Assembly: GCF_003634575.1 (NCBI RefSeq)
Contig: NZ_RBLJ01000005.1
Span: 248,001-312,000, forward strand
Direction of reading: 5' to 3'
From: Photorhabdus asymbiotica
GTDB lineage: Bacteria > Pseudomonadota > Gammaproteobacteria > Enterobacterales > Enterobacteriaceae
DNA length: 64,000 nucleotides
The position numbers and the translations under genes are program-made. Shown in pieces: positions 1-64,000 of this stretch; the stretch's first letter is position 1, and the number at the start of each line of letters is the position of its first letter. The notes below the pieces were generated by a model. That model saw nothing but the letters and a program-made list of their open reading frames with translations, was not told the origin of the DNA and made no database searches.

Positions 1-219
1 AAAATACGCCCTAAAATTTTAACAAAAAATTCAGCTTTGTATAGGGAATAAAAATACAGTCAAATAAAAATAAACACTTACGACTTATTCTTGTTGAAAT
101 AAACTAACAAACAATAATGATTCATTTTCAATTTATTTTTCCATCTGAAAATCATTAAAACTGGCAATTAATATGGTTATTGATTGGCATCTCTGTTTTT
201 TATTGTCCAATTAATGCTA

Positions 220-346
220 TATACCCAATGGATTTCAAGATGCATCGCGACGGCAAGGGAGCGAATCCCCGGGAGCATAGATAACTATGTGACCGGGGTG
301 AGTGAGTGCAGCCAACAAAGAGGCAACTTGAAAGATAACGGGTATA
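220..346 (+). repeat. ERIC element 1 (127 bp)
   Basis: A 127-bp imperfect palindrome whose core (GAATCCCCGGGAGC ... GACCGGGGTGAG) matches the ERIC1R/ERIC2 primer region of enterobacterial repetitive intergenic consensus elements. It starts TATACCC and ends GGGTATA. It belongs to the variant with 'gatttcaagatgcatcgcgac' type arms. It fills most of the spacer in front of the yicH-like gene; the other 220 bases at the window start hold no gene I can support. Confidence 0.93.
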
Positions 347-459
347 AACGTTATAAATAATCACTCCTGCGTGTTTTTAACTTTTATGCGTCATATCTTG
401 AGTGAACAAGAAAATTACGGCATAAAAAGAAGTTGTTTAGCCACTTAAGTTGGGGTTTG

Positions 460-2169
460 ATGATGAAATGGTTAGGAAAATCGCTGGTTACTCTGTTATT
501 ACTGCTAATACTGGCCGTGGTCACTATTTATGTCGCGATACAGACAAACTGGGGAGCATATCAGCTTAGTCAATGGCTTAGTCATCACAGCCGTTATCAG
601 GTTCAAATCGGCGATATTGAACATCGCTGGTTACAACCAGGCACTTTGGCATTTTCCAATATCGTCATTCGTAATAAGCAACACACTTTCACTTTAGAAG
701 CGCAAGTTGCAGCGTTCGATTTCAACTGGCAACAACTCACTTCCCCGCGTCATTTTCATCGTCTGTTATTGCAGCAGGGCCAATTAACAATAAAAGGCCC
801 GCAACAATCTTTACCTTTTAGCGCCAATATTCTGCAACTTAATCAGATGGCTATTCAGTCAGAAAATGCAGACTGGCAAATCCAGGGACAAAACATTACC
901 GGCGGCATCACTCCCTGGAACCCGCAATCAAATAAATTGGCAGGCAACGGAAAATTCCAATTCAGTGCTGATAAACTGAATTTCAATGATATTTCTCTTG
1001 CAAAAGTCATTATGCAAGGAGATAGCCAGCAGAATACCCTGATTATCCGTTCACTGGGTGCAACATTGGCACAAGGTTCAATATCGGGTAATGGACAACG
1101 TCTGCCTGATGGTAGCTGGCAGTGGGATAACTTACTTATCAGCAATGTTCGTTGGCAAACGCCAATGACATTTGAGGAGTTATGGTTAAAAGTGAGTCAA
1201 TTACCCGCAATCAGCATCAAAGATCTGAGCCTGACTAATGCTAAGCTGGAAGGTAAAAACTGGTCTGCTAACTATTTAGATGCCTCAGTAAAAAATATCG
1301 GCTTGGCTAACGGGAGCTGGCAAGCAAAAGAGGGCATCCTTGATTTCAACGTCATGGATACTACGCTGAATGATCTGCATTTCACCGACGCTATTGGTCA
1401 CCTGCTTCTTGCCGGCAATGAACTCCGTATTACCAATCTCACTACTCGTTGGGAAAAGGGATTATTCCACGTCAAAGCTCAATGGAATCACCAAACAAAG
1501 CAATTCAATATCGCAAATGCAACGGTTGCCGGTTTAACTTATACCTTGCCACAAAATTGGTATCAGTCATTGAAAAAATCACTGCCTCAATGGATATCCG
1601 GATTTTCCATTAACCAACTGACGATTAATAACAGCTTGTTGATTGATATTAATCCCGATTTTCCATTCCAGCTTACCGCTCTCACTGGCTATATCAATGA
1701 CATGGAATTACTGAAAGAAGGGGAGTGGGGAATCTGGAACGGTTCTTCAAACCTGAGCGCCACCAGCGCAACATTCAACAAAGTTGAATTACATCGCCCT
1801 TACCTTAAATTACACACAGAGGGCAATAAACTGATCATTGATCAATTAGATGCCTCTGTTGATGATGGATTGCTGAAAGTGAAAGGCACAGTCGATCAAC
1901 AGGCACAGAAGCCATTCACTTTAGATTTCCGGGGAATAGATGCAGATTTAGCAATTTTGCCTCAATGGCAGTGGGTTCCGTTAAAATTACCGGGTAAAGG
2001 CAATTTTACTCTGTCGATACAAGGCGATCTTGCTGCTGATGATATTAAAAGTACTATCGATGGTACATTGACTGCCACGGATAAACAATCAGGCAAAGAA
2101 ACTCAAGTAATCGATAAAGGGCAGATATCCATACAAAATTGTGAAACCTGCTCAGTTATTAGGCTATAA
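460..2169 (+). CDS. yicH: AsmA-family inner-membrane-anchored protein (YicH type)
   Basis: Predicted envelope protein of the AsmA/YhdP superfamily, thought to form long beta-rich bridges or modulate outer-membrane assembly; the exact role of YicH is not settled. One N-terminal membrane segment (about residues 5-27, rich in Leu/Ile/Val) is followed by a long periplasmic beta-type region with the AsmA pattern of repeated short hydrophobic strands. The reading frame is open from a TTG at 433, but ATG at 460 gives 569 aa, the length I recall for E. coli YicH, so I chose it; ATG at 463 is an alternative and no strong Shine-Dalgarno is visible. Followed by a 12-bp-stem hairpin at 2191-2219. The family call is firm, the gene symbol less so. 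Confidence 0.8.
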   Translation: MMKWLGKSLVTLLLLLILAVVTIYVAIQTNWGAYQLSQWLSHHSRYQVQIGDIEHRWLQPGTLAFSNIVIRNKQHTFTLEAQVAAFDFNWQQLTSPRHFHRLLLQQGQLTIKGPQQSLPFSANILQLNQMAIQSENADWQIQGQNITGGITPWNPQSNKLAGNGKFQFSADKLNFNDISLAKVIMQGDSQQNTLIIRSLGATLAQGSISGNGQRLPDGSWQWDNLLISNVRWQTPMTFEELWLKVSQLPAISIKDLSLTNAKLEGKNWSANYLDASVKNIGLANGSWQAKEGILDFNVMDTTLNDLHFTDAIGHLLLAGNELRITNLTTRWEKGLFHVKAQWNHQTKQFNIANATVAGLTYTLPQNWYQSLKKSLPQWISGFSINQLTINNSLLIDINPDFPFQLTALTGYINDMELLKEGEWGIWNGSSNLSATSATFNKVELHRPYLKLHTEGNKLIIDQLDASVDDGLLKVKGTVDQQAQKPFTLDFRGIDADLAILPQWQWVPLKLPGKGNFTLSIQGDLAADDIKSTIDGTLTATDKQSGKETQVIDKGQISIQNCETCSVIRL

Positions 2170-2190
2170 CCGTGTAAACACCCAGTAACA

Positions 2191-2219
2191 CCAAATAGCC
2201 CAAAAATTGGGCTATTTGG
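2191..2219. terminator. Hairpin between yicH-like gene and toxin gene
   Basis: Perfect stem CCAAATAGCCCA / TGGGCTATTTGG around a short A-rich loop. It lies between two convergent genes (ends 2169 and 2227) and probably serves both, though there is no long T-run. Confidence 0.5.
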
Positions 2220-2226
2220 GATGAGA

Positions 2227-2499
2227 TCACAGCTTAAATAGTTTTGCATGACTTCCAACCCGATATAAGAAAACCTCTTGCTCAGTTCTCTTATAAATCA
2301 ATAGGAGATCCGGCTTTCCATGACATTCCAGATACCCAATATAATCCCCCTTCAATGAGTGCTCTTTATATTCACGGGGAAGTGGTTTTCCCGTGGCAAG
2401 CAGTTTTAATACGGTATTAATAACAGAAATAGCTGATTTATCATGCTGAAAGGGTTTTAAATCCTTTTTAAATGCAGATGAATATCGAATTTTTAGCAT
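2227..2499 (-). CDS. YafQ-family (RelE/ParE superfamily) mRNA interferase toxin
   Basis: 90-aa toxin expected to cleave mRNA in the ribosome A site. Residues known to matter in E. coli YafQ (H50, H63, D67, R83, H87, F91) have counterparts here at H47, H60, D64, R80, H84 and F88, a constant offset of three, so the fold and probably the active site are intact; the Trp after D67 is Leu here. It follows its antitoxin gene on the same strand with a 3-base gap, which is the normal antitoxin-first dinJ-yafQ order. Nothing suggests truncation. Confidence 0.88.
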   Translation of the reverse strand: MLKIRYSSAFKKDLKPFQHDKSAISVINTVLKLLATGKPLPREYKEHSLKGDYIGYLECHGKPDLLLIYKRTEQEVFLYRVGSHAKLFKL

Positions 2500-2502
2500 A
2501 TT

Positions 2503-2739
2503 TTATTTAAAAATTTCATCCCAAAATTCATCTACGGTATCTACACTTGTACCACCACCACTTTCCAGCTCACGGATCGCCGCCTGCGTTGTGGCATTAG
2601 GAATGTGGCGTTCCTTTGTCGCTCGGGTTAATACCAGGCGGACAAAACTAGACATATCCAAACTGTTATCCTGAGCAGCTCTCGCTACCGCATTTTTTAG
2701 TTCTTCAGGAACACGAACTTTTAATATGGCCGTATTCAT
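2503..2739 (-). CDS. RelB/DinJ-family antitoxin
   Basis: 78-aa antitoxin partner of the YafQ-like toxin. The N-terminus (TAILKVRVPEELKNAV) is a ribbon-helix-helix DNA-binding segment, and the acidic C-terminus (residues about 55-78, ending VDEFWDEIFK) is the toxin-neutralising tail typical of DinJ. It probably autorepresses the operon together with the toxin. The start codon ATG at 2739 is preceded by an AGGGGGA-like ribosome binding site. The pair interrupts the yicH-like/fabY neighbourhood and is likely a small mobile accessory module. Confidence 0.88.
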   Translation of the reverse strand: MNTAILKVRVPEELKNAVARAAQDNSLDMSSFVRLVLTRATKERHIPNATTQAAIRELESGGGTSVDTVDEFWDEIFK

Positions 2740-2969
2740 AGTATCCCCCTCTTCTGACTGTTTTCTCCCTTATCGTAGGACTATTGTGGACACAAATCAA
2801 GATTATCAGACTAATAAACACACAAAATCTGTATTCTATAGCGTTATGAAGGTACAAAAAATGGCGTGCATACTGCCTAAACCTGATGCCTTTATGTTGC
2901 GCGTACTCAACGAAGCTTAACCTTATAAAAGCAGCCTTTCATTTCTGCTGTTGACATGAAAAATACCAC

Positions 2970-2992
2970 CAGTGGCATATTTAATGCCACTG
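2970..2992 (-). terminator. Hairpin downstream of fabY
   Basis: Stem CAGTGGCA / TGCCACTG with an 8-base AT loop lies 7 bases past the fabY stop. On the minus strand it is followed by GGTGGTATTTTT, a weak T-tract. The 2740-2969 spacer otherwise shows no gene I can support. Confidence 0.5.
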
Positions 2993-2998
2993 CGAAAT

Positions 2999-3916
2999 CT
3001 AAGCGATAGCCGTATAAGCATTTGGCAATACCATATAGGTGCCAGTAAACACGGCACCTACACCATGATCACCACTAACCGCCACTTCCAACTTCACTCT
3101 CGCTTTGCTGCCCTGTGCCAGGCGAGCCAAATCGCCACTCATATTTTTAAGGTCGGCAACAGCTCTTGGCCTGCCAACAACAGGCTTTTTATAGCGGATA
3201 TTGGCATCAACCAGAATAATATCACCACCCAATTGGCGTTCTTGTAACAACAACCAAATCAACCCCCAACCGGTCAGCGTTGCCAGTGAGAACAGACTAC
3301 CTGCAAAGAGAGTTTGGTGAGGATTTTGATTGCCCGATTCCGGCATCGTGGTAATAAAACTCTGACCAGTATATTGAGAAATCCGCACCCCCATTTTCTC
3401 ACTGAGGGGAATATATTTGTACCAAGCTTTTTGCAGTTCATTACACCAATCCGGCCGGTGAAGAATATCATCAAGTGTTGCAACCGGTTTGATCATCAGA
3501 AAATGGCGAACTGGTGTCGTTTGTGGGCTGGTAATTGGCCCTCGATTTTCAAATCCTAATTTGCTGAAAAAATCTACCGCATATTCACGAGCACTGCATA
3601 CTACCCGTTTCACACCTTCCTGACGGGCAACAGATTCCAAAGCCATTGCTATTAGCTTTCCCAGCCCTTTGCCCTGTACATGAGGATGTACTGCCAGGAA
3701 ACGGATTGCCCCTTCGCTATCCGCATTGATATATAAACGTCCTACCGCTACCGGGTTACCTTTCTCATCCACGACCATTTGGTGATGAGCCATGGTATCG
3801 TAACCATCTTTCTCAGAGCCTACCGGCTGATTCAGCGGCTTACGCAACATTTCCCAACGAAATCGGTAATATGCTTCCAGTTCTTGTTCTGTTTCAGGTA
3901 CTCGCAGATGATACAT
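2999..3916 (-). CDS. fabY: FabY/YiiD: GNAT acetyltransferase plus thioesterase-like domain
   Basis: Two-domain protein of the YiiD family linked to initiation of fatty acid synthesis. Residues about 1-145 form a GNAT N-acyltransferase domain; the acetyl-CoA binding motif is seen as [11 protein letters not shown] near residue 80. Residues about 160-305 form the YiiD_C thioesterase/hot-dog domain ([27 protein letters not shown]). The 305-aa length is close to the 329-aa E. coli protein. It is first in a minus-strand neighbourhood with dtd and yihX, the same order as in E. coli (yihX-dtd-yiiD). The biochemical role (malonyl-ACP decarboxylation or beta-acetoacetyl-ACP formation) has been assigned differently for different homologues. 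Confidence 0.88.
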
Positions 3917-3987
3917 AGAAACTGCCCTTTTCTCTTGATCATGATGTGTAATCGGGGATGATTGCGCTTTACTGGCTGTTTTTCGTT

Positions 3988-4425
3988 CTAGACCTGCAAC
4001 CAGAAAGTAACTGGCCCATTATTTATTAGGCTGACTTTCATATCGGCAGCAAACCGCCCGCTTTCTGTTTTTACACCACTTTGGCGACATCGTTCAACAA
4101 AATAGCGATATAATTCATCAGCCTTATCCGGGCTTGCTCCGCCAGAAAAACTTGGTCGCATGCCTTTTTGAGTATCGGCAGCCAATGTAAACTGGGAGAC
4201 AACCAGCAAGCTGCCTCCGACCTGTTGAACATTCAAATTCATTTTGTCCTGCTCATCATTGAATATCCGATACCCTATCACCTTCTCACATAACCGTTTT
4301 GCCTTCTGTTGATCATCTTCCTTTTCAACGCCCAGCAACACCAGCAGACCGTGCCCAATTTCTCCAACAATTTCATTCTCAATAACAACATTTGCCTGTG
4401 TGACTCGCTGGATTAATGCAATCAT
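3988..4425 (-). CDS. dtd: D-aminoacyl-tRNA deacylase
   Basis: Hydrolyses D-aminoacyl-tRNAs (for example D-Tyr-tRNA) in the cytosol, recycling tRNA and enforcing chirality. At 145 aa it is full length for Dtd. The two cross-subunit motifs that build the active site are visible: SQFTLAADT (the SQxT motif, about residue 77) and NxGPVT ([11 protein letters not shown] at the C-terminus). Start ATG at 4425 has a good AAGGA site. The neighbours fabY and yihX reproduce the E. coli order. Confidence 0.96.
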
Positions 4426-4489
4426 ATTTTTCCTTGTTCAGAGGTTAGCATCAGCATATTGCCCTCTATTATCCGTACAATCCCTTATT

Positions 4490-5095
4490 TTATTCAGAAA
4501 AACCAATCTCTTTGAAATAATCTGGTACTGTCTGCCTATCAACAACATGAATGCCCTTGATCCCTAGTGCACTGGCCGCTTCCACATTTTCCAGCACATC
4601 GTCGAAAAACACGGCTTGATCCGGTGAAAAACCTTCTTTCTCAAGAACATATTTGAAAATATCAGGCTCAGGTTTACGCATTGCCAAATCTTGAGACAAA
4701 TAGAGGTAATCTGCTGACGCCGCAATTTCAGGGTAATTATGCGGCCAGTAATCCTGGTGCAGACGGTTCGTGTTAGATAACACCACTACCCGATGCCCTG
4801 CTTCACGCAATTTCTCCATTATCTGAATGACTTCCGGCCGTATATCAATAAAAATAGCCTGCCATCCCGCAGTAAACTGCTCAAAACTGAGTGAAATACT
4901 CATTTCCTGACATAAAGTATCAGCGAATTCCAGATCAGTAATTTGACCACGCTCATGCTTTTCAAACATTTCCCCCATAGAGAAACTTTTTGTCAATGTT
5001 GCAAGAGGTGTACCGCTAAGGTTACTCCACACAGCTAAAACTCTTTTAAAATCAATATCAATAATTACATTACCCATATCGAGAATATATAGCAT
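4490..5095 (-). CDS. yihX: HAD phosphatase YihX, alpha-D-glucose-1-phosphate phosphatase type
   Basis: HAD-like hydrolase of class IA; E. coli YihX dephosphorylates alpha-D-glucose-1-phosphate during glycogen breakdown. Motif I is LDMGNV at the N-terminus (the catalytic Asp is in the D-x-G-N-V form typical of this subfamily), motif II is VLSNTN, motif III is the Lys in MRKPEPDIF, and motif IV is FFDDVLENVEA. The frame is open to a GTG at 5101, but ATG at 5095 sits 5 bases after a perfect AGGAGG, giving 201 aa versus 199 in E. coli, so I use 5095. Confidence 0.93.
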   Translation of the reverse strand: MLYILDMGNVIIDIDFKRVLAVWSNLSGTPLATLTKSFSMGEMFEKHERGQITDLEFADTLCQEMSISLSFEQFTAGWQAIFIDIRPEVIQIMEKLREAGHRVVVLSNTNRLHQDYWPHNYPEIAASADYLYLSQDLAMRKPEPDIFKYVLEKEGFSPDQAVFFDDVLENVEAASALGIKGIHVVDRQTVPDYFKEIGFSE

Positions 5096-5252
5096 AACCA
5101 CCTCCTGGCTAATTAATAACTTTTTACTTTAATCGTATTTCCAATTAGAAAACAGTGTGGAAAAGTAAAAAGCGAATTACTTCACGGTATTTTTCTTATG
5201 AAACGATAAAGTAGCAACCAAATTAAAAACGTAGAGTAAGGTATTATAGTAT

Positions 5253-6707
5253 ATGTTGTGGTTTATCCTTTGTATTGCACTTCTTCTAGCTGGATATTTT
5301 ATATATGGCAAGCTCATAGAAAAGATATTTGCTATTCGCCCAGAAAGAAAAACTCCCGCTATTTCTATGGCTGACGGTGTTGATTATGTCGCCATGTCCA
5401 CCCCAAAAGTTTGGTTAATTCAGTTACTGAATATTGCTGGCGTTGGCCCCATTTTCGGCCCGATTCTTGGTGCTCTCTATGGTCCACTCGCCATGCTGTG
5501 GATTGTATTCGGCTGCATTTTTGCCGGCGCAGTACACGATTACTTCTCCGGTATGCTTAGCGTTCGTGCTCGCGGAGCATCAGTACCTGTCATCGTCGGA
5601 AATGAACTGGGCAAGACCATGAAGCATTTCATGAACATCTTTGCTGTCATCCTGTTGATGCTGGTTGGCGTGGTATTTGTTCTAAGTCCAGCCGGCTTAC
5701 TGAACAACCTTTTCAAAGATTCTATCGGCTGGGATAACATTGGCATCTGGGTTGGTGTCATCTTTGCTTACTATATTCTCGCAACCCTGGTCCCTATCGA
5801 TAAAATCATTGGCCGCCTTTATCCGCTGTTCGGTGCATTATTGCTGTTTATGTCTGTCGCGCTGATAGTCGGTTTAGTTATGAGTGATAAGCCTTTCTAT
5901 TCACAAGGATTGGATTTCACCACTAACTTTAACCCAAAAGATCTGCCTGTTTGGCCATTGCTGTTTGTCACTATTGCCTGTGGTGCTATTTCTGGTTTCC
6001 ACGCCACTCAATCTCCGCTGATGGCGCGTTGTATGCAGAACGAGAAGAATGGCCGCTTTGTTTTCTACGGTGCAATGATTGGTGAAGGTATTATCGCGCT
6101 GATCTGGTGTACGCTGGGTCTGAGCTTCTATGAAGATACTAATGCATTACAGGCGGTGATTGATAAAGGTACAGCATCTTTAGTCGTTCACGAAGTTTCC
6201 ACTTCTCTGCTGGGCACTGTCGGCGGTATTCTGGCAATCCTTGGCGTGGTGATTCTGCCAATCACTTCTGGCGATACCGCATTCCGTTCTGCTCGTCTTA
6301 TTATCGCTGAATTCCTGGATATTCCTCAGCAAAAAATGATTAAACGCTTATTACTCAGTGTGCCAATGTTTATTGTCGGCTATCTGATCACCAAAACTGA
6401 CTTCAATATCATCTGGCGTTACTTCGGCTGGGCGAACCAAACCACAGCAATGGTCATGTTATGGGCTGCCTCAGCATGGCTGCTGCGCCGGGACAAATTC
6501 CATTGGATTACCACCTTACCAGCTATGTTTATGACAGCGGTATGCTTCACCTATCTGGCATTCGCTCCAGAAGGTTTTGCTTTAAACTGGAATACCTCCG
6601 TCATTATCGGTCTGTCAGCTATGGCAGTTGTCACCATCGTTTTCTTTGCTAAAGTCCGCTCTAAATCAGTTTCTAACAATATAGAAACCGAAGCGTTTAA
6701 TGAGTAA
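5253..6707 (+). CDS. CstA-family carbon-starvation transporter (short form)
   Basis: Polytopic inner-membrane protein of the CstA family, whose E. coli members (CstA, BtsT) take up peptides or pyruvate. The N-terminus GYFIYGKLIEKIF followed by the signature VGPIFGPILGALYGPLAMLWIVFG and the SGFHATQSPLMARC segment are typical. At 484 aa with roughly 12 hydrophobic segments it is the short CstA form, lacking the extra C-terminal region of the about 700-aa enterobacterial CstA. It appears monocistronic: a rho-independent terminator follows at 6738. Substrate unknown; whether it is a peptide or pyruvate importer cannot be read from the sequence. Confidence 0.88.
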   Translation: MLWFILCIALLLAGYFIYGKLIEKIFAIRPERKTPAISMADGVDYVAMSTPKVWLIQLLNIAGVGPIFGPILGALYGPLAMLWIVFGCIFAGAVHDYFSGMLSVRARGASVPVIVGNELGKTMKHFMNIFAVILLMLVGVVFVLSPAGLLNNLFKDSIGWDNIGIWVGVIFAYYILATLVPIDKIIGRLYPLFGALLLFMSVALIVGLVMSDKPFYSQGLDFTTNFNPKDLPVWPLLFVTIACGAISGFHATQSPLMARCMQNEKNGRFVFYGAMIGEGIIALIWCTLGLSFYEDTNALQAVIDKGTASLVVHEVSTSLLGTVGGILAILGVVILPITSGDTAFRSARLIIAEFLDIPQQKMIKRLLLSVPMFIVGYLITKTDFNIIWRYFGWANQTTAMVMLWAASAWLLRRDKFHWITTLPAMFMTAVCFTYLAFAPEGFALNWNTSVIIGLSAMAVVTIVFFAKVRSKSVSNNIETEAFNE

Positions 6708-6737
6708 AAACTAAAAGAGATAGTTAAAAAATTATAG

Positions 6738-6767
6738 CCCCTCACGATAAACAGCTGAGGGGTTTTT
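6738..6767 (+). terminator. Rho-independent terminator of the cstA-like gene
   Basis: Stem CCCCTCA / TGAGGGG with an 11-base loop, then TTTTT, 30 bases after the stop codon. Confidence 0.88.
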
Positions 6768-7422
6768 CATTCCAGATTTCTTTTATAAGGTAAAAAACAT
6801 TTACTTCTCCAAAAAATGTCTGGAATAACTTCTTTATAAGTAATGAGCATCCAACCGATGATTTCTTATCTGAAAGAGCATCTATAATGTATATTTAAAT
6901 ATAGCTTCTCAATGGTATGGAGGAATGAATTGTAGAAAATTAGATAGGCCAAACCATTTAAAAGCAAACCTACCAATAATGGTCAAATTGTAGAATCTGC
7001 AAGCAAAGATACCCTTCACCACTTTTAATCGTTTCTTGCTTAACTATTAAATAAAAAACGACTCATTAAAACTCTCACAAGATTATAATCACGCTCATCC
7101 TTCTGAATAGTGGCAGACATAAACAATATTGACTACAATTGCTATTAGCAACACAATACGAATAGTGGGTTAAACCCTACACCATTCAAAATTCGCTTTA
7201 ATAAATACAGGCTTGTACGTTTTCAAATGCGATACCAAAGGGAGTAACTCCCATTAATGGCACCAAAGCGTTTCTTTTAATGGACAACTTGCTTTTGGAT
7301 AATTGATCGTTTGTTTCGAAGTAAATGATCCTAAACTTAGTACGATGAATTCACTACCCTGAAGGACTCAATCTACTACAGGGAAAGGTCTTAAATGTTT
7401 TTAGAAAACAGGAGAATCAACC
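6768..7422. other. Gene-free AT-rich spacer (655 bp)
   Basis: No ORF with coding character on either strand. The only oddity is an 18-base stretch at 6987-7004 that recurs with one mismatch at 46753-46770. The last part must hold the promoter for the DUF5993-like/DsbB pair. Confidence 0.6.
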
Positions 7423-7581
7423 ATGTATATGTTTTTGCCTTTTTTACTCGCATTATTTGCGGTTATCACCACCCTATATGGAAAGTATAAAACCAGTTAT
7501 GCTCTATGGGGTCTTCTTTTGGTGACGACTGTAGCTTGGTTTATCCATCATGCAACTAATTCGTTAAATCTATCTTTTTAA
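7423..7581 (+). CDS. Small membrane protein, DUF5993-like (52 aa)
   Basis: 52-aa ORF with an excellent CAGGAG ribosome binding site 7 bases before ATG. Two membrane segments: residues 4-19 (FLPFLLALFAVITTLY) and about 27-42 (ALWGLLLVTTVAWFIHH), joined by a short basic loop (GKYKTSY). The composition, the conserved-looking WFIHHAT end and its position just before a DsbB-type gene match the DUF5993 family, which I recall as commonly encoded beside DsbB homologues. Function unknown; a partner or quinone-site helper of the oxidoreductase is a guess from the 14-base gap to that gene. Confidence 0.75.
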   Translation: MYMFLPFLLALFAVITTLYGKYKTSYALWGLLLVTTVAWFIHHATNSLNLSF

Positions 7582-7595
7582 CTGGGGACAATCTG

Positions 7596-8165
7596 ATGAA
7601 TCAGGTATTAGCAACAAAACAGAATACCAGCTACGGCATGATATTCAACATCATTGGATTATTTGGTATTAGTGCTGCACTTACCGTTGCCTTCTATTAC
7701 CAATTAGTCCTTTCAGAACTTCCTTGCCCATTATGTTTACTACAGCGAACAGGCATGATAATGATAGGATTTGGTTTCTTATTTAATCTACGCTTTGGTA
7801 TTAAAAGCGCGCATTATGGCATCGCACTTATTGGCTGTATCGTGACCGGGATTATTGCCATCCGGCAAGTATTCTTACATATACTGCCCGGTGATATCGG
7901 CTATGGCTCCGCCCTTTTTGGTATACATTTTTATACTTGGGCGCTTCTTTCCTCAGTGATTGCTATTATTGCCATATCCGTCATGTTGATATTAAAAAGC
8001 CTGGAAAAAACAACCGAGGAAAAGGGAAACACACCTGTTTTCGGTCAGATTCTTATTGGGTTCTTTGTCCTATTAATTACAGCAAATTTAATCTCTACCG
8101 TTTTGGAGTGTGGTGGCGGGCAATGCGACGACAACCCAACGTTCTACCAATTGCTGGGTAAATAA
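7596..8165 (+). CDS. DsbB-family disulfide/quinone oxidoreductase
   Basis: Inner-membrane protein that would pass electrons from a periplasmic DsbA-like dithiol to quinone. Five hydrophobic segments are visible; E. coli DsbB has four. The quinone-proximal active pair is C44-P-L-C47 followed by LLQR (the CxxC-LxQR pattern of DsbB). The second pair differs: instead of two well-spaced cysteines in the large periplasmic loop, C172 and C177 lie in a C-terminal tail (ECGGGQCDDN) after the last membrane segment. The start ATG at 7596 follows the small-protein stop by 14 bases, so the two are probably co-transcribed. This is an accessory paralogue rather than housekeeping dsbB. Confidence 0.85.
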   Translation: MNQVLATKQNTSYGMIFNIIGLFGISAALTVAFYYQLVLSELPCPLCLLQRTGMIMIGFGFLFNLRFGIKSAHYGIALIGCIVTGIIAIRQVFLHILPGDIGYGSALFGIHFYTWALLSSVIAIIAISVMLILKSLEKTTEEKGNTPVFGQILIGFFVLLITANLISTVLECGGGQCDDNPTFYQLLGK

Positions 8166-8174
8166 TCTTATCTG

Positions 8175-8211
8175 TTTAAAATTAAAAAACTCAGGGCGCC
8201 ATTGGCGCCCT
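8175..8211 (-). terminator. Terminator of typA
   Basis: Stem AGGGCGCC / GGCGCCCT with loop ATT; read on the minus strand it is followed by GAGTTTTTTAATTTT. It lies 23 bases beyond the typA stop and may also stop the convergent DsbB transcript. Confidence 0.85.
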
Positions 8212-8233
8212 AAGCATTAATATCGCAATAAGA

Positions 8234-10057
8234 TTATGATGCCTCTTTACTGCGATACGCACGGCGACGTTCGTTTTCTGTCAGATAGCGTTTACGCAGG
8301 CGAATAGACACAGGAGTCACTTCTACCAGCTCGTCATCATCAATAAACTCCAAAGCCTGCTCCAGGGTTTTCTTAATATGTGGAGACAGGGTTGTCGCTT
8401 CGTCAGTGCCTGATGCACGCACGTTCGTCAGTTTTTTACCCGTCAAACAGTTCACTGTCAGGTCATTTGAACGGGAATGAATACCAATCACTTGGCCTTC
8501 ATACACTTCTGCACCATGACCCAGGAACAACTTACCGCGATCCTGTAAGCTGTAAAGCGCATAAGCCACTGCTTTACCCTGACCATTAGAAATCATCACA
8601 CCGTTCTGACGGCGACCGATTTCACCTGGACGAATATCATCATAGTGACTGAATGTGGCATACAACAGACCAGTACCAGAAGTCATGGTCATGAACTCAG
8701 TACGGAAGCCAATCAAGCCACGGCTTGGAATAACATAATCAAGGCGCACACGGCCTTTACCGTCTGGTAACATATCACGCAGATCCGCTTTACGCTCCCC
8801 CAACGCCTGCATCACATCACCTTGATGCTGTTCTTCAATATCCAGCGTCACCTGCTCGAATGGCTCTTGTTTACGGCCATCGATCTCACGGAAAATAACT
8901 TTTGGACGAGATACCGCCAGTTCAAAACCTTCACGGCGCATGTTCTCAATCAAAACAGATAAGTGTAACTCACCACGGCCAGAAACACGGAACGCATCCG
9001 GATCTTCGGTTTCTTCGACACGCAATGCAACGTTGTGAACCAGCTCTTTCTTCAGGCGTTCAAGAATCTGACGTGAAGTCACATACTTACCTTCGCGTCC
9101 ACAGAAAGGGGAGGTGTTAACACAGAAATACATGCTCACCGTCGGCTCATCAACAGCCAGCGGAGGCAACGCTTCAACCGCATTGGTATCACACAAGGTA
9201 TCGGAGATATTCAATTCACCCAAGCCAGTAATCGCAATGATATCACCCGCTTCTGCTTGCTCACTCTCAATACGCTCCAGACCCAAGTGGCCCAACACTT
9301 TACCAACTTTGCCGTTCCGGGTTTTCCCTTCGCTATCAATAATCGTGACGTTCTGGTTTGGTTTAACAGTTCCACGTTTGATACGACCAATCCCAATAAC
9401 ACCAACATAGTTGTTGTAATCCAGCTGAGAGATCTGCATCTGGAATGCGCCATTCAGGTCAACTTTCGGCGGCTCTACATGATCGACGATCGCCTGATAC
9501 AACGGCGTCATATCTTCAGCCATATCTTCATGATCAGTACCGGCAATTCCCATCAATGCCGATGCATAGATAATTGGGAAGTCCAGCTGTTCATCAGTCG
9601 CTCCCAAGTTGACAAACAGGTCAAATACCTGATCGACAACCCAATCAGGACGGGCACCTGGACGGTCAACTTTATTAATGACCACAATTGGTTTTAAACC
9701 ATGAGCGAACGCTTTCTGTGTCACAAAACGGGTCTGAGGCATCGGCCCATCCATGGCATCGACCAGCAACAGTACGCTGTCAACCATAGACATAACACGT
9801 TCTACTTCACCGCCGAAATCGGCATGTCCCGGAGTGTCTACGATATTAATACGGTAGTCATTCCATTTAATGGCGGTATTTTTTGCGAGGATAGTAATTC
9901 CACGCTCTTTCTCCAGATCATTGGAGTCCATCACACGCTCTGTCGCTGTCGCACGGTCACCGAAAGTACCGGATTGTTGCAGCAGCTTGTCAACCAGGGT
10001 GGTTTTACCGTGGTCAACATGCGCGATGATGGCGATATTACGCAATTTTTCGATCAC
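8234..10057 (-). CDS. typA: Ribosome-associated GTPase TypA/BipA
   Basis: Translational GTPase that binds the 70S ribosome and supports 50S assembly, cold growth and stress or virulence responses. The G motifs are visible: G1 [10 protein letters not shown]2 with RGITI, G3 DTPGHAD, G4 NKVD; the EF-G-like domains III and V and the TypA-specific C-terminal domain follow. The frame is open from ATG at 10075, but that codon has no Shine-Dalgarno. GTG at 10057 has TGAGG 8 bases upstream and gives MIEKLRN and 607 aa, the E. coli length, so I prefer GTG. Divergent from glnA, as in other enterobacteria. Confidence 0.95.
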
Positions 10058-10210
10058 AAACTTTGCCTCAGGCATTTAGAAATGGCGCGCTATTGTACAC
10101 ACATTAGTCGAAGGACTAAACAGGATCACAATAATCTATTCTTAACAACTTGGCACCTATGGAATTGTGATCCTTTTCACGCCCATAAACAGACGCATCC
10201 TCAGCACAAA

Positions 10211-10259
10211 TGCACTAACATGGTGCGCGATAGTAACATAATTGCACCAATATGGTGCT
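10211..10259 (+). promoter_or_regulatory. Two NtrC enhancer sites upstream of glnA
   Basis: TGCACTAACATGGTGCG (10211-10227) and TGCACCAATATGGTGCT (10243-10259) match the NtrC dyad consensus TGCAC-N7-GGTGCA. Their centres are 32 bp apart, three helical turns, and they lie about 75-120 bp upstream of the sigma-54 promoter, the same arrangement as the E. coli glnAp2 enhancer. Confidence 0.9.
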
Positions 10260-10331
10260 TATTCCCTAAGAATAAGGATATCCCGTCATGGGCATACCCA
10301 TAACACAGTATATTGCAAGGTGTTAGAAAGT

Positions 10332-10347
10332 TGGCACGTTTTTCGCA
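10332..10347 (+). promoter_or_regulatory. Sigma-54 promoter of glnA (glnAp2 type)
   Basis: TGGCACG-TTTT-TCGCA matches the -24/-12 sigma-54 consensus (TGGCAC-N5-TTGCA); E. coli glnAp2 has a similar imperfect -12 element. It lies about 135 bp before the glnA start. Confidence 0.88.
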
Positions 10348-10482
10348 ATTCATTCACAAACACGTAATAGTTTGCAAACGAGTAAATAGCCTTGTTAAGG
10401 TAAAAAATGATATCGCTGTGTTTTCTTTAAGTCTTATCACGACCATTTTATCAAGACCGACACAAACCAGGAGAAACCGAGT

Positions 10483-11892
10483 ATGTCCGCTGAACATGTT
10501 TTAACCATGATTGAAGAGCATCAGGTGAAGTTTATTGATTTGCGTTTCACTGATACCAAAGGCAAAGAACAACATATGACCATTCCTGCTCATCAGGTTA
10601 ATGCGGACTTCTTCGAAGATGGCAAAATGTTCGATGGTTCCTCAATTGGCGGGTGGAAAGGCATTAACGAATCGGACATGGTGCTGATGCCAGATCCAAG
10701 TACAGCCATGCTTGATCCATTCTTTGATGATGCCACGCTGATCCTGCGTTGCGACATCCTGGAACCAGGCACCATGCAAGGCTATGACCGTGACCCTCGT
10801 TCCATATCCAAACGTGCTGAAGATTTCCTGCGTTCAAGCGGAATTGCAGATACCGTCCTGTGTGGACCGGAACCTGAATTTTTCCTGTTTGATGACGTGC
10901 GCTTTGGCAGTTCTATGTCCGGTTCTTATTATCATATTGACGATATCGAAGCCGCTTGGAACTCTGGGACTCGATACGAAGGTGGTAACAAAGGCCATCG
11001 ACCCGCGGTAAAAGGTGGTTATGCCCCAATGCCTCCCGTTGATTCTTCCCAGGATTTACGTTCTGCTATGTGCCTGACAATGGAAGAAATGGGACTGGTC
11101 GTAGAAGCTCACCATCATGAAGTTGGCACAGCTGGTCAAAATGAAATCGCGACCCGCTTCAACACCATGACCAAGAAAGCTGACGAAACTCAGATTTACA
11201 AATACGTCGTGCATAATGTGGCGCACAATTTTGGCAAGACTGCCACCTTTATGCCAAAGCCGCTGGTTGGCGATAATGGCTCCGGTATGCATTGCCATAT
11301 GTCCCTATCCAAAAATGGCACTAACCTGTTTGCTGGGGACAAATACGGTGGCCTATCCGAACTGGCGCTGTTCTACATCGGCGGTATTATCAAACATGCC
11401 CGTGCCCTAAACGCGTTTACCAACCCGACAACCAACTCTTATAAACGTCTGGTTCCGGGCTATGAAGCACCCGTTATGCTGGCCTACTCTGCCCGTAACC
11501 GTTCTGCATCTATCCGTATTCCGGTTGTGGCAAGCACCAAGGCTCGCCGAATTGAAATACGCTTCCCGGACCCAGCAGCTAACCCTTATCTGGCTTTTGC
11601 TGCTCAGTTGATGGCTGGTCTTGATGGTATTATCAACAAAATCCATCCGGGTGATGCAATGGATAAAAACTTATATGACCTACCACCGGAAGAAGCCAAA
11701 GAGATTCCAACTGTCGCTTCTTCTCTGGATGAAGCATTGGCAGCCCTGGATACCGACCGCGAGTTCTTGACCCGTGGTGGTGTATTCACCGACGACGCCA
11801 TTGATGCTTATATTGAATTGAAAAACAGTGAAATGGAACGTGTCCGTCTGACACCACATCCACTGGAGTTTGAACTGTATTACAGTGTGTAA
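10483..11892 (+). CDS. glnA: Glutamine synthetase, type I
   Basis: ATP-dependent condensation of glutamate and ammonia; dodecameric GSI-beta enzyme. 469 aa, the E. coli length. Visible signatures: the N-terminal [10 protein letters not shown] and FDGSSI segments, the ATP-site region [17 protein letters not shown], and the adenylylation-loop tyrosine in [17 protein letters not shown] is preceded by CAGGAGAAA. Upstream lie two NtrC enhancers and a sigma-54 promoter; downstream a hairpin at 11943 separates it from glnL, giving the glnA-glnL-glnG (glnALG) operon under nitrogen control. Confidence 0.98.
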
Positions 11893-11942
11893 ATTAGCAG
11901 CGCCATTCCTGCTGATCATTTTTTGTTGCCGTGAAACCTTTA

Positions 11943-11967
11943 GCCCATCCCCGGATGGGCCCTTTTC
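11943..11967 (+). terminator. glnA-glnL intercistronic terminator
   Basis: Stem GCCCATCC / GGATGGGC with a 2-base loop followed by CCTTTTCCC. Probably a partial terminator that lowers glnLG relative to glnA. Confidence 0.8.
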
Positions 11968-12019
11968 CCTCTTTCCGAGTTCAGGCTTTTGCTAGGTTTT
12001 ACGCTCGAACATGATACAG

Positions 12020-12036
12020 TGCACCAAAAAGGTGCA
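12020..12036 (+). promoter_or_regulatory. NtrC site at glnL promoter
   Basis: TGCACCAAAAAGGTGCA is a near-perfect NtrC dyad 13 bases before the glnL start codon. In E. coli the equivalent site at glnLp mediates repression of the local promoter by NtrC; the overlap with the ribosome binding site region suggests the same here. Confidence 0.85.
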
Positions 12037-12049
12037 GGAGTGTAACCAG

Positions 12050-13099
12050 ATGAAAACGGAAAATCTACCCGATACTGGGCAAATATTAAACTCACTCATT
12101 AACAGTGTGCTGGTACTGGATACCGACCTTGTGATCCGTTATGCCAACCATTCAGCGCTGCAATTATTAGCTCAGAGTGCCCGTAAACTATTTGGTACAC
12201 CTCTTCCGGTACTGTTTAGTTATTTTTCACTGGATACAGAATTGATGCGTTCCAGTCTGGTTAGTGGCCAGAGTTTTACTGATAACGAAGTGACATTAGT
12301 GGTTGATAACCGCTCTCACATCATGTCGCTCAGTGCCCAACCAATTTCCGAACAGTTCATTTTGTTGGAACTGGCGCCTATGGATAGTCAACGCCGGTTA
12401 AGCCAAGAGCAGGTACAACAAGCCCAACAAATAGCTGCACGGGAATTGGTTCGGGGGCTGGCACATGAAATCAAAAATCCCCTCGGTGGATTGAGGGGAG
12501 CCGCGCAATTACTTTCAAGAGCGCTGCCTGATCCTGCTCTACAGGAATACACCCAGGTGATCATTGAACAAGCCGATCGATTACGTCATTTGGTAGACAG
12601 ACTACTTGGGCCACAACACCCAGGCGAACAAATTAAGCAAAGCATCCATTATGTTGCTGAACGGGTCTATCAGTTAGTCTCACTGGAAATGCCGGATAAC
12701 GTGACACTGATAAAAGATTACGATCCCAGCCTGCCAGAACTGGCTCACTACCCTGATCAGATTGAACAAGTGTTGCTGAACATCACCCGTAATGCCTTGC
12801 AAGCTCTAGGAAAACAGGGGGGTTCTATTACCCTGCGTACCCGAACCGCCTTTCAGATCACTCTACATGGTAAGCGCTATCGCCTGGCCGCCAGAATTGA
12901 TGTAGCAGATAACGGGCCGGGTATCCCGCCACAGATACAGGACACCTTATTTTATCCAATGGTCAGTGCTCATGAAGGCGGAACCGGTCTTGGTCTATCC
13001 ATTGCCCGCAATTTGATAGATCAACACTCCGGCAAAATAGAATTTACCAGTTGGCCGGGGCACACAGAATTTTCCATCTACTTACCGATCAAGAAATAG
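12050..13099 (+). CDS. glnL: Nitrogen regulation sensor kinase/phosphatase NtrB
   Basis: Cytosolic histidine kinase that phosphorylates or dephosphorylates NtrC under control of PII. N-terminal PAS domain (about 10-120), H-box [12 protein letters not shown] with the phosphoacceptor His, N-box [10 protein letters not shown] and G-boxes DNGPGIPP and GGTGLGLSI. The frame is open upstream, but ATG at 12050 has CAGGAG 10 bases upstream and yields 349 aa, as in E. coli; the upstream region is occupied by the NtrC site. Confidence 0.96.
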
Positions 13100-13108
13100 A
13101 GGATGACT

Positions 13109-14563
13109 ATGCAACCAGGAAAAATCTGGATCGTCGATGATGATAACTCAATCCGCTGGGTACTTGAGCGGGCATTAAGTAGCACTGGGATGGAATGCAG
13201 CTGTTTTACCGATGCTGACAGCGTACTCACCGCACTGGCGCAAAACACACCTGATGTACTGATTTCCGATATCCGTATGCCAGGGATGAATGGACTCAAC
13301 CTGCTGAATAATATCAAGCAGAGTAACCCATTACTGCCAGTCATCATTATGACTGCCCACTCTGATCTGGATGCCGCAGTCAGTGCCTACCAGCAAGGCG
13401 CTTTTGATTACCTGCCAAAACCCTTTGACATTGACGAAGCCGTCGCACTCATGGAGCGAGCGCTGAGCCATTCCCGTGAACAAAATCAGCCAACCAGAAA
13501 CCCGCAGGCAGTCACGCCAGTTTCCGACATGATAGGTGAAGCGCCTGCCATGCAGGACGTTTACCGTATCATTGGCCGTCTCTCCCGTTCTTCTATCAGC
13601 GTTCTGATTAATGGTGAATCTGGTACAGGAAAAGAATTGGTGGCCCACGCCCTGCATCGCCACAGTCCACGGGCTAATCAGCCATTTATTGCGCTCAATA
13701 TGGCAGCAATTCCTAAAGATTTGATTGAATCAGAGCTATTTGGTCATGAGAAAGGTGCTTTTACCGGTGCCAATCAGGTGCGTCATGGACGGTTTGAGCA
13801 AGCCAACCACGGCTCGCTGTTTCTTGATGAAATTGGTGATATGCCACTGGATATTCAAACTCGCCTGCTACGGGTATTAGCTGAAGGCCAGTTCTACCGG
13901 ATTGGCGGCTATGCCCCCGTGAAAGTGGATGTGAGAATCATCGCAGCAACCCATCAGGATCTAGAACGTTTAGTACAGAAAGGCAAATTCCGTGAAGATT
14001 TGTATCACCGCCTGAATGTTATTCGTATGCAATTACCCCCTCTACGTGACAGAGTAGAAGATATCCCTCGCCTGACTCGCCATTTCCTACAACAGACCGC
14101 GAAAGAACTGGGCGTAGAAACCAAGATTCTGCATCCCGACGCAGAAATGGCTTTAATGCGTTTACCCTGGCCGGGTAATGTCCGCCAGTTGGAAAACATC
14201 TGCCGTTGGCTGACAGTCATGGCGGCAAGCCAGGAAATATTGGTACAAGATTTACCCTCTGAATTATTTGAACTCCATCGTACCGAAACCGGCACAACAA
14301 TACCTGTCAATACAATACTTACAAGTCCAACACCTATAAATACAATGCAGGAAACTTGGCCGCAGCTACTTACTCATTGGGCCACAAATGCGTTGGAAAA
14401 TGGTCAGCAGGATCTACTATCTGAAGCATTACCGTTATTAGAGCGTACCTTACTCAACTGTGCGCTTAAACATACCAAAGGACATAAACAAGAGGCTGCC
14501 CGGTTGCTAGGTTGGGGACGCAACACAATTACACGAAAATTAAAAGAACTTGGGCTGGAGTAA
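13109..14563 (+). CDS. glnG: Nitrogen response regulator NtrC
   Basis: Sigma-54-dependent activator. Receiver domain with the phospho-acceptor in LISDIRMPGMNG, AAA+ domain with Walker A GESGTGKE, the sigma-54 contact GAFTGA, Walker B LFLDEIGD, and a C-terminal Fis-type HTH (GWGRNTITRKLKELGLE). Start ATG 13103 (MTMQPGK) or 13109 (MQPGK); the second aligns with E. coli MQRG and is used. The linker at about 395-425 (Thr/Pro-rich) is longer than in E. coli, giving 484 aa against 469. Starts 9 bases after glnL. Confidence 0.96.
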   Translation: MQPGKIWIVDDDNSIRWVLERALSSTGMECSCFTDADSVLTALAQNTPDVLISDIRMPGMNGLNLLNNIKQSNPLLPVIIMTAHSDLDAAVSAYQQGAFDYLPKPFDIDEAVALMERALSHSREQNQPTRNPQAVTPVSDMIGEAPAMQDVYRIIGRLSRSSISVLINGESGTGKELVAHALHRHSPRANQPFIALNMAAIPKDLIESELFGHEKGAFTGANQVRHGRFEQANHGSLFLDEIGDMPLDIQTRLLRVLAEGQFYRIGGYAPVKVDVRIIAATHQDLERLVQKGKFREDLYHRLNVIRMQLPPLRDRVEDIPRLTRHFLQQTAKELGVETKILHPDAEMALMRLPWPGNVRQLENICRWLTVMAASQEILVQDLPSELFELHRTETGTTIPVNTILTSPTPINTMQETWPQLLTHWATNALENGQQDLLSEALPLLERTLLNCALKHTKGHKQEAARLLGWGRNTITRKLKELGLE

Positions 14564-14565
14564 AG

Positions 14566-14581
14566 GAGATAATTATCTCCA
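14566..14581. terminator. Palindrome after glnG
   Basis: Perfect 16-base palindrome GGAGATAATTATCTCC 2 bases past the glnG stop codon, with no T-run; may be a 3'-end stability hairpin rather than a true terminator. Confidence 0.4.
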
Positions 14582-15015
14582 GCTTTATCACTATCTCATG
14601 GAATTTAATATAACAGAAATTCCGGCAGTAAAACCTCTCGATATAGAATAAGGGGCGTTATAATTGATTGACTGGTCGTATTACATCTGATAAAAATGTT
14701 ATCAAATGTGATTAACTTAGAATCAATCAAGAAATAAAATCGACAAAAGACAAGATTCAGCAGTATCACCCGCTAATTGAAAACTACAATTTTGTACACG
14801 TGAATAAAGCACATCTGAAAGAGTGGCGTTCACTGACAAGGACAAGTCCAATAACCTCATGCAACTGGTTGGAATGCAAGGCTCTCAGCCAACGTAGATG
14901 TATACAGTTACGTAACTCTGACTGAAGTTACGGGGATATTTTAAAAAAATCCTCAAAGAGGATCGCTGGCTTGAGGCTGTAAGGTTCGACAATACAGCAG
15001 CATATTGCGTCAATA
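14582..15015. other. Gene-free stretch after glnG
   Basis: 434 bases with no supportable ORF on either strand. The stretch 14750-14950 has fairly even base composition and may be a decayed gene, but I cannot name it. Confidence 0.4.
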
Positions 15016-15142
15016 TATACCCAATAAATTTCGAGTTGCAGCGCGGCGGCAAGTGAACGAATCCCCAGGAGCATAGATAACTTTGTGACTGGGGTGAGAG
15101 AAAGCAGCCAACAAAGCAGCAACTTGAAGGATGAAGGGTATA
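15016..15142 (+). repeat. ERIC element 2 (127 bp)
   Basis: 127 bp from TATACCC to GGGTATA with the ERIC core. It belongs to a second subfamily (arm 'aatttcgagttgcagcgcggcgg') shared with the copy at 57709. Confidence 0.92.
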
Positions 15143-15291
15143 AGTGCATTCTGGTAAGAAACCTAAAGAAATACACAATATTTCAAGCAACTGTTGTTAC
15201 CTAATCAAGTAAGCAAAAACCTAATTTTTTCACCGAATCACAATCTCCGTTGTGATTTAGATTCAGACTAATATTGTAAAGTTGGTTCAAG

Positions 15292-15636
15292 ATGATAAAG
15301 TTGTGCAGTATTATTTTTGGTGTCATTATATTTTATTCTCTTTTCGTTGGTATGATGCAAGTATTGTTGATAAATTTTTATATTTTCCGTGATTATTTTG
15401 GATGGTGGGAGATTCCAGCTAAAGTATCCGCAACTATAGCATCTGTTTACGTTTTTTACTTACTTTTTAATTTTTTACCTCTTATTATTGTTATTTTTAT
15501 ATGTAGTTTGGCTATAGTTGTCAATGTATGGCATTGGTCATTATGGACTTCGATATTTATATTTATTTGGCCGGTTATTGTTGTTTTTTTATATTGCATA
15601 CTCACCAAAAGACTGAAATATAATACATCAGACTGA
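15292..15636 (+). CDS. Hypothetical small membrane protein (114 aa)
   Basis: I do not recognise it. 114 aa with three or four long hydrophobic stretches (residues about 5-30, 45-62, 60-80, 85-105), rich in Ile, Phe, Val and Trp, and a short polar C-terminus (KRLKYNTSD). Codon use is very AT-rich compared with the glnALG genes. No clear Shine-Dalgarno before ATG at 15292. It could be a chance ORF in AT-rich DNA, but the composition is that of a real membrane protein. Confidence 0.4.
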   Translation: MIKLCSIIFGVIIFYSLFVGMMQVLLINFYIFRDYFGWWEIPAKVSATIASVYVFYLLFNFLPLIIVIFICSLAIVVNVWHWSLWTSIFIFIWPVIVVFLYCILTKRLKYNTSD

Positions 15637-16290
15637 TTTTTTAAAAAAATTAATTTGATGTGATATTCAATAATAATATAAATGATAAATCCAAGCATAT
15701 TAATGAAAATAGGAAAATTTAAATACGATTCAGAAAACGGGAAAACCCATTGGGTTTATGGAAACTATTCAATTAAAACCACCCATTAAATGAGTTTTTA
15801 ACTAAAAAGTAAAAAAATCTCGAAATCAGAATCGTTTTACAAGATTATTCTCTTTTACTTGCCCTTTTTTAAGGTTCGAAAATCTGCTTTTTTCAGTGGT
15901 TAATATCAGATAAAGGGGAAAAAATAGATACCATTAATGCCAAATTTTTAAAAGGTACAGAGTAACTAAAAACCCTGTTATGTTTAACATTTATCGGTGA
16001 TTCTATCCTTCGTTTATTCTAACATTTACCTGATATGCCATAACGATTTAAAAAATCGAATACAGAGACATTAAATATTTTATATAATAGGAGGATTCAA
16101 CCATAAGTAAAACCTTTTAAAATAAATCAGAGATAAAAAGAATATCATTCAAATAATAAGTTGATATTAAGGTGTTTTTTCTCCATTATTTTACAAAGCA
16201 AACTATAAAAAATAATAAAACGTATAACCCGGTTAATTTTTCAGGATTTAAATCCTGAAAAAGAGGTTGATTAAATTTAATAAAAATCAG
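15637..16290. other. Gene-free AT-rich spacer
   Basis: About 650 bases of very AT-rich sequence with many short poly-A and poly-T runs and no supportable ORF. A small inverted repeat (GAAAACCCATTGGGTTT) lies near 15740-15756. Confidence 0.5.
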
Positions 16291-16404
16291 ATGTTAAAAC
16301 AGTTAAAACAGTTAAAACAGTTAAAACAGTTAAAACAGTTAAAACAGTTAAAACAGTTAAAACAGTTAAAACAGTTAAAACAGTTAAAACAGTTAAAACA
16401 ATAG
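16291..16404 (+). repeat. 9-bp minisatellite, 12 copies, forming an ATG-(Leu-Lys-Gln)12-stop ORF
   Basis: The 9-mer TTAAAACAG is repeated without error 11 times from 16294, with a twelfth copy ending in A instead of G. It begins directly after an ATG (16291) and ends directly before a TAG (16402-16404), so the array is an in-frame ORF of M followed by twelve Leu-Lys-Gln units (37 aa). No good ribosome binding site is visible within 15 bases upstream. The unit length (a multiple of 3) and exact start and stop fit could be chance; a slippage-generated noncoding minisatellite is the null explanation. Confidence 0.9.
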
Positions 16405-16566
16405 GTTAAAAAAATGGTTTTTAATAGCAGTCTGAAACCGATCTATCATAAAAGTATCAGTGAAAAAAGGAACCAGATTTAATAACCTTTTCAACCGGGA
16501 AATAAATTTTTTTATAAACCAATTAAAAAGGTTAAAAATTTTTATTTAAAATCATGCTCTGAATAA

Positions 16567-17940
16567 TCAAATCACACTTGAAAACTGACGTAGACGAACC
16601 TGATGGCGCAAATAAATATCAAAACACATACAAATATTACGAATCAGTAACCGACCTCGTGGCATCACTTGAATCCGTTTTTCATTCACTTCAACCAGCC
16701 CATCTTCCGCCAATGGCACCAATAATTGCAAATCTTCGGCAAAATAATGGGTAAAGTTCAACCCATATTGTTGCTCAATATTGGCAAAATTTAGGCGGAA
16801 GTTACAGATCAGCGCCTTAATAACATCACGGCGAATACAATCATCCTGGGACAGGGTTAAACCACGCCATAAAGCATGTCCCTGTTTTTCCAATTCCACA
16901 TAATAGGTTTTTAACTCTTTCTGGTTTTGGGAATAACTATCGCCCAACAGACTAATCGCAGAAACGCCTATTCCCAGCAGATCACAATCTCCCTGCGTAG
17001 TATAACCCTGAAAATTGCGATGTAACTTCCCTTCCCGCTGAGCTACCGCTAGCTCATCATCCGGACGAGCAAAATGATCCATACCGATAAACTGGTAGCC
17101 ACTTCCTGTCAGGGTCGCAATTGTTTGCTGCAAAATATCCAGCTTTTGCTCAGCACTCGGTAAATCATGCTCTTTGATTTTACGCTGAGCCGCAAATAAA
17201 TTCGGCAAATGAGCATAATTGAAAATACTCATTCTATCCGGTGCTAACGCTAATACTCGCTCCAGAGTGAAAGCAAAACTTTCTGATGTCTGTTTCGGCA
17301 GGCCATAGATCAGATCAATACTGGTGGAATTGAAACCTGTTTCGCGGGCACGCGCTACCAAAGCAAAAATAAAGTCTTCATCCTGTTCACGATTAACCAG
17401 ACGCTGTACTTCTTTATTAAAGTCTTGCACTCCCATGCTCAGACGGTTAAAACCCTGATGGTGCAAGTGATCAATCATATCTAGTTCAATTTCACGCGGA
17501 TCAATTTCAATAGAAATTTCAGCATCTGGCAGAAAATCAAAATGGTCACGCAACACTCCCATCAATTTACTGATTTGGTCTTTATCAAGATAAGTTGGCG
17601 TACCTCCGCCCCAATGCATCTGGCTAACTTTACGGCCAGAAAACAGCTTTGAGCGCTCGCGGATTTCACGTTCAAGCAATTGCAGATATTGATCCACTTT
17701 ATGCTTCTGACGGGTTATCAGTTTATTACAACCACAGAAATAACAGAGCTTATGGCAAAACGGGATATGAATGTACAGAGAGAGCGGCCGTTCAGGGTAA
17801 AGGACAGCCGCCTGCATGAATGCTGCATTATCATACTGTTGATTGAATTCCAGCGCCGTAGGATATGAAGTATAACGGGGGCCGGAATAATTGTATTTCT
17901 GGATCAAAGGCAGATCCCAGACAATGGCTTGCTCAGACAC
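16567..17940 (-). CDS. hemN: Oxygen-independent coproporphyrinogen III dehydrogenase
   Basis: Radical SAM enzyme that decarboxylates coproporphyrinogen III to protoporphyrinogen IX without oxygen. The cluster cysteines C62, C66, C69 and the extra C71 (HIPFCHKLCYFCGC) are at E. coli numbering, followed by GGGTPTYL and the HemN C-terminal domain. 457 aa, matching E. coli. It starts with GTG at 17940; an AAGGA site precedes it, and the stop of the upstream 59-aa ORF is 2 bases away, so translation is probably coupled. Last gene of the yihI-orf59-hemN set. Confidence 0.97.
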   Translation of the reverse strand: MSEQAIVWDLPLIQKYNYSGPRYTSYPTALEFNQQYDNAAFMQAAVLYPERPLSLYIHIPFCHKLCYFCGCNKLITRQKHKVDQYLQLLEREIRERSKLFSGRKVSQMHWGGGTPTYLDKDQISKLMGVLRDHFDFLPDAEISIEIDPREIELDMIDHLHHQGFNRLSMGVQDFNKEVQRLVNREQDEDFIFALVARARETGFNSTSIDLIYGLPKQTSESFAFTLERVLALAPDRMSIFNYAHLPNLFAAQRKIKEHDLPSAEQKLDILQQTIATLTGSGYQFIGMDHFARPDDELAVAQREGKLHRNFQGYTTQGDCDLLGIGVSAISLLGDSYSQNQKELKTYYVELEKQGHALWRGLTLSQDDCIRRDVIKALICNFRLNFANIEQQYGLNFTHYFAEDLQLLVPLAEDGLVEVNEKRIQVMPRGRLLIRNICMCFDIYLRHQVRLRQFSSVI

Positions 17941-17942
17941 GC

Positions 17943-18122
17943 TTATTCCTTCCGATGTTTTTGCTCACCACAGCGTAACGCTTTCATGTGCTTGATATGT
18001 TGCACTGTAGTGATTCTGCGCAGCTGGGTTTTATACCGCGACAATCGCCATAGTTTACCCAATAACCATAACAAATAACATACTAATAGTATGGTTATTA
18101 GGATTAACCCGCCTTTGATCAT
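17943..18122 (-). CDS. Small single-pass membrane protein between yihI and hemN (59 aa)
   Basis: 59-aa ORF on the hemN strand: a hydrophobic N-terminal segment (residues 5-22, LILITILLVCYLLWLLG) followed by a strongly basic cytoplasmic tail (KLWRLSRYKTQLRR ... KHRKE). It starts 11 bases after the yihI stop and ends 2 bases before the hemN GTG, a tight operon fit that supports it being real. I do not recognise the family with confidence; a short relative of the DUF2489-type proteins reported near yihI/hemN in other gammaproteobacteria is possible. The Shine-Dalgarno is poor. Confidence 0.6.
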   Translation of the reverse strand: MIKGGLILITILLVCYLLWLLGKLWRLSRYKTQLRRITTVQHIKHMKALRCGEQKHRKE

Positions 18123-18133
18123 GGAAGATTGAA

Positions 18134-18646
18134 CTAGTTACCTTTCAGCAGTTGCATTATGTCATCCTGCTTCTCTTCTTCACTCTCTTCCTCATCCAGC
18201 TTAATCCCTAACTCTTCCATCAGGGCATCAATCCGATCCAGCGTCGTGTCAACATAAGTATTTTCTTCTTGAGACAACTTTTCGCCATTTTCCAGACGTT
18301 CCAACAATGCATCCAGACGATCATCGCTTTCCAGCATTGCCAGCTCTTCCTGCGGCGATATACGCGGTTTTATCTCGGTCTTCGGTTTAGTGGCGACTGG
18401 TTTCGTCGGTTGCTCTCCAATAATCAGTGGAACAGGCACCTTACTGCCAAGACGTGGATCAGATTGTTTCCTACTTGACTGATGCTTATCGCTGCTTCGC
18501 TCCTGATGGCGACTACCAGCCGGATTGCCACGATGTTTTTTCTGACGCTTACGAGCACGCCCTTCCGCATTTAGTTCTTCGCGACTTTTTCTTTTCTGTT
18601 TACCAGCCGATGCTCTCGCTGGTGCTTTTTTCTTTAACTGGTTCAT
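18134..18646 (-). CDS. yihI: Der GTPase-activating protein YihI
   Basis: Regulator of ribosome biogenesis that stimulates the GTPase Der (EngA). 170 aa, near the usual length. Low-complexity basic N-terminal half ([33 protein letters not shown]) and acidic C-terminal half with [15 protein letters not shown] and a Glu-rich end ([10 protein letters not shown]) are the family hallmarks. The basic region suggests RNA/ribosome contact. Upstream of orf59 and hemN on the same strand, as yihI-hemN are in E. coli. Confidence 0.93.
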
Positions 18647-18838
18647 AGCCCGTTACTCAGTTTGGTTTATCAGGGTATTGCTGCGCCGGAATCTAACAGA
18701 AACCGCACGTATAGAAAAGCGCCGTGGACAACTCTTTATGTTTAATAAATGTAGCCAAAATTTTCTACCATTCATGCATGGTTTAACCATCAACGAATAT
18801 TCTATTAGCCTTGGCTTTTAATAAAATGATGAATCGAT

Positions 18839-20302
18839 ATGCCTATTTTTGATACTTCTTCCCACAAATCTGTTTACTGGTGGGTCGCTGGTTATGCTTT
18901 TTTATGGATTATAGTGAGCTATTCATTCGACCCAACTGTCCCTTATGATGCCGTCGAAGCATTGAACTGGGGTAAAAACGGAGAATGGGGTTCTCCCAAA
19001 AATCCGTGGTTAGTCGGTGCCATGATGCTACCTGCGATTTATATAAGTGGTATTTCATTAAGTTTTTACTGGTACTTCATCCACTTTATCGCTATCGCTA
19101 TCGGCCTACTCGGCGTATGGCATCTTGCATTTCGGTTAACCGGAAAAAAAGAGCTGGCCTGGCTAGCTATGCTGACATTGAACCTGTCCGGTATTATTAA
19201 TTTCGATATTATCCCTTATAACGATAATTATCTGCTAATTATGCTCTGGCCGTGGACTATGCTGTTCTTTCTGCGAGCCGTGTACGACAATCCGCGTTGG
19301 TGGTTAGTATTTGCCCTTTGTTCTGGGCTGGCAACGATGGGAAAATATTCCACATTGGCACTGGTTGGCTCGATTTTCCTATTAACCCTGTTTGTACCTA
19401 AAGTGCGTCAATGCTACCGCCAACCTGCTCTTTACATCGCACTAATCATCTGGTTTATGCTGGTTCTACCTAACGTCTGGTGGTTGTGGAACAATGACTT
19501 TGCCGCCTTCAAATGGGTAGATTCACAGATAGATAGCGGTTTTAATCTACACACCACACGATCATTATTATCGGTATTTTATCCACTGATCATTGTTAGC
19601 ACCGTTATCTACGCACTCGGCGGCCGTATTAGCTGGCCAAAAGAACAACCGAACCGACTGGTAAACATCGCCATTCTGTTACCATTACTGATTATTTACT
19701 GCTGGTTCTCATTTAATGAGGGCGGAAGAATGACTGAGTGGTTACAACCCTTTATGTCGGTAGCATCAGCGCTGTTAGTCGGTTCTATCACCCGTTTTCC
19801 ACAAAAATCATTACGCAGCACCCTGCAAGGACTCACTGTCGTCGCAATATTGGTTTGGATGGGATATGTGTTGATTATGGTTGCCAATGTCCGTGGTGCT
19901 GGTCATAAGTTCGAAGGTATCAAAGATTTTTCCTGGCAATTGGAACAACGCTGGCATCAACTCTATCCAACACCGCTCCATTATGTCGGAGGCGAATACT
20001 TGCATCAGTGGCTGACTTTTTACGCGCCAAGTCAGCCGGAAACAATCCAACCCTGGACGCTAGAAGGGCAAGCACCAAATATCTATAACCGGCATGTCAA
20101 AGAAAGCGATATTGTACGTGACGGTACTATTCTGGTGGGTGCAAAGGGTAAAACCTGTGAACAAGAAGATTTTCATGGCGTTTTACAAGACTGGCCAATA
20201 CTCAGAATAAATAGCACTGATGAATTTCTTTTTCAGCCTGAACCTGAAACTCAGCCAACCCCGGTCTGTGTAGGCTTTGTGTCACCGGAAAAATATCAGT
20301 AA
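18839..20302 (+). CDS. GT39-type (ArnT/PMT-like) membrane glycosyltransferase
   Basis: Polytopic GT-C glycosyltransferase, expected to move a sugar from a lipid-linked donor at the periplasmic face. The N-terminus shows the GT-C motif region YSFDPTVPYDAVEALNWG (an acidic residue in the first large periplasmic loop), then about ten membrane segments and a soluble C-terminal region of about 120 aa (HYVGGEYLHQWLTF). This matches the glycosyltransferase family 39 (PMT_2) pattern, 487 aa. The real acceptor (lipid A, O-antigen, protein) is unknown. Its downstream hairpin is split by an IS insertion. Confidence 0.75.
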   Translation: MPIFDTSSHKSVYWWVAGYAFLWIIVSYSFDPTVPYDAVEALNWGKNGEWGSPKNPWLVGAMMLPAIYISGISLSFYWYFIHFIAIAIGLLGVWHLAFRLTGKKELAWLAMLTLNLSGIINFDIIPYNDNYLLIMLWPWTMLFFLRAVYDNPRWWLVFALCSGLATMGKYSTLALVGSIFLLTLFVPKVRQCYRQPALYIALIIWFMLVLPNVWWLWNNDFAAFKWVDSQIDSGFNLHTTRSLLSVFYPLIIVSTVIYALGGRISWPKEQPNRLVNIAILLPLLIIYCWFSFNEGGRMTEWLQPFMSVASALLVGSITRFPQKSLRSTLQGLTVVAILVWMGYVLIMVANVRGAGHKFEGIKDFSWQLEQRWHQLYPTPLHYVGGEYLHQWLTFYAPSQPETIQPWTLEGQAPNIYNRHVKESDIVRDGTILVGAKGKTCEQEDFHGVLQDWPILRINSTDEFLFQPEPETQPTPVCVGFVSPEKYQ

Positions 20303-20362
20303 TTTCCCCTGCAAGTTGAAAGCCTGTTAAGTGAACTGACCCCAGAAAGTTGGACATTTTAG

Positions 20363-21136
20363 TTAAACGGCGTGTAAGGCCTGGTTTCGATATTCTATCG
20401 GAGTTAGGCCTTTTAATTTCACCTTGATCCGTTTTGTATTGTAATATTCAATGTATTCTTCTATTTTTTCAATCAGTTCATCCGCACTTTTAAAGTGCTG
20501 CTGGTGATACATTTCTGTTTTGAGTAAGGCAAAAAAGTTTTCTGCCATCGCATTATCCAAACAGTTCCCTTTCCTCGACATACTTTGTTTAATATCTTTA
20601 TCAGCAAGTTGCTTTTGATAAGCCCTATGCCGATATTGCCAACCTTGATCACTGTGAATGAGTGGCTTAGAGTGAGCATCTAGCCCATCTAATGCCCCTT
20701 TTAGCATCTCTGTCACTAAAGGCAGACTCGCCTTTTTCGCCACGTTGTAAGCGATAACTTCTTGATTAAATAAGTCAATAATAGGTGATAGATAGACTTT
20801 TTGTTCATTCACTTTAAATTCCGTCACATCCGTTACCCATTTCTCATTAGGTTTTGTCGCGCGAAAATCTCTTGCCAACCAATTCGGTGCTGTTTTTCCA
20901 ACTTCCCCACGATAAGAACGATATTTCTTCGGCCTTACCGTGGATTTTAGGTTTAATTGCCCCATTAATCGTTGGACTGTTTTATGATTGATTTTAAAGC
21001 CATTTTTTCTCAATGCTAAATGAATGCGGCGATAGCCATAACGACCTTTATGCTCATGATAGATAGTTTTAATCATCTCTATTTCTTGTTCATAAGCACG
21101 CGTTTTTTTAAGCGCTTGGCATTGATAGTAAAACAC
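20363..21136 (-). CDS. IS3-family transposase OrfB (IS150 type)
   Basis: Integrase-core transposase. HTH_21-like region (GRYGYRRIHLALRKNG) at about 31-46, then the rve domain with the DDE triad D103 (WVTDVTEF), D163 (LIHSDQGWQY) and E199 (NAMAENFFALLKTE), followed by the IS3-typical YIEYYNTKRI ... GLTPIEYR tail. The ATG at 21136 is only the first ATG; the -1 frame stays open upstream through ALKKKYPLKHLLCAINLARS to the slippery AAAAAG near 21213, so the active product is expected to be the OrfAB fusion made by ribosomal frameshift. Confidence 0.93.
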   Translation of the reverse strand: MFYYQCQALKKTRAYEQEIEMIKTIYHEHKGRYGYRRIHLALRKNGFKINHKTVQRLMGQLNLKSTVRPKKYRSYRGEVGKTAPNWLARDFRATKPNEKWVTDVTEFKVNEQKVYLSPIIDLFNQEVIAYNVAKKASLPLVTEMLKGALDGLDAHSKPLIHSDQGWQYRHRAYQKQLADKDIKQSMSRKGNCLDNAMAENFFALLKTEMYHQQHFKSADELIEKIEEYIEYYNTKRIKVKLKGLTPIEYRNQALHAV

Positions 21137-21204
21137 GCTTCTTGCAAGATTAATGGCACAAAGTAAGTGCTTTAATGGATATTTCTTTTTAAGAGCTAAA
21201 ACAA

Positions 21205-21711
21205 TTAACGCTTTTTCTTTGCTAGTGGGCGTTTCTTCTGTTCCAGCTCTTCTAACTTTTTTAGGACAGCATTTTCTGCACGCAAATAAGCTAATTCTTC
21301 TTTAAGTTCCTCAACTGTCATTTTGTCATCAGACTTCGGCGGGGTTTTAGGTCGGGATTTCATTGGGGGTCTTCCTCGCTGATGACTTTCGAGTCCTTTG
21401 ATACCGGTTTCATTATACTTATCAAGCCAGACTGATAAGGTACCTGGAGTCGTTAAATTGAGAACTGCACTAGTGTGAGTGAGAGACCAATCATGTGTCC
21501 ACATTAATTTTAAAGCTTGGAATTTTGTTACAGCACAAAGAGAGTGAGACGTTGGCAAAAAGGCGTTATCGCCATGAATGGCAACAACTTGAGCCCAGTA
21601 TCGAATTTGTCGAGAAGAGATTGAATATTCCGCTGATAGCTTATCCGATGTGTTACCTGCTAGACATCGTTTAGCAATAATGATTTTTAGTTCACGACTA
21701 TATTTAGACAT
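21205..21711 (-). CDS. IS3-family OrfA (HTH protein of the IS150-like element)
   Basis: 168-aa DNA-binding OrfA with two helix-turn-helix regions (YSRELKIIIAKRCLAGNTSD; TKFQALKLMWTHDWSLTHTS) and a C-terminal leucine-zipper-like coiled coil (MTVEELKEELAYLRAENAVLKKLEEL). It ends in a lysine-rich stretch over GCAAAGAAAAAGCG, where a -1 shift joins the OrfB frame. Length and ending match IS150 InsJ-like proteins. Confidence 0.92.
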   Translation of the reverse strand: MSKYSRELKIIIAKRCLAGNTSDKLSAEYSISSRQIRYWAQVVAIHGDNAFLPTSHSLCAVTKFQALKLMWTHDWSLTHTSAVLNLTTPGTLSVWLDKYNETGIKGLESHQRGRPPMKSRPKTPPKSDDKMTVEELKEELAYLRAENAVLKKLEELEQKKRPLAKKKR

Positions 21712-21777
21712 AAAAAAACCCCCAGTAAGTGGTTGTCCAACTATTGGGGGTCACTTCATAAGTCAGGCTTTCAACTT

Positions 21778-22059
21778 CTTATGCGCTTTTAATGCGCATC
21801 CACAAATACCATTTTCAGCACGAACAGCAAAGTCACCACCACACAAGGGCTGCTTTCATGACACAATACGCGATAAAACCAAGCGCAATGCCTCTGTAAT
21901 TGAAAAACCAAATGGATAATCAATAAGTTAAATAAAATCATGATTATTAAATGAATATAAAGAACGAGATTGAAACAGATGCAATATTATAAATTCCCTA
22001 CTTTGCTTAAAATAAGGAATTTATAATCTCAATACAAATTAGTTAAACAAAAATAAATA
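21778..22059. other. Spacer between IS and ABC permease genes
   Basis: About 280 bases with a small ATGCGC/GCGCAT inverted repeat near 21783-21799 but no ORF with coding character. It is where an ATPase gene for the transporter might be expected and none is present. Confidence 0.5.
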
Positions 22060-22803
22060 TTAAAGCTGGGGGGCTAAAACTAATTTTTCTTTTCGCCAGA
22101 AACGGAAAAAGGGTATTTTTCGACGTTGCAGAGAGAAACGACGTGCAATATAGTTTGCTGCCAATTCCAGCGTCAGACACATCACAAAGTATATGAACGC
22201 GACAAATAAAAAGACTTCTGTTGGATAAACCATGCTACGGTTATTCACCTGAGTTGCTAAGAATGACAATTCTGCCACACCAACAATATACGCCAACGAA
22301 GTATCTTTTATCAGGGCAATCCACTGATTAATAAAAGAAGGTACCATCATGCGCAATGCCTGTGGCAAAACAATGTACCAAAGTACCTGCCAGCGGTTGA
22401 AACCCAATGATAATCCTGCCTGCCACTGTCCCGCCCCGATAGCAATAATTCCTGCTTTTACTCCATGCGCCAAATAAGCAGAAGTGATCAATGCCAAAGC
22501 ACAAACCACGGTGGTAATTTCTGGAATTTCCATACCAAGCATCACCGGCAGCAGGAAATAAGTCCAAAAAATCAGCATAATAACGGGAATCGCACGGAAA
22601 AAGCCCAATACTGCGGCCAATAGGTTAACCCAGAAGCCTTTCTGCATTGCCAGAGCAACACCTGCAACCGTACCTAACACAATAGAAATCACACCGGCTA
22701 TCAAGCTAATAACCAACGTCAACGCCGCTCCTTCAAGAGGACCATCCGGGAATGTCCCGAACAGTAGATAGCGCCAGTTTTCTGCAATGACTGAAAAATC
22801 CAT
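22060..22803 (-). CDS. Polar amino acid ABC transporter permease 2 (GltK/HisM type)
   Basis: 247-aa inner-membrane permease of the HisMQ/GlnP family. About five membrane segments; the EAA loop that contacts the ATPase is visible as AGLSLGFNRWQVLWYIVLPQALRMMVP (the G-x9-LPxA pattern). It starts 1 base after the previous permease stop, so they are translationally linked. Forms a heterodimer with that permease. No ATP-binding gene follows. Confidence 0.88.
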   Translation of the reverse strand: MDFSVIAENWRYLLFGTFPDGPLEGAALTLVISLIAGVISIVLGTVAGVALAMQKGFWVNLLAAVLGFFRAIPVIMLIFWTYFLLPVMLGMEIPEITTVVCALALITSAYLAHGVKAGIIAIGAGQWQAGLSLGFNRWQVLWYIVLPQALRMMVPSFINQWIALIKDTSLAYIVGVAELSFLATQVNNRSMVYPTEVFLFVAFIYFVMCLTLELAANYIARRFSLQRRKIPFFRFWRKEKLVLAPQL

Positions 22804-22804
22804 T

Positions 22805-23542
22805 TTAATGTCCTCTCGCTATGGCTTGTTGCTGACGCCATTGTCCCCAGCCTTCCATGACGGCAATGGTGGCAATATACAGCACCGTCGCAACACCAAA
22901 CGCTTCAAACGTTTTCAATGTTTCGGTTTCCACCTGACGGGAAGCATATGACAATTCAGCTACACCAATTGCCATGGTCAGTGACGAGTTTTTCACAATA
23001 TTCATGTACTGCCCCAGTAATGGAGGCATTGCTATCTTCAACGCCTGTGGCAATACCACATAGCGCATCGCCTGCCAACCGGTTAGCCCCAATGCATGGG
23101 CGGCATATTTCTGCCCACGCCCAATACCTTGAATACCCGCACGTAGTTCTTCCGCCACAAATGGGGCTGAATAGAGCGTTAGGCCAATAAATCCAGCCAG
23201 AAATTCGAATGAAGGCCATGACAATGGTAAACCTAACAAGTTGATTTCATGCGGTGTATTCAACCAGAGCATCACGTCTTGCGGCAGTATTTGTCCGGAT
23301 GCGAAATACCAGAAGAATAGCTGCACCAACAGAGGGGTATTGCGGAATAAGGTGGTGTAAGCCGTTACCGGCCAACGGAGAATTTTTAATTGGCTGTCAC
23401 GAGCAGCAGCCAGTAAAAAGCCCAATAGCGTAGAAGCCACAACGGTACAAAAGGATATCCACAACGTAATTAGAAAGCCCTGCCAAAGCCATTCCAGATA
23501 TTGGGGAGCAAGCAAGTGCTCTGTAACAAATAACTCAAACAT
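22805..23542 (-). CDS. Polar amino acid ABC transporter permease 1 (GltJ/HisQ type)
   Basis: 245-aa permease of the same family, with the EAA loop AHALGLTGWQAMRYVVLPQALKIAMPP and the N-terminal segment GFLITLWISFCTVVASTLLGFLLA. Most like the glutamate/aspartate GltJ group by memory. Downstream of the binding protein on the same strand; a hairpin in the 68-base gap probably lowers permease expression relative to the binding protein. Confidence 0.88.
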   Translation of the reverse strand: MFELFVTEHLLAPQYLEWLWQGFLITLWISFCTVVASTLLGFLLAAARDSQLKILRWPVTAYTTLFRNTPLLVQLFFWYFASGQILPQDVMLWLNTPHEINLLGLPLSWPSFEFLAGFIGLTLYSAPFVAEELRAGIQGIGRGQKYAAHALGLTGWQAMRYVVLPQALKIAMPPLLGQYMNIVKNSSLTMAIGVAELSYASRQVETETLKTFEAFGVATVLYIATIAVMEGWGQWRQQQAIARGH

Positions 23543-23574
23543 ATCTTACGATTACCAGGTATTACTTAATGGTA

Positions 23575-23603
23575 AAGCCCCGCAACAAAAAGGCGGGGCT
23601 TTG
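23575..23603 (-). terminator. Intercistronic attenuating hairpin after the binding-protein gene
   Basis: Stem AAAGCCCCGC / GCGGGGCTTT around a 9-base loop, immediately after the solute-binding-protein gene. A typical position for 3'-end stabilisation and partial termination in ABC operons. Confidence 0.85.
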
Positions 23604-23610
23604 TCACTCA

Positions 23611-24447
23611 TCAGAACTTAGCTTGCTGCTCTAAAGGCGCGAACTTAAAGTCACCGCGCGGCTGGGCCGACTTGGTATCTGGGCCAAACCAGTGGTTGTA
23701 AATTTTCTCTGCTTCTCCCTCTTTTTCCAGCTTCAGCAAAGTTTGGTTCACCACCTCAACCAAGCGCCCTTCCCCTTTCGCAGCAGCTACCGCCTGATAT
23801 TCACGGGTGATGCTGAAAGGAGAAATCTCAAACTCAGCTTTTTGTGCTGCCGGTACGTTAGCCAGCAGACCTACCAGCTTAGCATCATCCTGAGTGATTG
23901 CTTGTACATTGCCGTTACGCAGTGCAGCAAATGCTAAAGGAGTATCATCATAAGAGATCACTTTTGCCGTCGGATAATGCTCACGCAGAGTAATTTCTTG
24001 TACCGTGCCTTTATCTGCACCGATGCGTAAGTTTTTAATATCTTCCGGAGATTTCAGCACACCCTTACGGGCAATAAACTTTTGCCCGGTGGCAAAATAA
24101 GGGATTGAAAAATCGACCTGTTTAGCACGTTCATCAGTGACCGTAAAGTTGGCCGCAATGAGGTCAATTTTCTTTGATGCCAACAGGGGTAAACGGTTTG
24201 CTGGGTTAGTTGGACGCAATTCCAATTTAACACCAAGGTCATTAGCAATTGCGTTAGCAATATCCACATCATAACCTGCCAGTTTTTTGGTTTGTGGGTC
24301 AATAAAACCAAACGGTGGATTACTGTCGAAAACAGCGATCCTCACTGTGCCGGCTTTTTTAATATCATCCAGTTTATCTGCCTTCGCAACACCCGTAACC
24401 AGTGCTAATCCGGCCAACAATGCCGTAACAAGAACGCGGGATTTCAT
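23611..24447 (-). CDS. Periplasmic amino acid-binding protein of an ABC transporter
   Basis: 278-aa solute-binding protein (SBP_bac_3 family). Sec signal peptide MKSRVLVTALLAGLALVTGVAKA (residues 1-23, cleavage after AKA). The mature protein has family signatures VRIAVFDSNPPFGF, LAGYDVDIANAIA and DLIAANFTVTDERAKQVDFSIPYF. The Arg in the ERA segment normally binds the ligand alpha-carboxylate. The frame is open upstream to 24474, but ATG at 24447 gives a proper signal peptide and follows CAGGAGTG. Ligand probably glutamate/aspartate or another polar amino acid; not provable here. Confidence 0.9.
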   Translation of the reverse strand: MKSRVLVTALLAGLALVTGVAKADKLDDIKKAGTVRIAVFDSNPPFGFIDPQTKKLAGYDVDIANAIANDLGVKLELRPTNPANRLPLLASKKIDLIAANFTVTDERAKQVDFSIPYFATGQKFIARKGVLKSPEDIKNLRIGADKGTVQEITLREHYPTAKVISYDDTPLAFAALRNGNVQAITQDDAKLVGLLANVPAAQKAEFEISPFSITREYQAVAAAKGEGRLVEVVNQTLLKLEKEGEAEKIYNHWFGPDTKSAQPRGDFKFAPLEQQAKF

Positions 24448-24543
24448 TGAACACTCCTGATGGTAATTAATCATTTATTAATCATCACAAGCTATCAATT
24501 TCAATATAGTGCAGGAAATAATAAAAAAAACTATGTTTATAAC

Positions 24544-24670
24544 TATACCCGTCATCTTTCAAGTTGCCTCTTTGTTGGCTGCACTCACTCACCCCGGTCA
24601 CATAGCTATCTATGCTCCCGGGGATTCGCTCCCTTGCCGTCGCGATCCATCTTGAAATCTATTGGGTATA
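24544..24670 (-). repeat. ERIC element 3 (127 bp)
   Basis: Complete ERIC in reverse orientation, subfamily of the 220 copy, between the phoU terminator and the amino acid transporter promoter. Confidence 0.93.
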
Positions 24671-24686
24671 TAACGAATTATAGCGC

Positions 24687-24717
24687 CAAAAATGCTGGCA
24701 AGAAAAATACCAGCATT
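24687..24717 (-). terminator. Terminator of the pst-phoU operon
   Basis: Stem AATGCTGG / CCAGCATT with a T-run (TTTTTGG) on the minus strand, 9 bases after the phoU stop. Confidence 0.85.
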
Positions 24718-24726
24718 GTCAGTTAG

Positions 24727-25446
24727 TTACTTGTTCTCTTTAGTCAACAATCTTTCCAGCTCATCACCACCCACATGCCGGAAATCCTGTCCCTTAACAT
24801 AGTAGAAAATGAATTCACAAATGTTCTGACAACGGTCACCAATCCGTTCAATAGAACGGGCACAGAGCAGTGCTATCAGTACACTTGGGATAGTTCGAGA
24901 ATCTTCCATCATATAAGTCATTAACTGGCGGACAATACCCTCATACTCTTTATCCACCTTCTTATCTTCGTGATAAATACGAATAGCTTCTTCCAGATCC
25001 ATACGAGCAAAAGCATCCAACACATCATGCAACATTTGTATGGTATGACGGCCAAGTGATTCCAGGCTGACTAATAATGGCTGATGCTGATGTGAAAACT
25101 TTTCAAGTGCCGTCTGACAGATTTTTTTTGCCACATCACCGATTCTTTCCAACTCAGCAATTGTTTTCGAAATTGACATAATCAACCGCAAATCACTTGC
25201 TGTCGGTTGGCGCTTGGCAATGATACGAACACACGCTTCATCAATCGCAACTTCCATCATATTGACCCGATGATCGCCCTCAATCACTTCGCGCGCCAGT
25301 GCTGCATCCTGATTATGCATCGCGTTAATCGCTTTGCAGAGTTGCTCCTCCACCAGCCCACCCATTGCCATCAGTTCAGTACGGATATGCTCCAGTTCAG
25401 CATTAAACTGACCCGAAATATGTTTATTGAGATTCAGATTGTCCAT
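24727..25446 (-). CDS. phoU: Phosphate-signalling protein PhoU
   Basis: Negative regulator linking the Pst transporter to PhoR. 239 aa made of two three-helix repeats, each with the E/DxxxD metal motif ([12 protein letters not shown] and [12 protein letters not shown]). Start chosen at ATG 25446 ([14 protein letters not shown]), matching E. coli [14 protein letters not shown]; the frame is open to 25464, which would overlap pstB by 4 bases. Last gene of pstSCAB-phoU. Confidence 0.97.
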
Positions 25447-25460
25447 GTTACGCCCCGTAA

Positions 25461-26237
<777 letters not shown>

Positions 26238-26263
26238 TTACTTCTCTCTGTTGAAAATATCAG

Positions 26264-27148
26264 TCAGTGCTTTTTCTTGGCAAATAGCACACGCGCCACA
26301 ATGTTAATCAGCAACACACACAGGGTTATCAATAATACGCCTGCCCATGCCAGTTGCTGCCATTCGGAAAATGGACTCATAGCAAATTTAAAGATAGTCA
26401 CTGGCAGGTTAGCAATTGGCTGGCTCAGATCGGTACTCCAAAACTGATTGGAGAGAGACGTGAACAGCAATGGCGCAGTTTCCCCAGCGATTCGAGCGAT
26501 CGCCAGCAACACACCCGTGATAATGCCGGATACTGATGCCTTTAGCGTAATGGCTGAAATCATTTTCCACTTAGGTGTTCCCAGTGCATAGGCCGCTTCA
26601 CGCAGACTATCAGGCACCAGTTTCAGCATGTTTTCCGTAGTTCGGATAACAATTGGTACCTGTAACAACGCCAACGCAATCACCCCAGCCCAACCGGAGA
26701 AATGTTGCATTTTCATCACAATGACAGTGTAAACAAACAAGCCGACAACAATAGAAGGCGCTGACAGCAAGATATCATTTATAAAGCGGATCACCTCTGC
26801 CAGCCATGAACGGCGGCCATATTCTGCCAGATAGATACCCGCCATAATCCCCAAAGGGGTACCGATGATTGTCGCCCACAGGATCAGTAATCCACTACCA
26901 ACAATGGCATTTGCTAAACCACCACCTGCTGTATTCGGTGGCGGTGTCATTTCAGTGAACAGTGCCAGCGACATCCCATCGAAACCCTTGGTGACTGTGG
27001 AAAATAGAATCCATACCAGCCAGAATAGACCAAACAACATAGTTGCCATTGATAACAACAGAGCAAGGCGATTTTTATGACGACGCCATGCCTGTTTGCG
27101 GCTACGTGCATCAACATTAACAGGCTGTTGTCCATCCATTATTGCCAT
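26264..27148 (-). CDS. pstA: Phosphate ABC transporter permease PstA
   Basis: Six-helix inner-membrane permease partner of PstC, with the EAA loop [28 protein letters not shown] at 27163 overlaps pstC and has no proper Shine-Dalgarno; ATG at 27148 (MAIMDGQQ) has GAGG 9 bases upstream and gives 294 aa against 296 in E. coli, so it is preferred. The start overlaps the pstC 3' end closely, indicating coupling. Confidence 0.95.
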
Positions 27149-27149
27149 A

Positions 27150-28106
27150 TCAACGTCCCTCATCCTTCGCCAGACGCATAATCATCAGTTTTGACAACGC
27201 CAATACAATAAAGGTGATCACAAACAAAATCAGGCCAAGTTCCATCAATGCTGCGGTATGCAAGCCAGATTCTGCTTCGGCAAATTCGTTCGCCAATGCT
27301 GAGGTAATACTATTGCCCGGCATAAACAGTGAGAAACTGTCGAGCTGGTAGGTATTACCGATGATAAAAGTCACCGCCATGGTTTCCCCCAGCGCACGAC
27401 CAAGTCCCAACATGACTCCACCAATCACACCATTTCGGGTGTAAGGCAACACAATGTGCCAGATAACTTCCCAAGTGGTACAACCGATACCATAAGCGGA
27501 TTCTTTCATCATCACTGGCGTCTGTTCGAATACATCACGCATAACCGAAGCAATATAAGGGATAATCATGATGGCAAGGATGACACCCGCCGCCAGAATA
27601 CCAATACCAAAGGCCGGACCAGAGAAAAGTTCACCCACAACAGGAATACTGGAAAGGATATGACCTACCGGCTGCTGGAAATAGGTAGCAAATAGAGGTG
27701 CAAAAACAAACAGCCCCCACATGCCATACACAATACTTGGAATGGCAGCTAACAGTTCAATTGCCACTCCAAGCGGACGTTTCAACCAATTAGGTGCCAG
27801 CTCCGTCAGAAATAATGCGATTCCGAAACTCACCGGCACCGCGATAATCAGAGCAATCAATGAAGTCACCAATGTACCGTAAATCGGCACCAATGCGCCA
27901 AATTGCTCTGTCGGGACATCCCACTCTTTATGCCAGAGGAATGCGATGCCGAACTGCTGGATACTGGGCCAGGAGGCGATAATCAGTGAGATAATGATGC
28001 CTCCCAGCAAAAATAAAGTAATCAGCGCCGCTAGTCGAACCAGGGCGCTGAAAATAAGATCGCCATTTTTACTGGGTGCTTTTATTGCCGTTTTCTGTTC
28101 GGCCAT
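27150..28106 (-). CDS. pstC: Phosphate ABC transporter permease PstC
   Basis: 318-aa permease, with the EAA loop [28 protein letters not shown] and long identity to E. coli PstC (319 aa). ATG at 28106 (MAEQKTAIK) is used; upstream in-frame codons to 28139 lack support. An ERIC element sits between pstS and pstC (28162-28288), so pstC is about 220 bases from pstS, unlike the short gap usual in enterobacteria. Confidence 0.96.
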
Positions 28107-28161
28107 AGAGCTTATTCTCATCCGGGTTAACTCCCCCAACGCGAGGGGGAGAAATTAAAAC

Positions 28162-28288
28162 TATACCCGTCATCTTTCAAGTTGCCTCTTTGTTGGCTGC
28201 ACTCACTCACCCCGGTCACATAGTTAGCTATGCTCCCGGGGATTCGCTCTCTGGCCGTCGCGATGCATCTTGAAATCCATAGGGTATA
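28162..28288 (-). repeat. ERIC element 4, inside the pst operon
   Basis: Complete 127-bp ERIC in reverse orientation between pstS and pstC, hence transcribed as part of the operon mRNA. Confidence 0.93.
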
Positions 28289-28329
28289 CAAATTTAATCG
28301 ATATTTAATACAGTAACTATCAGAACAAC

Positions 28330-29370
28330 TCAGTACAGTGCTTTGCCGCTACTATCTTTCACATGAGTTTTCCAGGCCGCACGAACTTGCTCAACCACTT
28401 CCTTTGGCAAAGTTGCATAATCCAAATCATTTGCTTGTTTACTGCCATTCTCATAAGTCCAGTCAAAGAATTTCAACACCTCAGCCCCCTTGACCGAATC
28501 TTTCTGCTGCTTATGAACCAGAATGAATGTGGTGGAAGTAATTGGCCAAGCATGTTCCCCTGACTGGTTTGTCAGATCCTGAGCAAACGTTTTATGCCAT
28601 GCTGCTTTTCTCGCCGCGGCGCTGAAACTGACTTCAGTCGGACTGACAACGTTGCCATCAGCAGATACCAGTTTGGTATAAGCCAAATGATTCTGTTTAG
28701 CGTAAGCATATTCAACATAACCAATGGAACCTGTCAGACGCTGAACAAAGGCGGCAATCCCATCATTGCCTTTACCCCCTAAACCAACAGGCCAGCTTAC
28801 CGTGGAACCCACACCGACTTTCTCTTTCCATTCTTCATTCACTTTAGAAAGATAATTGGTAAATACAAAAGAAGTGCCGGAACCATCAGCACGACGCACT
28901 ACAGCAATATCCTGCTCCGGCAGCTTAACTCCCGGATTCAGTTTAGTAATCGCCGGGTCATTCCACTTTTTCACTTTACCTAAATAGATATCGCCTAAAG
29001 TTTTACCATCCAGTGTTAACTCACCGGATTTAATACCTGGGATATTAACCGCCAGTACTACCCCACCAATGACAGTTGGGAACTGGAACAAACCATCAGC
29101 CGCTAATTTTTCATCAGACAAAGGCGCATCAGAAGCACCGAAATCAACGGTATTTGCCAGAATTTGTTTTACACCACCGGAAGAACCGATACCTTGATAA
29201 TTGACTTTATTGCCTGTCTCTTTTTGATAAGAATCAGCCCACTTCGCATACACAGGGGCGGGAAATGTCGCACCTGCCCCCGTCAAGCTGGTAGTCGCGA
29301 ATACAGACAGAGTTGTCAAAGAAAACGTCGCTACCATTACGCTGACTACAGTAGTACGCATCAGTTTCAT
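28330..29370 (-). CDS. pstS: Periplasmic phosphate-binding protein
   Basis: 346 aa, the E. coli length. Sec signal peptide ([25 protein letters not shown]). The mature N-terminus [18 protein letters not shown] and the phosphate-binding segments [18 protein letters not shown] and [12 protein letters not shown] are classical PstS. The frame extends upstream to 29538, but ATG 29370 has AGGAGG spaced 5 bases upstream. First gene of the pst operon, with Pho boxes 110-170 bases upstream. Confidence 0.97.
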
Positions 29371-29480
29371 AATCCCTCCTAATGGGATATTGAGAATCAA
29401 TAAAGGAATGTATTTCGTCAGATTAAAAAGAGTACCAAGAAGAAAATAGGTCAGTTTGGTTACAGCAAAATGTCTTAAAT

Positions 29481-29498
29481 ATGACATTTTTATGACAG
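29481..29498 (-). promoter_or_regulatory. Pho box upstream of pstS
   Basis: On the minus strand this reads CTGTCATAAAAATGTCAT, an almost perfect PhoB box (two CTGTCAT-like 7-mers spaced by AT-rich 4-mers), facing pstS. Confidence 0.9.
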
Positions 29499-29520
29499 CA
29501 AAATGGGACTCAGTCTGAGA

Positions 29521-29538
29521 CTGACATAAAACTGTCAT
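29521..29538 (+). promoter_or_regulatory. Second, inverted Pho box
   Basis: CTGACATAAAACTGTCAT on the plus strand is a second PhoB-box-like sequence 40 bases from the first and in the opposite orientation, just outside the envZ stop codon. Orientation suggests it helps form a PhoB array rather than driving a plus-strand gene (none follows). Confidence 0.7.
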
Positions 29539-29550
29539 ATTCGCAGATCA

Positions 29551-30882
29551 TTAAAAATTATCTTCCACAACAGGAATACAGGCACGGATAGATAACCCCC
29601 CTCTGGGACTTGTGCCAACTTCAATTTTTCCTTCATGTGCATCAATAATCCGTTGAACAATAGCCAGACCTAATCCTGTTCCACTGTTACTACGTGCTCT
29701 TTCGCCCCGAACAAATGGTTGAAATAACCGAGGTAAATCTTCCTGTTTAATTCCGGCACCATTATCCTCCACCTGAAACCAGGCGAATTTATTTGTCTGA
29801 CCGCTACTGACTTTAATCCAGCCATTGCCATAACGATTAGCATTGACCAACATATTCGCCAATGCCCGTTTAATGGAAATCGGATTGGCATTCACAGTTA
29901 TTGGATTAAGCGACAAATTATTTTCAATATCTTGCTCATAGCCATTTTCTGCAGAAATAACTTCTTTGAGAATAGAATTAAGCTCGCAGAATTCCATTGG
30001 CATTTCCTGCCCAGTACGGAGGTAGTCAATAAATTGCTCAATAATGGCATTACACTCTTCAATATCTTTATTAATAGATTCGGACAGATAAGCGTCTTCC
30101 TTGCTCATCATTTCTGTTGCCAGCCGAATACGTGTCAATGGAGTGCGCAAATCATGACTTACTCCGGCCATTAATATCGTACGATCACTTTCTAGTAACT
30201 TTATTCCTGCGGACATCTGATTAAATGCACGAATAGAAGCCCGTACTTCCTGCGAACCCGCTTCTCGCACCGCAGGCATCATAATGCCTTTACCTGTCTG
30301 TCTGGCAGCATATTCCATTTCCAGCAAAGGTCGGTTCTGAAAACGGATATAAAGCCAGATACAACCCACTGTCAGTAATAAAATTGCCAGAATATAGCGG
30401 AAAATAGGAGAAAATTGATTTTGTTCGATTTCCGTCAGAGGAACCCTAACCCAAATATCAGGGGCAAGATAAGAATTCAACCAAAGTATAGGAGTATCTT
30501 TGCTTATCTCAAGACGTAAATCAGCTTCACCACCAAGGTATTGGCTCATCTTCTCACTCAAGAAATCATAATGCCTGGCCCAGCGTAAACCTTGCATCTC
30601 TGCGTCAGATTCAGAATAGAGCGTAATACCCAGCTCCTGATAAATCTCCCGGCGTACTATCGGGGAGATCACCAGAAAAGAGCCATCCTCCAACTTCAAT
30701 TTTTCAGCCATTAAAGTACGAACTTCATACGCTAACACTTTATTGAACTGCTGCAAGCTTGGCATGATAACGAAATTGACAACAACCAAATAACTACTTA
30801 CCAAACTGATAAACAGTATAGCCATGATCAAAAATAAAGTTCGGGTAAACGTACTACGCGGGGAAAATCGCAATAGTTTCAT
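29551..30882 (-). CDS. envZ: Osmosensor histidine kinase EnvZ
   Basis: 443-aa inner-membrane sensor kinase controlling OmpR. Two membrane segments (about 16-35 and 160-178) flank the periplasmic domain; HAMP follows, then the H-box [21 protein letters not shown]-box [12 protein letters not shown]1 DNGAGI and G2 GTGLGLAI. The periplasmic region diverges from E. coli, as is common in this family. The start overlaps the ompR stop by 4 bases, giving translational coupling as in the E. coli ompB operon. Confidence 0.96.
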
Positions 30883-31598
30883 ACACAGCTTCCGTCAGGC
30901 ACAAAAACATAGCCCAAGCCCCAGATGGTCTGAATATAACGGGGATGTGCCGGATCTTCTTCAATCACACGACGCAGACGTGAAATCAGCACATCAATGG
31001 ATCGCTTCATTGTGCTATATTCCCGACCAAGGGCCAGATTCATCAACTTATTGCGAGACAGTGGCACACTAGGATAAGAAACCAGCACTTTCAGTACGGA
31101 GAATTCACCACTGGTCAACGGTATATGTTCATCTCCCTGAAACATTTCTCGAGTACTCAGATTGAGACTAAACTTACCAAAATTAATAATTGCATCATCT
31201 TCAGTAGGTACACCCAGTAATTTATTCGCTTGACGACGTAATACTGCCCGAATACGTGCCAATAACTCACGCGGATTAAATGGTTTCGGAATATAGTCAT
31301 CTGCGCCAATTTCCAGCCCAACAATCCGGTCTACCTCTTCTCCTCTTGCTGTCACCATAATAATCGGCACCGAATTATTTTGGTTTCTCAGCCTTTGACA
31401 AACAGAAAGACCATCCTCCCCGGGCAACATTAAATCCAACACGATTAAACTAATAGATTCCCTTGTCAGTAAGCGGTCCATTTGCTCCGCATTAGCAGCA
31501 CTGCGTACCTGAAAACCTTGTTCCGTCAGATAACGTTCTAATAACGTTCGCAAACGCATGTCATCATCCACCACAAGGATTTTATTGCCTTCTTGCAT
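30879..31598 (-). CDS. ompR: Osmotic response regulator OmpR
   Basis: 239-aa winged-helix response regulator controlling porins and many virulence traits. Receiver domain with DDD acidic pocket ([11 protein letters not shown]), phospho-Asp in [12 protein letters not shown], Lys in YIPKPFNP; C-terminal DNA-binding domain ending [18 protein letters not shown]. Very close to E. coli OmpR. In E. coli the divergent neighbour is greB; here about 5.1 kb separates them. Confidence 0.97.
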
Positions 31599-31739
31599 TA
31601 TTAAACTCCAAAATACTACATACTTTTACAAATTTACCATTATGAAGAAGATTAAACCAAGCATAGAGATCAAGTATATATTTTAAGGCAATTATCTATA
31701 AGGCCCATTTTCATACGTTATTAACTTGAATGATTAATC

Positions 31740-31960
31740 CAGTGGTTTACAATTAATAGCTACAATCCAATAAGCTACTGCCGCACATAGGATTTTTACG
31801 GTAATTTCTTCATCCACCAGTTTACTCATCAATGCTCTGGCTACCGGAGAATCAATAGAAATACATTTATTAATTGGATCAAATTCATCGGTCAGACTAA
31901 ACGAAAAACATTCTCTGCCTCAATATCACTTTCTAACCTGACCTACACACTAAAACAAGT
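31740..31960 (-). pseudogene. Gre-factor (GreB-like) C-terminal remnant
   Basis: Conceptual translation of the minus strand shows, in shifting frames, VRLESDIEAENVFRLV, then DEFDPINKCISIDSPVARAL, then EVAYWIVAIN-like residues. These align in order with the GreB C-terminal domain (compare the intact greB product of this window: WVEIENAQGE, RFRIVGYDE, YISIDSPMARALLKKEVGD, GEVMWYVNEIEY). Frame breaks occur around 31892 and 31780, and stop codons lie upstream. The residues differ enough from greB that it derives from a distinct Gre paralogue rather than a recent copy. Confidence 0.8.
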
Positions 31961-32720
31961 TTTTCCTTTCCAATAAAAAATTGGATCAACAACTTTCAAT
32001 CCATCCTAACATTTGGATAAGAAAAATACCTACCGATCGATTTTTCTTAATCTTTGCTTACCATAGTAAACAATATTGAACACTATTTATCCAGTCAAAT
32101 CTCATAATTTGTTTTCACTATCAGCAAGATCCACAGCATACCAGACTATGTAATACTCAAAGCTATAAACTATACGATGTATGTTATAAATATCAGAGTT
32201 AAATAGCATAATGCTCAGACTTTTAAGAAAATTCTGTTACCAACAGTGCTAACTAAAAACAGTTTATTGATCCCTCATTTTCCACCTTTAGCATCCACTT
32301 TCACCATAGCGAATAGAATGTCACATTTGCTGTCATACTGCCGAATAAACTCATTAATATTAATAAAGATAAATTCTGAATTACGACTGAATTTCTCACT
32401 GAAATAACATCGCTAAAGGGGTGATGATGACTATAACCACCCAGATATAGCTAATAGAAGGGACTTATTAATTCACGATTTTTAAAGAAAAATTTTCTCC
32501 CTAAACAATTTAAATACATAAATATAAAAAACGGTGCAAAAATCAGAAAATTAAAATTAACAATATAAATTTTTAATTATTAACCAATTAACTATTAACC
32601 ATGTCATTTTTATCCTGGCAATGGAGAGTCAACATAATTGCAATGACATAAGTATTCCTTCTTATCTCCAAAGATTACGGTATCAAACGATTAAAAGATG
32701 TGTTGGAAGGGGTTAAACAA
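31961..32720. other. Gene-free AT-rich stretch
   Basis: About 760 bases, very AT-rich, with no supportable ORF and no clear repeat. It is part of the insertion that separates ompR from greB. Confidence 0.5.
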
Positions 32721-32847
32721 TATACCCGTCATCTTTCAAGTTGCCTCTTTGTTGGCTGCACTCACTCACCCCGGTCACATAGTTATCTATGCTCCCGGGG
32801 ATTCGCTCCCTTGCCGTCGCGATGCATCTTGAAATCTATTGGGTATA
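32721..32847 (-). repeat. ERIC element 5 (127 bp)
   Basis: Complete ERIC in reverse orientation at the left edge of the cysteine-desulfurase/MFS operon. Confidence 0.93.
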
Positions 32848-32876
32848 TATTCAGCATCAGCGTGGCTGATGATTCT

Positions 32877-32928
32877 TCGGGCTTTTCGAGCCCGACCCAA
32901 TTCCCCTCCCGCCTTATGTCGGCGGGAG
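32877..32928 (-). terminator. Double hairpin downstream of the MFS gene
   Basis: Two GC-rich hairpins, TCGGGCT / AGCCCGA (32877-32895) and CTCCCGCC / GGCGGGAG (32906-32928), follow the MFS gene stop (32954). No T-run is obvious, but they are the only strong structures here. Confidence 0.55.
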
Positions 32929-32953
32929 TACCCTTTGGAGGAAAAGATGGCCG

Positions 32954-34147
32954 TTAACGTATTTCCTTTTGTGTCGTCAGCCCGTCTTTAATGCGACGAA
33001 ACCACCGACCTCCCAATAACGCCACCACCAGTTCAAGAGAGGCGATTACAGCCAGGACCAGAATAAACAAGAGCTTGCCCGAGCTAACTAATATCCATCC
33101 ACCGATTACCGGAAATCCAAATATACCCACAAAATAGGCGACAACGAACCAAGTGAGGGCCGCATGACGATCCTCAAGAGCAGAGTCGTTTACTGCCCAT
33201 GTTTGAATAACAGGATATACCAATCCATACCCTATCCCCGTTAACATAGCCGCCACAATCTGGAACACAGGGTGAACCGGCATGCCAAGCAAGGCCAAAA
33301 TGCCCATGATTAAGCATGACATCAACACAGTGACTAACGGGATACGGGGCATCGTCGATAAACGTCGGGCTAACAAAAGTCGCGACACAACTACAGTCGC
33401 TGCATGTACAGCAAAGAATGCACTTGCATTTGCACGAGTCCCTTCGACCAGCGAACTCTGGAATGACATCATTCCGGAGAATACGCCGCCACCCAGCCCT
33501 ACCATTATGATGGGACGGATCGCACTACTTGTAGCAATCTTCGTTATTTTTTTCACCCAAGGTCTCAGTGATAACTCCTGTTGACCATTCGGTTCCCTGA
33601 TCCCAAAGGTCGCCAGAAGTAGTGAGGCAAGGATGCCAACGACGCCAACAAAGAGAAACGTTGTTCGGATGGGCATTCCTACTTGCTCAACCGCTGTGGC
33701 GAGGAGGATGGGACTCCCGCAAATCCCAGCCATTTGAAACGCACTAAAACGGGTAAACCATTGGCCCCTGTCAGCATCGGTAACACGCTCCGACAACGCC
33801 ATGGGCCCACTGATATAGAACATTCCCCAACCAAGTCCAATTAAGAACGCTGCGATACGCGGGATGTAACTCAATTCACCGTTGAAGCCGCCTAAAAGAA
33901 GATAACCACAAGACATCGCCAACGCTGCCAAGGCGGCAAGTCGCGATGCTTCCAACCGCCCGGCAAACCATCCGACCAAAGGAACACCAATTAAGGTGCC
34001 GACCAAGGCCACGCCGAGCGTCGTTCCAGCATCAATGTCACTCCCCCCTTGTGACCGAAAATACGCGGAAATAAGAAAGGTGGCACCATATCCCCCCGCA
34101 GTGAATAGGGTTCCGAACAGGAGAAAAAGTGCCGACATTGTTCGCAT
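32954..34147 (-). CDS. MFS transporter (12-helix, probable exporter)
   Basis: 397-aa major facilitator protein with about 12 membrane segments. A motif-A-like loop after TM2 (GWFAGRLEASRLAA) and YGLVYPVIQTWAV in the C half resemble drug-efflux MFS groups. Base composition is clearly more GC-rich than the neighbouring AT-rich spacers. Third gene of a minus-strand operon behind a cysteine desulfurase (22-base gap), so it is plausibly the exporter of whatever that pair makes. Substrate unknown. Confidence 0.85.
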   Translation of the reverse strand: MRTMSALFLLFGTLFTAGGYGATFLISAYFRSQGGSDIDAGTTLGVALVGTLIGVPLVGWFAGRLEASRLAALAALAMSCGYLLLGGFNGELSYIPRIAAFLIGLGWGMFYISGPMALSERVTDADRGQWFTRFSAFQMAGICGSPILLATAVEQVGMPIRTTFLFVGVVGILASLLLATFGIREPNGQQELSLRPWVKKITKIATSSAIRPIIMVGLGGGVFSGMMSFQSSLVEGTRANASAFFAVHAATVVVSRLLLARRLSTMPRIPLVTVLMSCLIMGILALLGMPVHPVFQIVAAMLTGIGYGLVYPVIQTWAVNDSALEDRHAALTWFVVAYFVGIFGFPVIGGWILVSSGKLLFILVLAVIASLELVVALLGGRWFRRIKDGLTTQKEIR

Positions 34148-34169
34148 TATTCAAACTCCATCTTAATTA

Positions 34170-35351
34170 TCATTGAGTAACGAATGACTTTGGTGCCATC
34201 GACCGCAATTTATTTACTGCTTTTTCCAGACGGAGACAAACATACCGTATCTCGTCCTCATTATTAAATCTGCCCAATCCGAAACGCACACTGGCTTGAG
34301 CGAGTGCATCACTGACCCCTATCGCCTTCAGTACATGTGACGGTGCCCTGTTAGCAGATGTACATGCAGACCCGGAAGACAGCGCAACCTCAGAAAGCTC
34401 CAGTAAAAGCGAGTCAGCATCTATACCGTTGAAGGAGACATTTAACAGACCAGGAAGGCATTCGGTGAGATGGCCGTTTATCCGAACATCAGCCACGTTC
34501 TCGATAATATACAACCGAAGCAAATCCCGTAAATAACGTAGCCTCATCGATTCAGCGGTTAAATTTTTAACAGACAGTTCGACGGCTCGCCCAAAGCCTA
34601 CAATCCCCGGGACGTTAAGGGTCCCGGAGCGTAAGCCCCGCTCATGTCCCCCTCCAACGATAAGCGGGGTGAGACTGATATTCTTATCGCGTGAATTAAT
34701 ATAAAGTGCGCCGATCCCCTTCGGTCCATATATTTTATGCGCGGAAAATGAGGCAAGGCTAACGTTCATACGCTGTACATCAAATTCTATTTTTCCGAGC
34801 GCTTGCGTAGCATCTGTATGCAGAGGAATATCACGCGCCTTACAGATTGCGCCTATCTCTTCAATTTTTTGTATTGAACCAATCTCGTTGTTAGCCGCCA
34901 TAATCGAGACGAGATAGGTATCATCTCTTATTGCACGAGATATTGAATCTGGGGATACGATGCCGTCGCTTTGCGGCGGTAAATAAGTCACTTCCGTTCC
35001 CATTGATTCGAGCCTACCACAACAATCAAGAACGGCCTTATGCTCGATTGTCGATGTGATGACATGCCCCCCTTTACCCCGATGTTGAAGGCCCATGATT
35101 GCAAGGTTGTTTGACTCGGTCGCGCCAGAAGTGAATATAATATCGGCATGACTCGTCGCATTTATTGATGTTGATATCACTTGTCTTGCATCATCAACCG
35201 CTTCCATCGCTTTCCACCCAAATACGTGGTTATTGCTGGAAGCATTTCCGTAAGCATTGGTAAAATAGGGCATCATAGATTGAAGTACATCAGGATCTAA
35301 TGGCGTTGTAGCGTTGTTATCCAGATATATAGGTCGGGCTAGGTTATACAT
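34170..35351 (-). CDS. Cysteine desulfurase (IscS/NifS-like, class V aminotransferase)
   Basis: PLP enzyme that removes sulfur from cysteine as a persulfide. 393 aa. PLP lysine K206 in SFSAHKIYGPKG and the persulfide cysteine C330 in SSGSACTS fall almost at the IscS positions (K206, C328). N-terminal YLDNNATTPLDP and HTDATQALGK are class V hallmarks. It is not in an isc or suf operon; instead it lies between an unknown 238-aa gene (45 bases) and an MFS exporter gene (22 bases). That context suggests sulfur donation to a small molecule or a modification, but this is inference. The GC content is higher than in flanking spacers. Confidence 0.9.
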   Translation of the reverse strand: MYNLARPIYLDNNATTPLDPDVLQSMMPYFTNAYGNASSNNHVFGWKAMEAVDDARQVISTSINATSHADIIFTSGATESNNLAIMGLQHRGKGGHVITSTIEHKAVLDCCGRLESMGTEVTYLPPQSDGIVSPDSISRAIRDDTYLVSIMAANNEIGSIQKIEEIGAICKARDIPLHTDATQALGKIEFDVQRMNVSLASFSAHKIYGPKGIGALYINSRDKNISLTPLIVGGGHERGLRSGTLNVPGIVGFGRAVELSVKNLTAESMRLRYLRDLLRLYIIENVADVRINGHLTECLPGLLNVSFNGIDADSLLLELSEVALSSGSACTSANRAPSHVLKAIGVSDALAQASVRFGLGRFNNEDEIRYVCLRLEKAVNKLRSMAPKSFVTQ

Positions 35352-35396
35352 AATTTTCTACCTTAATAAAGATGAAATTATTTTCTTATTATCTGA

Positions 35397-36113
35397 CTAT
35401 ATCTGCTGGGCAGTAATTATATCGCCTTTACTTACATCACCCTCTTCATTAACAAGATTAAGACGAATGGCGGTTGAAACACCAAGCATGTGGCTAAGCT
35501 GGAGCCCGCGCACATATGCCAGAGCTCTCGACCAAGCGCAGTCCTCAAAAAACACCTCCAGAATAGCGTCTTGGCCTTTGTGGTCGCCTGCGGCTTTCTC
35601 GAAATACTCCTTCGTAATTGCCGCACAGGTGAGTTTCTGAGTCGGCGCTTCGTAAGAAGCATCTGATGTCGGCGGCTTGCTATCAGCGAGGTTTTTGGAC
35701 ACCATCCGTCGTGTGACAGTTTCGGGTATTTCCCCCGAGGCAAGGATGTGGACAAGGTGCTGCCTGGCTGAATCTTCGTGAATAACGCGTATTTCACTGA
35801 GTGGGATCTGATATTTTTCAGCTACGGGCAAGAAGACATTCCTGATCGAGGCGTGGAGATGACTCAATCGGGGATTCCGCTTTTGAGAATTAGTGAGGTT
35901 CTCTGTCAGGAATTGGAGACGGAATATCCCATGATGATCGAACGCCATGGATATCCTCGGTAATTGGCCACATTTATCTTGGCTTTGCCTGGAGAACAGC
36001 AACGCAGCCTCAAAAGCTTTCAATTGAGCCTCGACAACTATCTCATTATCCTTATCGAGATAAACTCGTGAATTCCCTGCCAGTATGCTGACATTAGTAT
36101 CTTGTTGATTCAT
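35397..36113 (-). CDS. Unknown protein (238 aa) heading the cysteine-desulfurase operon
   Basis: I do not recognise a family. Soluble, no signal peptide and no membrane segment. The N-half is mixed (residues about 1-125), a Ser/Lys-rich linker follows (about 135-160: SKNLADSKPPTSDAS), and the C-half (about 165-235) looks like a compact alpha/beta domain with TCAAITKEYFEKAA and FEDCAWSRALAYVRGLQLSHMLG. Cysteines at about 48, 168 and 197 could accept persulfide sulfur from the neighbouring desulfurase; this is a guess. The ATG has a GGGGG site upstream. First gene of a three-gene operon. Confidence 0.75.
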   Translation of the reverse strand: MNQQDTNVSILAGNSRVYLDKDNEIVVEAQLKAFEAALLFSRQSQDKCGQLPRISMAFDHHGIFRLQFLTENLTNSQKRNPRLSHLHASIRNVFLPVAEKYQIPLSEIRVIHEDSARQHLVHILASGEIPETVTRRMVSKNLADSKPPTSDASYEAPTQKLTCAAITKEYFEKAAGDHKGQDAILEVFFEDCAWSRALAYVRGLQLSHMLGVSTAIRLNLVNEEGDVSKGDIITAQQI

Positions 36114-36470
36114 TATTATACCCCCATGATAGATCGAGTAACTGCAAAGATCCGTTGATTATTAGATCGGGGGACGTTCAGAGTGGCTGGTATAACACAT
36201 GGAAAATAGTGCGCTCTTTATAACTTAAAGTTCGCTAAATACCGTTTTCTCTTGCAACCCCTGTTATATGAAATAAGTATCTCTTATATCAGACAAGGGT
36301 ATATTTCCCAGAAAAAAAGAAAGGGTAAAGATTCACACCGCTTTTTTATTCAAAAGTAGATCTTCATCTTATTTAAACTGAAAGTTAACGTGTCTCTTTT
36401 ATATCAAAAGTAGATCTCCATCCTGTTTAAGATTTTGAACCGTCAAGATATCTATGGGTGACTATCGTAT
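36114..36470. other. Spacer with the operon promoter and a 26-bp direct repeat
   Basis: No gene. Two imperfect copies of a 26-mer beginning CAAAAGTAGATCT lie at 36351-36376 and 36405-36430, 54 bases apart. Promoter and possible operator for the 238-aa-gene operon must lie here, but no known regulator site is recognisable. Confidence 0.5.
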
Positions 36471-36535
36471 TCAGAGTTGGGAGCAAAAAGTTGTACTATC
36501 TCCGGTGCTGGATCTGTATAACGGTGAAATCATAC
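36471..36535 (+). pseudogene. IS3-family transposase (OrfB) fragment
   Basis: The frame gives QSWEQKVVLSPVLDLYNGEII, the region between the first and second catalytic Asp of IS3-family OrfB (compare EQKVYLSPIIDLFNQEVIAY in the intact IS of this window). Only about 20 residues remain; it stops where ERIC 6 begins. Confidence 0.7.
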
Positions 36536-36661
36536 ATACCCTATGGATTTCAAGATGCATCGCGACGGCAAGGGAGCGAATCCCCGGGAGCATAGCGAAC
36601 TATGTGACCGGGATGAGCGAGTGCAGCCAACAAAGAGGTAGCTTGAAAGATAACGGGTATA
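36535..36661 (+). repeat. ERIC element 6 (127 bp)
   Basis: ERIC in forward orientation, slightly more diverged (starts CATACCCTATGG), abutting the transposase fragment and ending 38 bases before greB. Confidence 0.9.
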
Positions 36662-36699
36662 TCAAAGCAAATTAACTACTGTATCTACATCAAACTAAA

Positions 36700-37173
36700 A
36701 TGAAGACTAAGCTTATAACTCGTGAAGGCTATAACAAGTTAAAGAAAGAACTAGATTATCTATGGCGTGAAGAACGCCCGGAAGTCACCAAAAAAGTAAC
36801 TTGGGCGGCAAGTCTCGGTGACAGAAGTGAAAATGCAGATTATCAATACAACAAGAAGAGACTACGGGAAATTGATCGAAGAGTCAGATACCTTACCAAG
36901 AGTCTGGAAGAACTGCGATGTGTTGATTACTCACCTCAACAAGACGGGAAAGTGTTTTTTGGTGCATGGGTCGAAATAGAAAATGCTCAAGGAGAGATCA
37001 AACGTTTCCGGATCGTTGGATACGATGAAATTTTTGGTCGTAAAGACTATATATCCATCGATTCTCCAATGGCTCGGGCTTTACTAAAGAAAGAAGTTGG
37101 AGATAGCGTAATCGTTCATACACCAACAGGAGAAGTGATGTGGTACGTGAATGAGATCGAATATGTGAAATAG
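36700..37173 (+). CDS. greB: Transcript cleavage factor GreB
   Basis: 157-aa RNA polymerase secondary-channel factor that rescues backtracked complexes. N-terminal coiled coil with the conserved acidic tip LGDRSENADYQYNKKRLREIDRR, C-terminal globular domain with SIDSPMARALLKKEVGD. Nearly the length of the E. coli protein (158). The Shine-Dalgarno before ATG 36700 is weak, and ERIC 6 occupies the upstream region where the ompR-greB divergent promoter normally lies. Confidence 0.97.
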   Translation: MKTKLITREGYNKLKKELDYLWREERPEVTKKVTWAASLGDRSENADYQYNKKRLREIDRRVRYLTKSLEELRCVDYSPQQDGKVFFGAWVEIENAQGEIKRFRIVGYDEIFGRKDYISIDSPMARALLKKEVGDSVIVHTPTGEVMWYVNEIEYVK

Positions 37174-37673
37174 TCTGGCAGGCTATTTCAACATGACACA
37201 GATTACCGACCTCTTAATGTATGAGATCTCTGACTTCGACTGACAAAATCTGTTTTCTTGGTTTGTATCTGGATGAGAACGATTCTACTTGCCTGGAATC
37301 ACAAAATTTCACGCAGTGCAGTAAATCGGGTTAGCTCAAATGATATTGGCTTCCAAATCACTTATTGAATCTCAATATTCAACCAAAGTTAAAAATGTGA
37401 CTTCCGTCACATCACACCACAATGAGCTTATTTTTCAGACAATTCCTAAAACAAACTAACCTCTCAGGGTGGTGGGTAACTTTTTTCCATAAAAAATCCA
37501 AAGAAAAGATTCGATTCAATAGCAATTACTAGAACATAACCAGCAACAAATTCGTTGAATTGTGGAGTAACCTGTCAGAATAAGATTAAGCATGAACTGG
37601 AAATTGTTTCTCCTAAAACGTATAAAGGGGTTTTTGCGAGTATTTGAAGCCTATTCACCAGAAGAAAACACAC
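37174..37673. other. Spacer between greB and tex
   Basis: 500 bases without a supportable gene. It contains a CRP-like palindrome at 37396-37411; otherwise nothing recognisable. Confidence 0.6.
37396..37411. promoter_or_regulatory. Perfect CRP-type palindrome
   Basis: TGTGA-CTTCCG-TCACA has both CRP half-sites at the canonical 6-base spacing, with matching flanks (AATGTGA...TCACATC). It lies about 265 bases upstream of tex. Confidence 0.55.
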
Positions 37674-39995
37674 ATGAATGAATCTCTGAGCCAAATTATT
37701 GCAAGTGAGCTACAGGCCCAACCACACCAGGTACTTTCAGCGATCAATCTACTTGATGAAGGGAATACCGTTCCTTTTATTGCACGATATCGTAAAGAAG
37801 TCACCGGGGGTTTGGATGATACCCAACTTCGCCAACTTGATAGCCGCCTTGGTTATCTACGCGAACTGTCAGACCGCCGCCAAACCATTCTTAAATCCAT
37901 TGATGAACAAGGTAAGCTGACCCCAGAACTGGCCGAAGCCATTAATGGAACCCTGAGCAAAACAGAGCTGGAAGATCTCTACCTTCCATATAAACCCAAA
38001 CGCCGCACCCGTGGGCAAATCGCTATTGAAGCGGGTCTTGAGCCTCTGGCGGACTCTCTATGGCAAGATCCGCAACAAGAACCAGACTTGGCTGCCGCTG
38101 CCTTTGTTGACACCGATAAAGGCGTAGCCGACACCAAAACTGCTCTGGATGGCGCTCGTTATATCCTGATGGAACGTTTCGCCGAAGATGCTGCATTATT
38201 AGCAAAAGTTCGTGACTATTTATGGAAAAATGCTCATCTGGTCGCCAAAGTCGTCACAGGAAAAGAGGAAGAAGGCGCTAAATTCCGCGACTATTTTGAA
38301 CATCATGAGCCTGTCGCACAGGTCCCTTCTCACCGTGCATTAGCCATGTTCCGGGGCCGCAATGAAGGAATATTGCAACTTTCCCTGAATGCTGATCCCC
38401 AATTTGATGAACCTCCCAAAGAGAGCTACTGCGAACAGATTATTACGCAGCATCTTAACCTACGTCTGAACAATGCACCGGCAGATAGCTGGCGCAAAGC
38501 CGTAGTAAATTGGACATGGCGTGTCAAAGTATTGCTGCACCTTGAAACTGAGTTGATGAGCACCTTGCGCGAAAAAGCAGAAGATGAAGCCATCAAAGTA
38601 TTCGCGCGCAACCTGCAAGATCTGCTGATGGCTGCACCAGCGGGTATGCGCGCAACGATGGGACTCGATCCGGGTCTGCGTACTGGTGTTAAAGTCGCGG
38701 TAGTCGATGCCACTGGCAAATTAATAGCCACAGACACTATTTATCCTCACACCGGACAAGCCAACAAAGCAGCCGCAAGCGTAGCCGCATTGTGTATCAA
38801 ACATCAGGTAGAACTAGTCGCTATTGGTAACGGAACCGCTTCTCGCGAAACAGAACGTTTCTTCGCGGATATACAAAAACAGTTCCCGGAGATAAAAGCA
38901 CAAAAAGTTATTGTCAGCGAGGCAGGAGCATCTGTTTATTCTGCTTCTGAGCTGGCGGCCCAAGAGTTTCCTGATCTGGATGTTTCACTGCGTGGCGCAG
39001 TTTCTATCGCCCGCCGTCTGCAAGATCCACTGGCTGAGTTAGTGAAAATCGATCCTAAATCCATTGGCGTGGGTCAGTATCAACATGATGTCAGCCAGAC
39101 TCAACTTGCCAAGAAACTGGATGCAGTAGTCGAAGATTGTGTGAACGCTGTCGGTGTCGATCTGAATACCGCTTCCGTACCTCTGCTCACTAAAGTTGCC
39201 GGGCTGACGCGTATGATAGCCCAGAATATCGTGAACTGGCGTGATGAGAATGGCCGCTTCAATAACCGTGCACAACTCATGAAAGTCAACCGCCTTGGTC
39301 CAAAGGCTTTTGAACAGTGTGCTGGCTTCCTGCGTATCAATCACGGTGATAACCCACTGGATGCATCGACCGTTCACCCGGAAGCCTATCCGGTCGTTGA
39401 GAAAATTCTGGCAGCGACTGAACAGAAGCTTCAAGAATTAATGGGCAACCCTTCCTCACTGCGTGGATTGAAGCCTGAGGATTTCACCACAGAACAATTT
39501 GGGGTTCCCACCGTTAGCGATATTCTGAAAGAGCTGGAAAAACCGGGCCGTGACCCCCGCCCAGAGTTTAAAACTGCCACCTTTGCAGAAGGCGTGGAAA
39601 CAATGAACGACCTGCGTCCAGGTATGGTACTTGAAGGTAGCGTGACGAATGTGACGAACTTTGGTGCATTTGTCGATATCGGCGTTCATCAGGATGGTCT
39701 GGTGCATATCTCTTCATTATCAGATCGATTTGTGGCAGATCCTCATACCGTGGTAAAAGCAGGCGATATTGTCAAAGTAAAAGTGCTGGAAGTTGACCTA
39801 AATCGTAAGCGTATTGCACTGACCATGCGCCTTGATGAGCAACCGGGAGAAACCAATTCACGCCGCAGCAGCAATCCCCAAGCTGACCGCCGTACTGAAC
39901 GCAATGACCGGAGCCGTAATACTCCACGCTCTCCGGCCTCAGCCGGTAACAGTGCCATGAGTGATGCACTCGCCGCAGCATTCGGAAAAAAACGC
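37674..39995 (+). CDS. tex: Transcription accessory protein Tex
   Basis: RNA-binding protein (E. coli YhgF) with a YqgF/RNase-H-like fold, helix-hairpin-helix repeats and a C-terminal S1 domain (residues about 650-725, [28 protein letters not shown]). The core motif [14 protein letters not shown] is the YqgF-like region. ATG 37674 ([10 protein letters not shown]) gives 773 aa, the E. coli length; the frame is open to 37644 but without support. Basic Arg/Asn-rich tail. Followed by a strong terminator. Confidence 0.96.
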
Positions 39996-40018
39996 TAAGA
40001 TTCATATGCCTGCAAATA

Positions 40019-40052
40019 GATGCACTGCCTTGGCAGTGCATCTTTATCTTTT
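40019..40052 (+). terminator. Terminator of tex
   Basis: Stem GATGCACTGCC / GGCAGTGCATC with a 2-base loop, then TTTATCTTTT. Confidence 0.9.
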
Positions 40053-40195
40053 CAACCAGAAAAAATCCACATTCACTGATCAATACCAACCTTGGTTAAT
40101 TCAATAACGAAAATGCAATTAATATTGAAATCAATGTTGGTTATTATTTCCATTTACAATTAATATGGATAGAATAAAAATCGTACTTTATATTA

Positions 40196-40214
40196 ATAAA
40201 TATGATTATCACTC
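40196..40214. promoter_or_regulatory. Fur box-like sequence upstream of feoA
   Basis: AATAAATATGATTATCACT resembles the Fur consensus GATAATGATAATCATTATC and lies about 30 bases before the feoA start, where Fur repression of feoABC is expected. Confidence 0.6.
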
Positions 40215-40241
40215 TTACTTGCAAACATCGCGGAAGGTTAT

Positions 40242-40466
40242 ATGCAACTTCTTCCAGACCATAGTTACAAAATCATTGGCTTTTCTCCAAAGATCAGCCC
40301 TGCTTACCGGCAAAAATTGCTGTCATTAGGCATGTTACCCGGTTCCTCTTTTCATGTAGTCCGCTTAGCTCCTTTAGGCGACCCGATACAAATTGAGACT
40401 CGCAGAGTCAGTCTAATTCTGAGAAAAAAAGACTTGGAATTTCTTACATTAGACAACGCTCAGTGA
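40242..40466 (+). CDS. feoA: Ferrous iron transport protein A
   Basis: 74-aa SH3-like cytosolic protein needed for FeoB function. Contains the FeoA core [46 protein letters not shown] site before the ATG. First gene of feoABC; the 62-base gap to feoB is short. Confidence 0.95.
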
Positions 40467-40528
40467 AACGAATAATCCACTACAAACCGCAAAATTGTTA
40501 TTCCTAATCTTAATTTGGCAACGAAAAC

Positions 40529-42841
40529 ATGAAAGCACTCACCATTGGCTTAATCGGCAACCCCAATGCCGGCAAAACAACATTATTTAACCAACTTACT
40601 GGTGCCCGCCAACGTGTAGGCAACTGGGCGGGCGTCACGGTAGAACAGAAAACGGGCCGTTTTATCACTGCGGATCATAAAATCGAATTAGTTGACCTAC
40701 CAGGAACCTACTCTCTCACCACGATTTCCGAACAAACATCACTGGATGAGCAGATAGCCTGTCACTATATTCTAAGCGGTGATGCTGACATGCTGATTAA
40801 CGTAGTAGACGCTTCTAACCTTGAACGAAATCTCTACCTAACACTGCAACTACTAGAATTAGGCATTCCATGCATTATTGCTCTGAATATGCTGGACATT
40901 GCTAAAAATCAACATATCCAAATTGATATTGCCGAACTGGAACAACGCCTTGGCTGTCCGGTCATTCCAATGGTGTCAACACGTGCTACCGGGCTAAATG
41001 AGCTGAAACAAGCAATAGACCATCATAAACAGAATTCTGGGCAGCCACTGATTCGCTACCCCGACAGTCTATTACAGGAAGTTGACAAGCTGTCTGGAGC
41101 AATTTCAGACAATTTTAATCCTCAACAACGCCGCTGGTTAGCACTTCAGATGCTCGAAGGGGATATTTACAGTCTGGGACGTTCCGGTCTTGCTACTTCA
41201 ATGTTGGCTGAATCCAAAGAATGCTTACAACAACAGCAACATGAAGAACCTGAACTGGTCATTGCCGATGCACGTTATCAAGGTATCAACGCATTATGTA
41301 TGGCAGTGATCGACACCCAAAAAGCCATGCCAAACAAACTCACACAAGCAATCGATAAAATTATCCTCAACCGCTGGTTGGGCGTGCCAATTTTCCTGAT
41401 TGTGATGTATTTAATGTTCGTGCTGGCAATTAATATCGGTGGTGCATTACAGCCCATTTTCGACAGTGGTTCTATTGCTATTTTCATTCACGGCGTTCAA
41501 TGGCTTGGTCATACGTTAAGCTTTCCTGAATGGCTGACAGTTTTCCTCGCGCAGGGTATCGGTGGCGGTATCAACACCGTGCTACCACTCGTGCCACAAA
41601 TCGGCATGATGTATTTGTTCCTCTCTTTCCTTGAAGACTCCGGTTATATGGCACGAGCGGCGTTTGTTATGGACCGTCTGATGCAAGTCCTGGGGCTGCC
41701 GGGCAAATCATTTGTCCCGTTGATTGTTGGTTTCGGTTGTAACGTCCCATCAATAATGGGAGCAAGAACGCTGGATGCACCACGTGAACGCCTGATCACC
41801 ATTATGATGGCACCATTTATGTCCTGTGGTGCACGATTGGCCATCTTTGCCGTATTCGCTGCGGCGTTCTTTGGCAAAAACGGTGCAACCATTGTTTTCT
41901 CCCTTTATATATTGGGAATTGTAGTGGCTATCCTGACTGGCCTGATGCTGAAATACACCATTATGCGTGGTGAAGCTTCACCCTTCGTTATGGAACTTCC
42001 GGTTTACCATATTCCACATCTGAAAACCCTGCTTCTGCAAGCATGGCAGCGCCTGAAAGGGTTTGTTATCCGTGCTGGCAAAGTGATCGTTATCGCCAGT
42101 ATGTTTATTGGCGCCCTTAACAGCTTTTCTTTCTCAGGCCAAGCTGTGGATAGCATCAACGAATCCGCTCTGGCTTCGGTCAGCAAAGCCATTACACCTG
42201 TATTACAGCCAATCGGTGTTCACTCAGATAACTGGCAGGCAACAGTCGGTCTGATAACCGGCGCAATGGCAAAAGAAGTCGTTGTCGGGACACTCAATAC
42301 CTTATACACCGCAGAAAGCATCACTAATGAACCGTTTGATGCAGATGGTTTCAACCTACTTGGTGAACTGAAAGATGCTGTTAACGAAACCTGGGATAGC
42401 CTGAAAGATACCTTCACTCTGAGCGTACTTTCCAACCCAATTGAAGCCAGCAAAGGTGACGGTGAAATGGACAGCGGTTCAATGGGAACAATGAGTACCA
42501 AATTCGGCTCTGCCATTTCTGCTTACAGTTATTTGATTTTTGTCCTGCTGTATGTCCCTTGTGTTTCTGTCATGGGAGCTATCGCCCGTGAAACCAGCCG
42601 TGGCTGGATGACATTCTCCATTCTGTGGGGGCTGAACGTAGCTTATTCAATTTCAACCCTGTTCTACCAGATGGTGACTTTTTCACAGCATTCGCAAAGC
42701 AGCCTGATCATTATTCTGACCGTCATTACATTTAACGCGCTGGTGTTCTACTTCCTGCGCCGAGCACGCAGCCGTGTAACGATGAAATTAATCAGCAACC
42801 CGGGAAATAACTGCCACTGCTCCAGTGGAAACTGTCACTAG
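40529..42841 (+). CDS. feoB: Ferrous iron transporter FeoB
   Basis: 770-aa inner-membrane Fe(II) transporter. N-terminal G domain: G1 GNPNAGKTT, G3 DLPGTYS, G4 NMLD; then a GDI-like helical region, and a membrane domain with two Gate repeats (core with GCNVPSIMGART and the later PCVSVMGAIARETS, both holding a conserved Cys). C-terminal HCSSGNCH resembles a metal-binding tail. Length near E. coli FeoB (773). Confidence 0.97.
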   Translation: MKALTIGLIGNPNAGKTTLFNQLTGARQRVGNWAGVTVEQKTGRFITADHKIELVDLPGTYSLTTISEQTSLDEQIACHYILSGDADMLINVVDASNLERNLYLTLQLLELGIPCIIALNMLDIAKNQHIQIDIAELEQRLGCPVIPMVSTRATGLNELKQAIDHHKQNSGQPLIRYPDSLLQEVDKLSGAISDNFNPQQRRWLALQMLEGDIYSLGRSGLATSMLAESKECLQQQQHEEPELVIADARYQGINALCMAVIDTQKAMPNKLTQAIDKIILNRWLGVPIFLIVMYLMFVLAINIGGALQPIFDSGSIAIFIHGVQWLGHTLSFPEWLTVFLAQGIGGGINTVLPLVPQIGMMYLFLSFLEDSGYMARAAFVMDRLMQVLGLPGKSFVPLIVGFGCNVPSIMGARTLDAPRERLITIMMAPFMSCGARLAIFAVFAAAFFGKNGATIVFSLYILGIVVAILTGLMLKYTIMRGEASPFVMELPVYHIPHLKTLLLQAWQRLKGFVIRAGKVIVIASMFIGALNSFSFSGQAVDSINESALASVSKAITPVLQPIGVHSDNWQATVGLITGAMAKEVVVGTLNTLYTAESITNEPFDADGFNLLGELKDAVNETWDSLKDTFTLSVLSNPIEASKGDGEMDSGSMGTMSTKFGSAISAYSYLIFVLLYVPCVSVMGAIARETSRGWMTFSILWGLNVAYSISTLFYQMVTFSQHSQSSLIIILTVITFNALVFYFLRRARSRVTMKLISNPGNNCHCSSGNCH

Positions 42842-42850
42842 GAGTTAAAA

Positions 42851-43090
42851 ATGATTAGCCTGTTACAAGTAAGGGATGCCGTCGCTCTGAATGGACGGGC
42901 AGATGCTAAATTGCTGAGCCACCAGCTTTCTGCTTCATTATCGATGGTTGAAGCGATGCTTGAACAGCTCACCGTAATGGGCAAATTGGAAAAGATTAAT
43001 GCAACTGCCTGCCTAAGCGGCGGTTGCAAACAATGTCCTGAAGCACAGAAATGTGATACGGCGGTTTATAGGATTGCTGGGGGGCATTAG
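42851..43090 (+). CDS. feoC: FeoC, putative Fe-S regulator of ferrous iron transport
   Basis: 79-aa winged-helix protein. Four C-terminal cysteines (C54, C59, C62, C68 in CLSGGCKQCPEAQKC) form the [4Fe-4S]-binding loop of FeoC. Begins 9 bases after the feoB stop. In relatives it protects FeoB from FtsH proteolysis in low oxygen. Confidence 0.92.
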   Translation: MISLLQVRDAVALNGRADAKLLSHQLSASLSMVEAMLEQLTVMGKLEKINATACLSGGCKQCPEAQKCDTAVYRIAGGH

Positions 43091-43130
43091 TCATCTTATA
43101 GAATGGCTAATCATATTATAGCTAGTCTGG

Positions 43131-43162
43131 GATAAACCCTATTTTTTAAAGTGGGGTTTATC
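43131..43162 (+). terminator. Hairpin after feoC
   Basis: Stem GATAAACCC / GGGTTTATC around a T-rich loop, 40 bases after feoC; no T-run follows. Confidence 0.45.
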
Positions 43163-43214
43163 AACAATCTGTTGGTCCAAGGGTCATAAGCCACAACTAA
43201 ACACATACAGTCTG

Positions 43215-43514
43215 TTAACTTACCGGCATTTGGAAAACAAATCTTCCCCCAAGCGCGGCAGCGTAACGGCTTAAAGTATCCAAATTTGGCACACTTTTGC
43301 CATTTTCCATACGACTAATGTTTTGTTTCTGTGTACCAATCTTCTGAGCAACATCTTGTTGAGTAAGATGTAACGCTTTACGTGCATCTTTAAGCTGTTT
43401 CATCAACGCCTTGCGGATCTGGATATCGTTATATGCTTCCAGAGTCGCGGCGTCTTCTAAGAGAAGCGTTTTAGCTTCAGAAAACGGGATAATATCATAA
43501 TCATTATCAGACAT
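43215..43514 (-). CDS. XRE/HigA-type antitoxin
   Basis: 99-aa protein with a Cro/CI-type helix-turn-helix: residues about 50-90, LTQQDVAQKIGTQKQNISRMENGKSVPNLDTLSRYAAALG. Its N-terminal part (IIPFSEAKTLLLEDAATLEAYND) matches antitoxins that pair with phage-Gp49/HigB-like toxins. The gene starts 14 bases after the end of a frameshifted toxin gene on the same strand, so toxin-first order as in higBA. The antitoxin itself looks intact. Confidence 0.88.
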   Translation of the reverse strand: MSDNDYDIIPFSEAKTLLLEDAATLEAYNDIQIRKALMKQLKDARKALHLTQQDVAQKIGTQKQNISRMENGKSVPNLDTLSRYAAALGGRFVFQMPVS

Positions 43515-43528
43515 TTTTAAGACTCCGT

Positions 43529-43841
43529 TTAATCTCTTGCATTCGTTGGTTTTGCTAGATCGATCGATTTCTTCGGCGTTTTTTGGGTTTTCTTTTGCAG
43601 TATATGAACAACATAAAACTGTTGTCCAACTGCAAAAAAGAAAAACCCCCTCGCAATACCCTCAGAAGCATTGACTCTTAACTCTTTAAGCCCGTTTTCC
43701 CATGTCTCTAACTTTAGGCTCTTTTAAATCTGTTCCAGCAACTTCTAGTTCTTCAATGGCCTCAATCATTGAAACTTTGAGACCAACAGGTAACTTAGAA
43801 AGCTCCTTAAATGCCGCTCTTATAATGTTTGCTGAAAACAT
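43529..43841 (-). pseudogene. HigB/Gp49-like toxin gene, single-base frameshift
   Basis: Translation from ATG 43841 gives MFSANIIRAAFKELSKLP ... KEPKVRDMGK, then a premature stop. The neighbouring frame continues the same family pattern, NGLKELRVNASEGIARGFFF ... VGQQFYVVHILQKKTQKTP. Joining them needs removal of one A from the run AAAA at 43695-43698, giving a normal length of about 103 aa. Either a real inactivating frameshift or a base-calling error in a homopolymer. Confidence 0.85.
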
Positions 43842-43880
43842 AAAATTAATCCATTCAATTTACTACTTTAACATGCACAC

Positions 43881-43908
43881 CAAAAGTAATCAAAATAGAT
43901 TACTTTTG
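43881..43908. promoter_or_regulatory. 11-bp inverted repeat upstream of the toxin-antitoxin operon
   Basis: CAAAAGTAATC and GATTACTTTTG separated by 6 bases, 40 bases upstream of the toxin start. Good candidate operator for antitoxin autorepression. Confidence 0.6.
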
Positions 43909-44111
43909 TGAGCGAAGCAAGCTATCTATTTATAGGGAACAAGCACAGATATGCTCCCAATAAAATCACTCAAAAAATTATGCGTACTAACACCCACGAT
44001 AGCGTCAGTTCACCGACAAAATCAGCATTTTTTCACTTATGCAACGAAAAAATTAATTAAACCGCCGCATCCACGCGGCGGATACTTGACCATTTTAATA
44101 ACTCATCAAAC

Positions 44112-44888
44112 TCATAATGCTTCTCTACCCACAAATTCAGTCAATAACCCAACAAACTCATCAGGATGAGAAATAAAAGGTGCATGAGCGGCATGACGCA
44201 TTATGGTTGAAACCGAACGCGGCCATTTTTCATCCAAGATATTGAGAATTTTTCTTGGCACCAAACCATCCAGATAGCCGTAAATCCGCAGGAATGGAAT
44301 GGTCAGCGCAGCCAAAGATTCTCTTAAATCTTCAGTACACAAAATTTCCAAACCAACATGCAGCACTTCAACAGCAGGCATCGGCTGCACCAGTACAACT
44401 GATTTCAGTAGCCTTGCATCTTGACGGGCACTATCTGTACCCATCGTCTGTAAAGCAAGGAAACGCTCGACGGTACGCTGGAAATCTTCACTAAGTTGAT
44501 GTTCGAAATCGCTCAAAACTTCCGGCTTAATCCCCGGCCAGTCACCTTCTGCACTGAAATGTGGTGAAGAAGCCACAGTAATTAATCCGGCAACCTTATC
44601 CTGATGATCAAGCGCAATCCGACTGGCAACCAACCCTCCCAACGACCAACCGAGCCACAGCGCATTTTCAGGGGCATGTCGCCAGACCTCATCCGCCATA
44701 TCCGCGAGGCTCATCGGGCCATATTTCTGGCTACGGCCATAGCCCGGTAAATCCACCAGATGCAACCGAAAATGCGGAGCGCATCGCATTTCAATGGAAC
44801 GCCAGACTTCCGCATTCAGCCCCCATCCGTGCAGCAGCACAAGATCACGCGAATCTCCATCAGAAGTCTGCCAAAACAGATCAGCCAT
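44112..44888 (-). CDS. bioH: Pimeloyl-ACP methyl ester carboxylesterase BioH
   Basis: Alpha/beta hydrolase that removes the methyl group from pimeloyl-ACP methyl ester in biotin synthesis. Nucleophile elbow GWSLGG (Ser), Asp in YGYLDGLVP, His in [11 protein letters not shown]: the complete triad. Start ATG 44888 (MADLFWQT) chosen, 258 aa against 256 in E. coli. The intact gene lies at the left end of the island; its first 43 codons are duplicated on the right at 54145-54274. Confidence 0.95.
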
Positions 44889-45179
44889 TGTTATTCTCAA
44901 CTTTATTTGCCATCAAGGAAGAAGCCTATGCTAACAATGGTTGGGTACTGTTGGCTATGCCATCAACCTCTTTGGTTTCCACATCATGGAATATGCAGTT
45001 TTTGCAACAAGCGGCTGAAACGTTTGATAAACATGTGCCCATGCTACGCCCTGCCCTCAGAATTAACTTCACTGCCTTGTGGGCGCTGTATCAAGACACC
45101 GCCTCTATGGGAAAATATGATAGCGATCACCGATTATCGCCCTCCATTGAGCGGCCTTATTCGCCGCTATAAATATCAC
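44759..45179. repeat. 421-bp direct repeat, left copy (bioH 5' end + gntX 5' end)
   Basis: Aligns without gaps to 54145-54565; I count 8 substitutions (about 98% identity). It spans the start of bioH, the 39-base divergent promoter region and the first 84 codons of gntX. Sequence diverges abruptly at both ends. Confidence 0.95.
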
Positions 45180-45182
45180 TAG
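44928..45182 (+). pseudogene. Truncated gntX (5' part only), left copy
   Basis: 84 codons identical in frame to the start of the intact gntX at 54314, then an immediate TAG where the duplicated segment ends (45180-45182). It has changes not in the intact copy, including loss of a zinc-finger cysteine (CPCY for CPCC) and K-to-T and R-to-G substitutions, consistent with relaxed selection or a different source strain. Confidence 0.9.
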
Positions 45183-45234
45183 TGAATAGGTTAAAAGATC
45201 TAAGCCAAAGAAAGTGTAAAATGAAAAATAATTA

Positions 45235-46452
45235 CTATTGTTTTATATAAGCATGCTTTACAACTAGGAGGATAAAATAAGAAAATGAGATTGTGACGAT
45301 CAGAATGAGAAAAATATAAGGGGATTTATAATATGAAATTAAATATCCCATCAGAACAGGACTGACCGCTGCACCTAAACTGCCTAGGTTTTGTATTGCG
45401 AAGTAATGTCCCCTGAATCCCTCAGGTGCTATACTATCAGTAAGCGCGTAAAGGACAGGGATAAAAATGATCTCTCCCAACGAGAAAGAAAACATTGCAA
45501 TTATCCAATAAATCAAGTTCTGTTCAGAATAGATAAAACCAAAAATACCGAGGATAAAAAAAATTGCTCCTCCCGTCAGCCATCTTCCGATATAATCATC
45601 TTTAATATACTTTCCAACATGATATTGAAATCCTATAACAACCATAGCATTTGTTACCATCATTGCAGCAATAGCTGTATATGAAAACTCCTTATTTGTA
45701 TAAACAATTAAATATTGAGATAAGTAGCTAATGGTACTACCATATACAAAAGACCCGAGTACTGATGAAATCGTTATCAGAAAAAGCAAATGATTCTTTA
45801 AGGGCTTTATATTACTGATGGTATCTGCCAATAATCTATTATTCCTCTGAGATAATATAGGCAAGGAGTGAAAACATGAAGAATAGTATATTATAATAAA
45901 TATCATCGGGAGCAATGCAGTAAGACCAGACAATATGAAAGGGAAACTATGATTATAACCTGAAAGCAAGGCACCAATTAATGGACCAACGGACCACCCT
46001 ACATTAATAAGCGTGTAGTTTAAAGAAAATAATCTTATCTTAATACTTTGTGGTAAATAATCAGAAAAATAACTCTTTAATAGCACCTCAAATAATGAGT
46101 AAGCTAAGTTCACAAGAGCGAGAAGAAAAGAAATAAGGATACTATTTTTAAAATATGGAAAAATTAAAAAACAGAATAAAAAAGTCAAAAGTGAGGATAG
46201 AATAGGAAGTTTGAATTTTTTATTGTCAGCAAGCATACCTCCAATTAAGCTGGTTATTATTCCAAATACCATAGATGAAGATATAATATATCCAACAATA
46301 ACAGGACTAAAATTAAGCTCTACAGATAAATATATGGCTAAATAAGGGAGTGATGCCCCGCGGCCAATCGTTAACAATAATGATGAAAAGAGAAAAAAAG
46401 ATACTATTCTCTCGTTTTTAAATACATGTAATAAACTAATATTATAATTCAT
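45235..46452 (-). CDS. MFS transporter (MdtH-like), island exporter candidate
   Basis: 405-aa, 12-segment major facilitator protein. The motif-A-like loop GGMLADNKKFK lies after TM2; DYLPQSIKIRLFSLNYTLINVGWSVGPLIGALL resembles TM4-5 motif C of proton antiporters. Extremely AT-rich, with Ile/Phe/Ser bias unlike bioH or gntX. It is divergent from the biosynthetic-looking operon that starts at 47322 and is the only membrane transporter in the island, so export of the island's product or of its inhibitor is the likely job. Confidence 0.85.
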   Translation of the reverse strand: MNYNISLLHVFKNERIVSFFLFSSLLLTIGRGASLPYLAIYLSVELNFSPVIVGYIISSSMVFGIITSLIGGMLADNKKFKLPILSSLLTFLFCFLIFPYFKNSILISFLLALVNLAYSLFEVLLKSYFSDYLPQSIKIRLFSLNYTLINVGWSVGPLIGALLSGYNHSFPFILSGLTALLPMIFIIIYYSSCFHSLPILSQRNNRLLADTISNIKPLKNHLLFLITISSVLGSFVYGSTISYLSQYLIVYTNKEFSYTAIAAMMVTNAMVVIGFQYHVGKYIKDDYIGRWLTGGAIFFILGIFGFIYSEQNLIYWIIAMFSFSLGEIIFIPVLYALTDSIAPEGFRGHYFAIQNLGSLGAAVSPVLMGYLISYYKSPYIFLILIVTISFSYFILLVVKHAYIKQ

Positions 46453-47321
46453 GATATTGATTAAATTCTCCCTTAGTTTATTTTCATATAATGGTCTATA
46501 TATTTTTTATCATTATGAACACCATAAATACTTTCTAAAATAACATATAAATCCGTTATTAATTCCTGGTAATACCGCCGAAAACCCTTAAAACAAATGG
46601 AAAAGACCTTAAATATGGCGATTTTTCTTTATTTTCGCTAATATTATGAGAAAAATAATCACCCTCGATTACTTTCCGACTACCATCAGCTGATATCTTT
46701 TCAATACGAATATAACGTACAAGATAAAATCCAGTGGTAAGTATTACTTGCGATTGTAGAGTCTGCAAGCCATTTCTAAAGAAAATTATTAGGAAGAAAA
46801 AATTAATTAATGATAATATTAATTAATTTTCGGTATTGTTTTTCTAGACATATCCATCCAGAAATTAGCACAATTACTGTTATTTTCTAAATGTTTTATA
46901 TGCAATGGGTTATAATGTAGTTGTCATAAAAAGCACTTTTAGTCAAAATTATAATTTTAACATTAACTTGCTGATATTTAAAAATAAAAAATCCCAAATG
47001 ACATCAAGCTTCGACAATGAGAATAAATCTTATAAAAAATTGATTGATCTTCTATAAGAATGTTGTTATTAGAATGTGTGGTATTCGCCTCCTGCTCTAT
47101 ATATTTTTATTGATTAATACAACGTAACTAGTTGCATTGTGGCAACTTAAAATTCTTATAATCAATTATGATTTATCATAACCTGTATCAATTTTTTATT
47201 CTTTAAACCGCATTATACCGAGAGCATTGAATCATTTTATGCAAGTTGTAGCGTTATATGTTGTACCCGTATTTTCATATGAAATGTTCCGTATTGTGAT
47301 CATGTCATTTAGGAGAAAATT
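46453..47321. other. Divergent promoter region of the island (869 bp)
   Basis: No gene I can support. It holds a 13-bp inverted repeat at 46799-46830 and an 18-base stretch (46753-46770) shared with 6987-7004. Very AT-rich. A 69-codon minus-strand frame (46559-46768) has no ribosome binding site or family signal. Confidence 0.5.
46799..46830. terminator. 13-bp AT-only inverted repeat
   Basis: AAAATTAATTAAT and its complement flank GATAAT. With AAAA/TTTT edges it can act as a weak bidirectional terminator, or be a regulator-binding palindrome in the divergent promoter region. Confidence 0.4.
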
Positions 47322-47963
47322 ATGGAAAACGTTCATGCTAAAACTATCAGTACAAACCATATCATCAGTTCAGCAATGGTAAGCCAGAATGAGCTGTGTC
47401 GTATATCAAACAATGCAGATGCTATCAGAGCTAAGGCAATGGAACTCACGGATTCTTGGGAGGGAGTGATGTTTGCCCTGTCTGCGGAAGAACTAGAAAA
47501 TATTGCACTAGCGTTAGAGTTTTCACCAGATATTGCTGATAAGATCCACAATGAACTTAAAACATTACAATATGCAAAAATACAGTCTCAAGTTGGTCCT
47601 TCTTTTATCGCAACTTATCATGTCTTAGATGTCAGCTTGCTGGCTCTAAGGGGAGTAACAGATTTTGATAATGCCCTTTCCCATGTAAATGATTTTAATC
47701 TACAGTCCTTTCTGAACGAGAATCAGTACACCTTCCAGAAAATCCGTGCTGCTCTGCCGGGACATGCTGCACGTATGAATTTCAAGCCTGAAACCGCTGC
47801 GGCTGTTCTGAAAGCCTTAGGTGCAAATATTTCCCCAGATCTGCTTTATGAACTTTGTCCAAAATATGGCACAAGCTCAGTTATCGATCTGGAAGGTCGA
47901 CGTGGTGTTACCACGGAATTTATCAGGAGTGTGACACTTACTCTCGGGATGACACTGGTATAG
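47322..47963 (+). CDS. Unrecognised 213-aa protein, first gene of the island operon
   Basis: I do not recognise a family. AGGAGA site 6 bases before ATG makes translation convincing. Mostly helical, acidic N-half (MELTDSWEGVMFALSAEELENIALALEFSPDIADKI); the middle is hydrophobic-helical; a C-terminal segment (about 180-213) ends in an uncharged beta-like stretch, SVTLTLGMTLV. No signal peptide, no membrane segment, three cysteines (C26, C183 and none clustered). Its place ahead of two oxygenases, a radical SAM enzyme and a methyltransferase makes it a candidate substrate protein, carrier or scaffold, but a regulator is equally possible. Confidence 0.8.
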   Translation: MENVHAKTISTNHIISSAMVSQNELCRISNNADAIRAKAMELTDSWEGVMFALSAEELENIALALEFSPDIADKIHNELKTLQYAKIQSQVGPSFIATYHVLDVSLLALRGVTDFDNALSHVNDFNLQSFLNENQYTFQKIRAALPGHAARMNFKPETAAAVLKALGANISPDLLYELCPKYGTSSVIDLEGRRGVTTEFIRSVTLTLGMTLV

Positions 47964-48091
47964 TTCATCATAATGCTCATATCTGGTGCTGTTTTTCTTT
48001 CAGCGCCAGTTTTTACGTATTCACAGCTCGGCCTGAATATAATCTTTCATCTGTTATTTTCTTGAAAACTATTTTATATATGGAAAGAAAA

Positions 48092-48976
48092 ATGTGTTCT
48101 GATATAAATAGATTAGAACCTGGACTAATAAAGAAATATAAAGAAGAGGGGTTTCTTCTTATTCCTTCTCTTATTAGCGAAGAAGATTTGATCATCTTGG
48201 AAGCGACCATTCAAAATATCATCAGAGATGTCGAAAATCATGAAACAGCCACCCAAGTTATTGAATACGAAAATACTCAAGTTGATGGTCTCTGGCTGCC
48301 AAGAAGATTGTTTAATCCCTTTGAGTTACATGAGCAGTTCAGACGAATTGCCACTTCAGAACAGATTCTCGGGCATGTTATATCTTTGATAGGCCAGGAT
48401 ATAGCCCTGCAACATAGTAAACTTAACATGAAGCCACGAAAAGTCGGCGCTGCTGTAGAATGGCATCAGGATTTCACCTATTTCCCACATACTAATGACG
48501 ATCTTGTTGGTGTACTTATTTATCTGGATGACGCTACTTCTGAAAATGGCTGCCTGGAAGTTTTGCCACGTCAACATACGCGATCTTTCGATCATTCACT
48601 TCCTGATGGCTCTTTTGCCGGGATGATTACAGAAGAAATAGATGAAGAAAATTATGGTCAGCCTGTTACGTTAGCAGCTAAAGCAGGAGGTACAATATTT
48701 TTGCATCCTTTTACTCCTCACCGTTCGGCTCCTAATGTTTCAGAGCAACCAAGAAAAACGTTGATTTTTGAATACAGGGCAGCTGATGCTTTCCCGATAT
48801 ATACAGGAAGCCAGCTAGTATCCATGGAGTCATATGTCCATCACCTTCATGGTAATCCTGCCACATACGCCCGCTTCGGTGGCCCCTCTCCTGCTATTTA
48901 CACACCAAAAAATATACCTAAATCCCTCTATGAGCTTCAGGAGGTTTCGAGCAAAATTTTGAAACCAAAGGAGTGA
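48092..48976 (+). CDS. PhyH-family Fe(II)/2-oxoglutarate dioxygenase 1
   Basis: 294-aa phytanoyl-CoA dioxygenase-like hydroxylase. Facial triad H125-x-D127 (EWHQDFTYF) and H210 (PHRSAPN), with R221 positioned to bind the 2-oxoglutarate carboxylate. N-terminal LIKKYKEEGFLLIPSLIS is the usual PhyH opening. The frame is open far upstream into the previous gene; ATG 48092 (MCSDINRL) has GGAAAG just before it, ATG 48080 is an alternative. Acts presumably on a small molecule or amino acid in the island pathway. Followed 50 bases later by a second PhyH gene. Confidence 0.87.
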   Translation: MCSDINRLEPGLIKKYKEEGFLLIPSLISEEDLIILEATIQNIIRDVENHETATQVIEYENTQVDGLWLPRRLFNPFELHEQFRRIATSEQILGHVISLIGQDIALQHSKLNMKPRKVGAAVEWHQDFTYFPHTNDDLVGVLIYLDDATSENGCLEVLPRQHTRSFDHSLPDGSFAGMITEEIDEENYGQPVTLAAKAGGTIFLHPFTPHRSAPNVSEQPRKTLIFEYRAADAFPIYTGSQLVSMESYVHHLHGNPATYARFGGPSPAIYTPKNIPKSLYELQEVSSKILKPKE

Positions 48977-49026
48977 TTCTTATTAAAGTTTCCACTCTAC
49001 AATTTATTTCGTTTGGGAGATAAAAA

Positions 49027-50010
49027 ATGCTTAGTAATCAATGTGTAAATATTATCGATCAGTACAGGAATGATGGTTATGTTGTTATACGTAATGTTCT
49101 TAATCCAGTTACAGATCTTTTACCGGTTATAAAAGAATACGGTGAACTTGCAAATAAACTTGCCAATCAATGGCTGGGGCAAGGAATTATTACAAGTTAT
49201 GATAAAAATGCACCCGAAGAAAATCGGCTTTTACAGTTAATGAAGCAAACTGACGGAAACTGTTTTCAGGAGCTTGATATTACGCTTCCGGTGGAAGCCG
49301 AAATTAAGGAGGACTCTCCGGTACATTTAGGAGAGGCAATATTCAATCTCTTGAGAAACCAGACAATTCTTGACGTAGTAGAAAATATTATTGGGTCTGA
49401 AATCTATTCAGTTCCCGTACAACACATGCGCATTAAACCACCCGAAGCACAAATTACAGATGAAACTCAAAGTCACACACTTACATTAACGGGAAAAACC
49501 TTTTGGCATCAGGATTTAGCAGTTGTGACCCAGGACGCTGATAATACAGATATGTTGAGTGTCTGGTTACCCCTGAATGAAGCAACCGAAAAAAATGGTT
49601 GCTTGGTTGTGATACCCGGAAGTCACACCAAGGGACTTGTGCACCATTGTGATACCCCTGTTTTACAAGGAATTCCCGATTCACTGATAGGTGAAAACAT
49701 ACGTCCTATTCCAGCGAAACCAGGAGACATGGTGCTCCTTCATCCACTGATGATACATGCATCTTTATCCAATATCAGCACGCACGGAAGATGGAGTCTT
49801 GATCTGCGATATTGCCCTACTGGTCAACCGACAGGTCGACGATGGTTTCCTGGTTTTATTGCGAGAAGTAAATCTCACCCTGAGAAAGAATTATCTGATT
49901 ATGAGGTCTGGGTCGAATCATGGCACTTTGCAAGACAAACCTTAGCCGGGCAACCTCATCCAAAATTCGATCGCTGGGATAAAAATGATCCCAGCCCTTT
50001 ATGCGCATGA
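49027..50010 (+). CDS. PhyH-family Fe(II)/2-oxoglutarate dioxygenase 2
   Basis: 327-aa second PhyH-type enzyme, only distantly like the first. Triad H161-x-D163 (FWHQDLAVV) and H244 (HPLMIHASLSN), with R255 for 2-oxoglutarate. It is longer, with an insertion around residues 45-110. A GGGAGA site precedes the ATG. The last bases run to within 10 bases of the radical SAM start, so the two are translationally close. A second oxidation step (hydroxylation, desaturation or ring formation) on the same intermediate is likely. Confidence 0.87.
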   Translation: MLSNQCVNIIDQYRNDGYVVIRNVLNPVTDLLPVIKEYGELANKLANQWLGQGIITSYDKNAPEENRLLQLMKQTDGNCFQELDITLPVEAEIKEDSPVHLGEAIFNLLRNQTILDVVENIIGSEIYSVPVQHMRIKPPEAQITDETQSHTLTLTGKTFWHQDLAVVTQDADNTDMLSVWLPLNEATEKNGCLVVIPGSHTKGLVHHCDTPVLQGIPDSLIGENIRPIPAKPGDMVLLHPLMIHASLSNISTHGRWSLDLRYCPTGQPTGRRWFPGFIARSKSHPEKELSDYEVWVESWHFARQTLAGQPHPKFDRWDKNDPSPLCA

Positions 50011-50020
50011 GGAGAAACGA

Positions 50021-51673
50021 ATGTTAGATCTCTCTCTACTTCGCGACTCTGGTACGTTTTCGATCGATGGCGGCTCCCCACGGCTTGCCCTCGTTCATCA
50101 TGGCTTTCGTACGACGCAACTAGGAGCAACAGATAAAAGGCAGGATAAATATGCCGCCAGATATGCTTCGCTAGGATTGCTTAATCTGGCTCGTTCCGCT
50201 CAAGTGGACTTTGAACGTGGCCGTATACCTTTTCAACCTGAGATACAATATTTCGATGAGGATAATTTTACAGATGACGTTGAGCTGGCAAAAGCCATAA
50301 GCGATTGGTTAAGGCCATCAAAAGCGAGATTTGTATTGGTCAGCCTGTATTCACTAGCATTTGAAAGGACAAAGAATATGCTGTCCAATCTTAACCCCGA
50401 AGAAGTTTGCATTATGGTTGGAGGGGCACACCCAACCGTAGCTCCTGAAATTGATTTCGTGCATCTTGTAGCAAGAGGTGAAGGAGGAAATGCTCTAAGG
50501 CATGTTCTTAGGCTGTTCCTACATCCTGAATTTGGCATGGGGAACGAAGCGCGTGGTTTGTGTTTCATGTTGGATGGTAAAGTTCAAATGGGAGAAGTCG
50601 TATTTGATAAATCTCTTGAGGATATTCCCTCACCAGCCTTTTCCTATGAACTAATACAGAATGATACTAGCTTCGCTGGGCAGTCCCGGGAAAGATGGTG
50701 GAAAGCGGTAGGAGAATCGCAACAAATTTATATTTGTACACAAAGCTGCCGAGCTCGCTGTACGTTTTGTTCAACATATCTTATACATGGGAAGCTCGTT
50801 TCCCGACCAGTTGAGTTAATTGCAGGAGATATTGAACACCTTTTAACATTCGGTCATGACTCAATTCAGTTTCATGATGACGATCTACTTCAACATGAAA
50901 ATTTACATGAACTTCTTGATTTGCTTTTAGAGTTTAATATTGCATGGACTTGCAATGCAAGATCAGAAGTAATAACACCAGCACTTGCTCGCCGAATGTA
51001 CGATGCCGGATGCAAAAAAGTTTTTTTAGGGGTTGAATCGTTAGACCAGAGAAGCCTAAATTATTACAACAAAGCGACCACCGTAGAAATGAATATAAAT
51101 GCGGTAAATGCATTAAATAGCTCAGGTATCGGAGTTATATGCGGATACATCATTGGCGCACCTCATGACACAGTTGAAAGCATCTTAGCTGATTTAGATC
51201 GAGTTTTAGCTTTACCTATATATTTCCTAGCCACAGCAATACTAACACCAGATATAGGCACTGTTGAATACCGCAGAGCCTTGCGGCGAATACCTTTGCT
51301 GCAAGAGTTAGGTAACGATGGAACGAAAATGAATATTAGACCACGTCCTGAGATATTTGGAACTTCTGCCCCATATGGTTTACCTACTGTAGCTGAAGCT
51401 ATATCTAAAGAAGAGTTAAATGAGCTTTATGCTCTTATTAATTGTGAATTCTTCTTAAGGAAAGAATATATTAATAGAGTAATAAAATATACTTCAAATG
51501 ATAGGCTAAATGAAGCGCTTTCATGGTGTTCACTACAGAAGCTGAAAGCAGAAGAATTAGCAGAAAGCGCAACACTGGCCTCAGTACAGGAGAGAACTGT
51601 TCAGTTACTCCAGAAAATAGATGCAGACTATCCGTATTATGGTGTCCTTTCTGAATTTGCTGAGGCTAGATAA
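50021..51673 (+). CDS. B12-binding radical SAM enzyme
   Basis: 550-aa class B radical SAM protein. The N-terminal half is a cobalamin-binding domain (about 20-170, with IMVGGAHPTVAPE and LVARGEGGNALRHVL), the centre holds the cluster motif C243-x3-C247-x2-C250 (CRARCTFC), and then a TIM-barrel with FHDDDLLQHE and the GVESLDQRSLNYYNKATT segment. Such enzymes usually methylate unactivated carbon or do ring contractions. ATG 50021 has a GAGGAGA site 7 bases upstream; the in-frame ATG at 49985 overlaps the previous gene. Confidence 0.9.
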   Translation: MLDLSLLRDSGTFSIDGGSPRLALVHHGFRTTQLGATDKRQDKYAARYASLGLLNLARSAQVDFERGRIPFQPEIQYFDEDNFTDDVELAKAISDWLRPSKARFVLVSLYSLAFERTKNMLSNLNPEEVCIMVGGAHPTVAPEIDFVHLVARGEGGNALRHVLRLFLHPEFGMGNEARGLCFMLDGKVQMGEVVFDKSLEDIPSPAFSYELIQNDTSFAGQSRERWWKAVGESQQIYICTQSCRARCTFCSTYLIHGKLVSRPVELIAGDIEHLLTFGHDSIQFHDDDLLQHENLHELLDLLLEFNIAWTCNARSEVITPALARRMYDAGCKKVFLGVESLDQRSLNYYNKATTVEMNINAVNALNSSGIGVICGYIIGAPHDTVESILADLDRVLALPIYFLATAILTPDIGTVEYRRALRRIPLLQELGNDGTKMNIRPRPEIFGTSAPYGLPTVAEAISKEELNELYALINCEFFLRKEYINRVIKYTSNDRLNEALSWCSLQKLKAEELAESATLASVQERTVQLLQKIDADYPYYGVLSEFAEAR

Positions 51674-51675
51674 CT

Positions 51676-52473
51676 ATGAAACCAGAAAAAGAAATTATCC
51701 CTTTTTCCCCCGAGATGATACAAAAGTTGATAAGTGAGGGGAAAGATCCACACTACTACGTTATTCAAGACTTCATGGAGGATAAATCATTAAATTTATC
51801 CGAATTGGATAAACAAAGCCTTGTTGACAGTCACTATTTGATTTCAAAAAAAATCATCAGCCCACACAGCACAGAAGATATATTTACTTTTATCAAAGAA
51901 ATATTATCAATACCATCTTCACGAGAGGGTTGTATCGTGGAAGCAGGAAGTTATAAAGGCTCAAGTACAGCCAAGTTCAGCCTGGCTGCTAAGTTAACAG
52001 GCAGAGAACTTGTTGTTTGTGATTCTTTTATGGGCCTTCCGTTTCATAATGAAGTTCATGGCATTAGTATTGAAGGAAGAGAAGCAGTGTTTAGGGAAGG
52101 TGATTTCGCAGGTTCTCTTCAAGAAGTAAAAAATAATATTATAAAATATGGTAATATCAGTTCATGTACATTTATTAAAGGGTGGTTTGAAACGTCCTTA
52201 GCTAATTGGTCACGACCAATAGCTGCAATCTATCTGGATGTCGATCTTCAAAAATCAACTCGCGACTGTCTCAAATATCTGTATCCATGGTTAACACCAG
52301 GCGGTAGCCTTTATTCACAAGACGGCCATTTACCACTTGTTCTTGATGTTTTTGAGGATGTGAATTTTTGGCGCAAAGAAATAGGCACTCAGCCCCCCAC
52401 AGTAGTGGGTATCAGGAAAAAGAAACTAATAAAAATAACAAAACCTGATACACCCTCTTTACCACTACTTTAA
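51676..52473 (+). CDS. TylF/MycF-type SAM-dependent O-methyltransferase
   Basis: 265-aa class I methyltransferase of the TylF family. SAM motif I is seen as VEAGSYKGSSTAKFSLAAKL, then VVCDSFMGLP (acidic residue for ribose), and YLDVDLQKSTRDCLKYLYPWLTPGGSLYSQDGH, with the DVD/metal-binding acids of the family. It starts 2 bases after the radical SAM stop codon, so the five-gene set 47322-52473 reads as one operon. Typical substrates are sugar or phenolic hydroxyls; the accompanying TyrRS makes a tyrosine-like phenol attractive but unproven. Confidence 0.85.
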   Translation: MKPEKEIIPFSPEMIQKLISEGKDPHYYVIQDFMEDKSLNLSELDKQSLVDSHYLISKKIISPHSTEDIFTFIKEILSIPSSREGCIVEAGSYKGSSTAKFSLAAKLTGRELVVCDSFMGLPFHNEVHGISIEGREAVFREGDFAGSLQEVKNNIIKYGNISSCTFIKGWFETSLANWSRPIAAIYLDVDLQKSTRDCLKYLYPWLTPGGSLYSQDGHLPLVLDVFEDVNFWRKEIGTQPPTVVGIRKKKLIKITKPDTPSLPLL

Positions 52474-52483
52474 TAATATTTCT

Positions 52484-53683
52484 TCAACCATCAATACGGA
52501 ATTTATATCGTTTACCTATCCATATAAGCATGCCAGGGATAACCTCAATATTTTTAATTTCATTATCTTCTTTACTTTTATCAACACGAACAGCTCCTGA
52601 ACGAATTAGCCGCCTTAGTTCAGAACGACTTATCGTTGGCAGGGCTACTGAACAAAGATCTAGCAGTGTTATATAAGAGCCTTTTGGTAAAATCAATACA
52701 TCATGATCAGCTTCTTCAGGTGTCCGCTTTTGTACTACACGCTCAAAATGCTCAGCTGCTTCCTTTGCAGATATGTCATCGTGATATCTTTTAACAATAT
52801 TATAAGCGATATCTTTTTTGACCTTCATTGGATTAAGGCCCAGTTCTAGTTGACTGACTATCGCAGATTGTTTTTCTGCCTCCATGTCTGTAGCAAGTGT
52901 CAAATAATTGATAATGACACTGTCAGGAATTGACATTACTTTGCCATACATATCATTTGCATTATCAGTTAACCCAATATAATTATTTTTTGACTTACTC
53001 ATTTTCTCAATACCATCTAGCCCTTCTAATAATGGCATTGTTATTACTATTTGCCCTTTTTTCTCATAGGCTTCTTGAAGTGTTCTCCCTACCAAGTTAT
53101 TAAATAACTGATCTGTTCCACCAAGCTCGATATCAGCATCAATCATAACTGAATCATATCCTTGTAGAATCGGGTAAATAATCTCATGTAAATGGACTGG
53201 TGATTTTGATTCAAATCGGGTTTTGAAATCATCTCGGTGCATGATTTGTGCAAGAGTAATTTTAGAGATTAACTTTATGACATTACTGAATGGCATATTA
53301 CTAAACCATTCTGAGTTTTTCCTTATTTCAATATTTTCGATATTTATAACTTTTGCAAGCTGATTTATATAAGTCTGACTGTTTTTATTAATTTGTTCAA
53401 GTGTTAGTGGAGGACGAAGCTTATTTCTCCCTGTCGGATCACCAATTCCAGCCGTAAAATCCCCAATGATCACAACAATCCGATGTCCTTCATCCTGAAA
53501 ATCTTTAAGCTTTTGTAATACAACCGAATGCCCCAAATGTAAATCAGGTGCAGTTGGATCAAAGCCTAATTTTATCGTCAGTTTTCTATTCTCTTGTCTT
53601 GCAAGAGCAAGTTTATCCTGTAGCCCTGAGGGTGGCTCCATAATTGCGATGTTTGAAAGCAACTTATCTATATTTTCTTTCAT
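52484..53683 (-). CDS. Second tyrosyl-tRNA synthetase (TyrZ-like clade)
   Basis: 399-aa complete class Ic synthetase. HIGH-type motif H49-L-G-H52 (DPTAPDLHLGHS), KMSKS 227-231 (GIEKMSKSKNN), ELGGTDQLFN in the active site, and a C-terminal S4 RNA-binding domain (about 335-399, SRSELRRLIRSGAVRVDK). The TAPDLHLGH form is the H. influenzae/TyrZ group, different from the E. coli TyrS type; the AT-rich codon use matches the island, not the core genome. Convergent with the methyltransferase gene (10 bases apart). Likely a self-resistance copy, or a synthetase feeding the pathway; both are inferences. Confidence 0.93.
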   Translation of the reverse strand: MKENIDKLLSNIAIMEPPSGLQDKLALARQENRKLTIKLGFDPTAPDLHLGHSVVLQKLKDFQDEGHRIVVIIGDFTAGIGDPTGRNKLRPPLTLEQINKNSQTYINQLAKVINIENIEIRKNSEWFSNMPFSNVIKLISKITLAQIMHRDDFKTRFESKSPVHLHEIIYPILQGYDSVMIDADIELGGTDQLFNNLVGRTLQEAYEKKGQIVITMPLLEGLDGIEKMSKSKNNYIGLTDNANDMYGKVMSIPDSVIINYLTLATDMEAEKQSAIVSQLELGLNPMKVKKDIAYNIVKRYHDDISAKEAAEHFERVVQKRTPEEADHDVLILPKGSYITLLDLCSVALPTISRSELRRLIRSGAVRVDKSKEDNEIKNIEVIPGMLIWIGKRYKFRIDG

Positions 53684-53984
53684 ATAGTTAACCTAAATAA
53701 TTATGTTTATTAATGATGAATAGAACAACTTTATACCATGTTTATAACAATCTCTATTGTCAAGTAAATAGTTATTCATTCGGGTCTTGTTGCATTAACG
53801 GCGATGTAGTACGCAAAAATATGTTGTTTGTTTTTTTACAGATGTACCTATCTCTATCAGAGACAAACAATCCCCTTTACCTTACATCCTCATTCGATCA
53901 ACAAATTAAGGATCTTCGACAATTTTAGGTTTTTGCAAAGCCGAATAACCGGTTAACTTATCAACTGAAGTTAACTGTACTGAA
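53684..53984. other. Spacer upstream of the island TyrRS gene
   Basis: About 300 bases with the TyrRS promoter somewhere inside and no supportable gene. Confidence 0.5.
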
Positions 53985-54145
53985 AAAGATCCCTTATAAA
54001 ACAAAAGACTTGTTTACCTGAAATCCGCTTAATCAAAGATTGCAGCCGGTCACCCATAGCATCATTTCGTAAAGCTCTTCGTTGCATGACTACTCTGGCA
54101 CCATGGACCAGAATATATCGAGAGTATCGATTACCGTTTTTGGTG
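53985..54145 (-). pseudogene. IS110/IS116-family transposase C-terminal remnant
   Basis: The frame reads [20 protein letters not shown] then MQRRALRNDAMGDRLQSLIK, the conserved C-terminal part of IS110-type transposases (usual form: SKxGNRYLRxLLxxGARAV). About 45 codons remain. The similarity ends exactly where the bioH-derived right repeat begins (54145), so the fragment marks the right island junction. Confidence 0.85.
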
Positions 54146-54274
54146 ATGCAACCGAAAATGCGGAGCGCATCGCATTTCAATGGAACGCCAGACTTCCGCA
54201 TTCAGCCCCCATCCGTGCAGCAGCACAAGATCACGCGAATCTCCATCAGAAGTCTGCCAAAACAGATCAGCCAT
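54145..54274 (-). pseudogene. Truncated bioH (first 43 codons), right copy
   Basis: Identical to the bioH start region (44759-44888) over 130 bases, then it runs into the IS110 remnant. No stop is imposed at the junction; the fused frame would continue into transposase residues. Confidence 0.9.
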
Positions 54275-54565
54275 TGTTATTCTCAACTTTATTTGCCATC
54301 AAGGAAGAAGCCTATGCTAACAATGGTTGGGTACTGTTGGCTATGCCATCAACCCCTTTGGTTTCCACATCATGGAATATGCAGTTTTTGCAACAAGCGG
54401 CTGAAACGTTTGATAAACATGTGCCCATGCTGCGCCCTGCCCTCAGAATTAACTTCATTACCTTGTGGGCGCTGCATCAAGAAACCGCCTCTATGGGAAA
54501 ATATGATAGCGATCACCGATTATCGCCCTCCATTGAGCCGCCTTATTCGCCGTTATAAATATCAC
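54145..54565. repeat. 421-bp direct repeat, right copy
   Basis: Second copy of the bioH/gntX junction; see 44759-45179. Here the gntX side is the intact gene and the bioH side is the truncated one. Confidence 0.95.
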
Positions 54566-54997
54566 AGTACTCCACAGCTTGCGTCAGTTTTGGCGCGTCT
54601 GTTTCTGCTGCATTGGCAACAGGGCTATCGTGATGGGCGATGGTTTAAACCCAATATTCTGCTCAGTGTGCCACTGCATCGGCACAGACGCTGGAAACGG
54701 GGATTTGATCAAGGCGAATTAATGGCAAAGCAATTATCAGAATGGCTACAATGCGACTATCAGCAAAGCATTCTGCAACGCACGCGTGCTACACTACCAC
54801 AAAGAAATTTATCAGCAGCACAGCGCAGAACCAATCTCAGGAAAGCATTTCAGCTTTGTGGCCCAGTTGCAGGACAACATGTCGCCATACTTGATGACGT
54901 TATTACCACTGGTGCGACGATAACTGAAATTTCCCGTTTGTTAATTCGTGCTGGCGCCCGTTCAGTACAGGTCTGGGCGATTTGTCGAACCTTGTAG
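54314..54997 (+). CDS. gntX: GntX/ComF-family phosphoribosyltransferase-like protein (YhgH)
   Basis: 227 aa, the E. coli length. N-terminal zinc ribbon with CWLC, CSFC, CPCC and CGRC; C-terminal type I PRTase domain with VAILDDVITTGATITE. Needed for use of DNA as a nutrient in E. coli. ATG 54314 chosen (MLTMVGYCWLC); the frame is open upstream only because of the junction. Normally divergent from bioH with a shared short promoter region; that region is retained in the duplicated segment. Confidence 0.94.
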   Translation: MLTMVGYCWLCHQPLWFPHHGICSFCNKRLKRLINMCPCCALPSELTSLPCGRCIKKPPLWENMIAITDYRPPLSRLIRRYKYHSTPQLASVLARLFLLHWQQGYRDGRWFKPNILLSVPLHRHRRWKRGFDQGELMAKQLSEWLQCDYQQSILQRTRATLPQRNLSAAQRRTNLRKAFQLCGPVAGQHVAILDDVITTGATITEISRLLIRAGARSVQVWAICRTL

Positions 54998-55056
54998 TCA
55001 ATATGAGAATGGGCGTATCATAACCAACTATAGCAGTCAACTATTGAGCAAATGAC

Positions 55057-55632
55057 ATGATTAATATTACTGAAGCAGCGCAAGCTCATTTTGCCAAATT
55101 ACTGGCAAACCAAGAACCCGGTACACAAATCCGCGTATTTGTCATCAATCCAGGTACGCCCACCGCTGAATGTGGTGTGTCTTACTGCCCACCGGATGCC
55201 GTTGAAGCAACAGATACAGAACTGAAGTTTGAAAAACTGTCAGCTTACGTTGATGAACTGAGTGCACCGTTCCTTGAAGAAGCAGAAATTGATTTTGTCA
55301 CTGATCAGCTAGGCTCCCAGCTAACACTAAAAGCCCCCAACGCCAAAATGCGTAAGGTTTCTGATGATGCTCCGCTTGTCGAGCGTGTGGAATATGTTTT
55401 GCAGTCACAAATTAACCCACAATTAGCAGGTCACGGTGGTCGTGTTAGCCTGATGGAAATCACTGATGAAGGTTTCGCTATCCTTCAGTTCGGTGGTGGT
55501 TGTAATGGCTGTTCAATGGTCGATGTCACCCTGAAAGAAGGGATTGAAAAAGAGTTATTGAACATGTTCCCTGAACTGAAAGGGGTAAAAGACTTAACCG
55601 AACATCAGCGCGGTGAACATTCTTATTACTAA
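55057..55632 (+). CDS. nfuA: Fe-S biogenesis protein NfuA
   Basis: 191-aa [4Fe-4S] carrier delivering clusters to aconitase and LipA. N-terminal degenerate A-type (IscA-like) domain and C-terminal Nfu domain with the cluster cysteines in [19 protein letters not shown]. Length equals that of E. coli NfuA. Located next to gntX as in E. coli. Confidence 0.97.
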
Positions 55633-55641
55633 TAATTGATT

Positions 55642-55669
55642 TTCCCGCTCGGATAACCGTCGGGAAAAC
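55642..55669. terminator. Hairpin after nfuA
   Basis: TTTTCCCG / CGGGAAAA arms around a 12-base loop 10 bases past the nfuA stop. Confidence 0.6.
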
Positions 55670-55727
55670 ATCATTACAATAATAACCATTGGTATAGCCG
55701 CTAAATTCTAAGAGCAATTCAAAATAT

Positions 55728-56063
55728 ATGGAACATTTTCAAACAATCAGCCCCGAGCAAGCTTATCAACACTGGCAGGATAAATCCGCTATTATGGTAG
55801 ATATCCGCGATCCACAGAGTTTCCAAGCCGGTCATGTATGTGGGGCTTTTCATTTAACCAATGAAACATTGAATGAATTTATGCTACAGGCCAATTTCGA
55901 ACAACCTGTGATGGTTATGTGTTACCACGGCCACAGCAGCCAAAGTGCTGCGCAATACTTACTGAACCTGGGTTTCGAAGCCGTTTACAGCATTAATGGC
56001 GGCTTTGAAGCCTGGCTGAAAAACTATCCTCACGCTGTTGACTCCTTACGTAATCCGGCATAA
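55728..56063 (+). CDS. glpE: Thiosulfate sulfurtransferase GlpE
   Basis: 111-aa single-domain rhodanese; [21 protein letters not shown] and the active-site loop [10 protein letters not shown] with the catalytic Cys. Matches E. coli GlpE (108 aa). First gene of glpE-glpG-glpR, which here point in the same direction as glpD, whereas in E. coli glpEGR and glpD are divergent. Confidence 0.95.
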
Positions 56064-56073
56064 CAAACATCTC

Positions 56074-56922
56074 ATGATCCGCGTAATCACTATTTCAAAT
56101 CCGCGCCTGGCGCAAAGCTTTATCGATTATATGGCAACCCATCAGGTATACCTGACTATGCATCCGGGTCACGATGAACGCCATGTAGAACTGTGGCTAG
56201 AAGATGACACTAAACTCGCACTGGTTCAGCAAGAGCTGGAGAAATTTACCCGTGATCCACTGAACGAACGTTATCAGGCCGCCAGTTGGCAATCTGGCAA
56301 AATCAGCCACTCATTAAAATACCAGAATAATCTAAACTGGCATTATTTGAGCCGTCAGGCTGGCCCGTTAACGATCACCGTTCTAATCCTGAATATCGCC
56401 GTTTATCTCTGGATGCAGTTCGCCGGGGATTATCAGGTGATGTATTGGCTGGCCTGGCCTGACAACAGCCAACATATGGAGCTGTGGCGTTGGGTTACTC
56501 ACGGTTTGCTGCATTTCTCACTACTACATATCATATTCAATCTGATGTGGTGGTGGTACCTTGGCGGGCAAACAGAAAAGCGTCTCGGTACAGGAAAACT
56601 GTTTGTTATTACTATTGTCTCCGCCGTTTTTAGTGGCTGGGGGCAATCACTATTCAGCGGCTCTAATTTTGGTGGTCTTTCCGGTGTTGTTTACGCCTTA
56701 ATTGGTTATGTTTGGTTAACCGGTGAACGAGCCCCCGAACACGGCATTGGCGTTCCTCGTGGTTTGATGGCTTTTTCGATCCTCTGGCTGATTGTTGGCT
56801 ACTTCGATACGTTTGGACTCTCTATTGCCAACGCAGCCCATTTCTCTGGTTTAACTATCGGCTTACTGATGGCACTGTGGGATAACCGCCATACATTTAA
56901 AAATAATAACCGGCATTTTTAA
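56074..56922 (+). CDS. glpG: Rhomboid protease GlpG
   Basis: Intramembrane serine protease. 282 aa from ATG 56074 ([16 protein letters not shown]), which aligns with E. coli; the frame is open to 56038 inside glpE. Cytosolic N-domain (1-90), then six membrane segments with the catalytic Ser in [10 protein letters not shown] and His in NAAHFSGL, and the oxyanion region [14 protein letters not shown]. 10-base gap from glpE. Confidence 0.96.
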
Positions 56923-56938
56923 GAATTAGGGGACTATC

Positions 56939-57697
56939 GTGAAGCAAACTCAACGGCATGATGCAATAGTTGAGCTGGTACGTCTTCAGGGCTATGTCAG
57001 TACTGAAGAGTTGGTTGAACACTTTAATGTCAGCCCCCAGACTATTCGCCGTGACCTGAATGATTTGGCAGATAAAAATAAAATACAGCGGCATCACGGC
57101 GGTGCAGCATTGCCATCAAGTTCAGTTAATACCGCTTACCATGACCGCAAAATCATGTGGTCAGAAGAGAAAGCGCGTATTGCCCAACGGGTTGCCAGCC
57201 AGATCCCAGATGGCGCAACACTGTTTATTGACATCGGCACGACACCAGAAGCCGTCGCTCACGCACTGTTAAATCATAAAGATCTACGGATTGTAACCAA
57301 CAACCTCAACGTCGCGACCCTGTTGATGGCAAAAGAAGACTTTCGCTTAATCCTTGCGGGGGGTGAGGTTCGCACTCGTGACGGTGGGATTATCGGCGAA
57401 GCCACGCTGGATTTTATCTCCCAGTTTCGGCTTGATTACGGCATTCTGGGCATTAGTGGTATTGATATGGATGGCTCACTACTGGAGTTTGATTACCATG
57501 AAGTACGCATCAAACGCGCAATTATCGAAAATTCCCGCTGTGTTATGCTGGTGACTGACCATTCTAAATTTGGCCGCAATGCCATGGTTAATTTGGGCAA
57601 TATGAACCTTATTGATTGCTTATTTACCGATCAAACCCCTCCTGCAAGCATCCAGAAAGTGATTGAGCAACATAACGTTCAACTCGAACTTTGCTAA
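56939..57697 (+). CDS. glpR: Glycerol-3-phosphate regulon repressor GlpR
   Basis: 252-aa DeoR-family repressor: N-terminal HTH (YVSTEELVEHFNVSPQTIRRDLNDL), C-terminal sugar-phosphate sensor with LFIDIGTTPEAVA and NNLNVATLL. The start codon at 56939 is GTG preceded by AGGGG. Presumably acts on the operators in front of glpD. Confidence 0.96.
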   Translation: MKQTQRHDAIVELVRLQGYVSTEELVEHFNVSPQTIRRDLNDLADKNKIQRHHGGAALPSSSVNTAYHDRKIMWSEEKARIAQRVASQIPDGATLFIDIGTTPEAVAHALLNHKDLRIVTNNLNVATLLMAKEDFRLILAGGEVRTRDGGIIGEATLDFISQFRLDYGILGISGIDMDGSLLEFDYHEVRIKRAIIENSRCVMLVTDHSKFGRNAMVNLGNMNLIDCLFTDQTPPASIQKVIEQHNVQLELC

Positions 57698-57708
57698 CCA
57701 TTTTTCTC

Positions 57709-57835
57709 TATACCCAATAAATTTCGAGTTACAGCGCGGCGGCAAGAGAACGAATCCCCAGGAGCATAGATAACTATGTGACTGGGGTGAGTGAAAGCAG
57801 CCAACAAAGCAGCAACTTGAAGGATGAAGGGTATA
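57709..57835 (+). repeat. ERIC element 7 (127 bp)
   Basis: Complete ERIC of the second subfamily (as at 15016), starting 11 bases after the glpR stop. Confidence 0.92.
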
Positions 57836-58001
57836 TATTGGGGATAAAGCTATCCCCAATATATTCTTACAATTCCATCTCTATAATCTCCTAATTAATA
57901 CCATGTCAATTATATAGGTACGACAATATTTGCCACCCATATCACGCAAACATGTTTTTTCTCAGTTAGTAGTTGGCTATTAATAAATTTATGACTACAA
58001 T

Positions 58002-58041
58002 TGTGAGCGAAAACGAACATTAAAGAACTGTTTCGAACATT
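58002..58041 (+). promoter_or_regulatory. Two GlpR operator-like dyads before glpD (first with a CRP-like half)
   Basis: TGTGAGCGAAAACGAACAT (58002-58020) and AACTGTTTCGAACATT (58026-58041) match the GlpR operator pattern ATGTTCG-N4-CGAACAT on both halves. The leading TGTGA also resembles a CRP half-site. Both end within 12 bases of the glpD ATG. Confidence 0.75.
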
Positions 58042-58052
58042 TAGGGGGATGC

Positions 58053-59555
58053 ATGGAAACTAAAGACTTGATTGTTATCGGCGGCGGGATCAACGGCGCA
58101 GGTATTGCGGCTGATGCCGCTGGCCGGGGGCTCTCCGTTCTGCTGCTGGAGGCACAAGACTTAGCCAAAGCCACTTCATCCGCCAGTTCAAAACTGATCC
58201 ACGGTGGCCTGCGCTATCTGGAACATTATGAATTCCGTCTGGTCAGCGAAGCGCTGGCAGAACGTGAAGTTCTATTGAATCTCGCACCACACATCGCTTT
58301 TCCAATGCGTTTCCGTCTGCCGCACCAGCCACACCTGCGCCCGGCATGGATGATCCGCATTGGCTTGTTCCTCTATGACAATTTAGGTAAACGTGTCAGC
58401 CTACCAAGCAGTAAGGGGCTGAAATTCGGTGCTAATTCCGTGTTGAAACCAGAATTGGTCCGTGGCTTTGAATACTCTGACTGCTGGGTTGATGATGCTC
58501 GTTTAGTTGTCCTTAACGCCCAGGAAGTGAAAAAACACGACGGTGAAGTCCGTACTCGAACAAAAGTGACTCGCGCATGGCGCGAACATGACGGTTGGAT
58601 GGTTGAAGCCGAAGATCTGCGTACAGGTAAAACCCATACCTGGCGCGCAAAAGGTTTGGTTAATGCAACGGGTCCTTGGGTTAAAGAATTCTTTGACGAT
58701 AGCCTGAAACTGAAATCACCTTATGGTATTCGTCTGATCAAAGGCAGCCATATTGTGGTACCAAGAGTGCATGATGAGCCACAAGCTTATATTCTGCAAA
58801 ACGAAGATCATCGTATCGTATTTGTTATTCCGTGGATGGATGAATTCTCCATTATTGGTACAACCGATGTCGAATATACAGGTGATCCAAAAGAGGTGAA
58901 GATAGACGATCAAGAGATTAACTATCTGTTGAAAGTCTATAATGCTCATTTTAAGAAACAGCTTAGCCGTGAAGATATCGTTTGGACCTATTCTGGCGTC
59001 CGCCCACTGTGCGATGACGAGTCTGATTCACCTCAGGCAATCACCCGTGACTACACGCTCGATATTCATGATGAGCAGGGTAAAGCCCCATTACTATCTG
59101 TGTTTGGTGGTAAGTTAACCACTTACCGTAAGCTGGCAGAGCACGCAACCGAGAAGCTCATGCAATATTATCCTAATGCTGGAAAAGCCTGGACCAAAAA
59201 TGGTCAATTACCGGGGGGTAATCTGGAAGGGTGCGATCGTGATGGTTATGCCCGTTTACTACGTAAACGCTACAACTGGTTACCGGAAGGTGTTGCTGTA
59301 CGTTATGCACGTACTTACGGCAGTCACAGCGAACTGATTCTGCAAAGTGCTAATAATCTGGCAGATCTGGGTAAATCCTTCGGTCACGGACTGTATGAAG
59401 CAGAGCTTCGTTATCTGGTTGATAATGAGTGGGTTGTTGAACTGGATGACGCAATCTGGCGCCGGACCAAATTGGGTATGTGGCTGAATGAAGAGCAGAA
59501 GCAGCACGTTGCAGCATGGTTGGTGGAGAATGCTAAACCACGTAGCGAGATTTGA
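58053..59555 (+). CDS. glpD: Aerobic glycerol-3-phosphate dehydrogenase
   Basis: 500-aa membrane-associated FAD enzyme oxidising glycerol-3-phosphate to DHAP with quinone. FAD Rossmann motif VIGGGINGAGIAADAAGRGLSV at the N-terminus, ATSSASSKLIHGGLRYLEHYEF, and SVFGGKLTTYRKLAEHA near the C-part. Length matches E. coli (501). AGGGGGATGC site just before the ATG; a strong terminator follows. Confidence 0.97.
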   Translation: METKDLIVIGGGINGAGIAADAAGRGLSVLLLEAQDLAKATSSASSKLIHGGLRYLEHYEFRLVSEALAEREVLLNLAPHIAFPMRFRLPHQPHLRPAWMIRIGLFLYDNLGKRVSLPSSKGLKFGANSVLKPELVRGFEYSDCWVDDARLVVLNAQEVKKHDGEVRTRTKVTRAWREHDGWMVEAEDLRTGKTHTWRAKGLVNATGPWVKEFFDDSLKLKSPYGIRLIKGSHIVVPRVHDEPQAYILQNEDHRIVFVIPWMDEFSIIGTTDVEYTGDPKEVKIDDQEINYLLKVYNAHFKKQLSREDIVWTYSGVRPLCDDESDSPQAITRDYTLDIHDEQGKAPLLSVFGGKLTTYRKLAEHATEKLMQYYPNAGKAWTKNGQLPGGNLEGCDRDGYARLLRKRYNWLPEGVAVRYARTYGSHSELILQSANNLADLGKSFGHGLYEAELRYLVDNEWVVELDDAIWRRTKLGMWLNEEQKQHVAAWLVENAKPRSEI

Positions 59556-59603
59556 TTTTTCTTCACAGAAAATCATTGATCTTCCAGTTTAGGAAACTCA
59601 ATT

Positions 59604-59640
59604 ACCGCGAGAATGTTAAAAACTTTCTCGCGGTTCTATT
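59604..59640 (+). terminator. Terminator of glpD
   Basis: Stem ACCGCGAGAA / TTCTCGCGGT with an 11-base loop, followed by TCTATT. 48 bases after the stop codon. Confidence 0.8.
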
Positions 59641-59886
59641 ACGTTGAACTTATGTCCTATTTCTCCTTTAAACGTTATATTAGTCTTTCCAACTCAAAAT
59701 TGACACAAAAATTAGCAAAATATTATATATATTAAGTGTAAAATACTGCCCTATTCTCCATGTTGGAGCAATTAACCTATGAACATTTTAAGATTCTTAT
59801 ATAAACAATACTTTTGATTCTTTTATATTATGGAGATAATATAGACACTTCTATTAACTGTTATGGGACTGATATAGGATGTTTAT
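59641..59886. other. AT-rich spacer upstream of hcp
   Basis: No gene; presumably the hcp promoter region. Composition turns sharply AT-rich here, marking the start of an accessory segment. Confidence 0.5.
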
Positions 59887-60366
59887 ATGAGCTTTTCTAT
59901 TTACTTAAAACTAAATGGCCGTAAACAAGGGTTAATATCATCAGGGTGTTCAACATCTGACTCTATAGGAAATAGATATCAAATTGGGCATGAAGATGAA
60001 ATTCAAGTTTTATCTTTCGTTCATAGTCTAACTAGAGAACAAAATTCTGATCATCACCCAGTAGATTTCATAAAAATAATAGATAAATCATCTCCTCTAC
60101 TTGGCATAGCTATTTCTAATAATGAAGTTTTAAATGCTTTTTTCGATTTTTACAGAATTAATTCTTTTGGTGTTATGGAAAAGTTCTACACCGTTGAGTT
60201 AAGAGATGCTTCTATTGTTGATATATGTGCTAACTATCCTCACAGTATAGACAGTTCAAATACAATACCATTTGAAACTATTTCTCTAGCATATAAAAGC
60301 ATCACATGGAAACACCACATAGCTGGAACTTCAGGCTATAGCATATGGGATGATAGAGTGTATTGA
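59887..60366 (+). CDS. hcp: Type VI secretion tube protein Hcp
   Basis: 159-aa Hcp of the enterobacterial Hcp-1/HcpA group: IYLKLNGRKQGLISSGCSTSDSIGNRYQIGHED, NSDHHPVDFIKIIDKSSPLL, and the C-terminus YKSITWKHHIAGTSGYSIWDD. Such proteins form the hexameric tube and carry small effectors. It has no fused C-terminal toxin domain. No other T6SS structural gene is in the window, so it is an orphan hcp; the convergent 231-aa/59-aa gene pair beside it could be cargo and immunity. Confidence 0.93.
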   Translation: MSFSIYLKLNGRKQGLISSGCSTSDSIGNRYQIGHEDEIQVLSFVHSLTREQNSDHHPVDFIKIIDKSSPLLGIAISNNEVLNAFFDFYRINSFGVMEKFYTVELRDASIVDICANYPHSIDSSNTIPFETISLAYKSITWKHHIAGTSGYSIWDDRVY

Positions 60367-60402
60367 CACGTTATTAATCAATGCCATGCCTTATTGTTGA
60401 AG

Positions 60403-60582
60403 TTATTTTAACTTCAACAGTTTTTTCTTTACTTTTATTGTAACGAAATACGACGCTATAAGAATAATTATCCCTCCAATTATACCAAACCCTTCAGGAG
60501 TAATTACAAACCATGCTAAACAAAGAGCAAATGTTATGAAAATTCCAGCAAGATCTATTACAAAAGATTTAATCAAGTCCAT
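60403..60582 (-). CDS. Small membrane protein (59 aa), possible immunity or holin-like partner
   Basis: 59-aa ORF with two hydrophobic segments (residues 6-27, FVIDLAGIFITFALCLAWFVIT; 31-50, FGIIGGIIILIASYFVTIKV) and a Lys-rich end (KVKKKLLKLK). It starts 28 bases after the stop of the 231-aa gene on the same strand with a GGTGAAG site, so an operon is likely. I know no family. A membrane-protein partner to a membrane-active neighbour is the natural guess. Confidence 0.6.
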   Translation of the reverse strand: MDLIKSFVIDLAGIFITFALCLAWFVITPEGFGIIGGIIILIASYFVTIKVKKKLLKLK

Positions 60583-60610
60583 TTTTCTTCACCAATTATC
60601 TCATGTTAAG

Positions 60611-61306
60611 TTAAAGGTAAATTAGTCTTTCTATTTCATCTAAAAGTAATTTTTCATCTTCTAAGGTCATGATATTTTTTCTATAAATATTTATTAATTT
60701 CTCCATGTATGGTTCAACCAAAAAATAAAGCATTTCTAATCCCTTTTTCTTTAAGGCTAAATATGTCACCGGAGATTCTATTTTTAATTTTCGTGCAGAT
60801 CTAGCTGCTTTTTCAAATATCCCATAAATAGCAAGGGAGTTTATTGATATATTTAAAAATGTTGCTATTTTTGTCTTTACAGATGGAACGGCATTTATCT
60901 TAATCGATATTAAACTTGTTATTGCGGTAGCTACGCTAATCTTTGTTGCTGTTTGAACGCCATATGTTGCTACTATTAAATGAAATTTCTCAGATATAAT
61001 TCTTTGTGTTCTCTCAGGAATAAAATCATACATTGTATTTATGATTGTAGACACAATATCATAAATGACATCTCCTTTTTTAAAAATCGTCTTAATAGCT
61101 GCATCAATCATTCTCTGGTCTTCATTGGATATCTGCTTACCATAAATATCTTTATACAAAAAAGCCTGAGAGTTTCTTAATCTAACTAAACCTAAATAAA
61201 TATCCTCCATAGTTGAATATACAATTGGTGCAGATTTTCTTGTTACATTATCTATGTTTTTTGCTATAACATGATCAGACTGTTTTTTGTATGATAGATA
61301 ATCCAT
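60611..61306 (-). CDS. Unknown 231-aa protein with hydrophobic helices, beside hcp
   Basis: Not recognised. The N-half is polar/helical (YLSYKKQSDHVIAKNIDNVT; IYGKQISNEDQRMIDAAIK); the centre (about 105-165) has hydrophobic helices separated by a glycine-poor loop (HLIVATYGVQTATKISVATA then LNISINSLAIYGIFEKAARS); the C-terminus is acidic (EDEKLLLDEIERL). No signal peptide. Very AT-rich. Convergent with hcp and followed by a small membrane protein; an Hcp-linked membrane-active effector with its immunity protein would fit this layout but there is no motif evidence. Confidence 0.65.
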   Translation of the reverse strand: MDYLSYKKQSDHVIAKNIDNVTRKSAPIVYSTMEDIYLGLVRLRNSQAFLYKDIYGKQISNEDQRMIDAAIKTIFKKGDVIYDIVSTIINTMYDFIPERTQRIISEKFHLIVATYGVQTATKISVATAITSLISIKINAVPSVKTKIATFLNISINSLAIYGIFEKAARSARKLKIESPVTYLALKKKGLEMLYFLVEPYMEKLINIYRKNIMTLEDEKLLLDEIERLIYL

Positions 61307-61428
61307 AATAGAACTCCTTAGTCACCTATAGAATAGTCATCACGACATAGACATTTTCATTAATGTAACTAATATGTCAATAGAAAAAGATAATAGATGT
61401 TAAAAAATGATAACTAGCGAGATATTAC

Positions 61429-62316
61429 ATGATTATAGATATGAATATTAATGAATTATTGACAGCCGAAGCCTCATTTATGCTGGCAACCTTGACGTTA
61501 GAATCTAACATTATCGGGGTTATGAAATACGAAAATGGCGCCATTTTGATAACCCAAGATAGTCCATTCTACCCGAAGAACTATAAGTGGCCAGACCAAC
61601 TACATGATAATGGCATAATCTCAATAGATGATAAAGAACTCGCCGTGACAAAAGTTTATACCGCTGGTCTTATCAATGGTAATTTATATATAGATCAGGA
61701 AATAACGAAACAAGCAACGTCGCCAGCTAAAATTATGCCAGCACATTACTTACCTGATTTACAGGGAATTTCAGAAAGAGATCTCATAGGGAAAACGGTA
61801 ACTTTATCTATCAACGATAAGACAAGATATAGGGTAAGCGCCGCACACTCGATGGCTCACTTTATGTCTCTTGCTTTGAATAAAGCAACTAATCATATAT
61901 GGTCTAAAGTATACGACACCGACGATTTAGGAAATTATAATTTAGATAAAGCCGCAATTTACCAATCTTCGATCACAGAACTTAAATCGGTGGATATTTA
62001 TCGCTTTGGTAAATCACTTAAAAAGAAAGGGTTCGATAAAAATATATTAATTGAAAATCTGGATAAAATTAATAGAGAAGTGAATAGTACGCTCAATAAT
62101 TGGCTGACCCAAGGAGTAGAAATCACTGTCGAATATAAATCAAAAGAGATCAGTGATACCAGATTATGGAAATCGACTATTGACTCCACAGTAGTCACTA
62201 TTCCATGTGGTGGCACTCATATAAAAAATATCAATGAAGTCAAAGGGGTAAATATTGAAATAAAGATCGGTGAATCTGTTGATTTTATTCAAATAACGAC
62301 TCGTTGTGAAATATAG
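61429..62316 (+). CDS. AlaX-like stand-alone aminoacyl-tRNA editing protein
   Basis: 295-aa protein with the zinc-site motifs of the AlaRS/ThrRS second additional (editing) domain: H140-S-M-A-H144 (HSMAHFMSLAL) and C260-G-G-T-H264 (PCGGTHIKN). The N-terminal 100 residues resemble the AlaX-II beta-barrel only loosely. It would hydrolyse a mischarged tRNA in trans; which tRNA (Ala-type Ser/Gly errors or something else) is unknown. Start ATG 61429 or 61441. AT-rich, accessory, monocistronic, not near alaS. Confidence 0.82.
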   Translation: MIIDMNINELLTAEASFMLATLTLESNIIGVMKYENGAILITQDSPFYPKNYKWPDQLHDNGIISIDDKELAVTKVYTAGLINGNLYIDQEITKQATSPAKIMPAHYLPDLQGISERDLIGKTVTLSINDKTRYRVSAAHSMAHFMSLALNKATNHIWSKVYDTDDLGNYNLDKAAIYQSSITELKSVDIYRFGKSLKKKGFDKNILIENLDKINREVNSTLNNWLTQGVEITVEYKSKEISDTRLWKSTIDSTVVTIPCGGTHIKNINEVKGVNIEIKIGESVDFIQITTRCEI

Positions 62317-62669
62317 AGCCATGAACCTCAATTTGCTTTATTTATTTTTTATCTTATATAATACTGGGCCAAAATTGGCCTATTATCAATAAATTGGTGC
62401 TAAGATTATGACATATTATAACTATCAAACATCGCTAATCTAAAGTTTATTCTTTATAATAAATAAAAAAGCAAAACCTTATCATAAATCTATTTTATTT
62501 TCTATTCGATAAGGATTGAATGACTAATAGAATAACTGCAAAAAAAGAAGAAAATTTTCCAGTTCCTTCTTATAACCTATATCCCTCATCTTCTTACGAA
62601 AATAAAATACTTCATGAATATACTTCTACATAAATTAAATACTTCTCTATTGTTCTACCATAAAAAATA
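62317..62669. other. AT-rich spacer without gene
   Basis: 353 bases, nothing recognisable on either strand. Confidence 0.5.
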
Positions 62670-63197
62670 TCAATCCTTCTGTAATAAAGCTTTGACAGTA
62701 TATCCTTGATTGGGATGATTCGGTGTTTGTGGAAATGCCATCATTAGGTTCTGCTTATTAAGCAGTGGTTTTATATGGCGCTGTCTGAGATTCTTTGCAG
62801 AACGATTAAGTAGTATGCTTAACACATCAATACGAATATAGTGAGACTCACAAAGTTTCATAATAATCGATTGCATTTGTTCTAGCTCTAATCGACGATT
62901 TTCACAAGCTGGTTTAGCAATTTCTCGCAATTTTTCTCTTAAATCGGATGTTATGTACTTTAAGTCATCAATAAATGGTAGGCTAAATGACGAAGGAGCA
63001 AGACGCCCTAACTCATCTCGGTGGATTTGAATACCTGAATATGAATGAGGCAAGCTAGATTCCTTATGAGGTAAGTCCGATTTATTGTTAATATTATTTA
63101 TTGCTCCAACAGAGAAAAGTTCTTCAGGGTTTGGTAACGACACACCCGGCAATGTATAGGATTTATTATGTTTTTCACCCGATAAAACCTAAAATCC
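62670..63197 (-). pseudogene. C-terminal fragment of an AlbA_2/RecG-like ATPase (helicase-related) protein
   Basis: The 160-codon frame from TTG 63152 (open back to about 63197 with SGEKHNKSYTLPGVSLPN) ends in a winged-helix-like segment, IRIDVLSILLNRSAKNLRQR then HIKPLLNKQN, NHPNQGYTVK, which is the usual C-terminus of divergent AAA_4 transcriptional/ATPase proteins. No ATPase or N-terminal domain remains; a TAG lies just upstream. No start codon with a ribosome binding site, so I treat it as a remnant, although a short expressed protein cannot be excluded. Confidence 0.55.
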
Positions 63198-63272
63198 CTT
63201 ATGTTCAAGACGGAAAAAGGCCAAAGCAACTTCTTGGAAGTGCAGCGTTGTTAACTCAAGGTCCGCTGATAA

Positions 63273-63920
63273 TTAATCCGTCCTATTATTAATTCCATTC
63301 ACCAAATCCACCGCTTCGCGAGTCAAACGGCCAATTTCCTGCCAGTTTTGGCTGTCCACCAGCACTTTACTAACCATCCATGAACCACCGCACGCCACAA
63401 TGCGCGGCACAGCAAGGTAATCACAGATATTCTTCGGCCCTATTCCCCCAGTAGGCATAATTTGAAGTTCAGTATAAGGTGACAATATCGCTTTAATCAT
63501 TGGCAAACCACCTGAAGGCTCCGCCGGGAAGAATTTCAACAGTTTCAGTCCCAATTCCATTGCACCTTCAATCGCACTTGGGTTATTTACACCTGGAATA
63601 ATCGGAATATTCAGTTCCTGACAGGCTTTAACGGTATTTGGATTAAAACCCGGGGAAACGATAAAAGTCGCCCCTGCTTGTTTCGCTGCCATCACCTGCC
63701 CACGATTCAGCACCGTACCTGCACCAATCAGCATATTCGGCTGAGCCTTTCTCAGCAGACGAATAGCCTCCTCCGCTGCCGCAGAACGGAAAGTAATTTC
63801 CGCTACAGGCAACCCATTGTCAGCTAATGCTTTACCCAACGAAATAATATCTTCTGCCCGGTCAACCTCAATCACAGGTACAATTTTTAACTGGCGTAAC
63901 TGCACAATGATTTGTTTCAT
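63273..63920 (-). CDS. eda: KDPG/KHG aldolase
   Basis: 215-aa class I aldolase cleaving 2-keto-3-deoxy-6-phosphogluconate (and 4-hydroxy-2-oxoglutarate). Catalytic residues: E in VAEITFRS, R in the same segment, and the Schiff-base Lys in LLKFFPAE. Substrate Thr/Gly in LMPTGGIGPKN. Its ATG overlaps the stop of the upstream gene (TGATG), so they are translationally coupled. Confidence 0.96.
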   Translation of the reverse strand: MKQIIVQLRQLKIVPVIEVDRAEDIISLGKALADNGLPVAEITFRSAAAEEAIRLLRKAQPNMLIGAGTVLNRGQVMAAKQAGATFIVSPGFNPNTVKACQELNIPIIPGVNNPSAIEGAMELGLKLLKFFPAEPSGGLPMIKAILSPYTELQIMPTGGIGPKNICDYLAVPRIVACGGSWMVSKVLVDSQNWQEIGRLTREAVDLVNGINNRTD

Positions 63921-64000
63921 CAGTTTTTCTCCTGCTCTGAAAAGAAGCTGTCAGTCATCGTTTTAGTAACGCTGCTGGGAATAATCGCCCCTTTATGCTG
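63920..64000 (-). CDS. 3' end of an upstream gene, probably 2-keto-3-deoxygluconate kinase
   Basis: 26 C-terminal codons are in the window (QHKGAIIPSSVTKTMTDSFF...). The GAIIP segment fits the C-terminus of KdgK (PfkB family), which together with Eda would convert KDG to KDPG and then pyruvate plus G3P. An edd end fits less well. Its TGA overlaps the eda ATG. Too short for certainty. Confidence 0.55.
   Translation of the reverse strand, partial: QHKGAIIPSSVTKTMTDSFFSEQEKN

Follow-up and report, generated by a model that had tools for sequence, protein, structure and literature searches.

Why would Photorhabdus asymbiotica carry a second tyrosyl-tRNA synthetase (TyrRS) inside a small island of oxygenases, a radical SAM enzyme, a methyltransferase and an exporter? 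We consider it rather probable that the island is a cassette that makes an exported, amino-acid-like antimetabolite against TyrRS and that the second TyrRS (TyrRS2) serves as immunity; we infer the product class, the target and the insensitivity. On this reading, a transferable gene set probably lets this insect-killing bacterium produce and export a tyrosine-like poison, and also supplies a spare copy of the enzyme predicted as target. To our knowledge, natural inhibitors of TyrRS are few. The nine-kilobase cassette is small enough for expression in E. coli, and its presumptive immunity gene points to a target ahead of the compound.

In the window, the whole stretch of 64,000 nucleotides that was analysed, the island comprises seven genes, with one copy of a 420-bp bioH/gntX repeat on each side:

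44760-45179, left direct-repeat copy: bioH 5' end and a gntX 5' fragment
45235-46452, minus strand, YdeE-like MFS exporter of 405 aa, divergent from the operon (Pfam MFS_1, 100 bits)
46453-47321, AT-rich divergent intergenic region between the MFS gene and U213
47322-47963, plus strand, U213, a family-less protein of 213 aa and the operon's first gene
48080-48976, plus strand, PhyH1, an Fe(II)/2OG-type oxygenase (Pfam PhyH, 104 bits)
49027-50010, plus strand, PhyH2, an Fe(II)/2OG-type oxygenase (Pfam PhyH, 91 bits)
50021-51673 (ORF from 49985), plus strand, B12-type radical SAM enzyme with CxxxCxxC (Pfam Radical_SAM)
51676-52473, plus strand, TylF/MycF-type O-methyltransferase (Pfam TylF, 57.7 bits, cut-off 23)
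52484-53683, minus strand, second TyrRS of the KMSKS type, the proposed self-resistance gene (tRNA-synt_1b, TIGR00234)
54146-54565, right direct-repeat copy: bioH 5' fragment and the start of the intact gntX

The two repeat copies are identical at 412 of 420 bases and leave the left gntX and the right bioH as 5' fragments. Their inner edges match, within two bases, the limits of 45180-54144 that the earlier note had drawn around the island. The repeat itself went unmentioned there.

That note had described an AT-rich block at bioH-gntX, and the base composition agrees: GC is 0.368 over 45180-54144, compared with 0.441 in the left flank (40001-45179), 0.449 in the right flank (54145-60000) and 0.42 in the window, with individual kilobases of the flanks dipping to 0.39. 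Its gene set of an MFS protein, a 213-aa unknown, two PhyH enzymes, a radical SAM enzyme, a TylF-type methyltransferase and a TyrRS was found in full. The MFS_1, PhyH (twice), Radical_SAM, TylF and tRNA-synt_1b matches pass the curated Pfam cut-offs, and none of the seven proteins matches a PADLOC anti-phage model at E 0.001.

The MFS protein reaches 289.7 bits against NCBIfam NF007472 (YdeE), under the cut-off of 582. Both oxygenases possess the intact H-x-D/H triads that had been claimed for them, H129-x-D131...H214 in PhyH1 and H161-x-D163...H244 in PhyH2, each invariant in four of four aligned sequences. The cysteines of the radical SAM enzyme fall at 255, 259 and 262 when counted from the first ATG; they are the same residues as the previously reported C243, C247 and C250, numbered from Met13. 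Met13 of the 49985 ORF is the likely start, and the homologous Pantoea protein begins at the equivalent position. The CxxxCxxC cysteines are invariant in five of five aligned rows, and the Pfam B12-binding domain scores 25.5 bits, below its cut-off of 32.1. Among the best 25 of the 37 NCBIfam families that it matches, the enzyme lies far under every cut-off, the top match being the PhpK family of B12 radical SAM methyltransferases (76.6 bits versus a cut-off of 600), so its reaction is a guess. Unlike PhpK systems, the cassette has no phosphonate genes.

The genes also occur together elsewhere. A plasmid of Pantoea dispersa, pML.8a3, which is the part of that host covered by the comparison, encodes all seven in unchanged order and orientation. 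Protein identity to the window is highest for the radical SAM enzyme (74%) and U213 (70%), followed by PhyH2 (62%), PhyH1 and TyrRS (both 59%), TylF (58%) and the MFS protein (35%). Four of the 12 Photorhabdus genomes encode TyrRS2. In all four it accompanies the cassette or what is left of it, and wherever the flank is readable it sits in the feoB-bioH-gntX region. All five loci that hold operon genes (the window, three other Photorhabdus and Pantoea) include the TyrRS, as does the remnant in genome G006; an operon without it was not seen among the five. Beyond these loci, the radical SAM enzyme matched in one of 369 sampled genomes of the class, the window's own (E 1e-40), and of its nine plasmid matches, eight fell short of 60% identity and spanned 16-63% of the enzyme. 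No DNA match to 49240-51454 was found in E. coli genomes.

Phage tail genes lie beside the cassette in both P. noenieputensis and Pantoea. In P. noenieputensis, a Mu-like prophage with a transposase, a transposition protein, baseplate proteins and an invertase has landed inside the island, in the intergenic region between the MFS gene and U213, splitting the two by 33 kb. We therefore reject phage cargo as a general explanation, though it may hold for Pantoea. Viral contigs scanned with patterns of U213 and of the radical SAM enzyme yielded no relative, and neither did phage records searched with the Pantoea radical SAM protein.

The island TyrRS appears complete for catalysis as judged by its HLGH and KMSKS motifs. 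It scores 348 bits against TIGR00234 (cut-off 113.8), and its S4 domain is seen at 20.5 bits, below the Pfam cut-off of 22.8. Comparison with the genomic tyrS, as had been suggested, reveals two distinct genes: a housekeeping-type TyrRS is encoded outside the island (G000:C1:424411) and is 29% identical to it. All 12 Photorhabdus genomes examined encode a separate tyrS with 27-30% identity, and the island enzyme is thus a second copy and not the sole one. It had been placed in a TyrZ-like clade. The assignment to the KMSKS (TyrZ-like) type stands, with 40-47% identity to the KMSKS-type TyrRSs of the comparison list, but the tree gives the island enzymes a deep clade of their own: the five sequences, which come from Morganellaceae and Erwiniaceae, group under one starred node (100/99) on a long branch apart from the other KMSKS-type enzymes. 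This tree of 32 rows, with the G006 sequence left out, has eight of 29 inner branches starred and three further long branches (housekeeping Photorhabdus, Miltoncostaea and Collinsella).

At 39 positions, all five island enzymes lack the residue that 16 or more of a set of 18 further KMSKS-type TyrRSs (the best-scoring loci L013-L031 without L022, presumed housekeeping) have in common. Certain island-type residues such as Leu39 are also found in 1h3e, and none is therefore claimed as a resistance change. The island TyrRS mostly keeps the residues that we take to form the tyrosine/ATP site of the B. stearothermophilus enzyme; what is presumably Tyr34 there is Lys here, as it also is in 6bqy and 1h3e. 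Insensitivity is accordingly not visible in the sequence, and no sign of a resistant active site was seen in it.

Duplicated targets are known from producers of synthetase inhibitors. Pairs have been described for indolmycin/TrpRS, albomycin/SerRS and mupirocin/IleRS, and the second, insensitive synthetase of these producers is about 30% identical (PMC9437257). The island resembles these systems in having a divergent (29%) complete synthetase beside biosynthetic-type genes and an exporter, with the housekeeping copy elsewhere; it differs in that its target would be TyrRS and in lacking an NRPS or PKS. SB-219383 is a tyrosine-analogue inhibitor of TyrRS (PMC7916415). The open-access literature searched yielded no described gene cluster for a TyrRS-targeting product. 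Another small radical SAM cluster, thmABC, makes the antimetabolite 4'-thiothymidine in Photorhabdus asymbiotica and is found in Photorhabdus and other Enterobacterales; unlike the island, it includes an AbmG-like kinase and a triphosphatase and yields a nucleoside, and the words methyltransferase, phytanoyl and tyrosyl do not occur in the main text of its description (PMC12691670).

A self-resistance role would fit the island TyrRS. We propose that the cassette moves horizontally and that U213, PhyH1, PhyH2, the radical SAM enzyme and TylF would build the product from a simple precursor by oxidation, probably C-methylation, and O-methylation, in an order that we infer and with no NRPS, PKS or ligase, none of which is present in the cassette. 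The MFS protein would export the product. The ordinary TyrRS of the producer would be blocked by it, and the island enzyme, from its remote clade, would go on charging tRNA-Tyr.

Decay of the cassette bears on this proposal. Over six loci, the reading frame is open in all six for TyrRS, in five for TylF and the radical SAM enzyme, and in four for U213, PhyH1, PhyH2 and the full-length MFS protein; all seven genes are open in four. In G006, a single junction fuses mid-MFS to mid-TylF, and nearly everything has been lost except a whole TyrRS. A TyrRS that outlasts its pathway fits an immunity gene and so favours a TyrRS-targeting antimetabolite. Its private codon changes number six synonymous and one nonsynonymous (P 0.0014 versus neutrality), but these may be older than the deletion, and since the gene lies just outside it, survival could be luck. 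P. heterorhabditis has a broken pathway, and its TyrRS (8 synonymous, 7 nonsynonymous) is kept no better than the radical SAM gene (14 and 12); this decayed locus fails to separate TyrRS from the pathway. Between the window and other Photorhabdus, dN/dS of the seven genes is 0.07-0.25. The Pantoea gene order, the single island-TyrRS clade and the G006 remnant together lend partial support to the earlier note's TyrRS-blocking modified tyrosine or tyrosine mimic.

B. subtilis TyrZ is of the KMSKS type, and the island TyrRS is likewise a KMSKS-type second enzyme beside a TyrS-type housekeeping one, although it lies within a biosynthetic-type cassette and in its own clade. TyrZ guards against D-Tyr (PMC9437257). 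By this precedent and enzyme type, the product could be a tyrosine analogue that is mis-charged instead of inhibiting, with TyrRS2 as the more selective synthetase. We regard this as unlikely, as the housekeeping enzyme would keep mis-charging unless displaced, and no displacing regulation was seen: Rfam models, T-box included, gave zero matches at gathering score across 43000-56000, the 46453-47321 intergenic region among them.

TyrRS2 might instead work in biosynthesis, providing Tyr-tRNA or an aminoacyl-adenylate as a building block or charging a modified tyrosine. TylF adjoins it in five of five loci with operon genes, and the Pfam matches of the cassette include no other amide- or ester-forming enzyme. 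Such a role is nevertheless quite unlikely: the Pfam and NCBIfam matches listed for the island proteins include no tRNA-dependent ligase or cyclodipeptide synthase, the gene is transcribed convergently outside the operon, it is whole in G006 despite the deleted pathway, and Tyr-tRNA is already made by the housekeeping enzyme.

The cassette also includes a conserved family, U213, with no significant match in Pfam, NCBIfam, PHROG or PDB. Profile searches of PDB reached E 0.5 at best, and scans with single members reached E 0.016 in Pfam (DUF2383, two of nine members). An alignment of nine of the ten sequences found (G553, L034, was excluded as a near-copy of L067) has invariant residues that include E41/D44/E47, H76, H100/D103 and H121/D124, on which U213 is perhaps a new helical metalloenzyme. 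An AlphaFold model from three near-identical rows had a pLDDT of 46.5 and was set aside.

Radical SAM, PhyH and TylF-type tailoring enzymes are kinds found in RiPP pathways. It is improbable, however, that U213 is a large ribosomal precursor from which these enzymes release a tyrosine-containing or -mimicking fragment, for all that it opens the operon, that invariant residues make up 60% of its last 35, which include C-x-K-Y, and that the radical SAM enzyme weakly matches two RiPP families (TIGR03975, 38 versus 281.85 bits; ApyD, 37.3 versus 750): conservation is spread along the protein (24 of 34 columns invariant at 20-53) with a variable N-terminus, Pfam and NCBIfam reveal no precursor, leader family or protease among the seven island proteins, and solo U213 occurs in six of 30 genomes of a related genus, with neither radical SAM nor island TyrRS at the limits used.

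These solo copies indicate that U213 is not tied to the island pathway. Within the preferred reading of an antimetabolite against TyrRS, we speculate, with some doubt, that U213 represents a new family of enzymes (or scaffolds) and makes a small-molecule core from a primary metabolite, which the two oxygenases, the B12 radical SAM enzyme and the O-methyltransferase would turn into a TyrRS poison, with the remote TyrRS as immunity. Kin that lost the pathway would retain the immunity gene as protection from neighbours that make the product, and solo U213 in the related genus would make the undecorated core. U213 was matched in two of 394 sampled genomes of the order and aligned in three of 299 of the phylum, the third of which (G497, E 8e-4) was taken as chance.

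The island between bioH and gntX encodes the seven genes that the earlier note had read from the sequence, all recovered from the ORF list with Pfam and NCBIfam searches: an MFS protein, the 213-residue protein U213, PhyH1, PhyH2, a radical SAM protein, TylF and a second tyrosyl-tRNA synthetase (TyrRS). The operon runs U213-PhyH1-PhyH2-radical SAM-TylF with intergenic gaps of 116, 50, 10 and 2 bases, given a radical SAM start at Met13. The MFS gene is divergent from the operon and the TyrRS gene convergent with it. The genome holding the window (G000) measures 5.1 Mb. The window's radical SAM protein shares 94-96% identity with those of loci in Photorhabdus noenieputensis DSM 25462, P. heterorhabditis SF41 and P. 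luminescens DSM 3368; two of these three contigs are also present among the same-genus genomes, as G009 and G007, which places the window in Photorhabdus.

The cassette also occurs outside Photorhabdus, which is placed in Morganellaceae. Plasmid pML.8a3 of Pantoea dispersa (Erwiniaceae) encodes MFS, a 62-aa ORF, U213, PhyH1, PhyH2, radical SAM, TylF and tyrS, matching the gene order and strands of the window and bearing out the co-occurrence of operon and TyrRS that the earlier note had proposed to look for.

Identity of window and Pantoea dispersa proteins over aligned residues
radical SAM, 73.6%
U213, 70.4%
PhyH2, 62.1%
PhyH1, 59.0%
TyrRS, 58.8%
TylF, 58.2%
MFS, 34.9%

Active-site motifs of the cassette enzymes are retained in alignments with relatives, and dN/dS between the window and other Photorhabdus is 0.07-0.25. 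Judged from these sequences, the cassette is a conserved unit and not a chance neighborhood. No further cassettes were found among sampled class, order and phylum genomes, plasmids, viral contigs, phage records and E. coli genomes.

A housekeeping-type TyrRS is encoded in all 12 Photorhabdus genomes examined, so the island enzyme is indeed a second copy, as the earlier note had supposed; the two are 27-30% identical over matched parts. The island type, which has KMSKS, is present in 4/12 of these genomes. Among the matches listed, it is 40-47% identical to KMSKS-type TyrRSs of other Gammaproteobacteria, and the query matched 173 of 274 class genomes at E 1e-90, a count that includes the window's genome. 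The Pantoea island enzyme shares 44-45% identity with three from Bacillales. In a 32-row tree the five island TyrRSs form one clade (100/99, stem length 2); the TyrRS therefore most likely travelled with the pathway rather than being acquired afresh in each host.

The six loci form a decay series. The window, P. luminescens and Pantoea cassettes are whole. Every cassette gene is open in P. noenieputensis, but a 33-kb Mu-like prophage (L072/L073/L007) encoding a transposase, a transposition protein, baseplate genes and a DNA invertase separates MFS from the operon, lying in the operon leader about 70 bases upstream of U213. In P. heterorhabditis, U213, the start of MFS and nearly half of PhyH1 are gone, and PhyH2 lies in two frames, a break that may be a sequencing error in this draft. 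In genome G006 the remnant consists of TyrRS, a part of MFS and the final 147 residues of TylF. TyrRS is open in 6/6 loci. Its private changes are 6 synonymous and 1 nonsynonymous in G006 (P 0.0014 under neutrality) and 8 and 7 in P. heterorhabditis (P 0.019), where radical SAM is similar (14 and 12). The series lends support to an immunity role for the island TyrRS, weakened because a single deletion narrowly misses the gene in G006.

What is observed of the mechanism is the gene content, its conservation and the linkage of TyrRS. From family knowledge, the pathway is predicted to include 2OG hydroxylation, O-methylation and, likely, B12-dependent methylation. The product would be a small, exported, amino-acid-like TyrRS inhibitor, to which the island TyrRS would confer immunity. 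Known producers of synthetase inhibitors carry second synthetase copies that are about 30% identical (PMC9437257), and SB-219383 is a tyrosine analogue with TyrRS as its target (PMC7916415). Among the open-access matches listed, neither this cluster nor any TyrRS self-resistance cluster was described; the main text of PMC9177418, a worldwide survey of Photorhabdus/Xenorhabdus clusters, contains neither "tRNA synthetase" nor "phytanoyl".

U213 has no significant match in Pfam, NCBIfam, PHROG or PDB searches and is mainly helical in a poor predicted model. In an alignment of 9 of the 10 sequences found, 99/213 positions are invariant, clustering at 20-53, 103-126, 152-178 and 179-213. The invariant acids and histidines (E41, D44, E47, H76, H100, D103, H121, D124) could be metal ligands. 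U213 occurs alone in 6/30 genomes from a single related genus, judged from gene content to be probably Xenorhabdus (L034, L067, L068, L069, L070, L071). As read from the ORF lists, four of these copies sit between gyrB and asd, one is next to asd where its contig ends, and one is elsewhere. Radical SAM (E 1e-60) and island TyrRS (E 1e-40) queries found no match in this genus; they recover the island in Photorhabdus, with no positive control inside the related genus. Since U213 apparently also exists independently of the pathway, its distribution argues for an enzyme over a dedicated precursor.

A 420-bp segment with the 5' ends of bioH and gntX lies on both sides of the island:

44760-45179, left copy of the direct repeat
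54146-54565, right copy of the direct repeat

Within the window the two copies agree at 412/420 positions, and within P. heterorhabditis at 417/420; between the species the figure falls to 383-390/420. The repeat thus bears signs of concerted evolution, as expected for copies that have kept converting one another since a single old insertion. P. luminescens DSM 3368 has no such repeat, and its island is placed between feoB and bioH. Both layouts would be explained by a single insertion that duplicated bioH-gntX', with different bioH copies lost afterwards.

Adjoining the right repeat, 111 bases (53879-53989) match a Xenorhabdus plasmid (80%) and are possibly a mobile-element remnant. On the Pantoea plasmid, a phage tail module (15830-22586; baseplate, tail fibre assembly) directly adjoins the TyrRS end of the cassette. 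Elsewhere in the window, positions 43215-43514 and about 43809-43941 mark an HTH gene of an apparent toxin-antitoxin pair and, in the partner-gene region, about 130 bases that are extra relative to locus L066. Positions 60001-63000 form an AT-rich block with ORFs (GC about 0.30-0.33).
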